This document shows, one piece after another, positions 1 to 64,000 of a stretch of DNA of 64,000 nt. The stretch lies in assembly GCF_019008365.1 (NCBI RefSeq), contig NZ_JAHHUL010000003.1, forward strand, positions 186,001 through 250,000, in the 5' to 3' direction. Each line of letters opens with the position of its first letter. Position 1 is the stretch's first letter. The notes beneath the pieces were generated by a model, which worked only from the letters and a program-made list of their open reading frames with translations, searched no databases and had not been told where the DNA came from. The translations under genes and the position numbers were made by a program. The DNA comes from Phosphitispora fastidiosa (GTDB lineage Bacteria > Bacillota > Thermincolia > Thermincolales > UBA2595).

Positions 1-624
1 CAGGGCTTTGCGGCACGCAAAAACAAGAGGCTTAAGGCCCGTGAACTGGGAATGCTGGTGGAAGACGGAATGCTGCTGGGAGTTGGCGAAACGACCGGTG
101 ACAGGGCTGATTCTATTTTATGCATGAAGCATGAGGGGGTTCATCAGGCCAGGGTGATGAGTCTGGTGCCCCAGCGTCAGACCCCAATGGCTGGAAGGGT
201 TGCTATTCCCAGGATTAATGAGTATTTATGTATAGCCGTAATGAGACTTTTAATGCCTGACAGGCTGATTCCGGCTTCATTGGATGTGGATGGCATTAAG
301 GGCCTGGAGATGCGGCTGGAGGCAGGGGCCAATGTGGTTACCTCCATTATACCGTCCAGCAGCAGTCTTGCCGGTGTTTCCCAGAGCACTCTGGACATTG
401 AACAGGGTCTCCGCGCAGTACCGGAGGTTAAAAAAATATTGGCCGGCAAGGGATTGGAAGCAGCCGGTTTAGGTGAATACAGCGCCTGGATAGCCTCCCA
501 AAAAGGCAAAATAAGCTCGGGGGTGGGTGAGTATGACGAGAATCCTAATAGTAGGCGGACAGCTTCAGGGGCTGGAGGCAGTATATCTTGCCCGGCAGGC
601 TGGACTGGAAGCAGCGCTAATTGA
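1..624 (+). CDS. pylB: Methylornithine synthase PylB, 3' part (5' end outside window)
   Basis: PylB is a radical SAM enzyme that converts lysine to (3R)-3-methylornithine, the first step of pyrrolysine synthesis. The reading frame is open from base 1, so only the C-terminal ~207 residues are here and the SAM-cluster CxxxCxxC motif lies upstream. The visible part carries segments typical of the family (VGETTGDRADSI, MSLVPQRQTPM, IPSSSSLAGVSQSTLD). The assignment is strengthened by pylC and pylD directly downstream in the same order as in other bacterial pyl operons. The frame runs 92 bases into pylC before its TGA, so the last ~30 residues are an out-of-frame reading of pylC and are probably a non-conserved tail. 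Confidence 0.88.
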   Translation, partial: QGFAARKNKRLKARELGMLVEDGMLLGVGETTGDRADSILCMKHEGVHQARVMSLVPQRQTPMAGRVAIPRINEYLCIAVMRLLMPDRLIPASLDVDGIKGLEMRLEAGANVVTSIIPSSSSLAGVSQSTLDIEQGLRAVPEVKKILAGKGLEAAGLGEYSAWIASQKGKISSGVGEYDENPNSRRTASGAGGSISCPAGWTGSSAN

Positions 625-1726
625 TAAAGACCCGTTCGTACCGGCAGCGGCTTTGGCAGACGAGTTTTATAATATTAATTTATTGACTGATGGCAAGAAG
701 GCAGAGCGCCTGTTAGGTGAGTTTGATCTAATCCTGCCGGCCACTGAAAATTACGATGTCTTAACCTGGCTTTATCAAGCAGCAAATCGTTATCAGGTGC
801 CATTAGCGTTTGATATGCAGGCATATAGTATTAGTTCCTCAAAGCTGAAAAGCAATCGTTTTTTTCATCTTAAAGGGATTCCTATCCCGGAACGGTGGCC
901 GGAATGCGGTTTTCCGGTAATCGTGAAACCTTCCGGCCTGAGCGGCAGCAAGGGTGTCGAGAAAGCAGACAACCATGCAGAGTTAAATTCGCTGCTAAAC
1001 AGGACCGGCCGGGGAATGGTGATCCAGGAATACCTGGAAGGGCCTTCTTATTCCCTGGAAGTCATTGCTGACCATGGTAAGTGTCTGGGACTACAGGTAA
1101 CAGAATTGAACTTTGATGCTGACTATGACTGTAAAAGGGTCATAGCGGGACCCAATACAGGCAGGGAAATCGAGGCTGCTTTTCTTGAACTGGGGGATTG
1201 GATTGCTTCAGAGATAAAGCTGTCAGGAATTATGGATATTGAAGTAATTGATAACAGTGGACAGTTGAAGGTTCTGGAAATAGATGCCAGGCTTCCCAGC
1301 CAGACCCCTGCCGCAGTATACCATTCAACAGGAATTAATATGGTAAAACTTTTGGCGGATTTCTGGATTAATGGAAAACTGCCTGTCCGGCAGGAAATTT
1401 TCGGGGACAGCCGTGCTGTGGTTTATGAACACTTCAGGCTTCACCGGAGGACTCTGGAAACAGCCGGGGAGCATGTTATTGTGGGGGCTCAAAACCTAAA
1501 GATATATAAAGACAGGTTTTCAGCCGATACCCTGATAACAAATTTTGATAGTTCTGCTGAAGAATGGGTAGCTACAGCCATATTTACCGGTGATACTGAA
1601 GAGCAGGCGCGGCAAATCCGCGATATGGGAGTAAGAGGCATTATTGAGTCTTTCAATGTAAGGCGATATGTTGATTCAGATCCTTTTAGTGACAGGAGTA
1701 AAGAATATGACCAGATTATACTATGA
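533..1726 (+). CDS. pylC: Pyrrolysine biosynthesis ligase PylC (3-methylornithine-L-lysine ligase)
   Basis: PylC is an ATP-grasp ligase that joins 3-methylornithine to the epsilon-amino group of a second lysine. The 397-residue product begins MTRILIVGGQLQGLEAVYL, a Rossmann-like N-terminal lobe. It has the ATP-grasp segment VIVKPSGLSGSKG near residue 130 and the metal/ATP-binding acidic segment VLEIDARLPSQTPAA near residue 245. I chose ATG 533 over GTG 527 because it gives the canonical N-terminus and follows a G-rich Shine-Dalgarno stretch. The gene overlaps pylB by 92 bases and pylD by 20, so translation is probably coupled along the operon. Confidence 0.93.
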   Translation: MTRILIVGGQLQGLEAVYLARQAGLEAALIDKDPFVPAAALADEFYNINLLTDGKKAERLLGEFDLILPATENYDVLTWLYQAANRYQVPLAFDMQAYSISSSKLKSNRFFHLKGIPIPERWPECGFPVIVKPSGLSGSKGVEKADNHAELNSLLNRTGRGMVIQEYLEGPSYSLEVIADHGKCLGLQVTELNFDADYDCKRVIAGPNTGREIEAAFLELGDWIASEIKLSGIMDIEVIDNSGQLKVLEIDARLPSQTPAAVYHSTGINMVKLLADFWINGKLPVRQEIFGDSRAVVYEHFRLHRRTLETAGEHVIVGAQNLKIYKDRFSADTLITNFDSSAEEWVATAIFTGDTEEQARQIRDMGVRGIIESFNVRRYVDSDPFSDRSKEYDQIIL

Positions 1727-2546
1727 AATTATCAGGGATATTCCCAATTCTCTGGCAATATTGGATAAAACGCTGCTGTTAAGCACCGGACTGGATTTAT
1801 TGGGGCTTGGGGCGGTATGTGCCGGAATGGACCGTGATGGGGCAGCCAAGGAAATCGGTAATTATTCTGCTGCTGTCGTCCCGGTATCTTCTGGACAGGG
1901 CATTATTCCCGGCTTTGCAGAAGGGGTCAATGCTGTTCTTGGACATATAGGTTTAAATGCAGCTATTACCGCTCAAACAGACATTGGTGGAATCGGAGAA
2001 GCCTTTGACAGAAATGCTGATGTTATTTTTACAGCAGATGACCGAAAGTTTTTAGCTTTGAACCTCAACAATATGTCTGTTATTGATAATTCCCGGGCCA
2101 CAGCTGCAGTATTTGTCCAGGCTCTGGCGGCTGCTGCTCTGATGAGGGGCGGGGGTTTGGATGGGCAGGGTGTGTTGGTTATCGGCCTTGGGCCGGTAGG
2201 TTCGGGTGCGGTTTCCGTGCTTCAGGAGCTGGGCGCCCGGGTTACAGTCTTTGACACTGATATTGGTAAATCACATCATTTTGCCGATATGCATAAAGAT
2301 GTTGTTGTGGCCGGCAATATTAGGGAGGCCATGGCGGAGCTTGATTATGTAATTGACGCTACGCCGGCGTCGGCCATAATTGATGCTGATTTTATCAGGA
2401 AATCAACGATAATATCCTGCCCGGGAGTGCCCCACGGGCTGACATCGGCAGCCCTGGTAAAAATCGGCCACCGTCTGATTCATGATAATCTTCCCATGGG
2501 AGTTGCCGCTATGGCTCTCCAAAGTATCTTCAAACCATGGGATTAA
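1707..2546 (+). CDS. pylD: Pyrrolysine biosynthesis dehydrogenase PylD
   Basis: PylD oxidises 3-methylornithyl-N6-lysine, and the product cyclises to pyrrolysine. The product is 279 residues. It has an N-terminal helical part (YYEIIRDIPNSLAILDKTLLL), a Rossmann NAD-binding motif VLVIGLGPVGSGAVSVL at about residues 155-172, and a C-terminal SCPGVPHGLT segment, all as in PylD. ATG 1707 is preceded by GACAGGAG and matches the family N-terminus; an upstream in-frame start at 1668 would only add an overlap with pylC. An intrinsic terminator follows 20 bases after the stop. The separate PylSn domain, which follows pylD in some bacteria, is not recognisable here. Confidence 0.94.
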   Translation: MTRLYYEIIRDIPNSLAILDKTLLLSTGLDLLGLGAVCAGMDRDGAAKEIGNYSAAVVPVSSGQGIIPGFAEGVNAVLGHIGLNAAITAQTDIGGIGEAFDRNADVIFTADDRKFLALNLNNMSVIDNSRATAAVFVQALAAAALMRGGGLDGQGVLVIGLGPVGSGAVSVLQELGARVTVFDTDIGKSHHFADMHKDVVVAGNIREAMAELDYVIDATPASAIIDADFIRKSTIISCPGVPHGLTSAALVKIGHRLIHDNLPMGVAAMALQSIFKPWD

Positions 2547-2564
2547 CTCTAACCTCCTCCAATT

Positions 2565-2589
2565 GAGAGTACAGACTCTCTTTTTTTTT
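2565..2589 (+). terminator. Intrinsic terminator after pylD
   Basis: A perfect GAGAGT/ACTCTC stem with an ACAG loop is followed by nine T residues. It closes the pyl operon and insulates it from the sigma-54 operon downstream. Confidence 0.9.
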
Positions 2590-2617
2590 GCAAACAGTTG
2601 AAATCGAATCAAAGCAA

Positions 2618-2741
2618 TGATTCCATTAAGAATCTGGCCGGTTCATGTTAAAATCGCCATAGATTTCGCAGGAATAGGCGCTTTCCGGTTTCTTTTGATT
2701 ACAGACATAATCAAATAACACCCTGATTACCTGAGTAATCA
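2618..2741 (+). promoter_or_regulatory. Three palindromic upstream activator sites (proposed)
   Basis: Three 18-bp imperfect or perfect palindromes share one architecture. They are TGATTC-N6-GAATCT at 2618-2635, TGATTA-N6-TAATCA at 2696-2713 and TGATTA-N6-TAATCA at 2724-2741. The last two are perfect and 28 bp apart. They lie 114-237 bp upstream of the -24 element at 2855, the usual distance for sigma-54 enhancer sites. The same pattern recurs upstream of the second sigma-54 promoter. Their binding by the activator encoded at 15784-17886 is inference. The stretch 2590-2977 has no convincing gene. Confidence 0.75.
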
Positions 2742-2854
2742 TGCGAAACGGGATCTGCAAAGCTCCTGTAAAATTATTAAATTAGCCGGAAATGTTGCGT
2801 ATTCAGTATGGTTCCGGGATAAAGGAAATTTTCAATAGGTATGAACCGTTTTTT

Positions 2855-2871
2855 TGGCACGAATTTTGCTT
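2855..2871 (+). promoter_or_regulatory. Sigma-54 (-24/-12) promoter
   Basis: TGGCAC-gaatt-TTGCTT matches the sigma-54 consensus TGGCAC-N5-TTGCW exactly. It lies 107 bp upstream of the GTG at 2978 and just downstream of the palindromic activator sites. It should drive the seven-gene operon from 2978 to 9888 in response to an enhancer-binding activator. Confidence 0.9.
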
Positions 2872-2977
2872 TTGAATATAAGAAAAATATAAGAAAAAAT
2901 CCGCTAAGTAGTGGTGCACGAATTAAGTTGTAATTTGTATCCGGCAGGTCAGTTAGGAAAGGGGGGGAGGAGAAATT

Positions 2978-3277
2978 GTGAAAAATTTTTTGTACGATTT
3001 TCTCGACCCTGCTGCCAGGCAATCTATTGACAATACACACCAAATTCAAAAGCATATCTATGGTGTGTATGAGCCCCCGCTGCTAAAACAGTTGGTAAGT
3101 TTAAGACACCTCTTAATCAGGACCGGTTATCTGGAGGCTGACAAATTGAATTGTGAAGAGCTAATGGGGCTTAGCAGAATTGAATGCAAGATGCTGTTAA
3201 AGAAACTAAACAGTATATATACTTCGCAACATCGGAAAAGACTCCCAAAACAACCAAGACGAGGTGAACTCAGTTGA
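2978..3277 (+). CDS. Unknown 99-residue protein, first gene of the sigma-54 methyltransferase operon
   Basis: I do not recognise this family. The product is small and basic towards the C-terminus (HRKRLPKQPRR). It is predicted mostly helical, with two cysteines (NCEELMG, IECKML) and no membrane segment or obvious signal. It does not show the basic RNA-binding pattern of PylSn. GTG 2978 follows a very strong GGGGGGAGGAG ribosome site. The stop overlaps the next start by four bases (TTGA), so it is translationally coupled to the iron-sulfur protein downstream and is likely a partner or accessory of it or of the corrinoid activation system. Confidence 0.72.
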   Translation: MKNFLYDFLDPAARQSIDNTHQIQKHIYGVYEPPLLKQLVSLRHLLIRTGYLEADKLNCEELMGLSRIECKMLLKKLNSIYTSQHRKRLPKQPRRGELS

Positions 3278-4050
3278 AAAGGTCTGCTGCCAAGTTAGAG
3301 TATCCAAGAAACCAAGATGTGAATAACGCTTATACCATTGATACCATTAGCTTTTTTAAGATGGTACGGTCATGGGGGGCCACCATGGTAGGAGCAGGTG
3401 ATGTCAGGGAAGGCCTGGCCATGGAATTCAGTCATTTACCGGCAGCCATATCTCTTGCCATTGCACATCCTCCTTTAAGAGACAGCATTATTCGCAAGGA
3501 CTCGGTGTCTGCCTACACAAACCAGTTTCCGGCTATAGATGCCAGTCTGGAAAAGATTCAGAAAAGGATTGCTTCATATTTACGCTCCATGGGTTGGAAG
3601 GCCTTTGTGATTCCACCTGATACGGATAAACAGGATCCTTCATTTGCGGCCCGCCTGTTTCCCTTATTCCCTCACAAAACTGGAGCTACCTGTTCCGGCC
3701 TGGGATGGGTGGGGAAAAACGGACTTCTAATTACCAGAGAATACGGAGCCCGTTTAAGCTGGGGTACAGTGCTTACCGATGCCCCACTGGAAGTTTCGGC
3801 ACGGCCGTATTTCAAAGGAGAATGTAATTCCTGTAACAGGTGTGTGAGAGTTTGCCCGGCTGGCGCCATTAAAGGACGAGAGTGGCGCAGGGATAATTCC
3901 GGCGAGCAGCTTTTAGATATTGAGAAATGCTCACAGCAGCTAAAACGCCATAAAACGGTTATCGGAAAAGCTATTTGTGCCCACTGCGTCACAGCATGCC
4001 CGGTAGGGAACCGCGAAGATGCTAATTATTTTATGGAAGGAGGAGATTGA
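3274..4050 (+). CDS. QueG-like double [4Fe-4S] reductase-type protein
   Basis: The 258-residue protein resembles epoxyqueuosine reductase QueG and related double-cluster proteins. It has an N-terminal substrate/cobalamin-type domain (segment CSGLGWVGKNGLLITREYG near residue 140) and a C-terminal bis-[4Fe-4S] ferredoxin domain. The ferredoxin motifs are CNSCNRCVRVCP near residue 184 and CAHCVTACPVG near residue 236. The TTG start at 3274 overlaps the preceding stop and has GAGGTG upstream. In this operon it more likely supplies low-potential electrons to corrinoid proteins or their activator than modifies tRNA; that is inference from context. It lacks the C-terminal HEAT-like extension of longer QueG proteins. 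Confidence 0.78.
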   Translation: MKRSAAKLEYPRNQDVNNAYTIDTISFFKMVRSWGATMVGAGDVREGLAMEFSHLPAAISLAIAHPPLRDSIIRKDSVSAYTNQFPAIDASLEKIQKRIASYLRSMGWKAFVIPPDTDKQDPSFAARLFPLFPHKTGATCSGLGWVGKNGLLITREYGARLSWGTVLTDAPLEVSARPYFKGECNSCNRCVRVCPAGAIKGREWRRDNSGEQLLDIEKCSQQLKRHKTVIGKAICAHCVTACPVGNREDANYFMEGGD

Positions 4051-4117
4051 TAAATCGGTAAGTCCGGTTTCTAAAATAAAAACCGTTATAATTCGGAAGG
4101 AGGAAAAGGTGTTGGAA

Positions 4118-5125
4118 ATGACAAGCAGAGAACGTTTTATGGCTGCACTGAAGGGTGAAGAGGTAGACCGTCTACCGGTAATCAGTGTTTGCCAGCATGC
4201 TACTTATGAACAAATGGAAAAACTGAATAGTTATTGGCCTGATGCGTTGTATGATAGTGAATTAATGGCTAAACTGGCAAGTGGTGCACATTCAATCCTT
4301 GGCTTTGATGCAGTAAGGGTGCCGTTCTGCCAAACCCATGAGGCTGAGGCTTTTGGGGCTGGATTGAAGGATGGCGGTAAAAAAGGCCTGCCGAGTGTAA
4401 AAACACACCCGTTTAAAATTGGAGATACGGTTGAGTTCCCTGAAGATTTTCTGGAGCGGGGCCGGATCCCCAAACTGTTGGAGGCAATCCGGATTCTGAA
4501 AGATACTTTAGGTGATAAGGTTATCATCATGGGTGGTATTATAGGCCCATTCAGTATCGCCGGCCAGATTCTTGAAGTTACTTCAATGCTGATGGCGGCT
4601 TACCGTAAACCGGATAACCTGATTCATTATGTGGAAATGGGTGAAAAGGCCGGTACAATGCTTGCCAAGGCTATGATAGAAGCAGGGGCCGATGTTATTA
4701 CAGTCGAGGATATGATGGCTTCACTGGATATGATCAGTCCGGATATTTACCGCAAGCTGGCCCAGCCGTATGCCAAAAAACAGGTAGAGTCATTGGATGT
4801 ACCGGTTATCATACATATTTGTGGCAAACTGGACAGGATTGTCGTAGATATTGCCAAAACCGGATGTGCCGCTATCAGTGTTGAGCCTGTAGTGAATGTC
4901 CCCGGAGCCTTTGAGAAATTCAAGGCTGAAGGAATTACCACTCCTCTTATCGGCGCTGTGGACCCGGTTAATTCCCTGTTCCAGGGTGATGTCGCCAAAG
5001 TCCGTGCCGAAACTGCAGAGTGCATTGCCAAGGGATTTATCATGATTTCTCCGGGATGTGCCGTGCCTCCGGCAACAAAGACGGAAAACCTGACAGCAAT
5101 TGTCGATACAGTTAAGGGGGCATAA
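4118..5125 (+). CDS. UroD/MtaA-type corrinoid methyltransferase, copy 1
   Basis: A 335-residue member of the uroporphyrinogen decarboxylase-like superfamily that includes the methylcobamide:CoM methyltransferases MtaA and MtbA. The zinc-site pattern is visible as HICG near residue 233 and SPGCAVPP near residue 313. These enzymes move a methyl group from a methylated corrinoid protein to a thiol or other acceptor. The N-terminus MTSRERFMAALKGEEVDR is typical. ATG 4118 gives this start, but GTG 4109 and TTG 4112 sit closer to the AAGGAGG ribosome site at 4097-4103 and may be used instead. A second paralogue lies four genes downstream (8147). The acceptor in this bacterium is unknown. Confidence 0.85.
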   Translation: MTSRERFMAALKGEEVDRLPVISVCQHATYEQMEKLNSYWPDALYDSELMAKLASGAHSILGFDAVRVPFCQTHEAEAFGAGLKDGGKKGLPSVKTHPFKIGDTVEFPEDFLERGRIPKLLEAIRILKDTLGDKVIIMGGIIGPFSIAGQILEVTSMLMAAYRKPDNLIHYVEMGEKAGTMLAKAMIEAGADVITVEDMMASLDMISPDIYRKLAQPYAKKQVESLDVPVIIHICGKLDRIVVDIAKTGCAAISVEPVVNVPGAFEKFKAEGITTPLIGAVDPVNSLFQGDVAKVRAETAECIAKGFIMISPGCAVPPATKTENLTAIVDTVKGA

Positions 5126-5152
5126 ATAAACGTAGGGAGGGTATCAAGAGTC

Positions 5153-7099
5153 ATGGAACATAATGTGATTTTCCAGCCTTCCGGCAGAAGAGGAAAAGTT
5201 GCCGAAGGGAAAACGCTGCTGGAAGCATCCTATGAACTTGGGGTGGAGATTGAAGCACCCTGTGGTGCACATAAAGTATGCGGCAAGTGTAAGATCAAGA
5301 TTGAGACCGGTTTCTTTGAGAAATTCAACATAGATTCCCGCATTGAGCACCTGTCACCAATAAATGAAGAAGAAAAAAACCTTCTGAAGCCTGAGGAAAT
5401 AGCAGATAATTACCGCCTGGCCTGTGCCACGGAAATTAAAGGGGATATTCTGATATTTGTACCGGAGGAGAGCCGTAAGGCCGACCAGGTGGTACTTGAC
5501 ACAGGGAAAGAACGTGTCTTCACCCTGGACCCGGCGGTGAAGAATTACTATGTGGAGATGCCTAAAGCTACTTTGGATGACCACAGGGATGATTTAAGGC
5601 GTCTGCAGGACGCGCTTAAAGAGCAGTTTGGACTGGATAACTTATATATGGATTACTTTGTGCTGCGTGAATTGCCTAATAAAATACGTGAGGGAGACTG
5701 GAAGGTAACGGCCACTGTTTTGTATGACCGTGAAATTATAGATGTCAGGCCCGGCTTCGTTCAGAAGTGTTACGGGATAGGAATAGATGTAGGAACGACA
5801 ACGGTAGCGGCATATCTGTGTGACATGAGTACAGGCCAGATGCTGGTAAAGGATGGGATGATGAATCCTCAGGTAAGGTATGGCGAAGATGTCCTGTCCC
5901 GGATAACCTATGCGATGATGAATAAAGAAGGCAGGGATAAACTGCATGATGCCATTATTGAGGGGATAAATACACTGGCATCCCGGATGACAGAAAAAGT
6001 GGGCCTGACACCAACAGATGTTGTGGAGATAACACTGGTGTTTAACACAGCTATGCACCACTGCCTGCTAAACCTGGAGCCGAAGTTTATGGGCCGTTCT
6101 CCCTTTGCCCCGGCAATCAGCGCCCCGTTTGATGTCAAAGCCCGGGACCTCGGGATTAACATTTCCAGGTCCGCCAATATACATGTCCTGCCGGTCGAGG
6201 CAGGCTTTGTGGGCCCGGACAACGTTTCCGTGCTTATTGCAGAGGAACCGTATAAGCAGGATGAGGAAATGCGCCTGCTCATCGATATTGGTACCAATGG
6301 TGAGATAGACCTGGGCAACAGGAATAAACTTCTCTCCACCTCATGTGCTACAGGTCCCGCTCTGGAGGGCGCCCAGATTAAGTTTGGCATGAGGGCGGCC
6401 CCGGGAGCAATTGAGGGAATTAAAATTGACCCCGAAACCCTGGAAGTGACCTACAAGGTAATCGGTGATGAAAAGTGGCATTCCAGGGGCGGTAAATCAG
6501 GAGCCAAAGGTATTTGCGGCTCAGGGATTATCGATATGGTCGCCGAGGTGTTCAAAGCCGGGATAATTAATAAGTCGGGCAAGGTAAATATGAACCTGAA
6601 CACAGAGCGAATCCGGCGCGGTGAGAGCGGAAAAGCAGAATTTGTGCTGGTATTTGCCGATGACAGTGGTATAGGCAAAGATATCACGGTAACCCAGGGA
6701 GACATCCGGGCCGTCCAGCTGGCCAAAGCAGCCCTTTATGTGGGAACCAAAATGCTGATGAGACATCTGGGAGTCGATAAAATAGACCGGGTAACCCTGG
6801 CAGGGGCATTCGGCAGTTATATCAATAAGGAATCTGCAATGGTAATCGGGATGTTCCCGGACTGTGATCTGGACCGGGTGGCGGCAGTCGGTAATGCAGC
6901 CGGAGATGGGGCCCAAGCGGCGCTGTTGGATAAAAACAAACGTATTGAGGCCCGGGATGTGGCCGCAGGTGTTGAATTTGTGGAAACTGCGGTTGAGCCT
7001 GACTTCCAGGAACGTTTTGCGGAGGCGATGGCCTTCCCCCATTCCAAGGACCCATTCCCCAGCATTAAGCATATTCTGGACAAAATTCCCCAACGCTGA
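5153..7099 (+). CDS. RamA/RACE-like corrinoid reductive activator (2Fe-2S plus ASKHA ATPase)
   Basis: The 648-residue protein should reactivate Co(II) corrinoid proteins to Co(I) with ATP. The N-terminal [2Fe-2S] domain has cysteines 37, 43, 46 and 91 in the C-x5-C-x2-C-x44-C ferredoxin pattern. The actin-like ATPase part shows GIDVGTTTVAAYL (about residue 210), LLIDIGTNGEIDLG (about 378), GICGSGIIDMV (about 452) and LAGAFGSYINKESA near 550. This is the bacterial layout with an N-terminal plant-type ferredoxin, unlike methanogen RamA, which carries C-terminal [4Fe-4S] clusters. It sits between the two MtaA-like genes in a dense operon and is the probable activator for the corrinoid proteins at 9232 and 10221. 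Confidence 0.9.
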   Translation: MEHNVIFQPSGRRGKVAEGKTLLEASYELGVEIEAPCGAHKVCGKCKIKIETGFFEKFNIDSRIEHLSPINEEEKNLLKPEEIADNYRLACATEIKGDILIFVPEESRKADQVVLDTGKERVFTLDPAVKNYYVEMPKATLDDHRDDLRRLQDALKEQFGLDNLYMDYFVLRELPNKIREGDWKVTATVLYDREIIDVRPGFVQKCYGIGIDVGTTTVAAYLCDMSTGQMLVKDGMMNPQVRYGEDVLSRITYAMMNKEGRDKLHDAIIEGINTLASRMTEKVGLTPTDVVEITLVFNTAMHHCLLNLEPKFMGRSPFAPAISAPFDVKARDLGINISRSANIHVLPVEAGFVGPDNVSVLIAEEPYKQDEEMRLLIDIGTNGEIDLGNRNKLLSTSCATGPALEGAQIKFGMRAAPGAIEGIKIDPETLEVTYKVIGDEKWHSRGGKSGAKGICGSGIIDMVAEVFKAGIINKSGKVNMNLNTERIRRGESGKAEFVLVFADDSGIGKDITVTQGDIRAVQLAKAALYVGTKMLMRHLGVDKIDRVTLAGAFGSYINKESAMVIGMFPDCDLDRVAAVGNAAGDGAQAALLDKNKRIEARDVAAGVEFVETAVEPDFQERFAEAMAFPHSKDPFPSIKHILDKIPQR

Positions 7100-7165
7100 T
7101 GCTGATTTAGCCGGGTCATACCATATATGATTCCGGGTTAAAAATTTATGATAGTAGGTGAGATG

Positions 7166-8134
7166 ATGTTTAAACTGGAAAAAGACCAAAGGGTCTGCCA
7201 GATAGGAAATTTTAAAGTCGGCGGCCGATACGGGGAGAACCCCCCGCTGCTTATCTCATCCCTTTTCCATAATGGGGATAAGGTATTGGAAAGCCGCAAG
7301 GAAGGCAAGTGGGACCGCGCCAAAGCAGAAGAATATGTTAAGAAACAGGAAGAACTGGAAGATCTCACAGGTATTCCTTCAATAACGGCTATGGTGGCTA
7401 ATTCCGCTGAGGAAATGGCGCGCTATGTTGACTGGTTTACCAGTATCAGTGACCGGCCTTTTGCCATAGACATGTGGGTCGAAAAACCCCGTCTGGAGGC
7501 AGCAGAATATATCGCCAAAAAAGGACTCCAGGACCGCTTGGTATATAACAGCATCACTCCCTGGGATAAGGATATTCCGGGACAGGTAAAGGCTTTGAAG
7601 GAAATGGGAATCAAGCATATTATCGTTCAGGCTTATGAAGTGACAGACCCGTCACCCAAGGGCAGGCTGACAGCCTTTAATAACATGATGGCAGTGGTGG
7701 GTGAAGGCAGTTTTGAGTCCATCATGGTAGACACCTCGGTGATGAACCTGCCGGCAATAGCATTCTCTGGCGCTGCCAACAGGATTATCAAGGAAGCTAC
7801 CGGATGGCCCTGCGGGGTGGCCAGTTCCAATGGTACTTACATGTGGAAGGAGGCCAGGGAACTATTTGGAAAAGATGGTTTTGCGGCTATGAATGCTTCG
7901 GGGCAGGGATGTTCGGCTCTTCTTTGGACTGATTTTATCTTCTACGGCCCGATTGTGGCAGCGCCGAAAATGTTTCCGGCAGTAGTTTCCGGGGCTGTAA
8001 TGGCAGCAACAATGGGATTTTATGAGACCGGGAAACTTCCTGATAACAAGAATCACCCCATTTACAAGTTTTTTGGAGACTTTACTGAAAAATTGGCTTC
8101 AGGGGATCAGCAGTCCCTTCCGGAACATGATTAA
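7166..8134 (+). CDS. MtrH-family methyltransferase (corrinoid to tetrahydrofolate-type acceptor)
   Basis: About 322 residues similar to MtrH and the bacterial MtgA group, which transfer a methyl group from a methylcorrinoid protein to tetrahydrofolate. Characteristic segments are FKVGGRYGENPPLLISSLFH at the N-terminus, FAIDMWVEKPRLEAAEYI, and a conserved GWPCGVASSNGTYMW segment. ATG 7166 is preceded by AGGTGAG; an ATG three bases earlier is equally possible. In this operon it would feed methyl groups from methylamine-charged corrinoid protein into the one-carbon (Wood-Ljungdahl) pathway. The assignment to THF is inference from MtgA of Desulfitobacterium. Confidence 0.86.
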   Translation: MFKLEKDQRVCQIGNFKVGGRYGENPPLLISSLFHNGDKVLESRKEGKWDRAKAEEYVKKQEELEDLTGIPSITAMVANSAEEMARYVDWFTSISDRPFAIDMWVEKPRLEAAEYIAKKGLQDRLVYNSITPWDKDIPGQVKALKEMGIKHIIVQAYEVTDPSPKGRLTAFNNMMAVVGEGSFESIMVDTSVMNLPAIAFSGAANRIIKEATGWPCGVASSNGTYMWKEARELFGKDGFAAMNASGQGCSALLWTDFIFYGPIVAAPKMFPAVVSGAVMAATMGFYETGKLPDNKNHPIYKFFGDFTEKLASGDQQSLPEHD

Positions 8135-8146
8135 ACTGGAGGTAAA

Positions 8147-9199
8147 ATGATGAACGCAAAGGAACGTATTCTTGATTTGCTTAATGGCAAGGAAGTAGAC
8201 CGGCCGGCATGCTTCAGCGGCATGGGAAATGTAACTACAGCAGGGCTGGAGCAGTTCGGATATAAGTTCGCGGCTGTACACAGTGATGCTAAAATGATGG
8301 CAGATACCGCAGCCTCATCATATAAGCTGTTTGGCTATGATTGTGCGGTAGTCCCTTATGACCTGTGTCTGGAAGCAGAAGCTGTCGGATGTGTGATGAA
8401 CCCCTATGAGCAGGTGGACCAACTTCTCTACCCGACTATTAAAGAAAAGGTATGCCATTCCGAAGATGAAATGACAACCTTCCCCATTCCAGAGGATGTT
8501 GCCAATCGGGGCAGGGTACCTGTAGTATGTGAGGCCATCAAGCTGCTTCAGAAGGATATTGGCAGCGAAGTGGCCATCGGGTCATATGTCCTGGGACCCT
8601 TTACCCTGGCGGGTCAGTTAATGGATCTTAATGAATTGTTTAAACTCTCCTTCCGAAGCCCTGACAAGGTGAATGCGATGCTGGACCGCCTGGCTGACGT
8701 AACCATTAAGATTGGCAGAGCATTAAGGAGTGCAGGGGCTGACTATATTACCATCAGGGAAATGGGAGCGACAACTGATGTGTTAAGTCCCAAGGTATTC
8801 AGAAATGTTATTTTCCCACACCTGAAAAAGGTCCGGGAGGCCTTGCAGGATGTCCCTACTATCCTCCATATATGCGGCGGAACCAATAAGATAATGAATA
8901 TCTTAAATGAGGTCGGGTGTAATGCCATATCTGTAGAGACCAAAAACGACCTCGCTAAAAGCCGTGAAGATATAGGAAATGAGCCCCTGATTTTTGGCAA
9001 TGTGGATGCATATAACATCCTGGTATCCGGAAGCCCTGGAGATGTAGAGAAAGCGGTCGTGGCTGCCCTGGAAGGAAGCTGTGATTCCATTTGGCCCAGT
9101 TGTGATATCTGGCCCACAGCTCCAATCGAGAACCTTAAAACCATGGTAGAGACAGTTAAAGAGAACGGCTCTGCCAAATGGGTCCGCAAAAACAGTTAA
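8147..9199 (+). CDS. UroD/MtaA-type corrinoid methyltransferase, copy 2
   Basis: A 350-residue paralogue of the gene at 4118. It has the zinc-site signature ILHICGGTNK near residue 243 and a C-terminal cysteine in IWPSCDIWPT near residue 320. It starts MMNAKERILDLLNGKEVDR after a GGAGG site and lies 12 bases after the MtrH-like gene. Two divergent UroD-like methyltransferases in one operon suggest two transfer routes from the same corrinoid protein, or one catalytic and one accessory copy. The substrate cannot be read from sequence. Confidence 0.85.
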   Translation: MMNAKERILDLLNGKEVDRPACFSGMGNVTTAGLEQFGYKFAAVHSDAKMMADTAASSYKLFGYDCAVVPYDLCLEAEAVGCVMNPYEQVDQLLYPTIKEKVCHSEDEMTTFPIPEDVANRGRVPVVCEAIKLLQKDIGSEVAIGSYVLGPFTLAGQLMDLNELFKLSFRSPDKVNAMLDRLADVTIKIGRALRSAGADYITIREMGATTDVLSPKVFRNVIFPHLKKVREALQDVPTILHICGGTNKIMNILNEVGCNAISVETKNDLAKSREDIGNEPLIFGNVDAYNILVSGSPGDVEKAVVAALEGSCDSIWPSCDIWPTAPIENLKTMVETVKENGSAKWVRKNS

Positions 9200-9231
9200 C
9201 CTATTACATTTAAAACAAGGAGGCTAATGTC

Positions 9232-9888
9232 ATGAGTAAAGAACAGGAAATTTTTGACCGGTTACGGAACGGAGTAGTGGAATATGACAATGATATGGTA
9301 ATTAGCGCTGCCAATGAGGCTTTGGAAGTAGGCCTGGATGCTGAAAAGGCTATCTTTGACGGGTTGGTGTCAGGTATTGAGGAAATCGGCCGGCTCTATG
9401 AACTGGAGGAAATATTTGTCCCCGAAATGCTGCTGGCAGCAGATGCCATGTATGCCGGATTGAATATCCTGAAACCCCATATGAAGAAAAAGAGTGATGG
9501 CAGCACCAGGGGCCAGGTCATCATGGGTGTTGTCCAGGGTGATGTGCATGATATTGGTAAGAATATAGTTAAGATGATGTTTGATGTAGCCGGATTTGAA
9601 GTGCATGACCTGGGCCGTGATGTTCCATTGGAGACCTTTATCGAGGAGCAGTTGAACACAAACTCCGACCTGGTTTGTCTTTCGGCAATGATGACAACAA
9701 CTATGGTCGGGATGCCTGAGATTATCGGAAAACTCAAGGAAAAAAACCCCAATGTCAAGATAATGATTGGGGGAGCTCCGGTAAACGAAAACCTTGCCGG
9801 GCAGTGGGGGGCTGACGGATATGCCAAGGATGCCAATAACGCCCTCAAGGATGCCATTAACATGGTTGCTTCTCTGAGGAATATGTAA
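9232..9888 (+). CDS. Methyltransferase corrinoid protein, copy 1 (MttC/MtbC-like)
   Basis: This 218-residue B12-binding carrier accepts methyl groups from a substrate methyltransferase and presents them to MtaA/MtrH-type enzymes. The N-terminal helical cap domain is followed by the cobalamin motif GDVHDIGKNIV near residue 103, which contains the lower axial histidine. It continues with LSAMMTTTM and the IMIGGAPVN loop. A GGAGG site precedes ATG 9232. No dedicated substrate methyltransferase gene accompanies it in this operon, so it may work with the MttB proteins of the next operon or with one encoded elsewhere. Confidence 0.92.
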   Translation: MSKEQEIFDRLRNGVVEYDNDMVISAANEALEVGLDAEKAIFDGLVSGIEEIGRLYELEEIFVPEMLLAADAMYAGLNILKPHMKKKSDGSTRGQVIMGVVQGDVHDIGKNIVKMMFDVAGFEVHDLGRDVPLETFIEEQLNTNSDLVCLSAMMTTTMVGMPEIIGKLKEKNPNVKIMIGGAPVNENLAGQWGADGYAKDANNALKDAINMVASLRNM

Positions 9889-9899
9889 TTGATTCCAAT

Positions 9900-9937
9900 T
9901 GATTCCGAACAGAATCAAACGATTTTGCCCGGAATCA
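9900..9937 (+). promoter_or_regulatory. Two palindromic activator sites (proposed), distal group
   Basis: TGATTC-N6-GAATCA at 9900-9917 is perfect. CGATTT-N6-GAATCA at 9920-9937 has a degenerate left half. They start 20 bp apart, close to two helical turns. They belong to the same motif family as the sites at 2618-2741 and lie ~200 bp upstream of the sigma-54 promoter at 10130. Confidence 0.7.
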
Positions 9938-10012
9938 GGCAGATGTGGTTTCCCTACAATGAATAGCAGGTAAAAGGGTCTTTGATATGGCAGTAAAAAA
10001 TATTTTTTAGGT

Positions 10013-10062
10013 CAGAAACAGCATGGGCTGATTCCGTTGTGAATCAGCCCATGCTGTTTCTG
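10013..10062. terminator. 22-bp perfect inverted repeat (terminator-like hairpin)
   Basis: Arms 10013-10034 and 10041-10062 are exact reverse complements separated by six bases. There is no T-run on either side, so it is not a standard intrinsic terminator. It may still stop or stabilise the upstream transcript. Its apex is itself one activator palindrome (10029-10046). Confidence 0.6.
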
Positions 10063-10106
10063 GCAGATGATTTACTTGTTAATCACCATGATTCTTACAG
10101 GAATCA
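10029..10106 (+). promoter_or_regulatory. Three palindromic activator sites (proposed), proximal group
   Basis: The sites are TGATTC-N6-GAATCA at 10029-10046, TGATTT-N6-TAATCA at 10068-10085 and TGATTC-N6-GAATCA at 10089-10106. The last two begin 21 bp apart, on the same face of the helix. The nearest site ends only 23 bp upstream of the -24 box. Together with 9900-9937 they fill the 332-bp gap between the two operons, which contains no gene. Confidence 0.74.
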
Positions 10107-10129
10107 GCGCCTCTGTTTTTATAAGTAAT

Positions 10130-10146
10130 TGGCACGTTTATTGCTT
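10130..10146 (+). promoter_or_regulatory. Sigma-54 (-24/-12) promoter of the mttC-mttB operon
   Basis: TGGCAC-gttta-TTGCTT is an exact consensus match with the required 5-base spacer, 75 bp upstream of mttC. It shares its architecture and upstream palindromes with the promoter at 2855, so both operons should respond to the same activator. Confidence 0.92.
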
Positions 10147-10220
10147 GTATTAGTTATTGGGCTGTTATATAGAAACAAGCCTTTTCCGGTTCGACTTTGA
10201 GTTAATTGAGGAGTGGTAGT

Positions 10221-10877
10221 ATGGGTAAGGGAGAGATCCTAAGACAAGCGATGCAGGCAGTTGTTGTTGGCGATGAAGAAGCTGCGGTGGCTGTTGCTAA
10301 AATGGCGGTGGCAGAGGGAATCAATCCTATTGAAGTAATTTCTGACGGACTTTCTGCAGGGATAAAGGAAATCGGTGATTTATTTGAAAAAGACGAAATC
10401 TCTATTCCTTTCGTGATTATTGCAGCTGAAGCAATGTCCAAGGCGATTGCTGTCCTCGAACCCCATATCCCTAAGGAACATAAAGGGAAAAAAGTTGGCA
10501 CCGTTGTTCTGGGCACAGTGGAAGGAGATATCCATGATATCGGCAAAGGGATTGTTGCCACCATGTTGAGAGTTTATGGTTTTGAGGTTCACGATCTGGG
10601 ACGCGATGTTCCGGTAGAGGTTTTTGTCAGCAAGGCTCGGGAGGTAAATGCTGATATTATTGGATCTTCCACCCTGATGACTACAACCCTGCCTGCTCAG
10701 AAGTTACTGCAGGAAGCGGTGGAGGCTGCCGGACTAAAAGTCAGAACCATGGTTGGAGGTGCCGCAGTCAGCCAGTTATGGGCTGACAAAATCGGAGCAA
10801 GTGCATATGGGGAAAATGCCGCCGAAGCAGTGCGCAAAGCCAAGGAATTAGCTGAAAATCAGTGGCAATGGAGGTGA
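10221..10877 (+). CDS. mttC: Trimethylamine corrinoid protein MttC
   Basis: A 218-residue corrinoid protein with the B12 motif GDIHDIGKGIV (axial His near residue 104), SSTLMTTTLPA and the MVGGAAVS loop. Its position five bases upstream of mttB identifies it as the cognate methyl acceptor for the MttB proteins. ATG 10221 follows GAGGAG with good spacing. It is clearly homologous to the corrinoid protein at 9232 but diverged, so the two operons carry distinct carriers. Confidence 0.93.
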   Translation: MGKGEILRQAMQAVVVGDEEAAVAVAKMAVAEGINPIEVISDGLSAGIKEIGDLFEKDEISIPFVIIAAEAMSKAIAVLEPHIPKEHKGKKVGTVVLGTVEGDIHDIGKGIVATMLRVYGFEVHDLGRDVPVEVFVSKAREVNADIIGSSTLMTTTLPAQKLLQEAVEAAGLKVRTMVGGAAVSQLWADKIGASAYGENAAEAVRKAKELAENQWQWR

Positions 10878-10881
10878 GGGT

Positions 10882-12339
10882 GTGAAACGAGGGTTACAGA
10901 CCGGGGTCAGAGAGCGGCGGGGCTTCAGCATTAAGATGTTCAGCCATGATGAACTGGAAGAGATTCACTTGGCTACTCTGGAGATACTGGAACATACAGG
11001 AATTAAAGTATTCTGTGATGAGGCCTTGGAAATTCTTGCCGGAGCAGGCGCCGCCGTTGACAGGACAGGGTTTACCGTCAGATTTCCCCAGCATATGGTC
11101 GAAGATGCCATCCGTTCAGCGCCTGAAAGGGTTTTATTGGCAGCCCGGGATCCTGAGAAAGATGTTACAATTGAAGGAAACAGGGTTGGCTTTACAAATT
11201 TCGGCGCCGGGGTCATGATAGAAAATCCCTACACGGGTGAGATGAGAGAGACCACCAAAAAAGATGTTGGTAATACCGCTCTGATTTGTGATGCCCTTGA
11301 AAATGTTGATATCTATTCGAGCGCTGTGGTAGCCCGTGATATGCCGGAAGGGACTGCTGATTTACACGAGGCTGCAGAGTTTATGTCCAATACAACCAAG
11401 CACTGTCAGCACTTTAACTTAACAGGGGGAAGCGGAGCCAGAAGCTTTCTGGAGATGGGTGCGGCAGTAGCCGGCGGAATGACGGAGCTGTACCGGCGTC
11501 CGGTAATTTCAGCTCTGGTTTGTCCGGTAAGTCCGCTTCAACTGCATACAAATACCAGTGAAATAATAATAGAATTTGCCCGGGCGGGGGTTCCCCTGAA
11601 CATACTTTCAATGGCCATGTCAGGTGCATCTGCACCCATTACACTGGCAGGGACTCTGGTGATTCATAATGCCGAGGTTTTGAGCGGTATTATCCTGGCC
11701 CAGGCTGTAAGGAGGGGTACTCCAGTAATTTATGGCAGTTCAACTACAACTTTTGATCTGACTCATGCGACAGCTCCGCTTGGAGCTCCGGAGCTGGGCA
11801 TGATTAGTGCCGGAGTAGCTGAACTTGCTAATTTTTACCGGCTGCCCTGTTATGTAGCGGGTACCTAGGGTGACTCCAAGCTTTCCGATGCCCAGGCAGG
11901 TCATGAAAAAACGATTACTTCCCTGCTGCCTGCGTTGGCTGGGGCTAATCTGATATACGGCCTGGGTATGCTGGAACTTGGAGTGACCTTTAGCTATACA
12001 CAATTACTGATTGATGATGAGATTGCTGCCATGGTAAAACGAGTGATGCAGGGCATCACCGTTAATGATGAAACACTTGCTGTAGATGTGATCAGGCAGG
12101 TCGGAGCCGGGAAAGATTTCCTGGGGCAACGACACACGAGGGACTATATGGATAAAGAGCAATCCAAACCCAGATTAATCGACAGGAGAATGAGGGGCGC
12201 CTGGCTTAACCGGGGGGGCAAGAGCATGGCTGAACGTGCCAATGAAAAGGCCAGGGAGATTCTGGAAAATCACAAACCAACCCCACTGCCCGATGCGGTT
12301 TTGGCAAAATTTGAAGAAATTATAAAGAGGGATGGCTAA
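10882..12339 (+). CDS. mttB: Trimethylamine methyltransferase MttB, pyrrolysine-containing, copy 1
   Basis: MttB moves a methyl group from trimethylamine to Co(I) MttC. The frame opens at GTG 10882 (GAGGTGAG upstream) and meets an in-frame TAG at 11866-11868. It continues in the same frame to TAA at 12339, giving 485 residues with pyrrolysine at 329. Homology runs through the stop: CYVAGT before it, and GDSKLSDAQAGHEKT and GMLELGVTFSYTQLLIDDEI after it. The family's known Pyl position is 334 in Methanosarcina barkeri. The nearby pyl genes supply the amino acid. Annotated without readthrough, it would look like two broken genes. Substrate specificity for trimethylamine follows from Pyl-type MttB, since Pyl-lacking homologues use betaines. 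Confidence 0.95.
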
Positions 12340-13304
12340 TGCTGCAAGAGATTTTTGCAAGAGTCAGAGACAGCGTAATTGGCAGAGAAAACGAAATTAA
12401 GTATATTCTTGCCGCCATGGATGCCGGGAAACACATTTTATTGGAGGGTCCTCCGGGAACCTCCAAGTCAACCTTATTGCGCAGTATTTCAGGTGCGGCA
12501 GGTATTCCCTTTTTCATCCTGGAAGGCAATATAGACCTCACTCCCGCCAAGCTTGTAGGCCATTTTAATCCCGGTAAGGTATTGGCAGACAACTATCAAG
12601 CGGAGTATTTTGAAAAAGGCCCTCTTACCAGGGCTATGGAGGATGGGGGCATCCTCTATATTGAAGAGTTTAACCGTATGCCGGCAGATGTTTCCAATGT
12701 GCTGATTACTCCAATGGAAGAAGGGGAAATTTCTATCCCCAGGTACGGGACTGTTAAAGCAGCGCGCCTGTTTACTGTTATTGCTGCCCAGAACCCTTAC
12801 GACGATGTTGGTACTGTCCGGGTTAGCAGAGCATTTATGGACCGGATTTGCCTGATCAGGACAGACTATCAGGGTGAAGAAGAAGAACGGGAGATTGTCA
12901 GGCAGCGGACAGGTTCAGAGAACCTTAAAGTTGTTAATTCAGCTGTACGGGTTGTGCGCAAGACTCGGGCACATCAGGATATTAAAATGGGAGCCTCGGT
13001 GAGGGCTGCAATTGATATGGTTGACATTTTTGTCAGTATGCAGAAACTGGCGGACTGTCCCCAGGACCATTTTGTGTCAGCAGCTCACATTGCGCTGGTT
13101 AACAAGATATGGTTAAATGAGACCACCGACAGGAGCCCTGAGGAAATAATTGATGAAATACTGGATATTCCGGGACTTAATAGAAAGGACCTGATACCTG
13201 ATACCGGCACCGATAGTGATACTGATTACAGTGAACAACCACCGGGCATGCAGTCTCTGTCAGCCGGTGAAGAAGAAGAGAAAAAAAAAAGGACCGTCTG
13301 GTAG
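12339..13304 (+). CDS. MoxR-type AAA+ ATPase inside the mttB operon
   Basis: A 321-residue AAA+ ATPase of the MoxR/NorQ/CbbQ type, which act with VWA proteins to remodel or metallate enzyme complexes. The Walker A is GPPGTSKS at 37-44. The Walker B position reads ILYIEEFNR, with Glu where most relatives have Asp. Sensor segment VIAAQNPYDDVGT is present. The ATG overlaps the mttB stop (TAATG). The zero frame ends EEEEKKKRTVW at a TAG (13302-13304) just after a run of ten A (13281-13290). A -1 shift on this run would fuse it to the downstream VWA frame. The target is most plausibly MttB/MttC, by context only. Confidence 0.87.
   Translation: MLQEIFARVRDSVIGRENEIKYILAAMDAGKHILLEGPPGTSKSTLLRSISGAAGIPFFILEGNIDLTPAKLVGHFNPGKVLADNYQAEYFEKGPLTRAMEDGGILYIEEFNRMPADVSNVLITPMEEGEISIPRYGTVKAARLFTVIAAQNPYDDVGTVRVSRAFMDRICLIRTDYQGEEEEREIVRQRTGSENLKVVNSAVRVVRKTRAHQDIKMGASVRAAIDMVDIFVSMQKLADCPQDHFVSAAHIALVNKIWLNETTDRSPEEIIDEILDIPGLNRKDLIPDTGTDSDTDYSEQPPGMQSLSAGEEEEKKKRTVW
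13281..13290 (+). other. A10 homopolymer, candidate -1 slippage site
   Basis: Ten consecutive A lie in the last codons of the MoxR gene, preceded by an acidic GAA/GAG run. The next gene's frame is open from 13271 and is entered by a -1 shift here. Either ribosomal or transcriptional slippage could occur; a sequencing error in the homopolymer is also possible. Confidence 0.55.
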
Positions 13305-13354
13305 GTGACCGGTTCCTTGATAATAACAAAACCAATGTCTCGTATTTTTACGGG

Positions 13355-14158
13355 GTGGCATCTTACCTGAATAGGCATCCGGAAGAACTTGGAGCGTTTT
13401 TTGAGAACGATGATTCCCTGGAGGTATTTGCCAATATTTTCACTATGCTGACACATCAGGTTCGCACCAAGGCAGTAAAAATTGCCAGCCGTCTGATAGT
13501 AAAAATTGCCAGGCAAATTGCTGATACGGGTTACCGGTCCGGACCGCTCAAGCTGGCTCGCGGCTTTCAGGACGGGGCTGAAATTGAGTTGGACAAAAGC
13601 CTGGAAAACTATACAGCTGAGCCTGAGCGGGGGATATTGGACAATATTGTTTCATACACCAGACAGAGAGAGAGATTAGCCTTTGTTATTATGCTGGACC
13701 ACAGCTACTCAATGAAGGGACTCAAAGTTATCCTGGCTGCAATCACTGCGGCTTCCATTGCCCAGCATTTTAAAATGGACTATGCAATCCTGGGTTTTTG
13801 TAACCGGGTCTCGGTCCTGAGGGACATTAATGAGGCCACGGGGCCGGAGACGGTTGTGGAAAGAATATTTGGACTGGAACTGAAGGGTGACACTGACATC
13901 CATCTGGCTCTGGAGGCCGGGTTAAAACAGGTCGGTAACTTCGAGAGAAAAATAGGCTTACTCCTGACAGACGGGGCCTGGAACCAGGGAGATGACCCCT
14001 TGGCGGTGGCGGCAAAATTTGACAAGCTGAGCGTAATCGGCTTTCCACCGGCAAAACCGGATAAAATTCGCCAAATAGCTCGCAAGGGTAAAGGAGAATT
14101 TTCCTTTGTCACCGATGAAAAGGGAATTTCGGAAGCAATTCTGAAGTGTTTGAAGTGA
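13355..14158 (+). CDS. VWA-domain protein paired with MoxR in the mttB operon
   Basis: The C-terminal half is a von Willebrand A domain with an intact MIDAS motif DHSYS (residues 115-119 from GTG 13355) and a later LLTDGAW segment. It resembles NorD/CoxE-like partners of MoxR ATPases. The start is uncertain. GTG 13355 lacks a ribosome site, while the frame is open back to 13271 with plausible coding sequence (DRFLDNNKTNVSYFYG) and no ATG, GTG or TTG start. The natural reading is a -1 frameshift from the MoxR gene at A10, giving a ~606-residue fusion; a CTG at 13298 is an alternative. A metal-dependent chaperone role for MttB/MttC is inference. Confidence 0.8.
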   Translation: MASYLNRHPEELGAFFENDDSLEVFANIFTMLTHQVRTKAVKIASRLIVKIARQIADTGYRSGPLKLARGFQDGAEIELDKSLENYTAEPERGILDNIVSYTRQRERLAFVIMLDHSYSMKGLKVILAAITAASIAQHFKMDYAILGFCNRVSVLRDINEATGPETVVERIFGLELKGDTDIHLALEAGLKQVGNFERKIGLLLTDGAWNQGDDPLAVAAKFDKLSVIGFPPAKPDKIRQIARKGKGEFSFVTDEKGISEAILKCLK

Positions 14159-14179
14159 TGTCAGGGATATTATTAGTTG

Positions 14180-15631
14180 ATGGGTGGTGCCCGCATGTTA
14201 AGGGATCTAAAGGCAAATAGTTCGCATTGGCTGGGGTTGGGCATGCAGTCAATGGCTCCGGCACAGTTGGATGAAATTCATAATGCCACCTTAAAGGTGC
14301 TGCAATTTACCGGGATAAAAGTTTACTGTCCGGAGGCGCTGCAGACCCTGGCAGAGGGAGGCGCAGATGTGGATTTTGTTTCCGGCAGGGTACGTATTCC
14401 GGCTTATCTTGTCGAGGATGCCATTGCCTCTGCCCCGTCCTATGTAATCTTAGCTGCCAGGGACCCCCAGCATGATGTCTATGTGGGCGGCAAGCGGGTA
14501 CATTTTACGACTTTCGGTTCCGGGTGCAGAGTAGTTGATTATATAACAGACGATGTTCATGAGTCCACTAAAACTGATGTTGAGATGACGGCACTGGTAT
14601 GTGATGCCCTGGACAATGTTGATATTTATGTAAGTACCCTTAAGGCTACGGATATGCCAATAGAAACTACCGGGCTGCACGAGGCGGAAGCTTTTTTACT
14701 CAATACCGTAAAACACTGCCAACATACCAATCTGGGCAGCGGGCACGAAGCTGTCAACTTCTTTAAGATGGCTGCCGCCATTACCGGCGGAACGGAGGAA
14801 TTGCGCAGGCGTCCAATCGTTTCCGCAATGGTTTGCCCATCCAGTCCCTTGCAGTTACACAAAGCAACCTCTGAGATCATTATGGAATCTGCCAGAGCAG
14901 GTATCCCGGTTAATATTCTCTCAATGGTTATGGCCGGTGCTACCGCACCGGTAACTTTGGCAGGAACCCTGGTAGTTCACAATGCAGAAGTCCTGGGTGG
15001 AATTGTATTACACCAGTTGACTAATAAGGGCGCCCCCGTTATTTACGGCAGTTCCTCGACCATTTTTGATATGAAAAGCCTGACAGCCCCGGTGGGCGCT
15101 CCTGAAATGGCAATGCTGAGCGCGGCTTGTGCTGAACTGGCCAACTTCTATTTGCTGCCAAGCTTTGTTGGAGGCACTTAGGGTGATTCCAAACTGCCTG
15201 ATATCCAGATTGGCCATGAAAAAACAATAACAACTGTGATTACTTCACTTGCCGGGGCCAATATGATTTTCGGCATGGGAATGATAGAATTGGGGTTGAC
15301 ATTTAGCTTTACCCAGCTGATTATTGATGACATGATAGTAAATGCTGTAAAGAAAATTATTAATCCTGATATGGGAATAAGCAGGATTAGAAACCGGGAG
15401 TGGCTCAACTGTCTGATCGGAAAAGGTTTTCCAGTCAATGGTTGGTCGCCCCATAGAGTCAGAAATAACTCCTTCCCCGAAGTTTACCAATACAATAACA
15501 CACCTGACATCATCCGAACGGCCAAGGACAGGGTCCAGAGCATTTTGAACCAGCATAAACCGGAAGAACTCCCTAACAGCATTAAACACAAAATAAGAGA
15601 AATAATTATTGATACAGAATCAGAATCATAA
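14180..15631 (+). CDS. mttB: Trimethylamine methyltransferase MttB, pyrrolysine-containing, copy 2
   Basis: A second MttB paralogue of 483 residues with an in-frame TAG at 15179-15181, placing pyrrolysine at residue 334 when counted from ATG 14180. The context FVGGT-Pyl-GDSKLPDIQIGHEKT mirrors copy 1. The bases around the UAG (ACYTAGGGTGAYTCCAA) are nearly the same in both genes. The start could be TTG 14177, ATG 14180 or ATG 14195, with no clear ribosome site. The two copies differ enough to suggest different substrate preference or an old duplication, and the MoxR/VWA genes are inserted between them. Confidence 0.93.
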
Positions 15632-15783
15632 TATTGCCAGAATAAATAATACAATTTACTGATTAGATTAGATAATTACCACTCAGGCAACTTAATCTGA
15701 CATTGAAGGAAGAATGGTTGAAATCACTACGGTTAGGCATTATGATTTGATTAGGTCATGCCAGAAAAGGGAGGTTTAATGAA

Positions 15784-17886
15784 TTGATTTTGATTAAGGA
15801 CTTAATGCTTCATAATCCACCTTTTCTTTATGTTAATAATAAGGTCAGTCATGCCAGGTTGATTTTCGGGAACAGCAAGCTCAGCAGCATTCCGGTTATC
15901 TATAAAAACGGCGCTCTCGCCGGAATTCTGGATAAAAATATAGTGCAGCAGGAACATTTATCTCCCTTATCACAGGTGGGCAATTATATATATACATGTG
16001 AAAGTCTGATCTATGAAAATGACCCTGTCGCTGTTATTTCAACTTTAAGTATTGATGCAAAAACCGCTATACTTCCGGTACTTTCCCGCGAAGGAAAACT
16101 AATGGGAATAATTCCTCTTCCGATGGTTTTAAAAGATATTCTTGACGAATTCATCAAATGCCTGGAGCTGGTAGCGGTTCACTATGATAAAGACCCCAGG
16201 ACTTATGGGATAATTATTGTAAATGATGATGGAGAAATCGTATATTTTAATGGAAATACAGAAAAGATAACCGGTCTTCATGGCAAGGAAGTCTTCGGAA
16301 TTCATGTCAACAAGGTTCTGTATGATTCCAAGCTGCATGAAGTTGTCAAAAAGGGCAAGACTCATCTCAGCGCCCGGATGAATGCCGATAATGTGGTTTT
16401 ATGTACTAACAGGTTTCCTCTTCATAAGGATGGGGTAATTGTAGCAGCGGTCGGAATTTTTGAAGACATTTCCGAGAAAGAGCGGCTTCATGAAAAATTG
16501 CGCAGCTTACGGGGCCTTAACCTGGAAATGGTAGGCATCCTTGAATCCATTAATGACGGAATTATTCTTGCAGATAATAATGGCAGCATTCTTAGGACCA
16601 ACTCTGCTTTTGAAGCAATTTCAGGTCTTTCGGCAAGCCAAATTTTGAGCAATAATTATGATTACCTGGTTGAACATGCCAACCTGCCTGCGATGGCTTT
16701 TTGGGGGGTGCTGGAAAAGAAAAGGCCCTTTCATGTTCTTGAACACATTAATGGCCGGGATTTTATGGTAGCCTCAAGACCGGTGTTTGATACCGATGGC
16801 CAGTTGCTAAAAGTAATTGTATTTATTAAAGACATATACCACCTGAATGAAATGATTTTGAACCTTCAGCTTACTCAGGAACTAGCCACAAGGTACTATA
16901 ATGACAGGGATATTGAACACAGCCAGTATGAACGGGATGATATGGTCGCCAGCAGTAAGGCGATGAAACGAGTGGTATCACTGGCACATAAAGTGGCTAA
17001 GGTTGATTCAAATATATTGATTACGGGAGAAACCGGTGTGGGCAAGGAAGTTGTGGCCCGCTCTGTCCACAACTGCAGTCATCGAATGGATGGGCCTTTT
17101 ATCAAGCTGAACTGTGGTGCCATTCCCGAACACCTGCTTGAGTCTGAGCTGTTTGGCTACGAATCCGGCGCTTTTACCGGGGCCAAAAAAGAGGGGAAGA
17201 TCGGACTGATAGAGCTTTCGGATTGTGGGACATTATTCCTTGATGAGGTTGCCGATTTGCCGGTAGCCCTGCAGGTTAAACTGCTGCGGGTACTCCAGGA
17301 GCGGGAAGTAATGCGCGTTGGCGGCACAAAATCCAAAAAAGTAGATTTCAGGCTGATAGCCGCTACCAACAAAGATTTGGAGCAGATGGTCAAGGAGCAG
17401 AATTTCAGGGAAGACCTTTTTTACAGGTTGAATGTAGTACCTGTAATAATACCTCCATTAAGAGAGAGAAAAGAAGATATAATTCCTCTCGTGCTTTTTT
17501 TCCTGAATAAATTTAATAAAAAATATAATTTGGGTAAAAAGATATCTCCTGAAGTTATTCAGAGTCTGCTTAAATATGATTGGCCGGGGAATATCAGGGA
17601 ACTGGAGAATACTATTGAACGGCTTATAGTAACCAGTGACAGTAATCTAATTCAAATTGAAGAAATGAAACAAAACACCAGTATTAATATTGTTCCTAAC
17701 ATTGATACCGCAAACTCCCCCAAAGCATTGGGTGATCTGCTGGAAGAAACTGAAAGAAACCTGATTTGCCAGGCCTTCAAAAACTGCAAAACAACCCGTG
17801 AAATGGCGGATACACTTGGCATAAGCCAGTCAGCGGTGGTCAAGAAGATGAAAAAATACGGAATCAGTAAGGTGGCAAACGGATAA
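15784..17886 (+). CDS. Sigma-54-dependent activator with CBS pair, two PAS domains and Fis-type HTH
   Basis: The 700-residue regulator has a CBS-like pair (about residues 1-115), PAS 1 (about 130-235), PAS 2 (about 245-355), and a sigma-54 AAA+ domain with GETGVGKE at 415-422 and GAFTGA at 462-467. A C-terminal Fis-type helix-turn-helix (CKTTREMADTLGISQSAVVK) follows. It resembles RocR/PrdR-type activators of amine and amino-acid catabolism. TTG 15784 is used after GGGAGG, since the nearby ATG frame stops at once. It lies directly after the second mttB. It is the natural partner of both sigma-54 promoters and of the TGATTM-N6-KAATCA palindromes. CBS and PAS domains suggest sensing of a nucleotide and a small ligand or redox state. 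Confidence 0.93.
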   Translation: MILIKDLMLHNPPFLYVNNKVSHARLIFGNSKLSSIPVIYKNGALAGILDKNIVQQEHLSPLSQVGNYIYTCESLIYENDPVAVISTLSIDAKTAILPVLSREGKLMGIIPLPMVLKDILDEFIKCLELVAVHYDKDPRTYGIIIVNDDGEIVYFNGNTEKITGLHGKEVFGIHVNKVLYDSKLHEVVKKGKTHLSARMNADNVVLCTNRFPLHKDGVIVAAVGIFEDISEKERLHEKLRSLRGLNLEMVGILESINDGIILADNNGSILRTNSAFEAISGLSASQILSNNYDYLVEHANLPAMAFWGVLEKKRPFHVLEHINGRDFMVASRPVFDTDGQLLKVIVFIKDIYHLNEMILNLQLTQELATRYYNDRDIEHSQYERDDMVASSKAMKRVVSLAHKVAKVDSNILITGETGVGKEVVARSVHNCSHRMDGPFIKLNCGAIPEHLLESELFGYESGAFTGAKKEGKIGLIELSDCGTLFLDEVADLPVALQVKLLRVLQEREVMRVGGTKSKKVDFRLIAATNKDLEQMVKEQNFREDLFYRLNVVPVIIPPLRERKEDIIPLVLFFLNKFNKKYNLGKKISPEVIQSLLKYDWPGNIRELENTIERLIVTSDSNLIQIEEMKQNTSINIVPNIDTANSPKALGDLLEETERNLICQAFKNCKTTREMADTLGISQSAVVKKMKKYGISKVANG

Positions 17887-17913
17887 TATCAATTGGCTCA
17901 GATAATAACGTAA

Positions 17914-17955
17914 CCCTCTGCCTTTGGCTATCTCTGCCAGCTAGAGGGCTTTTTT
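17914..17955 (+). terminator. Intrinsic terminator after the sigma-54 activator
   Basis: CCCTCT (17914-17919) pairs with AGAGGG (17943-17948), with an inner TGGC/GCCA stem, followed by CTTTTTT. It ends the methylamine regulon. Confidence 0.8.
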
Positions 17956-17977
17956 GTGTTTGCCTCCATAGCAAGCG

Positions 17978-18283
17978 CCGGAAATGGCCGGGAAGGGAAT
18001 ATGGTGGGCTGTTGTACCGATTTTCCGCAGTGCCACCTATGAGTCTAGCTGCCACCCCCCGGCAACAAGGCAGCGTCCCCGAACTCGATGGCTCATGGGG
18101 CCTGTTTCATAAAATGGCCGCCTCTCGTTTTGGCAGGCCAAAACTTCCCGGCGGCCTTCGCCATCTTCGGACATGCGGGGACTCCCTGCCTTGCTGCCGG
18201 TGACTTGCAGCAAGACTCATAACGGCGGCAGTGCAAGGAAAATCTTTGTACAACAGCCCACCATATTCCGCGGCCATTTCCGG
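17978..18283 (+). repeat. Palindromic MITE-like repeat, copy 1 (306 bp)
   Basis: Terminal inverted repeats CCGGAAATGGCCG / CGGCCATTTCCGG flank a non-coding, imperfectly palindromic body with nested hairpins, for example GTTTTGGC-AG-GCCAAAAC. The inverted symmetry extends into the flanks: GTTTGCCTCCAT at 17958 is matched by ATGGAGGCAAAC ending at 18300. Copy 2 (26421) is nearly the same sequence in the opposite orientation, and copy 3 (61039) is a shorter version. No ORF is credible. The rest of 17887-18466 holds only the terminator and this element. Confidence 0.85.
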
Positions 18284-18466
18284 CGCAGATGGAGGCAAAC
18301 CTGGAACTTCCTTTATATGGAAGCTGAAGGAGCCGAATAATAAAGGGGTTTTTTGTCTCTTTGCAGAAATAACTTATGAACATATGGGAACTTTCAGGCC
18401 CCTTTTTACGTCAATATTCTTATGAGGGAAGAGAGTAGAAAAAATTAAAACCTTGGGGGAGGAAGG

Positions 18467-20905
18467 ATGACACAAGTGCCTGATGTATTCGCAATTTTTA
18501 AATGGGCAGGACATGCCGGCGCCCGGAAATTTGCGCTGGTGGTTATCACCACTGCAATTATTTGGTTAAATGCGGGCTTAGCGGCAGCAGCCCCGGCGGA
18601 AGAAACGAAAAAAGAAATTACCATTGATGCCAAGAGCGCTTTCGGGTATCACTCCAAACAGGGGGCCTGGCTGCCACTGCAGATTGAGGCTGTCAACAGC
18701 GGCCCCGATATTGAGGGCCAGATTAAGGTTGTTTTCAGCAACCAGGAGCGTTTCCCTGTGGACTACCGGACTAAAGCAGTTATTCCCTCAGGAAGCACAA
18801 AGAAATTTGACCTTAATATCCCTGTCAATGAATATACAGGAAGCCTGAAGGTGCAGCTGGTAACCGGAAAAACAGTTCTCGCCGAGGATAAGATAAACCT
18901 GACTTTTCATCCTGCTGAGCAGCCTGTTATCGGACTTCTGGACCGTGAACCGTCCGAATTCAGGTCTCTTTATGGAATTAGTCCCATCAATGGGAATTCA
19001 CCTGTAGTATTAAACCTGAAGCAGGAATTTTTTCCGGAACAGGCAGAGGTGCTGTCATTTTTTGATATTCTGGTGATAGATGATGTTAACCTGAGCCTTG
19101 ACAGTAAACAACAAGAGGCCCTTAACCGCTGGGTTAATCAGGGAGGCATCCTGGCAGCCGGAGGCGGGGCGGGGTGGCAGAAGGTAATCCCAAATCTGCC
19201 ACCCGAACTGGCAATTGCCAGGGTATCGGGAGTTGAAACCAATAACCTGGCTTCCCTGCACCGCACCATGGGCAGCGCCGGGGTAACAGCTTTGGGGGGA
19301 CCGGTACAGACCGCTGTCTTTACCGATATCAGCGGCAGGGGACTATATGGTGACAGCGGCAGATATCTGGCGATAGAAAAGATAATCGGCAGCGGGAAGG
19401 TAATCTACCTGGCATATGACCCGGCGCTGGAACCGATGGCCGGATGGAAGGGAACCGGGGTTCTTTGGCAGGAACTGCTTTTTGGGGGGCAAAACCCAAA
19501 TACAACAGATAAATCAATAGCTTACGTGAAATATGGAGGAAACTCCTGGGCTCTGATGGAAGCCCTGAACACCATCCCACAGCTGCAGCTTCCCTCCCTG
19601 AATGGGATGGCGGCAGTGTTGGCGTTATATGCACTGCTGGTGGGTCCCCTAAGTTACCTGGTACTCAAAAAACTTGACAAACGCGAATGGACCTGGGTAT
19701 TAGCGCCGTCGCTGGCCATAGTATTTGTGGCAGTTATTTATGTAGCCTCATTTCAGGAAAGGCGCAGTGAAGTCCTGACTCACCAGATAGGAATTGTGGA
19801 TGCCGGCGCAGGGACTGCTATTGCCAGGGCGGAGACCACCACTGGAATTTTTGCCCCGAAATTCGACACTTACAGGGTGGAACTGGAAGGACAGCATTTT
19901 ATTAATGCATTACCTGCTAATGAATACAGGGCTTACGGCCCCGGTCAGGTACCGGAGTCTCAGTTAATTGTAGAACAGTCACCCACGAGTACGGTAATTG
20001 AGCTGAAGGATATGGATGCCTGGGTCATGCGGGGGTTCAGCCATGAAACAGATATCTCTCTTGCCGGAACTATTTCGGGGGAACTGCAGTTTGACAGTAA
20101 GGGCTGGGTCGGAGTGGTTACCAACAATACGGAATATGACTTTACAGACGGTGTACTGGTCACGGCATATGGCTTTAAGAAGACCGGTCCTCTTAAGGCG
20201 GGAAAAACACTTAAGGTGGAAATGCCCAAGGGCAGTCTTGCCACTCAGGGCCCGCCGTTCTATTACCAGATATACAACCCCGGTATGCAGTGGCAGGGTC
20301 CGGGAAGCCCGCCGCGGCAGACCCAGCAGGAGATGCTCCGGCAGCAGCTGCTGGAAGCCCTGTTTAACGGCGCCGAATGGAATCCCGGCGGAGGGCAGAC
20401 AATGTTCCTGGCCTGGTCAGACCAGAAAATAAAGGGTACGGTGGAAATTCCCGGTCAGGATATAAAACATTATTATACCACGTTATTTAAATTGCCTATG
20501 CAGCTGAAAACAGATGCCGATAACCTAAATGTACCTCCGGGATTTATCATGGGCACGGTTATTGACAGCTCCAATATTGGTTTCGGACCACCCGGGATAA
20601 TTCATATGCAGCCGGGAGGGAAGGCGGTTTACCAATTTGAGCTGCCTGAAGGTTCCTTTGACACTATGGAAGTGTACCTGTCAGGAGGCGGTGGTCCGGT
20701 TAGTATGGCGGGATTCCTGTATAACTGGTCAGAACAGCAGTGGGACACCTTTAATGTTCGCCAGGGCGGCAATGCTGTTAAGGATTACCAAAAATACGTA
20801 AATAATGACCATATGGTTAAATTCAGAATTGAAAGCGACAGGGACGGGTATGAAGTGACCGGAGTAAGCATATCCCTGAGCAGTAAGGGTGGTGGCACAA
20901 AATGA
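18467..20905 (+). CDS. Large membrane-anchored protein of a MoxR/VWA operon, function unknown
   Basis: The 812-residue product has an N-terminal hydrophobic segment (VVITTAIIWLNAGLAAAAP, signal or anchor) and a long extracytoplasmic part with beta-rich sequence. A glutamine-amidotransferase-like fold region (FFDILVIDDVNLSLDSKQQ, GGILAAGGGAGW) lies at about residues 195-240. Two adjacent membrane segments lie at about residues 385-430 (AALYALLVGPLSYLVLKK, SLAIVFVAVIYVASF), with a second external region after them. No catalytic motif is recognised. It heads a co-directional operon with an ABC exporter and MoxR-DUF58-BatA-VWA genes, and overlaps the ABC ATPase gene by four bases. Start supported by GGGGGAGGAAGG. 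Confidence 0.8.
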   Translation: MTQVPDVFAIFKWAGHAGARKFALVVITTAIIWLNAGLAAAAPAEETKKEITIDAKSAFGYHSKQGAWLPLQIEAVNSGPDIEGQIKVVFSNQERFPVDYRTKAVIPSGSTKKFDLNIPVNEYTGSLKVQLVTGKTVLAEDKINLTFHPAEQPVIGLLDREPSEFRSLYGISPINGNSPVVLNLKQEFFPEQAEVLSFFDILVIDDVNLSLDSKQQEALNRWVNQGGILAAGGGAGWQKVIPNLPPELAIARVSGVETNNLASLHRTMGSAGVTALGGPVQTAVFTDISGRGLYGDSGRYLAIEKIIGSGKVIYLAYDPALEPMAGWKGTGVLWQELLFGGQNPNTTDKSIAYVKYGGNSWALMEALNTIPQLQLPSLNGMAAVLALYALLVGPLSYLVLKKLDKREWTWVLAPSLAIVFVAVIYVASFQERRSEVLTHQIGIVDAGAGTAIARAETTTGIFAPKFDTYRVELEGQHFINALPANEYRAYGPGQVPESQLIVEQSPTSTVIELKDMDAWVMRGFSHETDISLAGTISGELQFDSKGWVGVVTNNTEYDFTDGVLVTAYGFKKTGPLKAGKTLKVEMPKGSLATQGPPFYYQIYNPGMQWQGPGSPPRQTQQEMLRQQLLEALFNGAEWNPGGGQTMFLAWSDQKIKGTVEIPGQDIKHYYTTLFKLPMQLKTDADNLNVPPGFIMGTVIDSSNIGFGPPGIIHMQPGGKAVYQFELPEGSFDTMEVYLSGGGGPVSMAGFLYNWSEQQWDTFNVRQGGNAVKDYQKYVNNDHMVKFRIESDRDGYEVTGVSISLSSKGGGTK

Positions 20906-21831
20906 TCAGGGTTGACGGACTCGCAAAGCAGTATGGAAAATTTGAAGCCCTGAAGGGGATTACCTTTAGTATAGATGAAGGCAGTATTTTTGGTTTTGTC
21001 GGCCCCAATGGCGCCGGCAAGACGACGACCATGAAAATCATGGCTACCCTGATGACGCCTACTGCCGGACAGGCTTTTGTTGATGATATTGATGTGACCA
21101 GGCATCCTCAGAAGGTACGTCAGGTGGTCGGCTATATGCCTGACTTCTTTGGGGTCTATGATAGATTGAAGGTTACCGAATACCTTGACTTTTATGCCTC
21201 CTGTTACCGGATTGCGGCTAACAGACGGAAGAATATAATTGCAGACCTGCTGGAACTGGTGGAGCTGAGTCACAAGGCTGATGCTTACGTGGATTCCCTG
21301 TCACGGGGGATGAAGCAGCGGCTTTGTCTTGCCCGGTGTCTGGTGCATGATCCCAAGGTGCTGATCCTTGATGAACCGGCATCAGGTCTTGATCCCAGGG
21401 CCAGGGTGGAAATGCGGGAACTGCTCCGTGAGTTGAAAAAGATGGGTAAAACCATTATTATATCGTCACATATCCTGTCAGAACTGTCAGAGCTCTGTAC
21501 TCATGTGGGTATTATTGAAGCCGGGGAACTGGCGGCAGAGGGCACTGTTGAACGGATAACGGAACAACTGAGCTCTGACAGGTTGATTCAGGTAAGGGTA
21601 AGTTCGGGACAGGAAACAGCAGCTGATATTATCAGGGAACAGCCTGGGGTAGCTGTTGTTACCGAGACTGCCGATGGGATTCTCCAGGTGAGTTTTTCCG
21701 GAGACAGCGCCGGTCAGACTGAACTGCTCCGCAAATTAATCACTGCGGGAATCCCTGTACTGTCTTTTGCAGAAACCAGTAATAGTCTGGAAGACCTGTT
21801 TATGCGCATTACCAAGGGGGTGGTCCAGTGA
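20902..21831 (+). CDS. ABC transporter ATP-binding protein
   Basis: The 309-residue ATPase is of the ABC-2/CcmA type: Walker A GPNGAGKTTTMK near residue 36, signature LSRGMKQRLCLARCL near 134, Walker B VLILDEPASGLDP near 153. A C-terminal ~85-residue extension is typical of drug or lipid exporter ATPases. Its ATG overlaps the preceding stop and its stop overlaps the permease start (GTGA), so the three genes are tightly coupled. The substrate is unknown. Confidence 0.93.
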   Translation: MIRVDGLAKQYGKFEALKGITFSIDEGSIFGFVGPNGAGKTTTMKIMATLMTPTAGQAFVDDIDVTRHPQKVRQVVGYMPDFFGVYDRLKVTEYLDFYASCYRIAANRRKNIIADLLELVELSHKADAYVDSLSRGMKQRLCLARCLVHDPKVLILDEPASGLDPRARVEMRELLRELKKMGKTIIISSHILSELSELCTHVGIIEAGELAAEGTVERITEQLSSDRLIQVRVSSGQETAADIIREQPGVAVVTETADGILQVSFSGDSAGQTELLRKLITAGIPVLSFAETSNSLEDLFMRITKGVVQ

Positions 21832-22682
21832 TCGGGAATCCTGTTTTAACCAAGGAACTGCGTGACCGGGTGAGAACCTGGCGCTCTCCACTGGTAATTA
21901 CCCTTTACTTGGGGCTGCTTGCGGTTGTCGGCGGATTTTTCATATTTGAACAGACCAGGGGCGGTATGGGCGGACCGCGGGTATACCGGATGGGAATTGA
22001 GATTTTTAATGTGATGGCTGTCCTCCAGATGGGCATTATAGCTTTTCTGACCCCTGGCCTGACAGCAGGGGTTATCAGCGGGGAAAGGGAAAGGCAGACA
22101 CTGCCCCTGCTGATGATAACCAGGATGTCCCCACTGGCGGTGGCTGCAGGCAAACTGATTTCGGCAATCAGTTATATGTTGCTGCTGACCGTGATTTCCC
22201 TGCCCTTGTACAGTATTGTTTTCTTTTTTGGCGGGGTTTCCCTCAGCCAGTTCTTCTACGTGTCGGGTATTCTCCTGGTGACAACTGTTCTCCTGGGGAG
22301 TATCGGGATGTTTTTTTCCTCGCTTTTTAAACGCACTACGGTTGCCATTATAGTTACTTATGCGGCAACTTTTATGCTCTTTATCGGGACGATCTTTTTG
22401 ACTGCTTTTATCATGCAGGTTACCCGGTATTATATTGGGGGGCCGATGACTGGACCACCGGGTGTACCGTTTGTTATTTATTTTAATCCACTGGTGGCCT
22501 TGGGTTCAGTACTTCCCATGGGTGGCAATATTCTGCCGTTCAGCAGCGGCAATTTGGCTATCCAGTCCCTGACCCCCTGGCAGGTGAACCTTTTGTTGGA
22601 TGCGGTTATCATTCTGCTGACAATGGGACTTACCGTATGGTTGATTCGTCCTAACAGGGCAGGGACCAAAAGGAGAGGCTGA
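21828..22682 (+). CDS. ABC-2 type transporter permease
   Basis: A 284-residue integral membrane protein with about six hydrophobic segments (LVITLYLGLLAVVGGFFIF, AIVTYAATFMLFIGTIFL and others) and the N-terminal NPVLTKELRDRVRTWRSP segment seen in ABC-2 permeases such as those of gliding or multidrug exporters. It is the membrane partner of the ATPase at 20902. GTG start in a 4-base overlap. Confidence 0.9.
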   Translation: MIGNPVLTKELRDRVRTWRSPLVITLYLGLLAVVGGFFIFEQTRGGMGGPRVYRMGIEIFNVMAVLQMGIIAFLTPGLTAGVISGERERQTLPLLMITRMSPLAVAAGKLISAISYMLLLTVISLPLYSIVFFFGGVSLSQFFYVSGILLVTTVLLGSIGMFFSSLFKRTTVAIIVTYAATFMLFIGTIFLTAFIMQVTRYYIGGPMTGPPGVPFVIYFNPLVALGSVLPMGGNILPFSSGNLAIQSLTPWQVNLLLDAVIILLTMGLTVWLIRPNRAGTKRRG

Positions 22683-22684
22683 GT

Positions 22685-24466
22685 ATGGATGAACGACAAC
22701 AGCTTCAGGGGGCTTTGCGCCCGGCGCTGCACCGTATTGCCTTCAGACACTATACTCAATGGGCGCTCAGAGGCCTGGTTTTTGGCTTGGGTGCAGTTTT
22801 CGGGCTGCTCGTAGTTTCGAGATTCGTGCCTGTTGCTGACAGCCTGTTCCGGTCAGGGGCTTTAGCGCTGATAGTTATTACTCTGTTTTTGGCTGGGGCC
22901 TGGCATAAGAGACCGGGCTACAGGGAAGCCGCGTTGGCTGCTGATCAGACCGGGCTCAGGGAAAGGGCGGCTACAGCCTGGGAATTTAGGGATTGCAGTG
23001 ACCCTCTTATGGTGAGACAGCGGGCTGATGCTCTTGGCTTCCTAAGGAAAATGGACTACCGGAGTATTCCGCTCCGGTTAAAATCGTTAAGGGAACCGGG
23101 GATAGCTTTAGCGCTGCTGCTGGCAGTTGTGGTCTTAGCTTTTTGGCCGAACCCCATGGATAAGGTGGCTGAAGCCCGGAAACAGGAGCGCCTGGCCCTT
23201 GCTGAAGCAAAGAAAGAGGTCAGGGAACTGCGCCGGCAGGTGGAGAAGGATGAAAAAATCCCTGATGAGATGAGAAAACAGCTTGATGCTGAACTGAAAA
23301 AACTGGAGCAGAAACTGGCGGAGGCCGGTTCTCTGGATAAAGGGGCTGCGGCCCTGGCAAAAGAAGAAGAGGAAGTTGTCAGGAGGCTCTCACAGGAGGA
23401 TATCAAGTCAAAGCTGGCAGCAGTGGCCGCAATGTTAAAAGAAGATCCCCATACTGCTGCTGCCGGGAAGGCTTTGGAAAAAGGTGACCTTCAGGGCTTT
23501 AAGCAGCATATGGAGGCATTGGCCGATTCTGTGAAGGAACTTGATGCCGAAGAACGGAAAAGCCTTGCGGCAATGGTGTCCGACATGGCCCGGACCATGC
23601 AGGATAAGGGTGAAGCCAAGCTGGCTGATTCTCTGAAAAAGTCTGCGGATGAGGTGGGGTCAGGTGGCAGCCGGGAACAGGGCAGTATAGATGAACTCAA
23701 AGAAGAGGTTGCCGGGCAGTTGGCTGATGCCCAGGCGGCTGACCGGATGGCAGGTGATCTGCAGGCTGCTTTGGGACGGGCAAAAGAAGGCATGCTGGCA
23801 AGAGGTGGTTCCGGGGGGCAGCCGCGGACGGCTATGAACGGCGCTTCCGGCTCGGGCTCTAGCTCCGAAGGAAGTTCGGGAGGTAATGGTAATGCGGGAG
23901 GTACAGCCGGAGGTAATGCCGGCAGCGCTGCCGGCACGGGAGCAGGCGGACAGGGCGGTGCCGGGGGAACAGGCGGGCAAGGTGCTGCAGGTGCCACAGG
24001 TTCCGGAGGTGATTCTGCCTCCGGCAGCGGGAGTGGCAGCGGCTCTGGCTCTGGCAGCGGCTCCGGCTCTGGTTCAGGTTCCGGCAGTGGCTCAGGCTCT
24101 GGAGCAGGGACCGGTTCCACCAACACTGATGGCGGGTCCCATTCCGGAGGGAGCGCCGGTTCAGGTTCGGGACAGTACTGGGGCACAGCTCCGGATAATG
24201 AGGGCCAATATGAGTTTATTTATGTGCCTACCAGGCTGGGCAGTGACGGGCAGCCTGACTATGTAAGGGGGGCCCCGGGGGATTCGGGGACATCGGTTTC
24301 TGTGGACATGGAAAACGGTCCCCTGACCGGGGGCCGGCTCCTGCCATATTCTGAGGTTCTGTCTCAATATGAATCTGAAGCAATGCAGGGTCTGGAAAAG
24401 CAGTATGTCCCCGAGAATATGAAGGATATGGTCAGAGAATATTTTATGGGTCTGGCCGGAGAGTAG
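22685..24466 (+). CDS. Membrane protein with coiled coil and Ser-Gly repeat linker
   Basis: The 593-residue protein has three N-terminal membrane segments (about residues 25-45, 55-75 and 138-155). A strongly charged coiled coil follows at about 160-290 (Glu/Lys/Ala-rich heptads). A low-complexity Gly/Ser/Ala region spans about 370-500, including a pure Ser-Gly dipeptide run, before a conserved C-terminal domain (EFIYVPTRLGSDGQPDY, EYFMGLAGE). It resembles large proteins found beside MoxR/DUF58 operons, but its role is unknown. A scaffold spanning the membrane and presenting a flexible linker is inference. Ends in TAG, as do the next three genes. Confidence 0.78.
   Translation: MDERQQLQGALRPALHRIAFRHYTQWALRGLVFGLGAVFGLLVVSRFVPVADSLFRSGALALIVITLFLAGAWHKRPGYREAALAADQTGLRERAATAWEFRDCSDPLMVRQRADALGFLRKMDYRSIPLRLKSLREPGIALALLLAVVVLAFWPNPMDKVAEARKQERLALAEAKKEVRELRRQVEKDEKIPDEMRKQLDAELKKLEQKLAEAGSLDKGAAALAKEEEEVVRRLSQEDIKSKLAAVAAMLKEDPHTAAAGKALEKGDLQGFKQHMEALADSVKELDAEERKSLAAMVSDMARTMQDKGEAKLADSLKKSADEVGSGGSREQGSIDELKEEVAGQLADAQAADRMAGDLQAALGRAKEGMLARGGSGGQPRTAMNGASGSGSSSEGSSGGNGNAGGTAGGNAGSAAGTGAGGQGGAGGTGGQGAAGATGSGGDSASGSGSGSGSGSGSGSGSGSGSGSGSGSGAGTGSTNTDGGSHSGGSAGSGSGQYWGTAPDNEGQYEFIYVPTRLGSDGQPDYVRGAPGDSGTSVSVDMENGPLTGGRLLPYSEVLSQYESEAMQGLEKQYVPENMKDMVREYFMGLAGE
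24019..24111 (+). repeat. Ser-Gly coding microsatellite-like repeat
   Basis: Tandem six-base units of the type GGCTCT/GGCAGC/GGTTCA encode a run of alternating Ser and Gly. Codon variation shows it is not a recent pure expansion, but it may still vary in length between strains. Confidence 0.8.
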
Positions 24467-24502
24467 GCCGGCGGAGATTCCCGTTAAAATTGGTTTGGAG
24501 GG

Positions 24503-25531
24503 ATGATGGTGAACCGGGATAATATAGTGGACACGGCTAAAATAGATGAGGCACAGGTTCAGGAGGTTGTTACCAGGGTCCGTCAAATAGAGGCAGAGGT
24601 TTCCAGGGTTATGGTGGGACAGGGGGAGGTCATCAGACAGATCCTGCTTACCCTGATGGCAGGCGGACATGCCTTGCTGGAAGGAGTTCCCGGACTGGGG
24701 AAAACCCTGCTGGTGCGGACCCTTGGCCGGGCGCTGGGGCTAAAATTTGCCCGTATCCAATTCACTCCTGACCTGATGCCTGCTGATATAATCGGTACTA
24801 ATATCATGACTGAAACAGACCAGGGAAGGGGCTTTAAGTTCCAAGCGGGAGCGGTTTTTGCTAACCTGGTCCTGGCAGATGAAATCAACCGGGCGACTCC
24901 CAAGACTCAAAGCGCTCTTCTGGAGGCAATGCAGGAACGGACGGTATCTGTGGCCGGAGTAACCAGGCCGCTGCCGGCCCCTTTCTTTGTGCTGGCGACC
25001 CAGAACCCTCTGGAAATGGAGGGGACTTATCCGCTTCCGGAGGCTCAGATGGACCGGTTCCTGTTTAAGGTTCAGGTTGATTTCCCCGGCGAAGCAGACC
25101 TGCGGGATATTTTACTGAGAACCACGGTTCATGGCGAGACTGAGGTTAACCAGGTAGCCGATGCTGCGGATTTGGCAGGGCTGATCAAAACAGCTACTGC
25201 TGTTCCTGCTGCCGGACATGTAACTGATTATATCATTCGGCTTATTCTGGCGACTCATCCCGAACGCCCGGAGGCTTCTGAGCGGGTAAGGAAATATGTG
25301 CGTTACGGGGCCAGCCCCAGAGGCGGCCAGGCAATCCTGCTCACGGCAAGAATCAGAGCCCTTCTGGAGGGGCGCTTTAATGTAGCCTTTGAGGACGTGG
25401 AGGCTGTCGCCCTGCCTGCTTTGAGACACCGGTTCTTCCTGAATTTTGAAGGTGAGGCTGAAGGTATTACGGGTGATATACTGATTAAAGAATTGTTGGA
25501 ATCAGTTCCCAAAGCCGGGGGAGTGAAATAG
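24503..25531 (+). CDS. MoxR family AAA+ ATPase
   Basis: The 342-residue MoxR ATPase shows Walker A GVPGLGKT, Walker B LVLADEINRATPKTQ, sensor VLATQNPLEMEGTYPLPEAQ and arginine finger region MDRFLF, all canonical. It pairs with the DUF58 protein directly downstream, as in the widespread moxR-DUF58-VWA gene set, where the ATPase is thought to act as a chaperone for membrane or secreted complexes. It is distinct from the MoxR in the mttB operon. ATG 24503 or 24506 follows TTGGAGG. Confidence 0.94.
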   Translation: MMVNRDNIVDTAKIDEAQVQEVVTRVRQIEAEVSRVMVGQGEVIRQILLTLMAGGHALLEGVPGLGKTLLVRTLGRALGLKFARIQFTPDLMPADIIGTNIMTETDQGRGFKFQAGAVFANLVLADEINRATPKTQSALLEAMQERTVSVAGVTRPLPAPFFVLATQNPLEMEGTYPLPEAQMDRFLFKVQVDFPGEADLRDILLRTTVHGETEVNQVADAADLAGLIKTATAVPAAGHVTDYIIRLILATHPERPEASERVRKYVRYGASPRGGQAILLTARIRALLEGRFNVAFEDVEAVALPALRHRFFLNFEGEAEGITGDILIKELLESVPKAGGVK

Positions 25532-25532
25532 A

Positions 25533-26414
25533 GTGGAGGGCCTTTTTTTTGAGCGGGAATTTCTGAATAAGCTTGAGAGTATGGGATTTCTCCTGAAGAA
25601 GGCCATGACCGGACGGTACAGCGGACAACACCGCTCCCCCAGGAAAGGGCAGTCAGTGGAGTTTGCTGATTACCGGCCCTACAGCTCCGGAGATGACTGG
25701 CGGCAGGTTGACTGGAACGCATATGCCAGGCTGGACCGGCTGTTTATCAAGCTGTTTATGGAGGAACAGGATCTTTCTGTGCATCTCGCAGTAGATACCA
25801 GTGGTTCCATGGAATGGGGAGGCGGGGCCAAGCTTAAGATGGCCAGGGAAGTGGCCGGAGCGCTGGGATACCTTGCCCTTGTCAATATGGAACAGGTGGG
25901 GGCTGCCGCCCTCAATAACAATATGTCCGGTTTTCTGCCCCTGCAGAGAGGGAAGGCAGGCATTAGCCGGCTTTGGAGCTATTTGGGGCAACTGCGCCCG
26001 GGAGGGGCCACTGATTTGAATCTGGCCCTGCGCAAGGCAGGCCGGTTTATCCGGAGGCCCGGAATCACGGTGCTTATTTCTGACCTCCTCAGTCCGGCGG
26101 GGTATCAGGAGGGCTTGAAGTACCTGCAGCACCTTGGCCAGCAGGTGGTTGTGCTTCATATTATGTCCGCAGCGGAGAAGAACCCTGAAATTCTGGGAAA
26201 TTACCGGCTGGTTGACTGTGAGAATCAGGAATTCAGGGAAGTGAGTATTACACCGATGCTGCTGGAAGCCTACCGCAGGCAGGTGAACGGTTTTGTCGAA
26301 GGTATTGCGGGTTTTTGCGGCAGCAGGCAAATAACTTACCTGAGTGTGACGGCAGAGGATAACCTGGAGGATATTCTGCTGCATTCACTGAGGAGTATTG
26401 GTGTATTGGTATAG
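25533..26414 (+). CDS. DUF58 domain-containing protein
   Basis: This 293-residue protein has the DUF58 signature SVEFADYRPYSSGDDWRQVDW at about residues 35-55. It also has a degenerate VWA-like fold with LAVDTSGSMEW near residue 86, in which the MIDAS pattern DxSxS is intact. GTG 25533 lies one base after the TAG of moxR and follows GGGGGAG. It works with the MoxR ATPase in related operons. A MITE-like repeat begins six bases after its stop, so the operon continues across that element. Confidence 0.9.
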   Translation: MEGLFFEREFLNKLESMGFLLKKAMTGRYSGQHRSPRKGQSVEFADYRPYSSGDDWRQVDWNAYARLDRLFIKLFMEEQDLSVHLAVDTSGSMEWGGGAKLKMAREVAGALGYLALVNMEQVGAAALNNNMSGFLPLQRGKAGISRLWSYLGQLRPGGATDLNLALRKAGRFIRRPGITVLISDLLSPAGYQEGLKYLQHLGQQVVVLHIMSAAEKNPEILGNYRLVDCENQEFREVSITPMLLEAYRRQVNGFVEGIAGFCGSRQITYLSVTAEDNLEDILLHSLRSIGVLV

Positions 26415-26420
26415 AAGGTT

Positions 26421-26724
26421 CCGGAAATGACCGGGGCATATGGTGAGCTGCTGTACAAGATTTTCCTTGCACTGCCGCCGTTATGAGTCTTGCTGCAAAG
26501 CACCGGCAATAAGGCAGGGAGTCCCCGCATGTCCGAAGATGGCGAAGGCCGCCGGGAAGTTTTGGCCCGCCAAAACGAGAGGCGGCCACCTTGCAGAAAA
26601 GCTTAATGAGCCATCGAGTTCGGGGACGCTGCCTTGTTGCCGGGGGTTGGCAGCTTAGACTCACAGGCGGCAGTGCGGAAAATCGTTACAACATCTCACC
26701 ATATGCCATCCCGGTCATTTCCGG
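26421..26724 (-). repeat. Palindromic MITE-like repeat, copy 2 (304 bp, inverted relative to copy 1)
   Basis: Termini CCGGAAATGACCG and CGGTCATTTCCGG; the reverse complement aligns with copy 1 along nearly its whole length, including the central hairpin block. It sits between two genes of one operon, starting six bases after the DUF58 stop and ending 36 bases before the next ATG, so it is transcribed as part of the message. Confidence 0.86.
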
Positions 26725-26759
26725 AGCCAACGATAAGTAATAGAAGGAGGGGCGTTGAT

Positions 26760-28583
26760 ATGCAGTTTCTGGCTCCCGCAGCATGGGGGTTTTTTCTGAT
26801 TATCCCCGTAATTGTGTTATTTTACCTGCTAAGGCAGAAGAAAACTGCATATGAAATCAGCAGTACCCTGTTATGGCAGCGCGTTCTAGCTGATACCCTA
26901 TCCCAGACCCCTTGGCAGAGGCTGAGGCGTAATCTGCTTATGTTTCTTCAGCTGCTGTTGGCCTTTCTTCTGGTAATGGCCCTGATGCGTCCATATCTGG
27001 TAAGCATTCAGCAGAGCAGTGAAGATCTGATGATTCTGCTGGATACCTCAGCCAGCATGGCAGCACTTGAAAACGGCCGCACCCGGAATGACCTGGCTAA
27101 AGAGGAGATTACAGCGTTGGTGAAAAGCCGGAAACCGGGCACCCGGTTTTCTCTGATAAAGGTAGGCAGGACACCACAGGCGCTGGTGACCCGAACCGAA
27201 GATGCCGGGGAGGTTCTCGCTGCATTGAAAAAAGTCGCCCCCGGTTATTATGAAGCTGAATTGGAGACAACACTGTCTCTGGTGACTGCGCTTCTGGAAA
27301 AAGGCGCCAGGACACAGACGGTTTTTTTCAGTGATGGCGGGATTGCAGTTCCCGAGGGTGTTTCCGGGATCCCGGGTTTTGAGTATCGTAAAATCGGCAG
27401 GAGTGAAGACAATCTTGCTATCGGGGCTTTTTCCACAGGTGAGGGGGAAAAGGGCCTTCTGGCTATGACCAGGATAGATAATTACGGGCCTGAGGAGATG
27501 GAGACTGCAGTCACCCTCCGGTCAGAAAATGCTGTCCTTGATATCAAGGCGGTTAAGGTAGCGCCGGGTCAGGCGGCACACGTGTATTGGGATATTCCGC
27601 GGGGACTGCCGTATCTCGAAGCAATGATTGATGCCAAAGATGCTCTGGAGGTGGATAATGTCTCCTGGATAGTACCGGAAAAGGGCAGGCAGGTGAAGAC
27701 CTTACTGGTGACTGCAGGTAATATCTTTCTGGAACAAGCCCTGAAGTTAAACCCCGGTGTGGAACTCCATAAGGCTGCTCCCGCTGATTATCCGGATATA
27801 CAGAAAGATGCATATGCCCTCAGCGTTTTTGACGGTTTCTGGCCTGAGCCGGACCCGTCAGGATATTTTGTCGTTTTTAATCCCCCTGTAGGCAGCGGAT
27901 TGGTGGATTCCGGGGAGCTGCCTGCTGCCGGAGAGTTGGCGATGGAAGCCGGCCAACCGGTACTGCGTTATGTATCCTGGAATGATGTTCACATCGAAAA
28001 AAGCAAGGGCCTGAAAACCTCCGGAGGCTGGGAACCGGTGCTGCAGCTCGGAGACAGAGCCCTGATTACAGTAAAGAGTTCCGCGAATTCAAGGGCGGCC
28101 GCCTTTGGTTTTGACCTGCACAGGTCAGACCTGCCGTTAAGGCCCGCATTCCCGATATTAATGCAAAATATCCTGGACTGGACCGTTCCCCAGGGAGCCG
28201 TCCGGGAAGTGCAGGTCAGCGCAGAAACACCGGTTCAGCTCAATATTGCCCCCCGGGCAGAGGAGGTTGTGCTGATTAATCCTGATGATACCCGAAAAAC
28301 ACTGAAATCTCCTTATATGTTGAATTCAGGGGATACCCGGAAACCGGGGCTTTATAAGGTTGAGCAGCTTGCCGGCGGAGAAAAGCAGGTTGACTACATG
28401 GCGGTCAGTTTTGTTTCTCCCCGGGAATCCAGTATTGCGGCGGCTGACACACTTAAATTAGGTAATCTTGATGTAAAGACAAATGAAGGAACCAGGGTTA
28501 ACCTGGAACTATGGCCTTTTATCATCATAGCGGTCATGGTATTCCTTTGTCTCGAATGGTGGGTGTATTTACGTGGGCATTAG
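26760..28583 (+). CDS. BatA-like membrane protein with VWA domain
   Basis: The 607-residue product begins MQFLAPAAWGFFLIIPVIVL, the BatA/aerotolerance N-terminal membrane segment. A second hydrophobic segment (LLMFLQLLLAFLLVMALM, about residues 60-80) follows, then a VWA domain starting LMILLDTSASM near 90 with MIDAS DTSAS. The C-terminus has another membrane segment (LWPFIIIAVMVFLCLEWWVYL). ATG 26760 follows AGAAGGAGG; upstream in-frame sequence belongs to the repeat element and is not credible protein. It overlaps the next gene and ends in TAG. Confidence 0.9.
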   Translation: MQFLAPAAWGFFLIIPVIVLFYLLRQKKTAYEISSTLLWQRVLADTLSQTPWQRLRRNLLMFLQLLLAFLLVMALMRPYLVSIQQSSEDLMILLDTSASMAALENGRTRNDLAKEEITALVKSRKPGTRFSLIKVGRTPQALVTRTEDAGEVLAALKKVAPGYYEAELETTLSLVTALLEKGARTQTVFFSDGGIAVPEGVSGIPGFEYRKIGRSEDNLAIGAFSTGEGEKGLLAMTRIDNYGPEEMETAVTLRSENAVLDIKAVKVAPGQAAHVYWDIPRGLPYLEAMIDAKDALEVDNVSWIVPEKGRQVKTLLVTAGNIFLEQALKLNPGVELHKAAPADYPDIQKDAYALSVFDGFWPEPDPSGYFVVFNPPVGSGLVDSGELPAAGELAMEAGQPVLRYVSWNDVHIEKSKGLKTSGGWEPVLQLGDRALITVKSSANSRAAAFGFDLHRSDLPLRPAFPILMQNILDWTVPQGAVREVQVSAETPVQLNIAPRAEEVVLINPDDTRKTLKSPYMLNSGDTRKPGLYKVEQLAGGEKQVDYMAVSFVSPRESSIAAADTLKLGNLDVKTNEGTRVNLELWPFIIIAVMVFLCLEWWVYLRGH

Positions 28584-31443
28584 TTTTTCTCAGCCATTTT
28601 ACCTTATACTGTTGCTGCTGCTGCCTTATTTTGTCTATCTCTGGGCACGCAGTCCCCGGGCATTTGCGTCCTGGCAGCAAAAGGCCTTCCTGGCCCTGCG
28701 CCTCCTGATGGTGGTTTTGCTGGTGCTGGCCCTGTCAGGACTGGAATTAACCTTCAGGCATCAAGAGAGGTCGGTTGTTTATGTTGCCGATACCTCTATA
28801 TCTATGACCGGGGTTGGCCGGGAAACCGCTGACTGGGTTAACGACTCACTGGCCGGTCTCCCTGCAGATGCTGCCGCAGGTGTGGTCAGTGTTGGGCAAA
28901 AGGCCATGGTGGAAAATCCGGTGGGCCCTCGCCCTGATTTCCAGGGTTTTCAGTCAGTGACCAATCCGGACTATACCGACCTGGCTGCCGGAATGGGGCT
29001 GGCCCGGGCCATGCTGCCCGAAAACCGGGGCAAGCAAATTGTTCTCATCAGTGACGGCAGGGAAAACAGGGGAGATGCCATAGAACAGGCCCGGCTGCTG
29101 AAGCAGCAGGGAATAAGGCTTGATGTGCTTCCGGTATCCCCGGAGATGGGACCCGAGGCGCTGGTGAAATCAGTTTCCCTCCCTTCACATTTGCGTAAGG
29201 GAGAATACTTTGACATCCAGGCAGTAATCGAGGCTACAGCGTCAACCAAAGGCACGATCCGGATTATGGCCGACAACCGGATTCTGAAAGAGGAGCCTAT
29301 TAGCCTGTCCAAAGGTGATAACAGGCTGGTATGGTCTGCCAGGGCTGAAAATCCGGGATTGTATACGTACCGGGTAGAGCTGACTGCCGAGGGAGACACA
29401 TATAAGGAAAACAATGTCGGCATAGGCATCACCCAGGTTTCCGGAACACCTAAAGTGCTCCTGGTTGAGGGCACAGCGGGGGAAAGCCGGGCTCTGGCCG
29501 ATGCCCTGGGGATGGCGCAGATAGAGAGCGAGGTTACCGACCCCCGGTTCATACCCGCAACCCTGGCCGAAATGGCCGGGTATTCCTCCATCGTCCTGGT
29601 TAATGTATCGGCGACTGAAATTCCGGATCAGACGATGAATTCTCTGGAAACCTATGTTCGGGACCTGGGGCGGGGACTGGTTATGGTGGGTGGTGAGAAC
29701 AGCTTTGGGCTGGGAGGCTATTTTAAAACCCCGGTGGAAAAAGCGCTTCCCGTGAATATGGATATCAGAGGTAAAGGTGAGATTCCCAGTGTCGGCCTGG
29801 TCCTGGTAATTGACAAGTCAGGCAGCATGGGAGGGACGGACTACGGTATTCCCAAGATTGAACTGGCCAAAGAGGCAGCGACAAGGGCAACGGAAATCCT
29901 TGATGCCAGGGACAGTCTTGGTGTAGTCGCCTTTGACAGCAGTTATAAATGGGTCGTCGAGACTGCCCCGTTAAAGGACAAGGAAAAGGTTGAAGACAGC
30001 ATCGGGTCTATCAGGGCAGGAGGCGGGACCAATATATTTCCCGGCCTGCAGGAAGCCTATAATTCTCTGGTCAAGGCTCCGGTAAAGGTGAAGCACATTA
30101 TTCTGCTTACTGACGGCCAGTCGGCTTATGGAGGAGAATATGAAGGGCTTCTGAAGAATATGAAAAAAGACAATGTTACCCTCTCAACTATTGCCGTGGG
30201 TGGTGATTCCGATGCCAGACTGCTTGCTTACCTGGCTGAATCCGGCCAGGGGCGGTATTACTTTACCGATGACTTTGAGAGCATTCCCAAGATATTTACC
30301 AGGGAGACAATTATGGCTACCAGAAGCTACCTGGTCCAGGAACCCTTTACCCCTGTTCGGAGCGGGAGCAGCAGCCTTCTTCCTCCGGGAGGACTGCCGC
30401 CTCTGTTTGGCTATGTGGCCACTGCCCCCAAGAGTACGGCGGAAATTATCCTGTCAAGCCATCAAGGGGACCCGGTGCTGGCCAGATGGCAGTATGGGCT
30501 TGGGCGCACAGCGGCCTGGACCAGTGATGTCAAGGGCCGGTGGGCCGGAGAATGGATTAAGTGGCATCGGTTTCCCGAGTTTTGGGCCAAGGTTGTCAGT
30601 TGGACCCTGCCCCAGGAATCCCCAGGTGATATGATAGTCTCCACAGGACGCGAGGATGGCCGCGGCTGGGTAAGTGTGGAGATACCGGGGGAATCGGGGC
30701 AGGTGCATGATATTTCAGCAAAGGTTATCTCCCCTAACGGCTCAGGGCAGGAAGTACCATTGCGTGCAGTGGGGCCGGGCCGGTACCGGGAATCCTTTGC
30801 AACTGAGCAGCCCGGGGCCTATATAGTTCAGGTGGTGCAGCGAACCGGTGAAGGTATTGGCAGGCAAAAAACCGCCGGTCTGGTGATGCCATATTCGCCT
30901 GAGTTTCTGTTCCGGCCTGTTAGTGATGATTATTTTGCCACCCTCGCTGCGGCAGGCGGCGGCAGGGTGCTGGACCCGGAAAAAGATATCGCGGAAATAG
31001 GCAGACTGCCAATACCTGCAGTCTGGGGGAAGATTCCCCTGTGGACGGGGCTGCTGGCTGTGGCAACACTAATGTTCCCGGTGGATATAGCTGCCCGCAG
31101 GTTTAACTGGAACCTCAGGTGGGCCGCATTGTTATGGCAGCGTTTCCGCAGCAGGGCTGTGGCTAAAAATGAAGCTAAGGGTGAACATACTTCTGTGCTG
31201 GGCGCAGTAAAAAGACAGAAAAAAGACCGGGAGGACTTCTATCGGACCAGGACCGGAACCCCTGGCCCCCGGGAGGCGCAGCATACCACCTGGGCCGGAA
31301 GTCAGGAAAAGGACCCGGGTGAAGCAAAAGGGAAAGTTTCTGTGGCGGGACAGCAGGAAAAATCACCTGTTTCCGGCGAAAAGAACAGTGAGGATTCCTT
31401 TACCTCCAAACTGCTTGCAGCTAAGAAACGTAGTAAAAAGTAA
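28573..31443 (+). CDS. Large VWA-domain membrane protein
   Basis: This 956-residue protein starts with two membrane segments (FYLILLLLLPYFVYLW, RLLMVVLLVLALSGLEL). A first VWA-like region follows (VYVADTSISM near residue 73), then a glutamine-amidotransferase-like segment around residues 290-390 (VLLVEGTAGESRALADAL). A second full VWA domain has MIDAS DKSGS (VLVIDKSGSMGG near residue 414). A late membrane segment (about 830-850) and a charged cytoplasmic tail rich in Lys/Glu complete it. Such proteins occur with BatA-like proteins and are thought to form cell-envelope complexes. The target is unknown. GTG 28573 overlaps the preceding TAG. Confidence 0.88.
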   Translation: MGISFSQPFYLILLLLLPYFVYLWARSPRAFASWQQKAFLALRLLMVVLLVLALSGLELTFRHQERSVVYVADTSISMTGVGRETADWVNDSLAGLPADAAAGVVSVGQKAMVENPVGPRPDFQGFQSVTNPDYTDLAAGMGLARAMLPENRGKQIVLISDGRENRGDAIEQARLLKQQGIRLDVLPVSPEMGPEALVKSVSLPSHLRKGEYFDIQAVIEATASTKGTIRIMADNRILKEEPISLSKGDNRLVWSARAENPGLYTYRVELTAEGDTYKENNVGIGITQVSGTPKVLLVEGTAGESRALADALGMAQIESEVTDPRFIPATLAEMAGYSSIVLVNVSATEIPDQTMNSLETYVRDLGRGLVMVGGENSFGLGGYFKTPVEKALPVNMDIRGKGEIPSVGLVLVIDKSGSMGGTDYGIPKIELAKEAATRATEILDARDSLGVVAFDSSYKWVVETAPLKDKEKVEDSIGSIRAGGGTNIFPGLQEAYNSLVKAPVKVKHIILLTDGQSAYGGEYEGLLKNMKKDNVTLSTIAVGGDSDARLLAYLAESGQGRYYFTDDFESIPKIFTRETIMATRSYLVQEPFTPVRSGSSSLLPPGGLPPLFGYVATAPKSTAEIILSSHQGDPVLARWQYGLGRTAAWTSDVKGRWAGEWIKWHRFPEFWAKVVSWTLPQESPGDMIVSTGREDGRGWVSVEIPGESGQVHDISAKVISPNGSGQEVPLRAVGPGRYRESFATEQPGAYIVQVVQRTGEGIGRQKTAGLVMPYSPEFLFRPVSDDYFATLAAAGGGRVLDPEKDIAEIGRLPIPAVWGKIPLWTGLLAVATLMFPVDIAARRFNWNLRWAALLWQRFRSRAVAKNEAKGEHTSVLGAVKRQKKDREDFYRTRTGTPGPREAQHTTWAGSQEKDPGEAKGKVSVAGQQEKSPVSGEKNSEDSFTSKLLAAKKRSKK

Positions 31444-31509
31444 AGCTTGCGCATATCTGTGGCAGCAATCGGGAAGGGCTTGGGAAGGTAAGGCCGCAGG
31501 AGGACTTCT

Positions 31510-31941
31510 ATGTTAAGCATAATGACAATCAAAAACGGGCTCAGAAAAGGACTTATTACCACCTGGGAACTGGCACTGGTTATGGTTCCGGTATACCTGA
31601 TTGTGACCCTTCTTGGGGAGACCCCGGTGATGGACTGGATATCCCGAGCCGCTCAACCCCTGATGGGCATGATGGGTCTGCCCGGAGAAGCAGCCGGGGC
31701 CCTGGTAATCGGGAATTTTATTAACCAGTATGCAGCCATTGGCGCTATGGCAGCTATCCCCATGAGTGCGCGGGAGGTTACAGTGTTATCTCTGGTACTG
31801 CTAATCTGCCACAACATTCTGGTGGAGACTGCGGTTAGCAAGAAAACAGGCATCAAGGTCAGGTCGCTGGTATTGGTAAGGGTGCTCGGCGGGCTGGCTG
31901 CGGGGATTATCCTAAACCTGGCGTGGCCGGGGTGGTTATGA
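31510..31941 (+). CDS. Nucleoside-recognition-domain (SpmA-like) membrane protein
   Basis: 143 residues with about four hydrophobic segments and the Gate/nucleoside recognition pattern GNFINQYAAIGAMAAIPMS and LLICHNILVETAVSKKTG. Such half-size Gate proteins are found in pairs, like SpmA/SpmB. A GGAGGAC site precedes ATG 31510. The gene is coupled by an ATGA overlap to its partner. The transported or sensed ligand is unknown. Confidence 0.82.
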   Translation: MLSIMTIKNGLRKGLITTWELALVMVPVYLIVTLLGETPVMDWISRAAQPLMGMMGLPGEAAGALVIGNFINQYAAIGAMAAIPMSAREVTVLSLVLLICHNILVETAVSKKTGIKVRSLVLVRVLGGLAAGIILNLAWPGWL

Positions 31942-32399
31942 TGGGAACAGCACAGTTTTGGCAGCAGACCGGTCTCGGTTTGGTGGAACTTGTCGGACAG
32001 ATTGCAGTTATTGTAATACCTCTGATGATTTTTATGGAGATTATGAAGGACCTGAACGTCCTGGACAGGATATCAGGCAAACTCCACTGGACCGTAAAGC
32101 CTTTTGGGATGAAACCGGATGCCGTATTTCCTCTTATGGTTGGCCTGGTTTTTGGGATTGCTTATGGAGCGGGTTTAATCATCCAGGCGGCGCGTGAGGG
32201 CACCCTTTGTAAGAGGGACCTTTACTTGATTAGTCTTTTTCTGGTCATTAACCACTCGGTATTTGAGGATACCCTGCTTTTTGTCGCTATCGGGGCCAAT
32301 GGGTGGGTACTGCTGGCATTCCGTTTTGCCGCATCCATATTGGTGACCTGGGCAGTGGGCAGGTTCCTGATGCCTGCGGGCAGGGAAGATACTGCATGA
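31938..32399 (+). CDS. Nucleoside-recognition-domain (SpmB-like) membrane protein
   Basis: A 153-residue membrane partner of the preceding protein, with the complementary Gate motif GLVFGIAYGAGLIIQAARE and FLVINHSVFEDTLLFVAIG. ATG 31938 overlaps the preceding TGA; the GTG at 31923 would give a longer overlap and has no ribosome site. In Bacillus relatives such pairs affect spore core dehydration, but outside that operon the function is unknown. Confidence 0.82.
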   Translation: MMGTAQFWQQTGLGLVELVGQIAVIVIPLMIFMEIMKDLNVLDRISGKLHWTVKPFGMKPDAVFPLMVGLVFGIAYGAGLIIQAAREGTLCKRDLYLISLFLVINHSVFEDTLLFVAIGANGWVLLAFRFAASILVTWAVGRFLMPAGREDTA

Positions 32400-32437
32400 G
32401 GCAGGGGAATATAATTTAACTTGGGGGGAGAAATGTT

Positions 32438-32614
32438 ATGAATGTTGATGCAGTAAGCTTTGACTTCGCCAGGTCTTTATGGCAGATTGTTAATCTATTA
32501 GTCCTCGTACCTTTGATACTGTTGAGTATTGGTTTACCGATATATTTGCTGGTGAAAATTAAATCTATTGATAAAACATTGAAGGAAGTACTGAGGAAGC
32601 TGGAAGAAAAGTGA
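32438..32614 (+). CDS. Small single-pass membrane protein (58 residues)
   Basis: The ORF starts at ATG 32438 after a TTGGGGGGAG site. It encodes one membrane helix (LVLVPLILLSIGLPIYLLV) followed by a charged amphipathic helix (SIDKTLKEVLRKLEEK). Such proteins often assist larger membrane complexes, but no family is recognised. Confidence 0.72.
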   Translation: MNVDAVSFDFARSLWQIVNLLVLVPLILLSIGLPIYLLVKIKSIDKTLKEVLRKLEEK

Positions 32615-32653
32615 ATTGCAGGCTGAATGTTCTAAGCAAAAGGTGGAGTGAAA

Positions 32654-33259
32654 ATGGAAAACAGGGTCAGCAGGGAACACCTGGGTTTGCTGCTTATTTT
32701 CCTGGCAGTATTTGTCTGGTCCGGAATCGGGCCAAAGGATTACTATACATGGGTTCTTGAAGTTCTGCCCGCTGTAATTGGACTAATAGCGGTTATAATT
32801 ACATATAACCGGTTCCGAATGACAAACCTGATATATCTGCTCATCTGTATTCACGCAATAATCCTGGTTGTGGGGGGACACTATACTTATGCTGAAATGC
32901 CGGTCTTTAACTGGCTCAGGGATGAGTTCGGCCTGGCCAGAAACTACTATGACCGGCTGGGGCACTTCGCCCAGGGCTTTATCCCGGCGCTTATAGTCAG
33001 GGAGGTTTTACTCCGGAAAACGCCTTTGCAGCGTGGCAAAATGTTGTTTTTCCTGGTTGTCAGTGTGTGCCTGGCGATAAGCGCCTTTTATGAATTCATT
33101 GAGTGGTGGGTAGCTGTCGCCAGTGGTGAGGCAGCTGAGGACTTTCTGGGTACTCAGGGGGATGTGTGGGATACCCAGTGGGATATGTTTCTGGCTTTTT
33201 GTGGGGCGATTATTTCACAACTGGTTTTAAGCAGAAGGCATGATAAGCAGTTAGGGTGA
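32654..33259 (+). CDS. DUF2238/YjdF-like membrane protein
   Basis: The 201-residue protein has about five or six membrane helices. Conserved acidic and aromatic segments YYDRLGHFAQGFIPALIVREVLL and ISAFYEFIEWWVAVASGE, plus DFLGTQGDVWDTQWDM, are the hallmark of DUF2238 (YjdF-type) proteins. ATG 32654 is preferred over GTG 32648 because AGGTGG at 32641 is correctly spaced for it. Function unknown. Confidence 0.87.
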   Translation: MENRVSREHLGLLLIFLAVFVWSGIGPKDYYTWVLEVLPAVIGLIAVIITYNRFRMTNLIYLLICIHAIILVVGGHYTYAEMPVFNWLRDEFGLARNYYDRLGHFAQGFIPALIVREVLLRKTPLQRGKMLFFLVVSVCLAISAFYEFIEWWVAVASGEAAEDFLGTQGDVWDTQWDMFLAFCGAIISQLVLSRRHDKQLG

Positions 33260-33265
33260 GGATGA

Positions 33266-34168
33266 GTGGCCAAGGAGCGGAAAAACTGGGATGACCCCAT
33301 AAATCCGGAAGACAGTAAAGAGCTGGATCTTGAATTAATAGAAGAACTCAACTTTAAGGGCACGGAGGTTGAAGCTGTAGAAGGTGAAACCGTGGAAGAT
33401 AAAGCTGCAAAAAATGGCACCGCAGCGGATTTTTCCGGGGTTGACCGCCCCAAACGAGTTGTCCTCAGGGTAATAGGCCTTTTTGTGGCAGTAGCTTTTT
33501 TGGCTGCCATATGGGGCAACTGGTTTCGCATTATAAATGCACTTCCCCTGGATTTCCTGGCAGAATCCCAGGAGCTTTCCCAGGACCCCGGGATTCAGAA
33601 ATTACAGCAGGCGGTTGTCAGGGTTGAGGTTTCCGGAAGCCGGGGGACCGGATTTAATATTGACCCTGAGGGTCTGATTGTAACTAATGAGCATGTGGTT
33701 GACAAGGCCCAAAATGCGGGGGTGGTATTTCAGGATGGCAGCTATTACAGTGGCAAGGTGCTGGCTGCTTATCCCGATATTGACCTGGCTGTAATAAAAA
33801 TAGCGGGCCGGAATCTGCCCAGTCTGGAACTGAAACCTGATTCTGCCGTGACAGCAAATATGGAAGTGCTTATTATCGGGAACCCCCTTGGTTTTACCGA
33901 TGTCGTCACCCAGGGCCGGGTCACCGGCAGTGTTAAGGTAAGGAGTTGGGCGGTGCCGGTCATCATGATTGCCGGTGAAATCAGGAGCGGGAGCAGCGGC
34001 AGCCCGGTTCTGAACGATAATGGCCAGGTTGTTGCAGTGGTTTTCGGGTCGGTGGCTTCTGATAAAGCTAAAGGAAAGGGACAGCGGAGAGCTTTGGCTG
34101 TGCCGGTAAAGTATTTGGACAGGTTCTTTGGGGAGCAGGGTGAAGATGGGACTTATCCTAAAAAGTAA
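33266..34168 (+). CDS. Membrane-anchored HtrA-like trypsin-type serine protease
   Basis: The 300-residue protein has an acidic cytoplasmic N-terminus, one membrane segment (VIGLFVAVAFLAAIWGNW, about residues 69-88) and an external trypsin-like domain. The catalytic triad is visible: His in VTNEHVVDKA, Asp in DIDLAVIKI and Ser in RSGSSGSPVLND. There is no PDZ domain after the protease, so it is shorter than classical HtrA/DegP. GTG start. It probably handles envelope protein quality control or processes one of the neighbouring envelope proteins. Confidence 0.9.
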   Translation: MAKERKNWDDPINPEDSKELDLELIEELNFKGTEVEAVEGETVEDKAAKNGTAADFSGVDRPKRVVLRVIGLFVAVAFLAAIWGNWFRIINALPLDFLAESQELSQDPGIQKLQQAVVRVEVSGSRGTGFNIDPEGLIVTNEHVVDKAQNAGVVFQDGSYYSGKVLAAYPDIDLAVIKIAGRNLPSLELKPDSAVTANMEVLIIGNPLGFTDVVTQGRVTGSVKVRSWAVPVIMIAGEIRSGSSGSPVLNDNGQVVAVVFGSVASDKAKGKGQRRALAVPVKYLDRFFGEQGEDGTYPKK

Positions 34169-34181
34169 AAGTAAATAAAAA

Positions 34182-34207
34182 AAAGAACCTCTCGGTTCTT
34201 TGTGTTT
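34182..34207. terminator. Bidirectional terminator between protease and tRNA gene
   Basis: AAAGAACC/GGTTCTTT with a TCTC loop. On the minus strand it is followed by a long T-run (plus-strand A-rich 34174-34184), suiting termination of the tRNA; on the plus strand a weaker GTGTTTTT follows. Confidence 0.78.
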
Positions 34208-34213
34208 TTAAAT

Positions 34214-34289
<76 letters not shown>

Positions 34290-34369
34290 TCAATCAACTT
34301 GTTTAGTATAACACATGTTACAGGGGAATGCAAACCGGATTTTTGCAGTAAAATTTAGGAGGTGGGTTT

Positions 34370-34564
34370 GTGGATAAGGATTTTAGGTGTCCGGAGTGCG
34401 GTTCAAGGAAGATTGGGAAAGGGAAACTTGATGGTTATGCAGTACTGCGTCCGGCAGACAAGCTATTCAGTACGGGATCAGCGATTATTGCCGAGGTATG
34501 CTCTAATTGTGGTTTGATTATTCAATGGAGGGTAAAGAAGCCTGAGAAATTCAAGGGACAGTAA
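34370..34564 (+). CDS. Small zinc-ribbon protein
   Basis: This 64-residue protein has two CxxC knuckles, CPECG near the N-terminus and CSNCG near residue 46, forming a zinc ribbon. GTG 34370 follows AGGAGGTGGG. It may bind nucleic acid or protein; no function is assigned. Similar small zinc-ribbon proteins are common in Clostridia. Confidence 0.8.
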   Translation: MDKDFRCPECGSRKIGKGKLDGYAVLRPADKLFSTGSAIIAEVCSNCGLIIQWRVKKPEKFKGQ

Positions 34565-34615
34565 TTTGACTTAACAAGGGGACTGTGATTATACCTAACA
34601 GAGGATGTGAAAACA

Positions 34616-36463
34616 GTGAATTTGCTGTCAGCAGAAAACCTGACGAAAAGCTATGGACTGAAAACACTTTTCAGTGATTTAACCTTTGGGATTGCAGAAG
34701 GGGAAAAAATAGGTCTGATTGGAATAAACGGCACCGGGAAGTCTACTTTGCTAAAGCTGTTGGCGGGGAAAGAAACTCCGGATCAAGGGGAGGTTACTGT
34801 TGGCAGCGCTGTGCGGGTTGCTTACCTGCCGCAGAACCCTGATTTTGATGATGAGGCGACGGTACTGCAGCAGATTTTTAATAACAATGACTATATAAGT
34901 AATGACCATATAAATAAAGATCCCTGGCAGGCTGAAAGTGAAGCCAAGACTATCCTCACCAGGCTGGGGATTTACGATTTTGATGCCATCGTGGGTACTC
35001 TTTCAGGGGGCCAGAGAAAAAGGGTAGCTTTGGCAGGGGCTTTGCTTAGCCCGGCTGATCTGCTGATCCTCGATGAACCGACCAACCATATTGATAATGA
35101 AACTGTGGGATGGCTGGAAATTTATTTAAATAGGCGTCGGGGCGCCCTGGTAATGATAACCCATGACAGGTATTTCTTGGATAGGGTGGTCAACCGGATT
35201 ATTGAGCTGGAGAACGGCAGGCTGTATAGTTATCCCGGCAATTACAGCAAATACCTGGAACTAAAACTGGAACGGCATGAACAGGAAAGATCGTCAGAGC
35301 TCAAGAGGTTAAATATTCTGCGGAATGAACTGAAGTGGATTAAAAGAGGGGCTAAAGCCCGCACAACCAAACAGAAGGCCCGGATTGAAAGGTTTGAGCG
35401 GCTCAGGGATGAGGCCCCGGACGCTAAACCCGATAAGATGGAAATATCGGTGGGGGCAGCCCGTCTGGGTAAAAAAGTAATTGCCCTGGAGGGTATCGCA
35501 AAAAGCTTTTCCGGGGAAAAAGTCATAGATAATTTCAGTTACACATTTCTAAGAGATGCCCGGGTGGGTATAATCGGACCTAATGGGATTGGGAAATCAA
35601 CACTGCTCAAAATCATCGCAGGTACGCTGGAGCCTGATGTCGGGGTTGTTGACAGGGGGCAAACCGTCAGGATAGGTATTTTTTCCCAGGAAACCAGGGA
35701 AATGGACCAAAGCCTGAGGGTTATTCAATATATCAAGGAACAGGCGGAATTCATCACAACTGCTGACGGCAAGCTAATCAGCGCCGCTCAAATGCTGGAA
35801 CGCTTCCTGTTTCCTCCGGAATTGCAGTGGACCCCTCTTGAGAAACTGTCCGGCGGGGAAAAGAGAAGACTTTACCTGCTCCGGGTTTTGATGGGTTCTC
35901 CCAATGTACTGTTGCTGGATGAGCCCACAAATGACCTGGATATAGAGACCCTGACAATCCTTGAGGACTATCTTGATGAATTTCCCGGAGTCGTAGCTGC
36001 CGTATCCCATGACCGTTATTTCCTGGACCGGGTTGTTAATGAAATACTTGATTTTAGCGCTGGTGGCAGGATAGCGCATTACCTGGGGAATTATTCTGAC
36101 TACCTGGTTTCAGCAAAAACGCGGGGGGCAGAAGGCAAACCACTGGAAAATCCCGGGAAATCTTCAGAAAAGTTAGATGAAACATTGGATAATACCCAAA
36201 AACAAAAAAACCGGCCCCTAAAATTCAGCTACAAAGAACAACAGGAATTTGAGCAGATTGATGATGTGATCAGTGGTGTGGAAGAGGAACTCCGGACAGT
36301 CAAGTCGAAAATTAATCATGCCGGAAGTGATTATGTGCTGCTTCAGAACCTGGCCGGAGAACAGCAAGGCATTGAGATGCAGTTGGAGGAACTATTAGAG
36401 CGATGGGCATACCTGAACGAATTGGCGGAAGAAATAGAACGCAATAAAAAAGGCAGATCCTGA
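34616..36463 (+). CDS. ABC-F family ATPase (Uup/YdiF-like)
   Basis: A soluble protein of about 615 residues with two ABC ATPase domains and no membrane part. Walker A motifs are GINGTGKSTLL and GPNGIGKSTLL, signatures LSGGQRKRVALAGAL and LSGGEKRRLYLLRVL, Walker B motifs LLILDEPTNHID and VLLLDEPTNDLD. The ~80-residue linker and the C-terminal coiled-coil arm (EEELRTVKSKINHAG) are typical of Uup/YdiF. ABC-F proteins act on the ribosome, giving translation regulation or antibiotic protection, or on branched DNA for Uup. GTG 34616 is preferred over GTG 34607 by spacing from AGAGG. Confidence 0.92.
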   Translation: MNLLSAENLTKSYGLKTLFSDLTFGIAEGEKIGLIGINGTGKSTLLKLLAGKETPDQGEVTVGSAVRVAYLPQNPDFDDEATVLQQIFNNNDYISNDHINKDPWQAESEAKTILTRLGIYDFDAIVGTLSGGQRKRVALAGALLSPADLLILDEPTNHIDNETVGWLEIYLNRRRGALVMITHDRYFLDRVVNRIIELENGRLYSYPGNYSKYLELKLERHEQERSSELKRLNILRNELKWIKRGAKARTTKQKARIERFERLRDEAPDAKPDKMEISVGAARLGKKVIALEGIAKSFSGEKVIDNFSYTFLRDARVGIIGPNGIGKSTLLKIIAGTLEPDVGVVDRGQTVRIGIFSQETREMDQSLRVIQYIKEQAEFITTADGKLISAAQMLERFLFPPELQWTPLEKLSGGEKRRLYLLRVLMGSPNVLLLDEPTNDLDIETLTILEDYLDEFPGVVAAVSHDRYFLDRVVNEILDFSAGGRIAHYLGNYSDYLVSAKTRGAEGKPLENPGKSSEKLDETLDNTQKQKNRPLKFSYKEQQEFEQIDDVISGVEEELRTVKSKINHAGSDYVLLQNLAGEQQGIEMQLEELLERWAYLNELAEEIERNKKGRS

Positions 36464-36480
36464 GCGGTGGAGAAGTATTT

Positions 36481-37602
36481 ATGTGTAAAGGTTTTTTAAA
36501 TTATTTTCGAATAACTGCAAAATCCAGCCTGCTGACGATAAGTTTACTGCTAATTCTTGACTTGGGAATAAGGCTGTATTGGGCAAATCTTTATCAGCAG
36601 CCTGGTGGTGTCAGATTAATTAACAGTGAATTAGAATCCTTGCAAACAATGATAAATGAAATAAAGAAGGCTGAAGGCTATAAAATTGTTTTTTTAGGTG
36701 ATTCGCAAACTTACGGCTCAGCTGTAAAAGACAGTTCAAATACAATTCCGGCTTATTTGGAACGAGACTTAGCAAAACTGTTTCCGGATAAGCAAATTAA
36801 GATTTTTAATCTTGCTTTTAAAGGGTATGGTATTTCGGAGAATTATTTCATATTAAATTCATTAATTAACGATGATGTTGATGTTGATTTAATTATTTAT
36901 AACATAAGTACCAGCTGGTTCAATAGAAATGAAATTCTGGAACATCAGAATGTGGTCGAATTGTCAGATGACCACGTTGAAGCAGTGAAGCTGGCTGACC
37001 TGAAAATTAAATATGATAAGAGTTTTGCAGAAAAGCTTAATGCTCAAGTCAACTTACAGGTTGGCAAGGTTTGGAGCCTTTATCAAAACAGAAGCGCTAT
37101 TACAGGCATATTATTAGGGAAGTCTTTTCGGGAAAAACTAACTGATTGGGAATTAAAACTTATTAATCCTAAAGAGGCCTTAAAAAGGGAAAAAGAAGCA
37201 GAAGAGTTGTATCAACCGTGGTTTTCCAAAGATTGGGACTCCAAGATTGGCAAGGCAAGTTATACATTTGGAACTGTAAACACTAATAGCGCTAACCCGC
37301 AAATAGTTTTTTACAAGATGATTTTAAACCTGGTTAATGACAATGAAATGAATGCCATCTTTTATAACAGTCCGCAAAACACCAAAATGATCGATAAATA
37401 TTACGGGATAGATAAGGAAGCCTGGCGTAAGAGCTTGGCAAACCTGAAGGCAATTACTACTAATAAATATATTACTTATTTAGATTACACTAATTCAGTT
37501 CCGGATATTTATTTTTCGGATACTGTCCATTTGAATTCCAGAGGAAACGAATTGCTTGCTAAACAGCTGGAAAAAGACATCATCAAAAACAGGAAGTGGT
37601 AA
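36481..37602 (+). CDS. SGNH-hydrolase-like membrane-anchored protein (DltD/AlgX-type partner of MBOAT)
   Basis: The 373-residue protein has an N-terminal anchor (SLLTISLLLILDLGIRLYW). It has the SGNH block I motif GDSQTYGSAV near residue 78 and a C-terminal catalytic DxxH (SDTVHLNSRGNE near residue 348). It lies directly before an MBOAT acyltransferase gene and a DltX-like micropeptide. This matches the layout of DltD/DltB/DltX or alginate O-acetylation systems, in which the SGNH protein passes an acyl group to an extracellular polymer. The acceptor is unknown. It is more AT-rich than the genes on either side. Confidence 0.82.
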   Translation: MCKGFLNYFRITAKSSLLTISLLLILDLGIRLYWANLYQQPGGVRLINSELESLQTMINEIKKAEGYKIVFLGDSQTYGSAVKDSSNTIPAYLERDLAKLFPDKQIKIFNLAFKGYGISENYFILNSLINDDVDVDLIIYNISTSWFNRNEILEHQNVVELSDDHVEAVKLADLKIKYDKSFAEKLNAQVNLQVGKVWSLYQNRSAITGILLGKSFREKLTDWELKLINPKEALKREKEAEELYQPWFSKDWDSKIGKASYTFGTVNTNSANPQIVFYKMILNLVNDNEMNAIFYNSPQNTKMIDKYYGIDKEAWRKSLANLKAITTNKYITYLDYTNSVPDIYFSDTVHLNSRGNELLAKQLEKDIIKNRKW

Positions 37603-37603
37603 T

Positions 37604-38767
37604 TTGACCTTAACTTCATGGATCTATGGATTGTTTTTGATTATTGTAACAGCAATATATTGGCTATTGCCGAAAACTTTAAGAACCCATCTCCTGCTGG
37701 CTGCAAGTGTTGTTTTTGTGTCTTATGCCTCTCCATATTTTGCTTTGCTGTTGTTTTGTCTAAGCAGTCTTGCTTTTTTTGCAGGCAAAATTGTTAGGGA
37801 GCGCCGGTTGTGGTTAATTATTGGCATTGGAATCCCCATATCCATTTTAATTTATTTTAAGTATCAACCGCTGATAAAACAAATTATGTCCTTTTGGGGT
37901 GGAGAAATAACGTTTAGCCCAACTAATCTGGCAATCCCATTAGGAATCTCTTTTTTTACTTTTAAGCTGATACACTATTTGGTTGACAGTTATCAGGGAA
38001 AACAGTCCCCTGGAGGCTATGGCCAATTTTTGTTATATATGTTTTTCTTTCCGATATTACCCTCAGGGCCGATTGAACGTTGGCAGAATTTTGCTGCTCA
38101 AGATAAGGATGCTCGTTATTTTAGGTGGGAATACATCTGTGATGGGGTTTCAAGAGTTATCATCGGACTTTTTAAAAAATTAGTTATTGCTGATACAATG
38201 GCTATTTACGCAGAGAACTTGCATGCTGCCGGGTTAAGCAGCATGGTATATTGGATAGCGGCTTATGCATACGCCGTACAGATTTATTTTGATTTTTCCG
38301 GTTACTCGGATATTGCGATTGGCAGCGCCAGGCTTTTGGGATACCGAATTATGGAGAATTTTGATTACCCGTATTTTAAGCGCAATTTGTCCCTATTTTG
38401 GAAAAGCTGGCATATGTCACTGACCGCCTGGTTCAGAGACTATGTCTTTATTCCCTTAGGGGGAAGCCGGGTTAGCTTTAAAAGAATAGTATTGAATACG
38501 CTCATTGTAATGGGGCTGACCGGTTTATGGCATGGAGCAGCGCTTCACTTTATGGCATGGGGTTTGTATCATGGAGCAGGTCTAATAATTCTGCGTTTAT
38601 ACAGTAAATATATTTCAAATAAGTTACCCCAGGCGTGGCAATCGTCCAAACTTGCCGGAATTTTTAGTACTTTTCTTACTTTTAATTACGTTGTGGCAGG
38701 GTGGGTTTTTTTCGCGACAAACTTCAAACAAAGTATTTATATCCTTCAGAAACTCCTGTTTTTTTGA
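37604..38767 (+). CDS. MBOAT family membrane-bound O-acyltransferase (DltB/AlgI-like)
   Basis: This 387-residue multi-pass protein has the MBOAT signature. FFPILPSGPIERWQNF is the AlgI/DltB entry motif, ISLFWKSWHMSLTAWFRDYVFIPLGGSR the core, and LTGLWHGAALHFMAWGLYHG holds the catalytic His. TTG 37604 follows AGGAAGTGG; the longer upstream frame only overlaps the preceding gene. It would carry an activated acyl group across the membrane, together with the SGNH protein upstream and the small protein downstream. Confidence 0.92.
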   Translation: MTLTSWIYGLFLIIVTAIYWLLPKTLRTHLLLAASVVFVSYASPYFALLLFCLSSLAFFAGKIVRERRLWLIIGIGIPISILIYFKYQPLIKQIMSFWGGEITFSPTNLAIPLGISFFTFKLIHYLVDSYQGKQSPGGYGQFLLYMFFFPILPSGPIERWQNFAAQDKDARYFRWEYICDGVSRVIIGLFKKLVIADTMAIYAENLHAAGLSSMVYWIAAYAYAVQIYFDFSGYSDIAIGSARLLGYRIMENFDYPYFKRNLSLFWKSWHMSLTAWFRDYVFIPLGGSRVSFKRIVLNTLIVMGLTGLWHGAALHFMAWGLYHGAGLIILRLYSKYISNKLPQAWQSSKLAGIFSTFLTFNYVVAGWVFFATNFKQSIYILQKLLFF

Positions 38768-38776
38768 AAGGGGATT

Positions 38777-38890
38777 ATGATGAAGAAGTATAAATTTATT
38801 ATTAGCGGCATATTCTGGACTTTTTTTATTGTATTAATCGTTTTGTTTTCCACCGGCGGCGAGACTCCGTTTATTTATACCAACTTTTGA
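38777..38890 (+). CDS. DltX-like micropeptide (37 residues)
   Basis: The ORF MMKKYKFIISGIFWTFFIV... has one membrane helix and ends TGGETPFIYTNF. This C-terminus resembles the conserved FxY-type end of DltX, whose Tyr is implicated in acyl transfer with DltB. It sits nine bases after the MBOAT stop with AAAGGGG upstream. The micropeptide is too short for standard ORF calling. Function by analogy with DltX is inference, but the order SGNH-MBOAT-micropeptide and the terminal motif agree. Confidence 0.72.
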   Translation: MMKKYKFIISGIFWTFFIVLIVLFSTGGETPFIYTNF

Positions 38891-38948
38891 TCTGAAACCT
38901 ATCTGATGAAGAATTAAAAATCAAATCAAAGCGGAGGTTCCTGTTCTT

Positions 38949-41093
38949 ATGGAATACCTGTCAGGAATAGTTGAGCGAATCACATATGTCAATGAAGAAA
39001 ATGGGTTCACTGTTGCCAAGATAAAGTCCAGGGGTTTTCCGGACCTGGTAACAGTGGTAGGGAATATGGCTGCCGCAAATGTGGGGGCCGCTGTTAAACT
39101 GAAGGGTGAATGGAAGGTTGACAGCAGGTTTGGCCGCCAGTTTTCGGTTATTGATTATATGGAGACAATCCCGGCCACTGTTGCCGGAATTGAAAAATAC
39201 CTGGGGAGCGGATTAATCAAGGGTATCGGGCCTGTCAATGCCAAAAGAATTGTGAAGGCTTTTGGTGTTGATACCATAAGGGTAATCGAGGAAGAACCGG
39301 AGAAACTGGCTCAGGCTGAGGGTATCGGCAGGAAAAGGGTTGAAATGATTACAGAGGCCTGGCAGGAGCAGAAGGAAATCAAGAATGTGATGCTGTTCCT
39401 CCAGTCACACGGGGTCTCCACCTCTTTTGCGGTAAAGATATATAAAACTTATGGGGATAACAGCATCAAAATAGTCCAAGCCAACCCCTACCGCCTGGCT
39501 GATGACATCTGGGGCATTGGTTTCCGGACTGCTGACATAATTGCCGGGAAACTTGGTTTTGATAAGAATTCTTACGAACGGTGTCGTTCGGGAGTTTTAT
39601 ATATCCTTAATGAATTATCAAAGGAAGGCCATTGTTTTGCCACAAAGGAAGAACTGACCGACCAGACCGAAAAGATGCTGGAACTGGAAAGAGATAACAT
39701 AACCGGGACAATAGAAAAACTGGCTGCAGAAAAGCTGCTTATCCCTGAGGGAGAGGACAATGTTTACCTGCCGCCTTTTTATTATAGTGAAGTCGGCGCT
39801 GCCAGAAGGATACAGGAAATCACTTCCCGGGAAAGCAGTTTCAGCGCCGGGGATATTGAGGAAATAATCGGGCAGGTCCAGGCAGAATGCGGCATTACCT
39901 ATGATGAGGTCCAGAAAGATGCTGTTCGGACTGCAGTAAAGGCGAAGTTTATGGTCCTTACCGGAGGGCCCGGTACAGGCAAAACAACCACAACTCTGGC
40001 GGTCATCCGGGCCTTTGAGAAAATGGACGCCGTCATCCTGCTGGCCGCCCCTACCGGCAGAGCTGCCAAGAGGATGACAGAAACTACCGGTATGGAAGCC
40101 AAAACCATTCATCGACTGCTGGAGTATAAGCCTCCCGAGGGGTGCCAGAGAAATGAAGAAAACCCGCTGGACTGTAACCTCCTGATAATAGATGAGACCT
40201 CCATGGTTGATATTATTCTATTCTATAACCTCCTTAAAGCTGTCCGGAATGATACTGTTGTTATCCTGGTGGGCGATGCCGACCAGCTTCCCTCGGTGAG
40301 CGCCGGGAATGTGCTTAATGACATCATTGATTCCGGTGCGGTCAGTGTGGTCAGGCTGCAGCGGATATTCAGGCAGGCCCAGGGAAGCATGATTGTAACT
40401 AATGCCCACAGGATAAATACCGGGGAGTTTCCTGTAATCAAGGGAGGGAAGAACAGTGACTTTTTCTTTATCGAGGAAGATGACCCGGTAAAAGCTGTGG
40501 AAATAATCAAAGACCTGTGTTCCCGGAGGCTGCCCAGTTATTACGATACTGACCCGGTTGATGACATTCAGGTTCTCTGCCCGATGCAGCGCGGGGAGAC
40601 AGGCGCTGTCAATCTGAACCGGACTCTTCAGGATGTTCTGAATCCCAACCCGGTGCATATCATGCACGGGGGAGTCCAGTACCGGGTCAGGGATAAAGTA
40701 ATGCAGATCAGAAATAATTACGATAAGAACGTCTTTAATGGTGATATCGGCAGGATTGTTTCAGTTGATCGTGAGGATAGGACGGTTGAGATTAAGTTTG
40801 ATGACTCTGTTATCCAATATGAGGTATCTGAGCTGGATGAAGTCATCCATGCCTATGCCACGACCATTCATAAGAGTCAGGGGAGTGAATACAGGATTGT
40901 GGTGGCGCCCTTTTCCACCCAGCACTATATGATGCTGCAGAGAAACCTCCTGTACACGGCAATTACCAGGGCCAGGGAAGTGATGGTTATTGTCGGCTCC
41001 AAGAAAGCCCTGGCCATGGCAGTGAAGAACAGGAAAATCTCCCAGAGAAATACCCTGCTGGCCCAGCGGCTCAGGGAGCACAGTCTCATATAA
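38949..41093 (+). CDS. recD2: ATP-dependent RecD2-like DNA helicase
   Basis: A 714-residue SF1B helicase of the RecD2/TraA type. N-terminal OB-like part (residues 1-90) and helix-hairpin-helix regions (GSGLIKGIGPVNAKRIV, QAEGIGRKRVEMI) are followed by a helicase core. The core has Walker A GGPGTGKTTTT near residue 339, LLIIDETSMVDI, LVGDADQLPSV, and C-terminal VIHAYATTIHKSQGSEYRIV and LLYTAITRAREVM. The 5'-3' polarity is known for RecD2. GGAGG precedes ATG 38949. It has a role in DNA repair; Gram-positive bacteria with AddAB often carry it. Confidence 0.95.
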   Translation: MEYLSGIVERITYVNEENGFTVAKIKSRGFPDLVTVVGNMAAANVGAAVKLKGEWKVDSRFGRQFSVIDYMETIPATVAGIEKYLGSGLIKGIGPVNAKRIVKAFGVDTIRVIEEEPEKLAQAEGIGRKRVEMITEAWQEQKEIKNVMLFLQSHGVSTSFAVKIYKTYGDNSIKIVQANPYRLADDIWGIGFRTADIIAGKLGFDKNSYERCRSGVLYILNELSKEGHCFATKEELTDQTEKMLELERDNITGTIEKLAAEKLLIPEGEDNVYLPPFYYSEVGAARRIQEITSRESSFSAGDIEEIIGQVQAECGITYDEVQKDAVRTAVKAKFMVLTGGPGTGKTTTTLAVIRAFEKMDAVILLAAPTGRAAKRMTETTGMEAKTIHRLLEYKPPEGCQRNEENPLDCNLLIIDETSMVDIILFYNLLKAVRNDTVVILVGDADQLPSVSAGNVLNDIIDSGAVSVVRLQRIFRQAQGSMIVTNAHRINTGEFPVIKGGKNSDFFFIEEDDPVKAVEIIKDLCSRRLPSYYDTDPVDDIQVLCPMQRGETGAVNLNRTLQDVLNPNPVHIMHGGVQYRVRDKVMQIRNNYDKNVFNGDIGRIVSVDREDRTVEIKFDDSVIQYEVSELDEVIHAYATTIHKSQGSEYRIVVAPFSTQHYMMLQRNLLYTAITRAREVMVIVGSKKALAMAVKNRKISQRNTLLAQRLREHSLI

Positions 41094-41160
41094 CCAGCCA
41101 TCGTATCTTTTTGTCTTCTCCAAACATAGGATAAAAAAACTGCGTTTTGGAGGGGATTTT

Positions 41161-41607
41161 ATGGGCAGGTCAGTAGTGCAATATGGCGGCCTGGTAACAG
41201 TCCTGTCAACAAATAAGGATTTCTATTTTCCGGGTGAACCGGTACAGATGTTCCTGAACACGGTTAATGTCTCACCACAGCCGGTCAGGCTTACTTTCCC
41301 TACGACACAGCGTTATGATTTTGTTGCTGCCGGACCGTTTGGTGAAGTTTGGCGCTGGTCGGCAGGCAGGTTTTTTGCTCAGGGGGATCACTATGTTCCG
41401 CCGTTTACGCCGCAGGTTGTGGAGACTATCATCCTGAGACCGGGCGAAAACCTGTTTTACCGGGAGGTCTGGAACCAGGAAGACAATGGCGGGCGGCGGG
41501 TTCCGCCGGGGGTTTATGTGGTATCCGGATGGAATACCTTTAGCGGCTCCGAGTATCTGCCAAGGCCGTATGTGTATATAACAATCGGGAGACCGTGGTT
41601 TTTTTAA
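41161..41607 (+). CDS. BsuPI-related intracellular proteinase inhibitor-like protein
   Basis: This 148-residue beta-sandwich protein has the pattern of the BsuPI family: FYFPGEPVQMFLNTVNVSPQPVRLTFPT, FVAAGPFGEVWRWSAGRFF, and PPGVYVVSGWNTFSG. The Trp-rich RWSAGRFF segment is typical. There is no signal peptide, so it is likely cytoplasmic. A TTTGGAGGGG site precedes ATG 41161. Inhibitor activity is only a family-level statement. Confidence 0.78.
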   Translation: MGRSVVQYGGLVTVLSTNKDFYFPGEPVQMFLNTVNVSPQPVRLTFPTTQRYDFVAAGPFGEVWRWSAGRFFAQGDHYVPPFTPQVVETIILRPGENLFYREVWNQEDNGGRRVPPGVYVVSGWNTFSGSEYLPRPYVYITIGRPWFF

Positions 41608-41968
41608 CCGGCAGGGAGTATAGAAAGAGTTTTTTTCCTGGTACTGCAATTCTCATTCATTGCCGCAATTCACAAATTTAAAATACCCATCCTGTAAGAT
41701 AATTAAGAATGAACTCTTGTTTGCATTTTTCTTAATTAGGGGAGGGGTATTTTTGTGTTTGAAAATTAGTTGTACTGATATGTAAATTAATGCATAAATA
41801 TAATAAATGTAAAGAGACAAAAATTCCAACCCGAATTAGAATACCTAAGAGGATTTGAAACCTATGATTATAAATTGTAACAAAGTATACCTATAAGGGT
41901 TATAAATTTTTTTTCTAAAAATATATTTTACTATGATTATATATTGTATAGATATGGAGGGTAACAAA
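41608..41968. other. AT-rich gap without recognised gene
   Basis: About 360 bases, strongly AT-rich towards the 3' end. One inverted repeat is visible, TAATTAAG (41700-41707) with CTTAATTA (41731-41738). The second arm is preceded, not followed, by a T-run, so it fits a terminator only on the minus strand. Nothing else is supported. The composition shift marks the start of the AT-rich cas region. Confidence 0.5.
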
Positions 41969-42136
41969 ATGGAAAAACAAATTCGCCATGAAAAGTCAAA
42001 TATGTCTTTCGTCCAGGTGAACTGCTCAAAAGATTTACCACCTCTTGAACTATGTTTTTCAGTGATATTTTTTGAGTCTAGTTTGGATGTATTTGAAAAA
42101 AAAGTTAACGAACAGCCAACATACACTAAAGAGTAA
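41969..42136 (+). CDS. Possible small protein, 55 residues
   Basis: The ORF MEKQIRHEKSNMSFVQVNCS... has a correctly spaced GGAGGG at 41956 and a slightly hydrophobic centre (LELCFSVIFF). It has two cysteines and no recognised family. It lies alone in the AT-rich gap between BsuPI and cas6. It may be real but could be chance; the good ribosome site is the main support. Being next to a CRISPR locus does not by itself imply an anti-phage role. Confidence 0.45.
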   Translation: MEKQIRHEKSNMSFVQVNCSKDLPPLELCFSVIFFESSLDVFEKKVNEQPTYTKE

Positions 42137-42445
42137 AAAGTAATTGTCGAATAGTATCGAATTCTGACGAACGAAATTAATATGAATTTGAAGGAATGCT
42201 TTGGAGCAAAGTAGAATTACTGTAAAAATTTACAAAGTTATTTATAAAACCGTCAAATGATGGGTGAATCACACCATGGATCTGCGGCCGGAAGACATAA
42301 ACGAAATTATAAATTAACTATAAATTAAACTAAAAGATGTATTATTGTATTAGGAAACCGACTGTTCCTGTATGGGAGCAGTTTTGTCTTTTAACTGACA
42401 AACTACGGTCAGTTTTTACTGATAATTTATAAAAGAGGTGATACA
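42137..42445 (+). promoter_or_regulatory. Leader region upstream of cas6 with two terminator-like hairpins
   Basis: Two tandem hairpins lie just upstream of cas6. The first is ACTGTTCC/GGAGCAGT (42361-42368 and 42375-42382, one G-U pair) followed by TTTTGTCTTTT. The second is AACTGAC/GTCAGTT (42393-42399 and 42408-42414) followed by a T-run. They could terminate upstream transcription or attenuate the cas operon. The rest of the stretch is AT-rich with no gene. Confidence 0.55.
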
Positions 42446-43177
42446 GTGCATATTTATTTTTCTCTGCATTCGACAGGCCAGTTGGAAATACCATTGCAAT
42501 ATAACCATCTAGTACAGGCAGCTGTATATAATGGCATTGATCCTAAACTAGCAGCTTTTTTACATGAGGAGGGATACCAAAGCGGGAGCCGCAACTTTAA
42601 GTTATTTGCTTTTTCACGGTTGTTGGGAAGATTTCGGATAGTCAAAGAAAAAAACACCATCATTTTTTCTGACAGTTTAACACTTGTTGTGTCTTCCCCG
42701 GTGGAGCATTTTTGCCAATCCATAGCTAATGGGATGCTGACCAAAGGAACAGTAAGATTTGGCAGCAGCAATCTGGAAGTCGGGCAAATGGTGGTCCAAC
42801 ATCATAGCGTTGAAGGAGACCGAGTGGTGCTTAGAACGCTGTCACCTGTTGTGGTATACAGCACCTTGCTGAGACCGGACGGAAGAAAGTACACATGCTA
42901 TTTTCAGCCGGGAGACCCGGATTACAATTCTCTGGTGGAAAATAATTTGCGAAAAAAATATCAGGCCTTTTACGGGAAGGAAGCGCCGCAGGGCGTGGCC
43001 AAAATCCAGAGGTTAGGCAGAGGGGAGATGAGGTTGCTAAACTACAAAGGTACTGTGATTAAGGGATATACCGGGAAGGTGGTGTTAACCGGGCCGGGAG
43101 AACTGCTGCAAATGGCTGTGGATGCCGGGATTGGGAGTAAGAATTCACAGGGGTTTGGGTGTGTTGAGCTAGCTTAA
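42446..43177 (+). CDS. cas6: CRISPR pre-crRNA endonuclease Cas6
   Basis: This 243-residue RAMP protein cuts the repeat in the long CRISPR transcript. The C-terminal glycine-rich motif GPGELLQMAVDAGIGSKNSQGFGCVEL is diagnostic of Cas6. The N-terminal half carries the first ferredoxin-like fold (YNHLVQAAVYNGID, with a nearby His as catalytic candidate). GTG 42446 follows AAAGAGGTGAT. First gene of an eight-gene cas operon. Confidence 0.93.
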   Translation: MHIYFSLHSTGQLEIPLQYNHLVQAAVYNGIDPKLAAFLHEEGYQSGSRNFKLFAFSRLLGRFRIVKEKNTIIFSDSLTLVVSSPVEHFCQSIANGMLTKGTVRFGSSNLEVGQMVVQHHSVEGDRVVLRTLSPVVVYSTLLRPDGRKYTCYFQPGDPDYNSLVENNLRKKYQAFYGKEAPQGVAKIQRLGRGEMRLLNYKGTVIKGYTGKVVLTGPGELLQMAVDAGIGSKNSQGFGCVELA

Positions 43178-43196
43178 AGAAAGGGGGGGGAATGAG

Positions 43197-44900
43197 ATGA
43201 TTTCCCATGACTTTAGTATCAGGCACAATTGGTGGTTTGATGCGGGGCTGGCTGGGTTACAATCTATTGCAGTCGAGGTAAGGGATAAGGTTAAAGATTA
43301 CAAAGATATCAAAATTAGGGTTACAAATGAACATTTGACTTTTCAAGCCCCATCAAAGGAAGTTTTGCGGAATCTGCTTAATGATTGTTATTCTTTATTA
43401 GCAGATAGATATTGGAACATATCTGATAAAAAACAACGAGAGAGTTTGGAGTTAGTAATTTATTACCAGGACACCGATGATCTGGGACTAATACCTAAAA
43501 GGAAACCTACGCCAATACCTAGCTTATTTACCAAAGGCAGCAGTTGGAGAGCTGAAGCAGAAGAGTATGCGAAGCTTTCAACTGGAATGAAACAGCGTGT
43601 GGATGAATTCTTGAAAAACAATAATAAAAAACTATGGGGTAACAAAAAAATGTTGCTATTTAAACCGCCGGTCTGCCATCCACAGCTTGAGTTATTCCCC
43701 AATAAAAAAAACAAAACAATATGCTGTGTCTGTGGGCGTGAAATGGTGTGTTCAGATGTAAATCAGACTTCGTTTCTGCTATTTGCCAGTAAAACAGCTG
43801 CCTTATCTTTTAATTCTCAGGCTAAGAGACCGGATAAAATATGTTGGGAGTGCGAATATTTAAGCAAATTTGCTGTTGAAAGCGCTTTTTATAAACAAAA
43901 TGGAGATAACATTTTTATTCTCCAACTAGTCACGGGAAATGCGCAAAAAATGGTAGAAAGCCAGGCTGTACTAAGTTCGAATAAAGCAGTACGAAAACTC
44001 GACGAGGATAATTTTCGTGCTAATATTGGCGCTTACAAACAAGACAATAAGCTGTTGTTTTATGCTCAGCTGCCTTATGAAATATTGTGGACATTTTTCT
44101 ACGATACATATACTCTTTTAAGAGAAGAAGCGGATTTGCATGAGGATTATACCGAAGATGAGAAAGATGAGTTTTGTACCAGGCCATTTATTGAATCACC
44201 GATCCAACTTGTGTTATTAAGGGTGGCGACCAAAGGGCAGACTTTTATCACCAAAGAAATAATCTATTATACGGAAACAGCCTATATATTTAGGCTTGTT
44301 AACGAGATTCAGAAACTAACATCCAGCGGTGATAATCTGCTTTATAAATTATTCCATGATTTATATTTACCAAGAGAAGGCAAGGCATTTGATATTAATA
44401 ATTACCTCTGGCGGAACCTGATATTACAAAAGGTTTTACAGAAAAAAAGTGTTTTGCAGGATTTTGAACGTTTGACGTTCCGGAAATGTCAGGCGCAGTT
44501 ATTTCCTTATCTGGGAAATATGCTCGAATTTGTACAGCATTATGAAGCGATGATTCGGGAGGGAATTGGTATGACTAAGGAGCACATTGAGCTAGCAGTG
44601 AAATTAGGGCAACAGATTGTAATTGGCGCTAAAGGAAAAGATTCTGGAAAAGAAGGCAAGGACAGTAATTTTGATCGGGTTAAAGGAGATATGTTTGTGT
44701 TACGTAAAACGCGAACCGTTACAGATTTTCTTGAACAATTAAACCGTATCCAGTTCAGGTATAATTTTACCGTTTCTAATCAGATTCTAAATGGTGTTTT
44801 ACATGAACCTGCAGTCGAATTTGAAGATTTTAAAGCTTATTGTCTAATGGCAGCCTTAAATACTTACAATAACTTTAAGCGTCCACAGATTAAGGAGTAA
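43197..44900 (+). CDS. cas8b: Type I CRISPR large subunit Cas8b-like
   Basis: 567 residues in the position of the Cascade large subunit. Two CxxC pairs, CCVCGREM near residue 178 and CWECEYLSKF near 220, suggest a zinc site as in Cas8b/Cst1-like proteins. N-terminus ISHDFSIRHNWWFDAGLAGLQ fits the Cas8b1 group. Cas8b would recognise the PAM and recruit Cas3. It is highly divergent in sequence, so the subtype rests on gene order and the repeat as well. Confidence 0.82.
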   Translation: MISHDFSIRHNWWFDAGLAGLQSIAVEVRDKVKDYKDIKIRVTNEHLTFQAPSKEVLRNLLNDCYSLLADRYWNISDKKQRESLELVIYYQDTDDLGLIPKRKPTPIPSLFTKGSSWRAEAEEYAKLSTGMKQRVDEFLKNNNKKLWGNKKMLLFKPPVCHPQLELFPNKKNKTICCVCGREMVCSDVNQTSFLLFASKTAALSFNSQAKRPDKICWECEYLSKFAVESAFYKQNGDNIFILQLVTGNAQKMVESQAVLSSNKAVRKLDEDNFRANIGAYKQDNKLLFYAQLPYEILWTFFYDTYTLLREEADLHEDYTEDEKDEFCTRPFIESPIQLVLLRVATKGQTFITKEIIYYTETAYIFRLVNEIQKLTSSGDNLLYKLFHDLYLPREGKAFDINNYLWRNLILQKVLQKKSVLQDFERLTFRKCQAQLFPYLGNMLEFVQHYEAMIREGIGMTKEHIELAVKLGQQIVIGAKGKDSGKEGKDSNFDRVKGDMFVLRKTRTVTDFLEQLNRIQFRYNFTVSNQILNGVLHEPAVEFEDFKAYCLMAALNTYNNFKRPQIKE

Positions 44901-44967
44901 AACTAAAGGAAGAATGTGAACACGGCTAGAAGTTTTTAAAATAACGATTGAAAAGGAGTGGCTTTTT

Positions 44968-45834
44968 ATGCAGGCAAAATGTTTAACTATTACATACCTA
45001 ACAAAGGCATCTTATGCGTCATTAAATGGAGGGGACAAAGAAGCTGACAATATTTCCAGCATAAAAAAAATTCAAATGAGTGATGGCAAGGAGTATCCAT
45101 ACAAGTCCTCACAGGCTATCCGCCGCGACTTGCGGGAGCAATTGGCCGTATTAGGTGAAGAGCTTTCTGAAACAGAAACTGCAAAGCAGGATAAAGGGGC
45201 TGCCACTACGCAGGGTAAGCCTCAGCAGTTTATTGACGATGATTTATTTGGTTTTATGCAAGCTGATAAAGTGACCATCAAACGGACGAGCCCGGTACGG
45301 GTATCACCTTTGATTGCTTTAGAGCCTTACCGGGGAGAACTGGATTTCGCTACAAACTATATGGGAGTTAAAGCAGGAGGGAATCCAAATATTTTTGAGA
45401 GTGAAATACACTCCGGTTTTTATCGCGGTACTATTTTAGTTGAGCTTGATCGAGTTGGAATTGCTGATGCAAGTAATTATGAACTAAATCTATCAAACAA
45501 TGAAAAAAAGCGGCGGGTTTCAGTGTTATTAGATGCGATTCAGACCTTATGGGGTGTGGGGAGACAGAGTCGTTTCTTAGCAGATATATCTCCTAAGTTT
45601 ATTTGTGGAGCATTATTAACGGTAAAAAATCCGATTTTCCTGGAGTGTTTGACTACTAATGACAGCTTGGTTAATATGCCACTAATTGAGTCAACAGTAA
45701 ATGATTTTAAGAACGTGGTTAAAGATTGGGTTTTAGGAGAACGTAAAGGGTTTTTTGAAAAAGATTTAGAGCAGGCTTTACCAATGGGTGAAGCTTTTGT
45801 GAAAATGAAAAAATGGTTAGACGAAGTTTATTAA
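44968..45834 (+). CDS. cas7: Type I CRISPR backbone subunit Cas7 (Csh2/Cst2/DevR-like)
   Basis: The 288-residue RAMP protein forms the Cascade backbone along crRNA. The N-terminal segment ITYLTKASYASLNGGDKEADNISSIKK and the conserved SSQAIRRDLREQL fit the DevR/Cst2 family, together with SPVRVSPLIALEPYRGELDFATN. It sits between cas8 and cas5 as expected. The ribosome site AAAAGGAG precedes ATG 44968. Confidence 0.92.
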   Translation: MQAKCLTITYLTKASYASLNGGDKEADNISSIKKIQMSDGKEYPYKSSQAIRRDLREQLAVLGEELSETETAKQDKGAATTQGKPQQFIDDDLFGFMQADKVTIKRTSPVRVSPLIALEPYRGELDFATNYMGVKAGGNPNIFESEIHSGFYRGTILVELDRVGIADASNYELNLSNNEKKRRVSVLLDAIQTLWGVGRQSRFLADISPKFICGALLTVKNPIFLECLTTNDSLVNMPLIESTVNDFKNVVKDWVLGERKGFFEKDLEQALPMGEAFVKMKKWLDEVY

Positions 45835-45854
45835 TTTTGAAAGGAGGCAGAACA

Positions 45855-46592
45855 ATGTACGGTTTTTCTGTCGTTCTTTCTGCTGAGACGGCATCCTTTC
45901 GTGATCCATCCGGACAACTTTATCATGCCACATTTCCATTACCACCTTTATCTACTTTGATAGGTATTGCCGGGGCCGCAATAGGTATGGATTTTCAACA
46001 GATATGGGAATTTTTCAAAAAGAACGATATCCGATCTGGGGTTAAAGATATTAACGAAAAAGTCACAGGTAAGGGGATAGACCTTTGGAAATATCAAAAA
46101 ATTGTTAGCAAGGAAACCAGAGGAGATATTTTAAAAAGAGAATTCCTTTTCCAGGTAACTTATGGCTTATATTATGGGTGCAATATTTTAAGTGTTTTGG
46201 AGGAAATGCGTAAGGGATTTGTTTCCCCGGCATGGGCTTTATCACTGGGCAGTAGTGATGATATAGCCATAATTAAGGCGGTGTCAGAAATTCAGGTTGT
46301 ATCTGAAGGGACGGTAGATGTGACAGGTATCAAAAAAACCTTGATACCCGGTGATTATTCGAAAGATTATTCTTTTGACTGGCAGACTATTAAAAACACT
46401 CCGGTTCGTACTACCCTCGAATTGCCTGTGGTAAAACAACTCCCTGTCGATTACGTATTCACTGAAGATGGAGAACGAAAAGGAAGTAGTTATAAACCAT
46501 TTACTTTTCTTACCGGTGTACAGCAGTTGAAAAGCCCTTGTCAGGTTTTTAATTTTGAAAATAAAAAAATACCTTTGATTCCGGTTGGTTAG
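45855..46592 (+). CDS. cas5: CRISPR subunit Cas5
   Basis: The 245-residue Cas5 protein caps the crRNA 5' handle. The N-terminal ferredoxin-like segment MYGFSVVLSAETASFRDPSG and the glycine-containing PPLSTLIGIAGAAIGM are typical. ATG 45855 has AAAGGAGG upstream; an in-frame start at 45813 would only overlap cas7. It ends in TAG, one of eight TAG stops noted in the window. Confidence 0.92.
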   Translation: MYGFSVVLSAETASFRDPSGQLYHATFPLPPLSTLIGIAGAAIGMDFQQIWEFFKKNDIRSGVKDINEKVTGKGIDLWKYQKIVSKETRGDILKREFLFQVTYGLYYGCNILSVLEEMRKGFVSPAWALSLGSSDDIAIIKAVSEIQVVSEGTVDVTGIKKTLIPGDYSKDYSFDWQTIKNTPVRTTLELPVVKQLPVDYVFTEDGERKGSSYKPFTFLTGVQQLKSPCQVFNFENKKIPLIPVG

Positions 46593-46601
46593 GTGCTGTG
46601 T

Positions 46602-48923
46602 ATGTATATTTATTATGCCAAACCAAATAAGGACGAAACTGGTACGTATAAGTATCATGTGGGTGAGTGTTACCGGATATGGGAAGAGTTGACATACAGC
46701 CGGGTGCAAGCCCTCACTTACATTTGCCGTGCCTTGGATGTTTCGCTTGCTGAATTTCAAAGTAAAACAAAAAGAGCCATTTTGTTGCATGATGCGGGTA
46801 AATTGTTGCCTCCTTTTCAACAACAAATGAAAAGGCTAATTGCAGAGAAAACCGTTGATGCGAAATTATTTTTCCGTCATGAATTGGCCTCTGCCTGGAT
46901 TATGTTTATCTCTGGTTTTAATGATTTTAAGAAAAATGAATATTTGATTCCCTGGGAATTGTTGGCGGTATTAGGACACCATAAGAATTTACAATTGGAC
47001 TGGCATAGTTTTGACCGTGAAAGGGCCATGGGCAGCCTGCCTGGCTTAAATGAACAAGAAATTGCGTATGTGATTGAAGTTGCTCAGTGTTTTGGAGTAA
47101 ACCTTGAAATTGATATTGCAATGGTAGCAAAAACTTTTGCCAAAAACAAATGGCTTAAAAAATTATTATATGAACTACAGGGTCGATTAATTTCAACAAA
47201 AATAAGCGAAAAGCCTTTTAATGAGAGGCAAAAAGTAAGGGTGTTGTATTCTTTAAGCCGAGGTCTATTGATGAACTGCGATTGGTTAGCTTCTGCGAAA
47301 GAGACTGAAAAGTTACCTGTAAATCATCAAATGACCAGTGATATTTTAAAGGGAAGAATCAAAGGGAAGGTTACTAAAGAGGGTAAGGACTATTATGAAC
47401 GGCCTTTTCATAAGAAGTGTGAAGAACAAGATGGGCATATTTTGGCAATTGCTCCAACCGGTACAGGGAAAACGGAAGCCTCTTTGTTATGGGCGACAAA
47501 TGGTGAACCGACTAAAATAATCTTTCTTATGCCCACCATGGTAACTTCTAATATTCTCTATGAGCGGATCAAAACACATTATTTTTCTGAAAATGAGTGT
47601 GGATTAATTCACTCCAGTGCGGATACCTTTTTTGCACAACAAAAGGGTGTAGAAGAAGCAGATAATAAGACTGAAAATGCACGAAGGATGTTATCCTATT
47701 TCAGGGCATTTATGGCTCCTGTTATGGTGGCTACGGTAGACCAAGCGTTGACAAGTGGTTTTAATACGGGACACTGGTGCCAAAAAGAGTGGGCCTTTGT
47801 TGGTAGTCGGGTAATATTTGATGAGATTCACGCTTATCAGTCGTATACTCTTGGTTTAATTACAGCTACTATAGAAAAAGTGAAATTGTTGGGTGGCAAG
47901 GTTTGTGTGATGAGTGCCACAATGCCTGCCTTCCTGCGCCGGCATTTTCAAAAAATGCTGGGATTAAGTAACCCTATCGTTGCAGAAGAAGTTATGGGAC
48001 GGAAAAAATGTCATTGGGAATATAGAGATGATGATGTTGATAATATGACAGAAGAAATCCTTGGATATTTAGAAAAAGGTAAAAAAGTAGCTGTTGTATT
48101 TAACAATGTCCAGGCTGCTCAAATTGCCTATCGAAAGTGGGAAAAAATATGGTTAAAAGATAAGGTGCTCTGTTATCACAGTAACTATACTATGAAGGAC
48201 CGCCAGGAGCATGAAGGTAAATTATTAAGAGAAAAGGATGGTGAAGGCAGGTCCATTGACTTTGATTTGGTTATCGCTACTCAGGCTATTGAAGTTTCAT
48301 TAGATATTAGCTTTGATATCATGTATAGTGAATGTGCTCCTTTAGACAGCTTAATTCAGCGAGCAGGTCGTTGTAACCGTCTTAACTTGGAAGGGGTTTA
48401 TAAGTTTATTGTTTTTCCGGCTTCGAAAATTGCCCGAGATTTTGTTTATAATAGTTCGTTACAAATACTCGAAAGGACTGTTGAAGTGGTTAAAGATAAC
48501 CAGGAACAATTAAGTGAACAAAAACTTCAGCAAATGTTGGAATTCGTATATGATGGTTTCGAATTAGGTCTTAATAATAAAGAATACATGGAAGGGTACA
48601 AAATTACTAAAGAAATTGCCGGTGCAGTTGATCCACAAGGATTTATTTTTGATTTGCCCATTAGTGATGATAAAGTAACTCGTAAATTTGATTTAATTAA
48701 AGTAAGTATAATCCCCCTGTGCTACTATGATGAAGTGAAAGAACTTTGGGAACGTAAAAAATATTCCCGGTTGCGTTTATATGAAGCGCCAATTACTGAG
48801 TGGAAAAGGAAAAAGTTAAAATGGAAAGACAACCCCATGGGTTTGCCAATCTATGAAGTCCCTTATAATAGAAATGAGGGGATTATTGACAGCGATGATG
48901 ACCTTACCACTCGAATGATTTAA
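46602..48923 (+). CDS. cas3: CRISPR helicase-nuclease Cas3 (HD-helicase)
   Basis: A protein of about 773 residues carrying both an N-terminal HD nuclease and a DExD/H helicase. HD motifs are ILLHDAGK and FFRHELAS. Helicase motifs are APTGTGKTEAS (I), FDEIHAYQ (II), MSATMP (III), ATQAIEVSLD and IQRAGRCNR (VI). ATG 46602 is preferred over GTG 46593, which directly abuts the cas5 stop. The intact motifs indicate a functional interference enzyme. Confidence 0.94.
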   Translation: MYIYYAKPNKDETGTYKYHVGECYRIWEELTYSRVQALTYICRALDVSLAEFQSKTKRAILLHDAGKLLPPFQQQMKRLIAEKTVDAKLFFRHELASAWIMFISGFNDFKKNEYLIPWELLAVLGHHKNLQLDWHSFDRERAMGSLPGLNEQEIAYVIEVAQCFGVNLEIDIAMVAKTFAKNKWLKKLLYELQGRLISTKISEKPFNERQKVRVLYSLSRGLLMNCDWLASAKETEKLPVNHQMTSDILKGRIKGKVTKEGKDYYERPFHKKCEEQDGHILAIAPTGTGKTEASLLWATNGEPTKIIFLMPTMVTSNILYERIKTHYFSENECGLIHSSADTFFAQQKGVEEADNKTENARRMLSYFRAFMAPVMVATVDQALTSGFNTGHWCQKEWAFVGSRVIFDEIHAYQSYTLGLITATIEKVKLLGGKVCVMSATMPAFLRRHFQKMLGLSNPIVAEEVMGRKKCHWEYRDDDVDNMTEEILGYLEKGKKVAVVFNNVQAAQIAYRKWEKIWLKDKVLCYHSNYTMKDRQEHEGKLLREKDGEGRSIDFDLVIATQAIEVSLDISFDIMYSECAPLDSLIQRAGRCNRLNLEGVYKFIVFPASKIARDFVYNSSLQILERTVEVVKDNQEQLSEQKLQQMLEFVYDGFELGLNNKEYMEGYKITKEIAGAVDPQGFIFDLPISDDKVTRKFDLIKVSIIPLCYYDEVKELWERKKYSRLRLYEAPITEWKRKKLKWKDNPMGLPIYEVPYNRNEGIIDSDDDLTTRMI

Positions 48924-48949
48924 CATGGGGGAAAAAAAGGGGTGGTTAT

Positions 48950-49450
48950 GTGAATGACCTCCACGTCACCGGTACTCTCATCTGGTACTACTATATCTGC
49001 CACCGCGAAGTGTGGCTGATGGCCCGCAATGTCGTGCCTGACCAGGATAACGCTAATGTTGATTTAGGCCGTTTCATCCATGAAGATACATATCAGCGTG
49101 AGAAAAAGGAAATCAGTTTCGGCAACATCAAGCTTGACATAGTAAAAAAGGGTAAAGACGGCCTGGTCATCGGTGAAGTAAAAAAGAGCAGCAAATTTGA
49201 GGCCAGCGCCCGGATGCAGTTAGCATATTACCTGTCGGAACTGGACAGAGCTGGTCTTAAAGCCAAGGGTGAACTTTGTTTTCCCAAGGAAAAGAAGCGG
49301 GAAACAGTTGAACTGACTGTTGAACTAAAAACCCGGTTAGATTCAGCGGTACGGGATATTTTACGGATTGCTTATCTTGATCGGCCTCCTGAGCCGGTCA
49401 GGATAAAATTCTGCAAAAACTGCGCCTATGCTGAATTCTGCTGGTCATAG
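48950..49450 (+). CDS. cas4: CRISPR adaptation exonuclease Cas4
   Basis: 166 residues of the RecB-like Cas4 fold. An N-terminal Cys lies in YYYICHREVWL, and a C-terminal triad CKNCAYAEFC completes a [4Fe-4S] site. Catalytic residues GEVKKSSKF and a QLAYYL motif are present. Cas4 trims new spacers and selects the PAM. GTG start at 48950. The sequence of cas4-cas1-cas2 is visibly less AT-rich than the effector genes before it. Confidence 0.93.
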   Translation: MNDLHVTGTLIWYYYICHREVWLMARNVVPDQDNANVDLGRFIHEDTYQREKKEISFGNIKLDIVKKGKDGLVIGEVKKSSKFEASARMQLAYYLSELDRAGLKAKGELCFPKEKKRETVELTVELKTRLDSAVRDILRIAYLDRPPEPVRIKFCKNCAYAEFCWS

Positions 49451-49461
49451 CAGGTGATTAG

Positions 49462-50454
49462 ATGAAAAAAATTATTTACATATTTTCGAATGGGGAGTTA
49501 ATGAGGCAGGATAATACCCTTAAATTTCACTGTGAGGAAACCAACCGGTTTCTTCCGATTGAGGACATCAGTGATATATTTGTTTTCGGGGAAGTGAACA
49601 TCAACAAAAAGCTTCTGGAACTACTATCACAGAAGGAAATTGTTATGCATTACTTCAATTACTATGGCTACTACATGGGTACTTTTTATCCGCGGGAACA
49701 TTTGAATTCCGGGTATATGATTCTGAAGCAGGCTCAAGTTTACCAAGATACTGAAAAAAGAATGGAAATTGCCCGAGCTATCATAAGAGGAGCTTTAAAA
49801 AATATCAGGCAGGTATTGAAATATTACAGTAACCGGGGCAAAGACCTGGAAAAAGATATTCAGCGAATCGGGGAATTTGAACAGCAGATTGACGATTGTT
49901 CGGATATTTGTGGGCTTATGGCTGTAGAAGGCAATGCCAGGGAATGTTATTACAAAACTTTTGACATAATCATTGACAACAAAGATTTTATTTTTGAACA
50001 AAGGACAAGACGTCCACCCAAGAATCACCTAAACAGTCTAATCAGTTTTGGTAATTCCATCATGTATACTATAGTCCTCAGTGAGATTTACAAGACCCAC
50101 CTTGACCCAAGGATTGGCTTCCTTCATGCTACCAATTTCCGCAGGTTTTCACTCAACTTGGACATAGCAGAGATTTTTAAGCCTATCCTTATAGACCGGG
50201 TAATATTCTCCCTGCTCTCAAAAAAGATGATTGCTAAGAAAGATTTTGAAAGTGGGTTGGAGGGAATTATGATCAAAGATAAAGCAAAAAAACTGTTTGT
50301 GGAGGAATTGGACAATAAGCTGAAAACTACAATCAAACACCGCGATCTGGGGAGAGAAGTCTCCTATAGAAGGTTGATCAGGTTGGAATTGTACAAACTG
50401 CAAAAGCACCTGATGAGCGAAAAGGAGTATGAACCCTTTGTAGCCAGATGGTAA
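49462..50454 (+). CDS. cas1: CRISPR integrase Cas1
   Basis: This 330-residue spacer integrase has the conserved MAVEGNARECYYKTFD segment (catalytic Glu) and LISFGNSIMYT. FLHATNFRRFSLNLDIAEIFKPI holds the catalytic His and Asp. All catalytic positions look intact. It forms a complex with Cas2 and Cas4 encoded alongside. Confidence 0.96.
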   Translation: MKKIIYIFSNGELMRQDNTLKFHCEETNRFLPIEDISDIFVFGEVNINKKLLELLSQKEIVMHYFNYYGYYMGTFYPREHLNSGYMILKQAQVYQDTEKRMEIARAIIRGALKNIRQVLKYYSNRGKDLEKDIQRIGEFEQQIDDCSDICGLMAVEGNARECYYKTFDIIIDNKDFIFEQRTRRPPKNHLNSLISFGNSIMYTIVLSEIYKTHLDPRIGFLHATNFRRFSLNLDIAEIFKPILIDRVIFSLLSKKMIAKKDFESGLEGIMIKDKAKKLFVEELDNKLKTTIKHRDLGREVSYRRLIRLELYKLQKHLMSEKEYEPFVARW

Positions 50455-50475
50455 AAATAGCCGGTAGGTGATGGA

Positions 50476-50739
50476 ATGTTCGTTATTTTGGTATATGATG
50501 TAAATACAAAGCGCGTCAGTAAAGTGCTGAAGCGGTCCCGGAAATACCTGAACTGGGTGCAGAACTCCGTCCTGGAAGGGGAAATCAGTGAAGTGAATTT
50601 TAAAAAATTGAAGACGGAACTGCAAAAAATCATTAACATTGAAGAAGATTCCTGCTTGTTTTATACCTTTCGAACTCTCAAATATTCTGAACGGGAAAGT
50701 ATTGGAATAAAAAAAGGGGGAGAGGGAGTTATCATCTGA
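50476..50739 (+). CDS. cas2: CRISPR adaptation protein Cas2
   Basis: The 87-residue Cas2 begins MFVILVYDVNTKRVSKVLKR with the conserved metal-site Asp. It contains YLNWVQNSVLEGEIS and DSCLFYTFR as in other Cas2 proteins. It ends 197 bases before the first repeat, so the leader lies between. Confidence 0.96.
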   Translation: MFVILVYDVNTKRVSKVLKRSRKYLNWVQNSVLEGEISEVNFKKLKTELQKIINIEEDSCLFYTFRTLKYSERESIGIKKGGEGVII

Positions 50740-50936
50740 ATTAAAAATGTCGTCTAAGTGCAATAACGTATTTTTTCCGGAGGATCGACGACAAATGTAA
50801 ATATTGGATCAAGCCTTGATATACGAAGACTTGCATAAATGTGACCATCATGAAATACCTGTAATATAAAATATGACAAAATTATCCGGTGACGCATAAA
50901 CCGTACTGTTACTGAATTTTTGCATCCCCGGAACGG
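50740..50936 (+). promoter_or_regulatory. CRISPR leader
   Basis: An AT-rich stretch directly upstream of the first repeat and downstream of cas2. It should contain the array promoter and the Cas1-Cas2 integration anchor. The degenerate repeat is at the far end of the array, which supports this orientation. Confidence 0.8.
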
Positions 50937-53900
50937 GTTTTCAGCTTACCTATAAGGAATTGAAACTTTTATAAGGTGGTCTCACACCATCAACTTTAAC
51001 ACCAGTTTTCAGCTTACCTATAAGGAATTGAAACACTAAAGCCGGGGTGATACCTGATGATAGCTGGCAACGTTTTCAGCTTACCTATAAGGAATTGAAA
51101 CGATGATCAGTGATATCAAAAAAGTAACATCTGAAGAAGGTTTTCAGCTTACCTATAAGGAATTGAAACTCCAGAGTGCTCCGATTCATGAAGTAGGCCT
51201 GGACTGTTTTCAGCTTACCTATAAGGAATTGAAACGCCCAGTGATCCGCGATATCTGCAAACTGTTCCTCCGTTTTCAGCTTACCTATAAGGAATTGAAA
51301 CATCAAAACTATAACTATTTCAAACGTAACCTCGCCAAGTTTTCAGCTTACCTATAAGGAATTGAAACCGTGAAACAATTAACCGGGAAGAAGTACCGGC
51401 TAGAGTTTTCAGCTTACCTATAAGGAATTGAAACCTGTAATTCTCCGACCCAAACGCGGCCATTTCGGTTGTTTTCAGCTTACCTATAAGGAATTGAAAC
51501 AGCAGCGGCCCCCACGTTTTAAACTCTTCCACGTTTTCGTTTTCAGCTTACCTATAAGGAATTGAAACTGCAACCAAGTCCTTAACTTACCTGCCGACCT
51601 ACTATTGTTTTCAGCTTACCTATAAGGAATTGAAACTCCTCGGCGAAGGCCCCCTGCGTGATGACTTTGGTTTTCAGCTTACCTATAAGGAATTGAAACC
51701 CCTGGACCTGGACAACATCCAACCTGGTCAGACCCAGTTTTCAGCTTACCTATAAGGAATTGAAACCTTTACATATTGCTTCAGGTGCTGTTTTACCGTT
51801 AAGTTTTCAGCTTACCTATAAGGAATTGAAACAGTCCATCCAGTACTCAGGTAATAGATGCCACTGGTTTTCAGCTTACCTATAAGGAATTGAAACTTGA
51901 AAAAGACAGCACCGAAACCACTGGAACAGTAGGTTTTCAGCTTACCTATAAGGAATTGAAACCCGGAAATTCCGCCACAAAGGCACCGACATACACCGTT
52001 TTCAGCTTACCTATAAGGAATTGAAACATACCTTCAGACATTGAAGACTTACAGGAGGCTTTACGTTTTCAGCTTACCTATAAGGAATTGAAACATCGCA
52101 GTCAACAGCGCCTCAGTATCACCCATAGCCACAGTTTTCAGCTTACCTATAAGGAATTGAAACAAGACAATTCTTCCATAATGCCGATAAGACAGGCTTT
52201 AGTTTTCAGCTTACCTATAAGGAATTGAAACAAGCATTTGCAATTTGCTTCAAGGGTGTTTCGTCGGGTTTTCAGCTTACCTATAAGGAATTGAAACTTT
52301 GAGAATCCACCCGTCACTCTTGGGTCAGCTACGGTTTTCAGCTTACCTATAAGGAATTGAAACGGATAAACAGCACGGTATCTGTTTCATAAAGAGCTAA
52401 GTTTTCAGCTTACCTATAAGGAATTGAAACCCTTTGTAATCCAGTTTATAACTTCTGCTTTTGTAGCAAGTTTTCAGCTTACCTATAAGGAATTGAAACC
52501 CAAATGGGGGGCCGCTGCTGCCGCCGCAGCCGGTACAGTTTTCAGCTTACCTATAAGGAATTGAAACTTTGGAGCGGAAGATAGAGGACCTGAACATGTC
52601 TCTGGGTTTTCAGCTTACCTATAAGGAATTGAAACCTGAAAAAGAAGTAGATTTTCCAGACCCTTCTTTAGTTTTCAGCTTACCTATAAGGAATTGAAAC
52701 TGGCCCGCTGTCGAACTACATGCTCACCATTTTCTCCGTTTTCAGCTTACCTATAAGGAATTGAAACGGATAAACAGCACGGTATCTGTTTCATAAAGAG
52801 CTAAGTTTTCAGCTTACCTATAAGGAATTGAAACCCTTTGTAATCCAGTTTATAACTTCTGCTTTTGTAGCAAGTTTTCAGCTTACCTATAAGGAATTGA
52901 AACCCAAATGGGGGGCCGCTGCTGCCGCCGCAGCCGGTACAGTTTTCAGCTTACCTATAAGGAATTGAAACTTTGGAGCGGAAGATAGAGGACCTGAACA
53001 TGTCTCTGGGTTTTCAGCTTACCTATAAGGAATTGAAACTCAGCACAGGTATTGATATCACCAAAAAAAATGTCACAGTTTTCAGCTTACCTATAAGGAA
53101 TTGAAACTAGATTATATGCCACAGATAGAAATAATTTTTGAAACGTTTTCAGCTTACCTATAAGGAATTGAAACAGTATTAATGTTCCTGCAGCTGCTGT
53201 AACGGTCATAGTTTTCAGCTTACCTATAAGGAATTGAAACGGCAGCGCATCAAGCCTTTGCCTAATTTCGGCTATGTTTTCAGCTTACCTATAAGGAATT
53301 GAAACCGAAGCGGACAAGCGTCTTGAGGGCTATTCCCCATGGTTTTCAGCTTACCTATAAGGAATTGAAACCCAAAAGGAGGCTGGTGTGGTGGTTTGGT
53401 CAAACGACAAGTTTTCAGCTTACCTATAAGGAATTGAAACGCTGATAAGCGTTGTGGTCAGCGGCAGAAACCAAATCGTTTTCAGCTTACCTATAAGGAA
53501 TTGAAACGTTGGTGCTAAAAGGAGTCTTGCAACAAAATATCCGTTTTCAGCTTACCTATAAGGAATTGAAACTTACAAAATCAAAGAGGAGCAGCACAAA
53601 AACGCTGAGTTTTCAGCTTACCTATAAGGAATTGAAACACGAGGGCCGCCTATCCACCAGTACCTATGCCACTTATGAGTTTTCAGCTTACCTATAAGGA
53701 ATTGAAACCCTACTAGATACGCAGCGCCGATGAGCAGAAACATGGTTTTCAGCTTACCTATAAGGAATTGAAACTCGTTCCTGTAATCCTGAATCATCTG
53801 GAACACCTGGGTTTTCAGCTTACCTATAAGGAATTGAAACATGCTGCACGGGTCAGTATTGCAGCCCGCGACGGTTCGGTTTTCAGCTTACCTATAAGGA

Positions 53901-55263
53901 ATTGAAACATCTTCCTCGGGCAGTAATATTGTTGTAGCCGACCTGTCCGGTTTTCAGCTTACCTATAAGGAATTGAAACATGCTCTTGTTACGTTTTGTC
54001 AACAAAAATGTAACATTAGTTTTCAGCTTACCTATAAGGAATTGAAACGATGAAGGACAGGCCACACTTGATAGCAGGAGTTTTTGTTTTCAGCTTACCT
54101 ATAAGGAATTGAAACCCGGCAATTACTACATTCCCCGCAATGCCCCCAACATTGTTTTCAGCTTACCTATAAGGAATTGAAACGTCAGCCATGCCTCACA
54201 TACAGCACAAACTGCCTTGTTGTTTTCAGCTTACCTATAAGGAATTGAAACGCGAATTTTGTCAATGCTTATCGCAATATTTATTTGATTGTTTTCAGCT
54301 TACCTATAAGGAATTGAAACATCACAACAACGCAGCATCTAAATCATGCTATGATGCACATAACCGCGTTTTCAGCTTACCTATAAGGAATTGAAACAAC
54401 TCAGCTTTAGACTCTCTGGACAGGATGGTTAAGTTTTCAGCTTACCTATAAGGAATTGAAACTGGTCTTTGAACTTCACCACATTAACACTTTGTTTAAA
54501 GTTTTCAGCTTACCTATAAGGAATTGAAACCTGGTCGGGGTGTAGACCTTGACCTCCTGGCCGTGAGTTTTCAGCTTACCTATAAGGAATTGAAACTTTT
54601 CATTAATCTGGCGGCTTCACTAAAAGAATATCCCTGTTTTCAGCTTACCTATAAGGAATTGAAACTTAGATGACCTTGTGGATGTGCCAAAACAACCGAA
54701 GGTTTTCAGCTTACCTATAAGGAATTGAAACCAGGCCAACGGTGAGCAAGCCGATAAGGCACTCAAGTTTTCAGCTTACCTATAAGGAATTGAAACTTTT
54801 CCATTAATCTTCATCCTCCTGTTCTCCGCATTCGTTTTCAGCTTACCTATAAGGAATTGAAACATCCACCAATATCTCCCATCTCTCAAATTGTCAAAGT
54901 TTTCAGCTTACCTATAAGGAATTGAAACCGGCGAAGCTCAACTTTCAACTGATAATGGTGTTGCGTGTTTTCAGCTTACCTATAAGGAATTGAAACTTTT
55001 TTCCAGTATATGAGCCTTCCTGGTAGTCACCACGTTTTCAGCTTACCTATAAGGAATTGAAACACGGCATCGATTGAAATAACGGCAGAGGCGGTGAATG
55101 CCGTTTTCAGCTTACCTATAAGGAATTGAAACTGGGAGATGTAAGCAGGATGAGAAAAAGTTTTTAGTTTTCAGCTTACCTATAAGGAATTGAAACTTGT
55201 GTTTTGTATTGGCCAAATAACAAAGGATATTATGTTTTCAGCGTACCTATAAGGAATTGAAAC
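50937..55263 (+). CRISPR. CRISPR array, 65 repeats and 64 spacers
   Basis: A 30-base repeat beginning GTTTTCAGCT and ending AATTGAAAC recurs 65 times by my count, with spacers of about 33-40 bases. It is almost invariant; only the last copy (55234-55263) carries a T-to-G change at position 11, marking the leader-distal end. Spacers 22-25 (after repeats at 52334, 52401, 52470 and 52538) recur identically after repeats at 52738, 52805, 52874 and 52942. The GTTT...GAAAC form is common in type I-B. Length and repeat conservation indicate an active array. About 60 distinct spacers. Confidence 0.98.
52364..53009 (+). repeat. Duplicated four-spacer block within the CRISPR array
   Basis: The spacers in 52364-52605 and 52768-53009 are identical in sequence and order, offset by 404 bp. 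Two non-duplicated spacers lie between them (after repeats 52606 and 52671). This indicates recombination between repeats rather than independent acquisition. Confidence 0.95.
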
Positions 55264-55268
55264 CGAAA

Positions 55269-55289
55269 AGTGAGAGCGTTCGCCTCACT
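55269..55289 (-). terminator. Possible weak terminator between array and ABC permease
   Basis: AGTGAG (55269-55274) pairs with CTCACT (55284-55289); read on the minus strand it is followed by TTTTC. It could end the minus-strand ABC operon before it runs into the array. Confidence 0.45.
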
Positions 55290-55302
55290 ATAATATTCGC
55301 AA

Positions 55303-56898
55303 TCACCGCCATTCGACGTAATTGTAAATTTTACTGCTCAGGGCCAGCATGATAAGGATAATCACCGCATTTGCCAGGACGACACCCTGGAAAAATGCCA
55401 ATGGAGTGCGGAATATAAAGGCCATAATCCCCCCGGCGGCCAGACCGGGCAGCAGCAGTAATATAATCTGCAGCATCATAAAGAGGGGAAATAATGCCTT
55501 CTGGTCAATGGCATCAGGGAATACCGCCCGGGTAATGAACCCTGACAGGAGAGTAATAGCATAGAAACTTATCACAAATAAGACCATAGTGCCCACTGTT
55601 ACAAGATCTGCCTTTATCCATAACAAAAGGGCTAGATTTAATACCAGCACATTGATAGCCATTCTGATGATATCCTGCAGGTTTACAGCGGTTATTTTTT
55701 GGAGCGGGCTTCCGGGCATCAAATAGATGTAAGGCTTACCCCATTCGGTGAACCTGTTCTGCCAGGCTGAAAAAATAAACAATAAATAGGCAGCAATACC
55801 GTTGGTAACATAAAGAGGAACGACACCGGCCGGGAACCTGCCGGCCATATATCCCACCCCAAGTCCTGTGGCCAGTGCGGCTATGGTAAGAAAGCCAAAG
55901 TATCGGTGCAGGTCAACGCGGCTTGACTCCACCCTGGCCTTCCAAACCAAAGCCTGTGGCCCGGTGCCTGCTTCCCTTACGGTGACCTGCTTCTTTTTGT
56001 AAAAGGAAAACATCTCCCTCTTTTCCAGCCCTTTTTTCTGTCTCTTCCTCAGCTCCCTCTTTTCGGTTGCGCCCAGGACATCCTCATAATAATCATCAGC
56101 TGTCCGGTATGAGAGCAGTATTAACGCCGCGAGCAGGATTAACTGCATTATTACGGCAATTGTACTAAAAGGACTGTATCTTGTCAGGGGAGCCATAAAT
56201 GCGGCCTTACCCCAGCCGACTATAGGGAGATAATTAATAAATGGGGCATTTAATCCCCGGAGCAGTCCGGCGGCGGTTCCCCCGGATTGAATCACAATGA
56301 TTGCTATATAGAGCAGGGCGGCAGCTGCCAACCCCAGAATTCCCTTTTGCAGTCCGGACTGTAATTTATACTTGCTGCCGATAAGAAAAATTAAAAAATT
56401 CAGTGGCGCCATCAATAAAATAGGTGTAATGTAACCCAGGTAAAATAAATGAACGTAATGCAGGTTTAGCCTGGTTCCCTGCAGTATGGTCGGTGTCAGG
56501 GCGAAAATAACTATCCCATACAGGAAAAACTGCTGCAGGGTTTGCTTAAGCATACTGTAGAGCAGAATCTTTTTTGGCGGCACAGGTGCGGGAAACAGGA
56601 AGTGAACATCACCCATTGAGAAAAAGGTGGCTGACTCCACTGTGCCACGGTAGGTATTATATAAAAGCAGGACTGTCATCAAGACCGTAAAGACGGCTCC
56701 AGTTACCTGGGGTCCCAGGGAAACCTGGGTTTCTGTGGGGCCATGCTTTATTCTTATCATAGTGGAAAAAACCAAAGAACCTATCCATAACAATCCCAAC
56801 AGGTATGGTATGAGACGCTTGGGATTGTTTTTTATTTCTTTGATATGATTTTTTACTGTCCAAAGGTCTTTTTTTATCAGGAGACTGTAGTCATTCAT
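55303..56898 (-). CDS. ABC exporter permease-type protein
   Basis: The 531-residue membrane protein has about twelve hydrophobic segments, with NDYSLLIKKDLWTVKNHIKEI at the N-terminus, as in putative ABC exporter proteins of Firmicutes. It overlaps the ATPase gene upstream on the same strand by eight bases. Since that ATPase is broken, the permease may be non-functional or may use another ATPase. Its own frame is intact. Confidence 0.84.
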   Translation of the reverse strand: MNDYSLLIKKDLWTVKNHIKEIKNNPKRLIPYLLGLLWIGSLVFSTMIRIKHGPTETQVSLGPQVTGAVFTVLMTVLLLYNTYRGTVESATFFSMGDVHFLFPAPVPPKKILLYSMLKQTLQQFFLYGIVIFALTPTILQGTRLNLHYVHLFYLGYITPILLMAPLNFLIFLIGSKYKLQSGLQKGILGLAAAALLYIAIIVIQSGGTAAGLLRGLNAPFINYLPIVGWGKAAFMAPLTRYSPFSTIAVIMQLILLAALILLSYRTADDYYEDVLGATEKRELRKRQKKGLEKREMFSFYKKKQVTVREAGTGPQALVWKARVESSRVDLHRYFGFLTIAALATGLGVGYMAGRFPAGVVPLYVTNGIAAYLLFIFSAWQNRFTEWGKPYIYLMPGSPLQKITAVNLQDIIRMAINVLVLNLALLLWIKADLVTVGTMVLFVISFYAITLLSGFITRAVFPDAIDQKALFPLFMMLQIILLLLPGLAAGGIMAFIFRTPLAFFQGVVLANAVIILIMLALSSKIYNYVEWR

Positions 56899-57519
56899 CC
56901 CCGGTCACTCCCAAAAACAACTCTTCGAGAGAGTAATTTGCACCGTCCGCTAATTGAGAGCGCAAAGCATCAATATCCCCGTCAGCGATAATCTTGCCGT
57001 TTTTCATTACAAGTACCCGGTGACAGAGATTTTCAATACTGTCCAACAGGTGTGTGCTGACAAAAACGGTTTTCCCCTGTTCACTCAACTCCCGGAAAAG
57101 CAGTTTTGTTTCATCCCTTTGGAAAGCTCTTTGGCCAGCTTATCCTGTTTATCGAGCAGATCATATCTGGCAAAGAGTTTGGTCACTTTTTCGGCCCAGT
57201 CAGGGACATTATAGGCATAGGCAATAAACTGCAGGTGTTCCCGGACTGTCAGCATTTCATAGAGTTCCGGTGTTTCCGGCACATAAGAAAACCTTTTTTT
57301 AGCCTCCGTAGAGGTATTTACATGGCCGGCAATGGTAATTTCACCGCTATCCTTGCGCAGAAGTCCCGCTATGGTTTTCAGAGTAGTGCTTTTCCCAGCG
57401 CCGTTAGGCCCCAGCAGACCCACAATGGTGCCTGGGTCAAGGGTAAAACTGATATCATCTACCGCTGTGGTGTTTTTAAATTTCTTAGTCACATGGATAA
57501 CTTTTAGCATTGGGTTCAT
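56891..57519 (-). pseudogene. ABC transporter ATPase with internal deletion (Walker B lost)
   Basis: The N-terminal part is normal: Walker A GLLGPNGAGKSTTLK and the start of the signature (LSKGMKQ). The frame then reads NCFSGS and stops at 57085. In another frame the sequence resumes near 57103 with LLFRELSEQGKTVFVSTHLLDSIENL and continues to 56891. The intervening segment that should hold the rest of the signature, Walker B and the D-loop (roughly 35-40 residues) is absent. So this is a deletion plus frameshift, not only a frameshift. Confidence 0.88.
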
Positions 57520-57714
57520 TACATCCTTTTCAATAACAGTCCGGTGAATAAACGCTGCATAATAAGGCTTCTGCCATTTAATATGGCTTTCGAAATAGCC
57601 GTTGTCATTAATATTCTATCTAAAGTAGTTTTTTCCCTTTGAATTATACTATTTACATTGCCGGAAAAAGGCGGATGAAAGTGATGAACTTTTGTTTTTA
57701 TTGCAAAAAATACG

Positions 57715-57743
57715 TTGACACAACCAGATGATATTTATAAAAT
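57715..57743 (+). promoter_or_regulatory. Sigma-A-type promoter of the riboswitch transcript
   Basis: TTGACA (57715-57720), 17-base spacer, TAAAAT (57738-57743). Transcription would start about 20 bases before the riboswitch aptamer. Confidence 0.8.
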
Positions 57744-57770
57744 AGAGACAAAGACAGTTAAATATCCAAG

Positions 57771-57921
57771 TGTTCCAGGTGCCCGCAAGGGAGAATAGGG
57801 AACCGGGTGCAAATCCCGGACGGACCCGCCACTGTGAAGGTTAGCCGCTGCCATACCACCCTTTAAAGGGGGAAGGGGCAGGAGAGGTGTTGACCCTGAG
57901 TCAGGAGACCTGCCCGGAACA
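57771..57921 (+). promoter_or_regulatory. Cobalamin riboswitch
   Basis: The aptamer closes with TGTTCC (57771) and GGAACA (57916). It contains the B12 box GCCACTGTG (57828-57836), the GGGTGCAAATCCC arm and the GAGTCAGGAGACCTGCC segment, all landmarks of the family. It precedes the ECF transporter genes and should shut them off when cobalamin is abundant. Confidence 0.95.
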
Positions 57922-57977
57922 TACTAAGCCGTGTCTCGAGAGTAAGGCCGGCCTGGGTTGAGGGATGATGGAAAAAT

Positions 57978-58007
57978 CCGCGCCAGTAGTTTATGGCGTG
58001 GTTTTTT
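57978..58007 (+). terminator. Riboswitch-linked terminator 1
   Basis: CCGCGCCA pairs with TGGCGTGG (one G-U), followed by six T. It lies between the aptamer and the transporter genes and is the likely expression platform. Confidence 0.82.
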
Positions 58008-58072
58008 GTTTATAATCAGCATTTTCCCTGCCAGGTCTGCCGGACACGGTTCAGGCCTGGATGAAGGTAAAG

Positions 58073-58102
58073 TCCGCGCTCATTTGATGGCGTGGATTTT
58101 TT
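58073..58102 (+). terminator. Riboswitch-linked terminator 2 (related to terminator 1)
   Basis: TCCGCGC pairs with GCGTGGA (one G-U), followed by six T. Its surroundings (GCCTGG, a GATG-type purine stretch, CCGCGC, TGGCGTGG-like arm) repeat those of terminator 1, so it looks like a partial duplication. Confidence 0.78.
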
Positions 58103-58134
58103 CTGTTTTTAAGCATGGTGCAGGGGGGTGTGTT

Positions 58135-59700
58135 GTGTCCAAACTTGTTGACGTTTCTATTAAAAGCCTGGTTTTTGCAGGGCAGGATGTGCCGGCGCTC
58201 TCTGATATAGAGCTGGTGGTCACCCATGGGGAGTTTGTGGTAATTTCCGGGCCGGTGGCTTCCGGGAAAACAGCGCTGTGCCACTGCCTGACCGGGGCGG
58301 TACCTCATTTCTTCCCGGCACATATGGCAGGCAAGGTTACAGTTGCCGGGATCAACCTTGCTGAGGCTGTCCTGCCCGAAATGGCCGGAACAGTCGGTTA
58401 TATGATGCAGGACCCGCAGAACCAGTTGTTCAGCACAACTATTGCTGAAGATGTTGCCTTTGGCCCTGGAAATATGGCCCTGGACAGAGCAGAGGTGAGC
58501 AGGCGGATTGACGAAGCGCTCGATTTCGTTGGATTAAGCGGGTTTGAGGACCGTTCCCCGGAGACGCTGTCCGGCGGAGAAGCACAAAGGGCGGTACTTG
58601 CCGGAGTGCTGGCAATGAAGCCAAAAGTGCTGGTTCTTGACCAACCGGCAGCCGAGATGGACCCGCCGGGAAGGAGGGATATTTATAAGAGGCTGGGCAG
58701 GCTGAGCCGCAGCGGTGACTGTGGTATTATTCTGGTCACAGACCATCCGGAAGAACTAAGTGAATACGGGACTCGTTTTATACTTATGCATGACGGGTGT
58801 ATAGTTCAGGATTCGGCAAGGCCGGCACCGGTTATGTCTGGTGCTGCTGCGGGTTTTTCCCCAGGGTTGTTACAGGTCAGCGGTCCCGGGGAAACGGCAG
58901 CCTCTCTCGAAAACTGCAGTTATTCCTATGAGGGTTCTCTGCAAGGCTGCAGAGATGTCAGTCTTGAGATCAGGATAGGGGAAGTGGCCGCATTGGTCGG
59001 GCTAAACGGTTCGGGAAAGACTACCCTGGCGAAACACTTTAACGGCTTGGTTTCCCCACAGCAGGGTGTAGTAAGGGTGCTGGGCCGGGAGTTGAATAAA
59101 AACAGTATCTGGGATATTCGCCGGGAAGTGGGTTTTCTCTTCCAAAATCCCGACTACCAGATATTTGCCAACTCTGTTGAGGAAGAAGCTGCTTTTGCTC
59201 TGAAGATAAGGAAAATTCCCCGCGATGAGGTTATGCAAAGAGTGAACCGTGTCCTCAGGTTTACCGGACTTTTTGAGTACCGCAGCCGGCATCCCCAAAG
59301 GCTGAGCAGCGGTCAGAGGCAGCTCTTGGCTCTGGCCTCTATCCTGGCTGCTGAACCCAAAATCATTATTGCCGATGAACCCACTTCAGGACTTAACCGT
59401 GAAACAGCCGAGCTTATTATGCAGTTGTTGTCACAGGTGGCGGCAGAGGGGGGGGCTGTCCTTCTGGTGACTCATGACCTGGGCCTGGCAGCTCAATATG
59501 CCCACCGGATAGTGGGGATGTTCAAACACCAAATTTGTATCGATATCCCTACTGCCCAATTGAGTTCTCACCTGGAGGAGTTCCGCAGTATTGGGCTGGA
59601 CTTTGGAACGGGGAGTAGTTTTGCAGCCGGGCGTATTTTGCGAACCGAGAGTAATCCCGGGGACGTTTTGGAGGGAGGGGCAGCCATTGGCGCTGTTTGA
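58135..59700 (+). CDS. ECF transporter fused double ATPase (EcfA-EcfA')
   Basis: The 521-residue protein has two ABC ATPase halves. The first half has Walker A GPVASGKTALCH, signature LSGGEAQRAVLAG and Walker B VLVLDQPAAEMDP. The second has GLNGSGKTTLAKH, LSSGQRQLLALAS and IIIADEPTSGLN. In the first half the catalytic Glu after Walker B Asp is Gln (DQ). GTG 58135 follows AGGGGGGTG; the longer frame from 57958 would read through the terminators and is not credible. With EcfT and EcfS it would import a vitamin, probably cobalamin or a corrinoid precursor given the riboswitch. Confidence 0.9.
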   Translation: MSKLVDVSIKSLVFAGQDVPALSDIELVVTHGEFVVISGPVASGKTALCHCLTGAVPHFFPAHMAGKVTVAGINLAEAVLPEMAGTVGYMMQDPQNQLFSTTIAEDVAFGPGNMALDRAEVSRRIDEALDFVGLSGFEDRSPETLSGGEAQRAVLAGVLAMKPKVLVLDQPAAEMDPPGRRDIYKRLGRLSRSGDCGIILVTDHPEELSEYGTRFILMHDGCIVQDSARPAPVMSGAAAGFSPGLLQVSGPGETAASLENCSYSYEGSLQGCRDVSLEIRIGEVAALVGLNGSGKTTLAKHFNGLVSPQQGVVRVLGRELNKNSIWDIRREVGFLFQNPDYQIFANSVEEEAAFALKIRKIPRDEVMQRVNRVLRFTGLFEYRSRHPQRLSSGQRQLLALASILAAEPKIIIADEPTSGLNRETAELIMQLLSQVAAEGGAVLLVTHDLGLAAQYAHRIVGMFKHQICIDIPTAQLSSHLEEFRSIGLDFGTGSSFAAGRILRTESNPGDVLEGGAAIGAV

Positions 59701-60448
59701 AGGATATAAAAACAGGGGTACATGGATTGACCGGCTTGACCCCAGGACTAAGCTCTCCTGGCTGACCCTGATTGTAATTCTGGCGGTGTTGAATTCCAAT
59801 TACGGAGTTCTGGCTCTTTTGCCTGTAGTCGTTTTGCTCACTTCACTGGCGGCAGGGATATCCCTGCGGACCTTTTATCATCCCTTTGTGGTTCTGGGTC
59901 TGGCAGCGCTGCAGCTACTGGTTATCCAACTGCTTTTCTGCAGGGAAGGTTACCCAATATTGGTTTTAGGTCCCCTGGAAATATACAGCGGCGCTGTCCC
60001 GCTTGCTTTAACCGCAGTGCTGCGCCTCGCTGCAATTGTACTGGCGGGGATGCAGTTTTTACATTGGACTTCCCCGTCCGACCTGGTGCTGTTTCTGGTT
60101 AAGGTCGGTGTTCCCTACCGTTTTGCCATGCTGGCAGGATTGGCGATGAGGTTTTTGCCCCTGATGGAACACGAATTGGCATCAATCCTGGAGAGCCAGT
60201 CTGCCAGGGGGGTGCCAATGAAAAATCCCTTCCAAAAAATTACTGCCCTGCTGCCGGTGACCATGCCATTTCTTTTCCGGTCCTTCAGGAGAGCAGGGGA
60301 AACCGCTCTGGCCATGGAACTGCGCGGCTTTGGGCGACACCGGGAGAGGACCTTTCTTGACGAACTGAGAATCACGCGGGGGGAAACCCTTGCAATTCTT
60401 CTGATGGCTGCAGCCGGTTTACTGATAATTTACCATAATAACATTTAG
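59687..60448 (+). CDS. ECF transporter transmembrane protein EcfT
   Basis: A 253-residue membrane subunit of the energy-coupling factor module. The N-terminus ALFEGYKNRGTWIDRLDPRTKLSW is typical of CbiQ/EcfT. The cytoplasmic coupling motifs appear as SQSARGVPMKN and AMELRGFGRHRERTF (A-R-G type). TTG 59687 follows GGAGGGAGGGG and overlaps the ATPase stop by 14 bases. It ends in TAG and is followed 12 bases later by the S component. Confidence 0.92.
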   Translation: MALFEGYKNRGTWIDRLDPRTKLSWLTLIVILAVLNSNYGVLALLPVVVLLTSLAAGISLRTFYHPFVVLGLAALQLLVIQLLFCREGYPILVLGPLEIYSGAVPLALTAVLRLAAIVLAGMQFLHWTSPSDLVLFLVKVGVPYRFAMLAGLAMRFLPLMEHELASILESQSARGVPMKNPFQKITALLPVTMPFLFRSFRRAGETALAMELRGFGRHRERTFLDELRITRGETLAILLMAAAGLLIIYHNNI

Positions 60449-60460
60449 GAGGTTGTCGTA

Positions 60461-61027
60461 ATGAAAACAAATTCACAGGAAGTTAATGTATCTATGTTGG
60501 CCAAGTCTTTTTGGAGGACTGATACCAGGGCTCTTGTTGGAGCCGTGGTTTTGGGTGTGGCATTTGTGTTGGTCCAGCAGATTGCCCACCACATTGATGC
60601 CGTGGTATGGCCGCCGCTGGTTATCATTGGCGGGATTACCTGGGCTACCTTTACCGGACTGATTACCCTGGTATTCCGCCAGCCGGCAGGAATCATTATG
60701 GGAGAAATCCAGGCATTGATCGCAGTGGCTTCTGGGCTTTCCCCACTGGCCGTGTTTTTTATTCCTGCCAACGGGCTGGGTTCCCTGGCTTATTCCCTGG
60801 CAGCCCAAAAGTTGTCCATGGAAAAATGGAGCCATCATTTTATCGCCCAGTGCCTGGCCAATATTTCCGGGAATATATGTGTTGGAGCCGGGTTGTATGT
60901 TATCCTGAAGCTTCCCCTGACAGCAGTTTTGGTTTCTTCCGCTGTTACTGCAGCGGTTGGAATCATTGGAGCAACAATACTGACAAAAATGATTTACGAT
61001 TCCCTGAAGAGGGCCGGATTGATATAA
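60461..61027 (+). CDS. ECF transporter substrate-binding S component
   Basis: A 188-residue S component with about six membrane helices (ALVGAVVLGVAFVLVQQIAHHI, AAQKLSMEKWSHHFIAQ and others). S components of this size bind one vitamin each. Regulation by the cobalamin riboswitch suggests a corrinoid substrate, although related S components can bind thiamine precursors. It ends just before MITE copy 3. AGGAGG precedes ATG 60461. Confidence 0.88.
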   Translation: MKTNSQEVNVSMLAKSFWRTDTRALVGAVVLGVAFVLVQQIAHHIDAVVWPPLVIIGGITWATFTGLITLVFRQPAGIIMGEIQALIAVASGLSPLAVFFIPANGLGSLAYSLAAQKLSMEKWSHHFIAQCLANISGNICVGAGLYVILKLPLTAVLVSSAVTAAVGIIGATILTKMIYDSLKRAGLI

Positions 61028-61038
61028 CCGGCAGGCTT

Positions 61039-61197
61039 CCGGAAATGACCGTGGGTGCATATGGTGAGGCATTGTAGCGGTTTTCCGCACTGCCGCCTAT
61101 GAGTCTAAACTGCAATCCCCCGGCAGCAAGACTCATAACGGCATCAGTGCAAGGAAAATCTCATACAACACCTCACCATATGCCACGGTCATTTCCG
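61039..61197 (+). repeat. Palindromic MITE-like repeat, copy 3 (159 bp, internally deleted)
   Basis: Same ends as copies 1 and 2 (CCGGAAATGACCG ... CGGTCATTTCCG), same orientation as copy 1, but the central ~145 bp hairpin block is missing. It begins 11 bases after the EcfS stop and ends 34 bases before the UbiD start. Confidence 0.84.
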
Positions 61198-61231
61198 AGA
61201 AAGATTTATTTGTTAAATAAGGAGGCGGATT

Positions 61232-62608
61232 ATGAACCAGGATTGGCGTGATCTGATTGAAAAACTTGAAGCAAAGGGTGAAGTTGTGCGGATTCCCGGT
61301 CATGTTTCCCGGGAATATGAGATTAGTACCCTGATGATGGATCTGCAAAAGAAGCACCGTTATCCGATGGTGATTTTTGAAAATGTTGCTGACAGTAGTT
61401 TCCCCGTAGTTACCAATGCCCTGGCTCCCCGCAGCCGTCTGGCGCTGGCTATGGGAGTGGCCGAAAAAGACCTGGCTGCGGAATATGGCCGCAGGATTCA
61501 GCTGCGGCCGGGTGTCAAGCGGATCGACAAGGCTCCTTTTCAGGCTAATCTCCTGGAGGGGGATCAGGTTGACCTGACCCAGCTTCCCATTCTGACCCAT
61601 TTCCCTATTGATGCCGGACCGTATATCACTTCCGGTCTTTGTGTGGCCCGTGATCCGGAGACAGGGGCTGAAACCCTGGGGTTTCACCGCATGCAGCTTA
61701 AGGGGCGCAATAAACTGGGCATCAGTTTTCACTCCCGGCAGCGGCTTTGGGAGTATTTCCGCCGTTCCGAAGAGAGGGGCCAAAACCTGGAAGCAGCCGT
61801 AGTCATCGGGGTGCATCCTAATATTGCGCTAGGCTCAATGGCCCTGATACCATACCATGAAGGCAAGTACAGCGCCATTGGCGGCTTATTTGAAGCTCCT
61901 TTGGAAGTGGCCGGATGCCGGTCGGTAAACCTGGATGTCCCTGCCTGGGCAGAAATTGTGCTTGAGGGTGAAATCCTGGCCGGGGTTAGGGAGCAGGAAG
62001 GGCCTTTTGCCGAGTTCACCAATTATGCCTGCTACCGCAGTACGGAAAACGTATTCCGGGTCAAGACGATCCAATACCGGGAAAGAGCTATGTTCCATGA
62101 CATCACTCCCGGAATGAGTGCAGAACACATCACTATTGTGGCTGTTCAGAGGGAAGGAGATGTCCTGAATGCCCTCAACCGAACCCTGCCAAATATTAAG
62201 GCTGTTCATGCCCCCTTTTCTTCCTGCGGCCTTTTTCACTGCTACATATCCATGAAAAAAATTGCCGAGGGTCAGCCCCAGCAGGCTATCTTTGCGGCTT
62301 TGGGTGTAGACCATAATATCAAAATGGTGGTGGTTGTCGATGAGGATGTAGATGTCTTTGATGAGCGGGAAGTCCTCTGGGCCATGGCTACCCGCCTGCA
62401 GGCAGACAGGGGGGTAACAATTGTTCCCCAGCACCTGGGGATGGGCTGCACCCTGGACCCGTCAACTGATGAACTGAGCCGGACGGCCAAAATGGGGATT
62501 GATGCTACCAAGCCGATGAGCGGCTATGTGCCTACAATTGAAATTGATGAAAACGTACGCAGCCGGGTCCGGAGGTTCTGGCCTGACCTGGGGCTGGCAA
62601 ATGAATGA
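61232..62608 (+). CDS. UbiD family prenylated-FMN-type decarboxylase
   Basis: A 458-residue UbiD-family enzyme. The family reversibly decarboxylates aromatic or unsaturated acids with prenyl-FMN. The N-terminal segment DWRDLIEKLEAKGEVVRIPGHVSREYEIS is typical, and FHRMQLKGRNKLGI and EQEGPFAEFTNY contain the catalytic Arg and Glu. GGAGG precedes ATG 61232. No UbiX or flavin prenyltransferase is visible in the window. The hydantoinase-like gene follows in a 22-bp repeat region, so they are probably coupled. The substrate is unknown. Confidence 0.9.
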   Translation: MNQDWRDLIEKLEAKGEVVRIPGHVSREYEISTLMMDLQKKHRYPMVIFENVADSSFPVVTNALAPRSRLALAMGVAEKDLAAEYGRRIQLRPGVKRIDKAPFQANLLEGDQVDLTQLPILTHFPIDAGPYITSGLCVARDPETGAETLGFHRMQLKGRNKLGISFHSRQRLWEYFRRSEERGQNLEAAVVIGVHPNIALGSMALIPYHEGKYSAIGGLFEAPLEVAGCRSVNLDVPAWAEIVLEGEILAGVREQEGPFAEFTNYACYRSTENVFRVKTIQYRERAMFHDITPGMSAEHITIVAVQREGDVLNALNRTLPNIKAVHAPFSSCGLFHCYISMKKIAEGQPQQAIFAALGVDHNIKMVVVVDEDVDVFDEREVLWAMATRLQADRGVTIVPQHLGMGCTLDPSTDELSRTAKMGIDATKPMSGYVPTIEIDENVRSRVRRFWPDLGLANE

Positions 62609-62683
62609 CGGAGGACCGGCAAATGAATGACGGAGGACCGGCAGATGAATGATGGAGGACCGGCAGATGAAAGACAGATTGGG
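62596..62683 (+). repeat. 22-bp tandem repeat at the UbiD-HyuA junction
   Basis: Units starting GGCAAATGAATG and ending GGAGGACC begin at 62596, 62618 and 62640, with a fourth diverged one at 62662. They cover the UbiD stop, and each carries an ATG and a GGAGG. Confidence 0.9.
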
Positions 62684-62692
62684 GGGAAAACC

Positions 62693-64000
62693 ATGTTTCG
62701 GGTAGCCATTGACACTGGAGGGACATTTACAGATATTGCGGCTGTGAGCGAATCCGGACAGATGATGATGCTTAAGAGTCCAACTGACAGGGAGAACCCG
62801 GCGCAAGGGATAATTCTAGCCCTGGCGGAAATGGCAGGCTGTTGGGGACTGGACCTGACCGCTTTTCTGGAACAAACCGATCAGATTATTCACGGGACCA
62901 CCCTTGCCCTGAATGCACTGCTGGAAGGACGCGGTTCCCGGACTGCCCTGCTGACCACTGAAGGTTTCCGGGATGCCCTGGAGATAAGGCGGTCACGCAG
63001 GGACAACCAGTGGGATTTGCGGGCTCCGGGACCCAGGCTCCTGGTGCCGCGTCGTTTGCGCCTGGGTATCAGGGAACGGGTGGACTACCGGGGGGAGGTT
63101 GTTATTCCCCTCGACCGGAAACGACTGCAGGATACGGCTGCCCTCCTTCAGGCAGAGGGCGTGGAGGCAGCAGCGGTTTGTTTCTTGTTTTCTTTTCAGA
63201 ACCCGGCCCATGAGGAGGCTGCTGCGGCAGTACTCCGGGAGTTTCTGCCGGGGGTTTTTATTACCACTTCAGCTAAGGTGTCACCCCGGATCAGGGAGTA
63301 TGAACGTACTTCCACGGTGGTCCTCAATGCTTATCTGACCCCCGTTGTGGCCGCCTATTTGAATATACTTGAAGAAAAACTGGCTGCTTACGGCTGGTAC
63401 AGGCCTATTTATCTGATGCTTAACAGCGGCGGACTGACTGATGCCGGGACGGTAAAGAACTTTGCCGTAAAAACCCTTTTGTCAGGTCCGGCAGGGGGAG
63501 CACAGGGAGGACAGGGCTTGGCACAGGCCCTGCAAAAGCCTGATCTGGTGGTCGCTGATATGGGAGGAACAAGTTTTGATGTGACCCTGGTAGTGAACGG
63601 TAAGTGCAGGCAGGTGCCGGAAGCTGAGCTGGCCGGTCATCCGGTTACGTTACCAATGACTGATATCAGGTCCATCGGGGCCGGAGGAGGCAGTGTGGCT
63701 GCAGTTGATGAAAGCGGCCGGCTCATGGTGGGGCCGCGTTCGGCCGGCTCAGTACCCGGACCGGCCTGTTACGGGCGCGGGGGAACAGAACCGACTGTTA
63801 CGGATGCCGCCCTGCTGCTGGGTTTGCTTAATCCGGAAAGTTTCCTGGGCGGCAGGCTTAGGCTGGATTATGACAGGGCTTTCGCTGCTGTCAGGGACAT
63901 GGTGGCTGCTCCCCTGGGGCTGGACACAGCTAAGGCTGCCCTTGCCATATATCGCATTGCTGCAGCCAGAATGGCTGATGCCATCCGGCTGGTTACAGTC
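62693..64000 (+). CDS. Hydantoinase/oxoprolinase family protein, N-terminal part (3' end outside window)
   Basis: 436 residues are visible and the frame is still open at the window end. The product starts MFRVAIDTGGTFTDIAAV, the ATP-binding DTGGTFTD motif of HyuA/acetone-carboxylase-type proteins. Also present are IHGTTLALNALLEGRG, LLSGPAGGAQGG and DMGGTSFDVTL. ATG 62693 follows TTGGGGGGAA; in-frame ATGs at 62627 and 62645 in the tandem repeat are also possible. Such proteins hydrolyse cyclic imides or, with a B subunit, carboxylate ketones. Its pairing with a UbiD-family gene suggests a role in the same pathway, by context. Confidence 0.92.
   Translation, partial: MFRVAIDTGGTFTDIAAVSESGQMMMLKSPTDRENPAQGIILALAEMAGCWGLDLTAFLEQTDQIIHGTTLALNALLEGRGSRTALLTTEGFRDALEIRRSRRDNQWDLRAPGPRLLVPRRLRLGIRERVDYRGEVVIPLDRKRLQDTAALLQAEGVEAAAVCFLFSFQNPAHEEAAAAVLREFLPGVFITTSAKVSPRIREYERTSTVVLNAYLTPVVAAYLNILEEKLAAYGWYRPIYLMLNSGGLTDAGTVKNFAVKTLLSGPAGGAQGGQGLAQALQKPDLVVADMGGTSFDVTLVVNGKCRQVPEAELAGHPVTLPMTDIRSIGAGGGSVAAVDESGRLMVGPRSAGSVPGPACYGRGGTEPTVTDAALLLGLLNPESFLGGRLRLDYDRAFAAVRDMVAAPLGLDTAKAALAIYRIAAARMADAIRLVTV

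Follow-up and report, generated by a model that had tools for sequence, protein, structure and literature searches.

The long form of the chelatase subunit contains a VWA domain, and CoxD and CoxE are encoded by separate genes. E. coli dnaX carries a -1 slip of the A_AAA_AAG type, in which the in-frame product is the long form and the slip gives the short one. Heptamers of this kind, A_AAA_AAA or A_AAA_AAG, are the classic -1 slip type. Programmed -1 frameshifting has been described in chlD/chlI-type Mg/Co chelatase genes (Antonov 2013 PMC3711429; Kuznetsov 2022 PMC9227772). The chelatase cluster, confirmed by experiment, includes fused relatives of the slip genes, and its -1 frameshifting reaches up to 63% in E. 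coli (PMC3711429). Transcription in many bacteria tends to slip at runs of nine A, as in the A9 case of Thermus dnaX (PMC1088944). The MoxR and VWA proteins of CbbQ6O1 (PMC4660213) and NorQ6D1 (PMC9976466) assemble at a ratio of 6:1. None of the literature searched described a chaperone or activase acting on MttB-family methyltransferases, or mentioned MoxR together with trimethylamine methyltransferase or with corrinoid.

Here we analyzed a 64,000-nucleotide stretch of the Phosphitispora fastidiosa genome (the window), in which a moxR gene and a VWA reading frame follow each other in a methyltransferase operon. Judging from the sequence, it is reasonably likely that the two are one recoded gene, in which a -1 slip would yield both MoxR and a MoxR-VWA fusion, and that the resulting ring would act on the adjacent MttB-family/corrinoid system.

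The moxR-VWA locus and its proteins

The original prediction placed the MoxR and VWA genes between two mttB genes in a sigma-54 operon. Domain profile scores and coordinates confirmed the arrangement, and an exact sigma-54 promoter upstream of the pair supported the operon setting. This -24/-12 promoter, TGGCACGTTTATTGCT, lies at 10130..10145 and matches the consensus exactly, where 0.58 sites within one mismatch would be expected by chance; like the genes of the window described here, it is on the forward strand. A second exact promoter is located at 2855. The first gene of the transcription unit encodes a corrinoid protein of the MttC/MtbC type (10221..10877) with B12-binding domains, scoring 225 bits against the 215.3 cut-off of pyl_corrinoid TIGR02370; its ATG at 10221 was preferred to the listed TTG at 10206. 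It is followed by mttB1 (10882..12339), a trimethylamine methyltransferase gene (TIGR02369, 740 bits, cut-off 525) with an in-frame TAG at 11866-11868 read as pyrrolysine (Pyl). The start of moxR (12339..13304) overlaps the mttB1 stop as TAATG, and its short product of 321 aa ends at the 0-frame stop TAG at 13302-13304. The VWA reading frame (13283..14158) is conventionally listed from the GTG at 13355. Downstream are mttB2 (14177..15631), a divergent Pyl-type MttB paralogue (TIGR02369, 562 bits, cut-off 525; TAG at 15179-15181), and the gene of a sigma-54 activator with CBS and PAS domains (15784..17886; Sigma54_activat 240 bits, PAS, CBS, HTH_50), which is likely the regulator of the moxR-VWA transcription unit.

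Farther upstream, domain profiles identified a RACo-type corrinoid activator (5153-7099), MtrH (7148-8134), an MtaA-type protein (8147-9199) and another corrinoid protein (9232-9888). The window also carries the pyrrolysine biosynthesis genes pylC (527-1726; PylC-like_N 21.9 bits and ATP-grasp) and pylD (1668-2546; PylD_N 94 bits), and the genes for PylS (C3:184690-185409) and tRNA-Pyl(CUA) are found a short distance upstream of it. With these four components at hand, the TAG codons are decodable as Pyl.

The window MoxR scored 84 bits against AAA_5 and 59 bits against AAA_3. It retained the Walker A motif GPPGTSKST, the Walker B motif IEEFNR, SRAFMDR and GASVR, so that the AAA_3/AAA_5 core, both Walker motifs, the arginine finger and sensor 2 of a MoxR AAA+ ATPase are all present. 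The Glu noted earlier at the first acidic position of Walker B, in place of Asp, proved to be shared by all seven orthologues, and the distant fused homologue L013 has IDEFNR. Several further MoxR genes are found elsewhere in the same genome. The VWA protein scored 34.3 bits against VWA_CoxE (cut-off 26.4) and 33.4 bits against VWA. It combines the VWA fold of MoxR-associated proteins with a full DxSxS-T-D MIDAS (DHSYS-T-D here), whose residues are invariant at D139, S141, S143, T204 and D230, counted from position 13283. Its AlphaFold model had a mean pLDDT of 77, with linker residues 1-17 at low confidence and the first predicted helix spanning residues 18-31. The top structural match of the model was NorD of the NorQD complex (E 4e-7). 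The phmmer matches of the VWA protein to pentatricopeptide repeats were repeat artefacts, their single domains being non-significant.

Several known families were considered and rejected. A chelatase of the ChlI/ChlD or CobS/CobT type was dismissed on scores of 30.6 bits against a cut-off of 779 (cobaltochelatase) and 29.1 against 499 (BchD), and no ChlH/CobN large subunit was seen among the annotated neighbours. GvpN reached 79 bits against the NCBIfam cut-off of 266.8. For NorQ/NorD, the CbbQ/NirQ/NorQ C-terminal domain PF08406 was absent from the window MoxR, though detected in L036, and the annotated neighbours included no nor genes. CoxD/CoxE was ruled out by context, despite the VWA_CoxE match, as coxMSL (CO dehydrogenase) was missing from the annotated gene sets of both the window and the orthologous loci. 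The unit is thus a MoxR AAA+ ATPase with a MIDAS-bearing VWA partner, and is not NorQD, a chelatase or GvpN, nor, by context, CoxDE.

Frame relation and probable slip site at the moxR-VWA junction

The original prediction took the pair for two conventional genes, but the evidence favours one recoded gene. Six related loci came from a scan of genome contigs and from two genome searches: L009 (G009), L010 (G007), L011 (G005), L012 (G006), L023 (G001) and L029 (G194). In all seven loci, the window included, the VWA frame is -1 relative to moxR, and the 3' end of moxR carries a run of eight to ten A phased A_AAA_AAR (A_AAA_AAA or A_AAA_AAG), through which the VWA frame stays open. In the window, this is an A10 run (13281..13290) phased A_AAA_AAA, three codons ahead of the moxR stop, and it is the only A/T run of at least 10 in the 64 kb. 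A comparable heptamer was found within the last 20 codons of only 3 of 212 other genes from the same loci. The junction thus has the hallmarks of programmed -1 frameshifting, namely an in-phase slippery heptamer and a -1 frame that is open and conserved as protein ahead of any start codon. An upstream SD-like stimulator was clear in only two of the seven loci. Downstream RNA structure showed no excess (z from -0.8 to +0.7 in six loci and -1.9 in L029), and no stem-loop was prominent.

The -1 frame was conserved as protein across the moxR stop, with a column permutation p of 5e-5 that is not a strict probability because the sequences are related. In the segment from the slip run to the VWA domain, pairwise differences fell 34/27/79 on the three -1 codon positions, a third-position pattern that would be hard to explain otherwise than by -1 coding, and stops numbered 0 in the -1 frame against 13 in frame 0. 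The protein motif R[FYL]VG[ND]RF[LV]D recurred here in the five Thermincolaceae, and the window linker reads DRLVGDRFLDNNK. For the closest pair, L011 and L012, the linker had a dS of 0.74 and a dN of 0.02, similar to the VWA domain (0.65 and 0.025). Read-through of the moxR UAG was rejected, the frame-0 extension being short and unconserved. The GTA codon that creates the moxR TAG was invariant amid variable third positions, and this one codon in five sequences hints that the short MoxR form is also retained.

The start sites of the VWA frame were examined as well. The window, L009 and L029 lack an ATG, GTG or TTG at the homologous position, and Shine-Dalgarno (SD) pairing was weak or absent at every candidate VWA start (dG +0.5 to -3.3 kcal/mol), compared with -4.4 to -13.6 kcal/mol for moxR, mttB1, mttB2 and the corrinoid gene. 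The AlphaFold model places the annotated start, GTG 13355, within its first helix, and this start is probably wrong. Moreover, the distant homologues L013 (675 aa) and L025 (partial) are single-frame MoxR-VWA proteins. A Methylomirabilota search with the fused homologue found it in its own genome only, among 95.

Taken together, these features suggest how a single gene might supply two products. On reaching the A8-A10 run close to the end of moxR, the ribosome or RNA polymerase would undergo a -1 slip. Most products would terminate at the moxR stop as the 321 aa AAA+ subunit, and a fraction would enter the -1 frame to give a MoxR-VWA fusion with a flexible linker, about 606 aa long as computed by hand from the coordinates. 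Transcriptional slippage is an equal candidate to the ribosomal slip, since nine-A runs readily cause slipping of transcription in many bacteria. Given its A8 run, a ribosomal slip seems likelier in L023. The short and fused forms could then co-assemble into an AAA+ hexamer with few VWA domains, comparable to CbbQ6O1 and NorQ6D1. The VWA adaptor would be covalently tethered, and the slip efficiency would fix the ratio of VWA to ring.

Two other accounts of the junction have to be weighed against recoding. The VWA protein might be separate, translated by re-initiation after moxR from GTG 13355 or a non-standard start, with the A run incidental. Most described MoxR/VWA systems do have separate genes (PMC4660213), and L010, L011, L012 and L023 have an ATG, GTG or TTG near the homologous start, and in the window such a codon falls inside the helix. 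However, coding is conserved through the moxR stop and ahead of each of these codons, SD pairing at them is poor or absent, and L009 and L029 have no properly placed start at all. Initiation at GTG 13355 would also truncate the first predicted helix, and the -1 relation holds in all seven loci. We regard separate translation as improbable. Far less probable still is a sequencing error in the homopolymer, or a fused gene in decay. A10 is prone to errors in some chemistries and a broken VWA remnant lies at C2:254549 in the same genome, but the same -1 relation recurs in seven assemblies with run lengths of 8, 9 and 10, both frames are under strong purifying selection, and the MIDAS is intact. 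Recoding of one gene remains the preferred reading.

Distribution, neighbourhood and candidate client

The original prediction looked to co-occurrence with mttB in other genomes, and this was found. The two-ORF unit was present in 7 of 299 genomes of the phylum, all seven with a Pyl-type MttB; these belong to three families and are mostly MAGs, and five of them have one inherited arrangement. As Pyl-type MttB occurred in 20 of the 299 genomes, the association had a p of 2e-9 by genome and of 3e-4 when collapsed to families. The unit does not accompany Pyl-type MttB in general, being present in 7 of the 20 genomes and absent from 13. A profile search of 16 more genomes, mostly other genomes with Pyl-MttB, returned only the fused-type gene of G008. 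Because most other Pyl-MttB genomes are without it, the unit is an accessory and not a requirement of MttB. Within the family of G194, it was found in G194 alone of eight genomes, and neither a plasmid search with the VWA query nor a viral-contig search with the MoxR query found relatives.

The immediate neighbourhood was consistent. In all seven genomes, from three families, an MttB-family or corrinoid gene lies within about two genes of the unit, and no more than one gene separates the unit from an MttB-family gene. In the five Thermincolaceae loci, VWA is followed by mttB2 and then by the sigma-54 activator. The unit of G194 precedes genes for a corrinoid protein and a standard Pyl-MttB, and pylC and pylD are close at hand. 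In G001, a corrinoid/DUF2284 pair is on one side of the unit, and on the other are a kinase, a non-Pyl MttB, a corrinoid protein, a pterin-binding methyltransferase and RACo. The proposed link to the Pyl type therefore held in part. All seven genomes with the unit have a Pyl-MttB, but the neighbour in G001 is a non-Pyl MttB, which rules out a Pyl-specific role as the sole role. The mttB2 gene falls in a separate clade (support 100/100, stem 0.74), and its product retained the barrel and Pyl while about 90 C-terminal residues were replaced. This enzyme could act on a new substrate or be the special client, but G194 and G001 carry the unit without mttB2.

Recurrence beside such enzymes in six related genomes suggests that the unit is a dedicated helper for the MttB-type enzyme class. 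On its neighbourhood, the client is most likely an MttB-family/corrinoid pair. The MIDAS face of the VWA domain would dock on a protein of the neighbouring methyltransferase system and, by analogy with CbbQ6O1 and NorQ6D1, would bind an acidic residue of the client. ATP hydrolysis would then remodel the client, resulting in activation, in loading of a cofactor or partner, or in rescue from an inactive state. Remodelling of the MttB-MttC complex or loading of the corrinoid, as first proposed, would fit this scheme.

A client other than MttB has also to be considered. It is possible, though rather doubtful, that the ring, along with DUF2284 and RACo, serves the corrinoid protein or the reduction that activates it. 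Corrinoid genes lie near the unit in every locus with sufficient flanking sequence, RACo is in the same gene clusters, and the predicted metal-binding DUF2284 is upstream of moxR in L009, L011, L012, L023 and L029, separated from it by a transporter gene in L011 and L012. Yet DUF2284 is absent from the window operon despite four copies elsewhere in the genome, and the gene right after VWA encodes MttB in five of the seven loci. Alternatively, the MoxR/VWA pair might be an ordinary one that has a general function and is carried along in the operon. The several other MoxR genes of the genome and the lack of the unit from most Pyl-MttB genomes would agree with this. We consider it quite unlikely, however, in view of the very narrow distribution and of the recurrent MttB/corrinoid adjacency in three families with differing local contexts. 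The MttB-family/corrinoid pair is hence retained as the favoured client.

Comparison with known systems

By analogy, we tentatively propose that the unit could be an AAA+/VWA activase whose subunit ratio is set by frameshifting and which serves MttB-superfamily corrinoid methyltransferases specifically, with the slip efficiency supplying about one VWA adaptor per hexamer. If so, ATP-driven remodelling would be tied to methylamine and quaternary-amine demethylation, and the unit would in effect be a 'methyltransferase activase', comparable to CbbQO with its client Rubisco. It would also add a second example, after chlD, in which slippage lets one gene encode both AAA+ and AAA+-VWA subunits, and a 6:1 subunit ratio would be a testable consequence of the slip efficiency. 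Gene callers are liable to misplace the start of such a VWA frame.

The likeness to the chelatases lies in the gene. A -1 slip would let one gene encode an AAA+ subunit as well as an extended AAA+ form, and unbroken fusions exist among the relatives. However, the window unit belongs to another AAA+ clade, has an MttB/corrinoid context and has no ChlH/CobN seen nearby. The gamma and tau forms of dnaX offer a similar parallel, in that an AAA+ gene yields two forms at a set ratio through an A_AAA_AAG-type -1 slip or A9 transcriptional slippage, but that AAA+ protein is unrelated to the window MoxR. With NorQ/NorD, which serves iron insertion into cNOR, the unit shares a MoxR ring and a MIDAS-bearing VWA protein, NorD being the best structural match; it differs in that its MoxR has no CbbQ_C domain, its VWA partner is much shorter, and the NorQD genes are separate. 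CbbQ/CbbO likewise pairs a MoxR motor with a VWA adaptor beside the client enzyme, although CbbO is about 770 aa long, is encoded by a separate gene and has Rubisco as its client. The window VWA protein resembles CoxE in matching Pfam VWA_CoxE, but the unit has no CO dehydrogenase genes among its annotated neighbours. Overall, the unit likely combines a chlD-like gene arrangement with a biochemistry like that of CbbQO and NorQD.

The moxR stop codon and the mttB2 paralogue

The 0-frame stop of moxR (13302-13304 in the window) is TAG in six of the seven orthologues, and in locus L023 of genome G001 the TAG is doubled. This codon occurs there despite the Pyl-type MttB encoded in the same genomes. 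The divergent paralogue mttB2 (14177-15631) retained Pyl and the barrel; its C-terminus is new, and the conserved region 'VNDETLAVD..VGAGKDFLGQRHTRDYM' is gone. Among the compared loci, mttB2 was confined to Thermincolaceae, adjoining MoxR-VWA.

Other MoxR and VWA genes in P. fastidiosa

A second VWA gene of the family found in the window (52-55% identity) persists as a broken remnant (G000:C2:254549-255016, or L024:10550-11017) in a region with transposase-like ORFs. Another MoxR/VWA set was seen at L036 (G000:C9:106000-125900; locus positions 5164-18052). Its MoxR is of the CbbQ/NorQ type (CbbQ_C at 105 bits), and the accompanying protein, 940 aa long, matches VWA weakly at its C-terminal end. 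Surrounded by three URO-D methyltransferase-like, two corrinoid protein, two CobW and two DUF2284 genes, this set may represent a further corrinoid system with a chaperone of its own.

Within the window, a conventional MoxR-DUF58-BatA-type VWA cluster (24503-31443) lies 10 kb 3' of the moxR/VWA unit, and its MoxR is of a different type (30% identity). The window also holds a Cas3-type helicase/nuclease gene (46593-48923), which therefore probably belongs to a type I CRISPR-Cas locus.

Neighboring genes in related loci

Genomes G009 and G001 share a cluster of kinase, non-Pyl MttB, corrinoid and pterin methyltransferase genes, without MoxR-VWA in the former (L040:13275-16627) and with it in the latter (L023:11948-15349). 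The kinase has an APH/choline-kinase fold, and the cluster looks like a quaternary-amine pathway.

A DUF2284 gene lies 5' of moxR in five loci (L009:8308-8874, L011:4737-5360, L012:5319-5888, L023:9231-9791 and L029:11345-11899). The product is Cys-rich and predicted to bind metal; among 14 control genomes, Methanosarcina acetivorans was the sole carrier of the family.

What the first reader, a model, noticed from the sequence alone, without database searches (positions are those of the whole stretch)
36481..38890. SGNH-MBOAT-micropeptide cassette with a DltX-like C-terminus
The 37-residue peptide after the MBOAT gene ends PFIYTNF, like the functional end of DltX, but there is no DltA or DltC here. 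This suggests a DltX-type micropeptide used in another O-acylation system, possibly a general mechanism for AlgI-type MBOATs.
Basis: partly seen in the sequence, partly recalled or inferred. Interest (0 to 1): 0.65.

Follow-up and report, generated by a model that had tools for sequence, protein, structure and literature searches.

The report
Detached acyl-shuttle peptide outside Dlt
A tiny membrane peptide next to a pair of envelope-modifying enzymes looks like the part that carries acyl groups across the membrane, as in bacterial D-alanylation, but here it belongs to a different family of acylation systems in which this part was thought always to be fused to the enzyme.

Summary
SGNH (36481-37602), MBOAT (37604-38767) and a 36-37 residue peptide X (38777-38890) ending PFIYTNF lie in tandem. 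X is a conserved gene: of 116 MBOAT places in 299 genomes of the phylum, 15 non-DltB MBOATs lack the C-terminal tail and all 15 have a separate X downstream ending FIYxxF; 92 carry the motif fused, 1 has a degenerate tail, 8 are DltB. Eight more MBOAT/X/SGNH sets occur in five Ignavibacteria-group genomes. The frame of X varies, so this is not readthrough. It is not a Dlt system: DltA and DltC are absent, DltB/DltX cut-offs fail, and the tree and ten diagnostic positions side with fused, PatA/AlgI-like MBOATs; yet predicted folds match DltB (Z 37) and DltD (Z 18) best. Best reading: X is a detached acyl-tyrosine shuttle of a CoA-dependent MBOAT/SGNH O-acyltransferase. The mechanism is published for Dlt and fused MBOATs; a 2025 paper says non-Dlt pathways lack a DltX-like microprotein, so the detached form is the new part. 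Donor, acyl group and polymer are inferred. Side lead: DUF5989 ends in the same motif beside carbamoyltransferases.

The parts
36481..37602 (+). SGNH/GDSL-fold membrane-anchored acyltransferase-like protein (373 aa); catalytic Ser75 (codon 36703-36705), Asp347 (37519-37521), His350 (37528-37530)
   Evidence: ORF; Pfam GDSL below cut-off; S75, G79, N110, D347, H350 among relatives: S75, G79, N110, D347, H350 invariant in 12 of 12 rows; predicted fold matches DltD best, Z 18.4 over 288-291 aa
37604..38767 (+). MBOAT without the C-terminal tail of AlgI/PatA-type enzymes (387 aa); His270 (codon 38411-38413) and His310 (38531-38533)
   Evidence: PF03062 72.6 bits over cut-off 27; TIGR04091 DltB 180 bits under cut-off 375; H270 and H310 in 65 of 65 tree rows; DltB-like fold Z 37.2
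38768..38773 (+). Shine-Dalgarno-like AAGGGG before the peptide
   Evidence: sequence; comparable purine-rich sites precede X in many relatives
38777..38890 (+). microprotein X (36-37 aa): positive N-terminus, one predicted transmembrane helix, C-terminal PFIYTNF
   Evidence: F-I-Y-x-x-F invariant in 19 of 19 aligned X; F-x-Y-x-x-F also in 4 further X; helix 399-415 of the model
38876..38878 (+). Tyr codon of the proposed acyl-shuttle motif
   Evidence: sequence; invariant in 19 of 19; the equivalent Tyr is acetylated in PatA per PMC12148441
38765..38767 (+). MBOAT stop TGA, in frame with X
   Evidence: relative frame differs in relatives

Best explanation
A three-part envelope O-acyltransferase: the MBOAT takes an acyl group from a cytoplasmic thioester and, with His310, loads it on the tyrosine of the extracytoplasmic C-terminus of X; X, held in the membrane with the two enzymes, passes it to Ser75 of the SGNH protein, which esterifies an envelope glycan. 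It has the DltB-DltX-DltD layout but is not Dlt: X is a detached version of the tail that PatA/AlgI-type MBOATs carry fused. Shown: gene set, conservation, catalytic residues, folds by prediction, absence of DltA/DltC over their cut-offs. Inferred: the chemistry; a CoA donor and a short acyl group, most likely acetyl (about 0.6); peptidoglycan or another wall glycan rather than lipoteichoic acid as target (about 0.6).
For: 15 of 15 tail-less non-DltB MBOATs have X downstream; of 92 fused ones 1 has a pattern match downstream, a 23-residue frame ending 16 nt after the MBOAT stop, judged chance. Motif invariant: 19 of 19 X, plus 4 in Ignavibacteria-group sets. An SGNH gene is adjacent in 15 of 15, in two gene orders, and in the 8 Ignavibacteria-group sets. 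Catalytic residues kept. Predicted folds: DltB Z 37.2 against 29.0 for the next MBOAT; DltD Z 17.9-18.4 against 15.5 for the next GDSL proteins. No DltC over cut-off in 19 genome handles, no DltA over cut-off in 20, while 3 of 3 dlt controls pass. Ten MBOAT positions separate DltB from the split type, and at nearly all of them the fused type sides with split. Own genome: one MBOAT, no sulfatase-family match, the family to which LtaS belongs (recalled), no AT3 match.
Against: No biochemistry and no expression data. The X part of the model has pLDDT only 55-73 and coordinates could not be measured. Split MBOATs as one clade are weakly rejected (AU p 0.02), so 'detached' is a grade, not a clean family. 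The nearest solved folds are Dlt proteins, which may only mean that fused-type MBOATs are unsolved. Two Ignavibacteria-group sets have a carrier protein next to the MBOAT, so a CoA donor is not certain for all.
Confidence: 0.77

Rival explanations
1. A D-alanylation (Dlt) system whose charging proteins DltA and DltC are encoded elsewhere.
For: Folds of MBOAT and SGNH match DltB and DltD best; X of two relatives (L024, L026) give weak DltX hits, E 0.009 and 0.034, below cut-off.
Against: No DltA or DltC over cut-off. TIGR04091 180 bits under 375. DltB forms its own group, 100/100, in the tree. Ten sites, including W319 where DltB has Tyr, follow the fused type. No sulfatase-family match in the own genome. 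X lies after the MBOAT or SGNH gene, not before dltA.
Confidence: 0.1
2. X is the remnant of a fused tail cut off by a nonsense mutation (in-frame TGA) in this lineage, now decaying.
For: X is in frame with the MBOAT in the window and its 98% relative.
Against: X is separate in 15 genomes of 6 families and in 8 Ignavibacteria-group sets, in differing relative frames, with its motif invariant. Split MBOATs also lack the extra C-terminal region of fused ones.
Confidence: 0.04
3. Programmed readthrough of the stop makes a fused MBOAT-X.
For: Same frame without a further stop in L019, L020, L025 and L031.
Against: Different frames in L021-L024, L026, L027, L029, L032 and L035, and further stops between in L028 and L030; the in-frame stops differ (TGA in the window, TAA in L025); X has its own start codons and ribosome-binding-like sites.
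Confidence: 0.03
4. X is only a structural or regulatory small membrane protein and not acylated.
For: No expression or acylation data. For DltX a regulatory role is also discussed (PMC11035591, passages).
Against: The C-terminal motif is the only invariant part of X and matches the hexapeptide reported to carry the acetyl group in PatA and to donate it to PatB (PMC12148441).
Confidence: 0.06

Closest known systems
Dlt system DltB-DltX-DltD (with DltA, DltC)
   Same: MBOAT plus DltD-like SGNH plus separate one-helix microprotein ending F-x-Y-x-x-F; best structural matches are DltB and DltD
   Different: no DltA or DltC over cut-off, sequence cut-offs for DltB/DltX/DltD not reached, MBOAT groups away from DltB, X after the MBOAT or SGNH gene
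PatA-PatB and related MBOAT-SGNH O-acetyltransferases (AlgI, WssH, PatA1B1)
   Same: same side of the tree as fused-tail MBOATs, same letters at diagnostic positions, same C-terminal hexapeptide, no dedicated charging enzyme (PMC12148441)
   Different: the hexapeptide sits on a separate gene and the MBOAT lacks the extra C-terminal region
DUF5989 (PF19451) small proteins
   Same: about 50 aa, hydrophobic stretch, end PF[IV]Y[TA][LI]F in 32 of 32 loci read
   Different: lie beside carbamoyltransferase (and SxtJ-family) genes with no MBOAT signature within about 1.5 kb; the window's X does not match the profile

Membership tests
Dlt D-alanylation system | DltB equivalog TIGR04091 over 375 bits | tested here: not met
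   180.4 bits
Dlt D-alanylation system | DltX PF12459 over 25 bits | tested here: not met
   no hit for window X at E 10; 0 of 19 split genomes over cut-off; the DltX of a dlt operon scores 53 bits
Dlt D-alanylation system | DltA TIGR01734 over cut-off in the genome | tested here: not met
   0 of 20 split genomes; 3 of 3 dlt genomes pass
Dlt D-alanylation system | DltC TIGR01688 over cut-off in the genome | tested here: not met
   0 of 19 genome handles named in that call; own genome none at E 0.001
Dlt D-alanylation system | DltD partner | tested here: inconclusive
   no PF04914 hit for window SGNH at E 0.001; yet the predicted fold matches DltD best, Z 18.4
Dlt D-alanylation system | MBOAT groups with DltB | tested here: not met
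   8 DltB separate from split and fused at 100/100
Dlt D-alanylation system | D-alanine esterified to teichoic acid | not testable with these tools
   needs chemistry
MBOAT-SGNH acyl-shuttle O-acyltransferase | MBOAT with the invariant catalytic His | tested here: met
   PF03062 over cut-off; H310 column His in 65 of 65
MBOAT-SGNH acyl-shuttle O-acyltransferase | adjacent SGNH protein with Ser-Asp-His | tested here: met
MBOAT-SGNH acyl-shuttle O-acyltransferase | C-terminal F-x-Y-x-x-F | tested here: met
   on X, 19 of 19
MBOAT-SGNH acyl-shuttle O-acyltransferase | acyl-Tyr and acyl-Ser intermediates | not testable with these tools
   needs biochemistry
PatA/AlgI-type (fused-tail) MBOAT | motif on the MBOAT's own C-terminus after extra helices | tested here: not met
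   MBOAT ends at ...YILQKLLFF; tail absent in the alignment
DUF5989 (PF19451) | profile over 27 bits | tested here: not met
   window X no hit; relatives L021 and L024 E 0.03-0.09, below cut-off

The most novel reading that the evidence does not exclude
Acyl-shuttle microproteins form a portable module not tied to the Dlt pathway: the detached peptide is the ancestral state, fused MBOAT tails arose later, and the same peptide has been plugged into several charging systems, namely carrier protein plus DltA (Dlt), CoA (this cassette), carrier protein without DltA (two Ignavibacteria-group sets), and, as DUF5989, carbamoyltransferase/SxtJ-family operons without an MBOAT, where it would carry a carbamoyl or related group.
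Probability: 0.25. Interest if true: 0.82.

Novelty: new variant of a known kind. Interest (0 to 1): 0.6.

Why it matters
It breaks the rule, stated in a 2025 paper (PMC12148441), that non-Dlt MBOAT-SGNH pathways lack a DltX-like microprotein. A 36-residue peptide supplied in trans gives a clean system for testing acyl-Tyr shuttling: the Tyr can be changed, swapped or added as a peptide without touching the MBOAT. Such ORFs are small enough to escape annotation, so more systems may be incomplete on paper. If the detached form is ancestral, it links Dlt and alginate/peptidoglycan acetylation in one history.

Tried and rejected
Pfam, NCBIfam and PDB sequence searches with X gave nothing usable (an IcaD hit at E 0.007 is below its cut-off). 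TIGR04091 does not separate split from fused MBOATs: 180-199 against 168 bits. Measuring the Tyr to His310 distance failed: no coordinates are laid out and X is modelled with low confidence. No PatB, AlgJ or AlgX row appears among the 50 best folds for the SGNH model; this excludes nothing. DltX homologues in split genomes by PF12459: only sub-threshold hits, some of them the X genes themselves. Promoter and terminator scan: not above shuffles. The lipoprotein N-acetylation paper PMC12345273 looked related in a listing; the passages read do not describe its enzyme as an MBOAT-SGNH pair.

Rows dropped or special: L010 and L011 lie on contigs of the same length as those of G011 and G161 and are taken as the same genomes, not counted twice; they stand as G299 and G300, so its 19 handles are probably 17 genomes, and G294, G070 and G488 were not in that call. 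L016 (MBOAT and tail in two frames) is in no count. L162 and L080 were left out of the tree because the script returned fragments; L017 because its MBOAT is partial; L027 and L031 as near-copies; only 37 of the fused MBOATs in hand were used in the tree. L196 has a degenerate tail (PYAFFKL) and counts as neither. Four fused tails end x-I-Y-x-x-F without the first Phe. Of the 8 DltB loci 4 (L071, L073, L074, L075) showed a DltX-like ORF and 4 (L072, L076, L200, L201) did not in the stretch fetched; not pursued. The 7 'control hits' (of 244 frames) are 3 frames overlapping or next to an MBOAT and 4 SGNH genes followed by a true X. Of the matches only the 30 loci L077-L106 and further stretches from G301, G302 and G488 were read: 28 of 28 in L079-L106 have a fused tail. 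In the X alignment rows L014 and L017 begin one codon before or at a non-Met residue. The CRISPR region and other window genes were not studied.

Full report
What is there. The window (contig C3 of a 4.09 Mb genome, 99.96% complete) holds, on the + strand, an SGNH-like gene 36481-37602, an MBOAT gene and a 36-37 codon ORF, X, ending PFIYTNF at 38890. The nearest named relative is a Thermincola ferriacetica MAG with a 98% identical MBOAT. The ORF listing starts the MBOAT at 37556; relatives align from TTG 37604, which I use. X follows the MBOAT stop by 9 nt, in the same frame, with AAGGGG just before its ATG codons. The cassette sits between an ABC-F-type gene and a RecD2 helicase gene, without recognised glycan genes directly beside it.

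Is X more than chance? The motif alone is not decisive: one F-x-Y-x-x-F stop in the window against 0.36 expected. Conservation is. A profile of six split MBOATs found 116 places at E 1e-30 or better in 80 of 299 genomes of the own phylum. I read the 3' end of every one. Fifteen are short MBOATs followed by a separate X ending FIYxxF: the loci L019-L032 and L035. Ninety-two carry the motif on their own C-terminus: 15 of the first 30 loci and 77 of the 80 fetched later, of which 73 fit F-x-Y-x-x-F and 4 the variant x-I-Y-x-x-F. One, L196, has a degenerate tail. Eight are DltB: six with larger stretches and two. So tail and separate X exclude each other: X in 15 of 15 tail-less non-DltB MBOATs, and 1 of 92 with a fused tail, where the match is a 23-residue frame ending 16 nt after the stop. 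The 15 belong to six families by the tool's group codes.

X is its own gene. The frame of X against the MBOAT is the same in some relatives and shifted in others; the distance from the MBOAT stop to the start chosen for X runs from -1 to over 100 nt; many have a purine-rich site before an ATG, GTG or TTG. In an alignment of 19 X, four columns are invariant, F, I, Y and F of the motif. This argues against decay and against readthrough.

Other lineages. Loci L012, L014, L017 and L018 from Ignavibacteria and a Bacteroidetes MAG have MBOAT-X-SGNH with X ending PFIYGDF; in L012 the next genes are an SDR, an ATP-grasp and a GATase-domain (asparagine-synthase-like) gene. Two of the genomes behind these loci (G301, G302) and a further one (G488) hold a second arrangement, MBOAT-SGNH-X, with X ending NPF[YF]Y..F (L117-L120); in L117 and L120 a 76-residue carrier protein, PP-binding 25.6 bits over the Pfam cut-off for L117, precedes the MBOAT. 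It is not DltC by the curated cut-off. In the own phylum the order is SGNH-MBOAT-X in 12 of 15 and MBOAT-X-SGNH in 3 (G051, G004, G125; the weak SGNH of L070 was recognised through the alignment, and that of L066 is broken over two frames). Three gene orders with the same three parts point to a functional set.

Is it Dlt? No DltC over cut-off in 19 genome handles with such cassettes, no DltA over cut-off in 20, while all 3 dlt genomes included as controls pass, no DltX over cut-off in 19. The MBOAT scores 180 bits against TIGR04091 with a cut-off of 375. In a tree of 65 MBOATs (386 columns) the 8 DltB stand apart at 100/100; split and fused share the other side. Ten positions distinguish DltB from split, and fused sides with split at nearly all; one is W319, nine residues after the catalytic His, where DltB has Tyr in 8 of 8, split Trp in 20 of 20, fused Trp in 33 of 37. 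By spacing this is Tyr345 of DltB, reported to bind an inhibitor in the active site (PMC11035591, passages). Against this, folds: the MBOAT-X chain (window 37604-38887 with TGA read as Trp; 74 rows; pLDDT 91.6, pTM 0.89; X part 55-73) matches DltB at Z 37.2 and the next MBOAT at 29.0; the SGNH model (pLDDT 85.2) matches four DltD entries at Z 17.9-18.4 over 278-295 residues and other GDSL proteins at 15.5 or less over shorter stretches. So the parts are built like Dlt parts, but the set is not a Dlt system.

History. Counting separate (split plus DltB) against fused, the tree needs 2 changes, and 1 if L122 is left out. Split alone is weakly rejected as one clade (AU p 0.0196). Rooted on DltB, the detached form would be ancestral and fusion derived; the root is not inferred by the method, so this is a hypothesis.

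How it works, most likely. By the published scheme the MBOAT moves an acyl group from a cytoplasmic thioester to the Tyr of the C-terminal hexapeptide, which hands it to the Ser of the SGNH partner, which acylates the polymer; shown for PatA/PatB with acetyl-CoA, and described there for Dlt with DltX (PMC12148441: abstract, passages and Discussion read). The residues this needs are present here: His310, the Tyr of X, Ser75-Asp347-His350. With no charging enzyme, an acyl-CoA donor is likeliest. In the own genome this is the only MBOAT found, and no AT3 and no sulfatase-family match was found, so it is the only envelope O-acyltransferase of these two families there, and lipoteichoic acid made by LtaS is not a likely target (that LtaS belongs to the sulfatase family is recalled). 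Peptidoglycan or another wall glycan is my guess.

Novelty. [quoted passage not shown] Paper searches on DltX, MBOAT, SGNH, microprotein and acyl shuttle (listings) showed no title or abstract reporting a detached one outside Dlt; the original acyl-shuttle paper (Schultz and colleagues 2023, recalled; reference 25 of PMC12148441) is not held, so I cannot say that it does not mention such cases.

A wider lead. X of two relatives gives weak hits to Pfam DUF5989. DUF5989 occurs in 87 of 247 genomes of the phylum of G301 and over cut-off in 2 of 299 of the own phylum. All 32 loci read end PF[IV]Y[TA][LI]F, with no MBOAT signature within about 1.5 kb. Of five neighbour sets scanned with Pfam (L211, L216, L219, L221, L236), all five have a carbamoyltransferase and three of them also an SxtJ-family gene; of two more loci, L244 has an SxtJ-family gene (its carbamoyltransferase was not scanned) and L226 an amylase-family gene upstream. 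No paper in the library names DUF5989. It may be another shuttle peptide.

Noticed in passing
L210, L211, L216-L245 (middle of each locus): DUF5989 microproteins end PF[IV]Y[TA][LI]F in 32 of 32 loci, several beside carbamoyltransferase and SxtJ-family genes, with no MBOAT signature within about 1.5 kb; possibly a shuttle peptide for a carbamoyl or related group.
   Followed up: partly
L117:6299-8853 and L120:168-2634: Carrier protein-MBOAT-SGNH-X sets without DltA in Ignavibacteria-group genomes: a possible intermediate between Dlt and CoA-dependent systems.
   Followed up: partly
L012:4971-11001, also L014, L018: MBOAT-X-SGNH followed by SDR, ATP-grasp and GATase-domain (asparagine-synthase-like) genes in a conserved row; product unknown.
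   Followed up: no
window 50937-55100: CRISPR array of about 62 repeats (GTTTTCAGCTTACCTATAAGGAATTGAAAC) with a 300-nt block of repeats and spacers duplicated exactly at 52334-52633 and 52738-53037; a Cas6-like ORF at 42446-43177 (recalled resemblance).
   Followed up: no
window 18207-18245 and 61123-61161: A 39-nt stretch occurs twice, 95% identical, 43 kb apart.
   Followed up: no
L073:9304-9531: In one dlt operon the DltX-like ORF (ends GFTYAEF) lies after dltD instead of before dltA.
   Followed up: no
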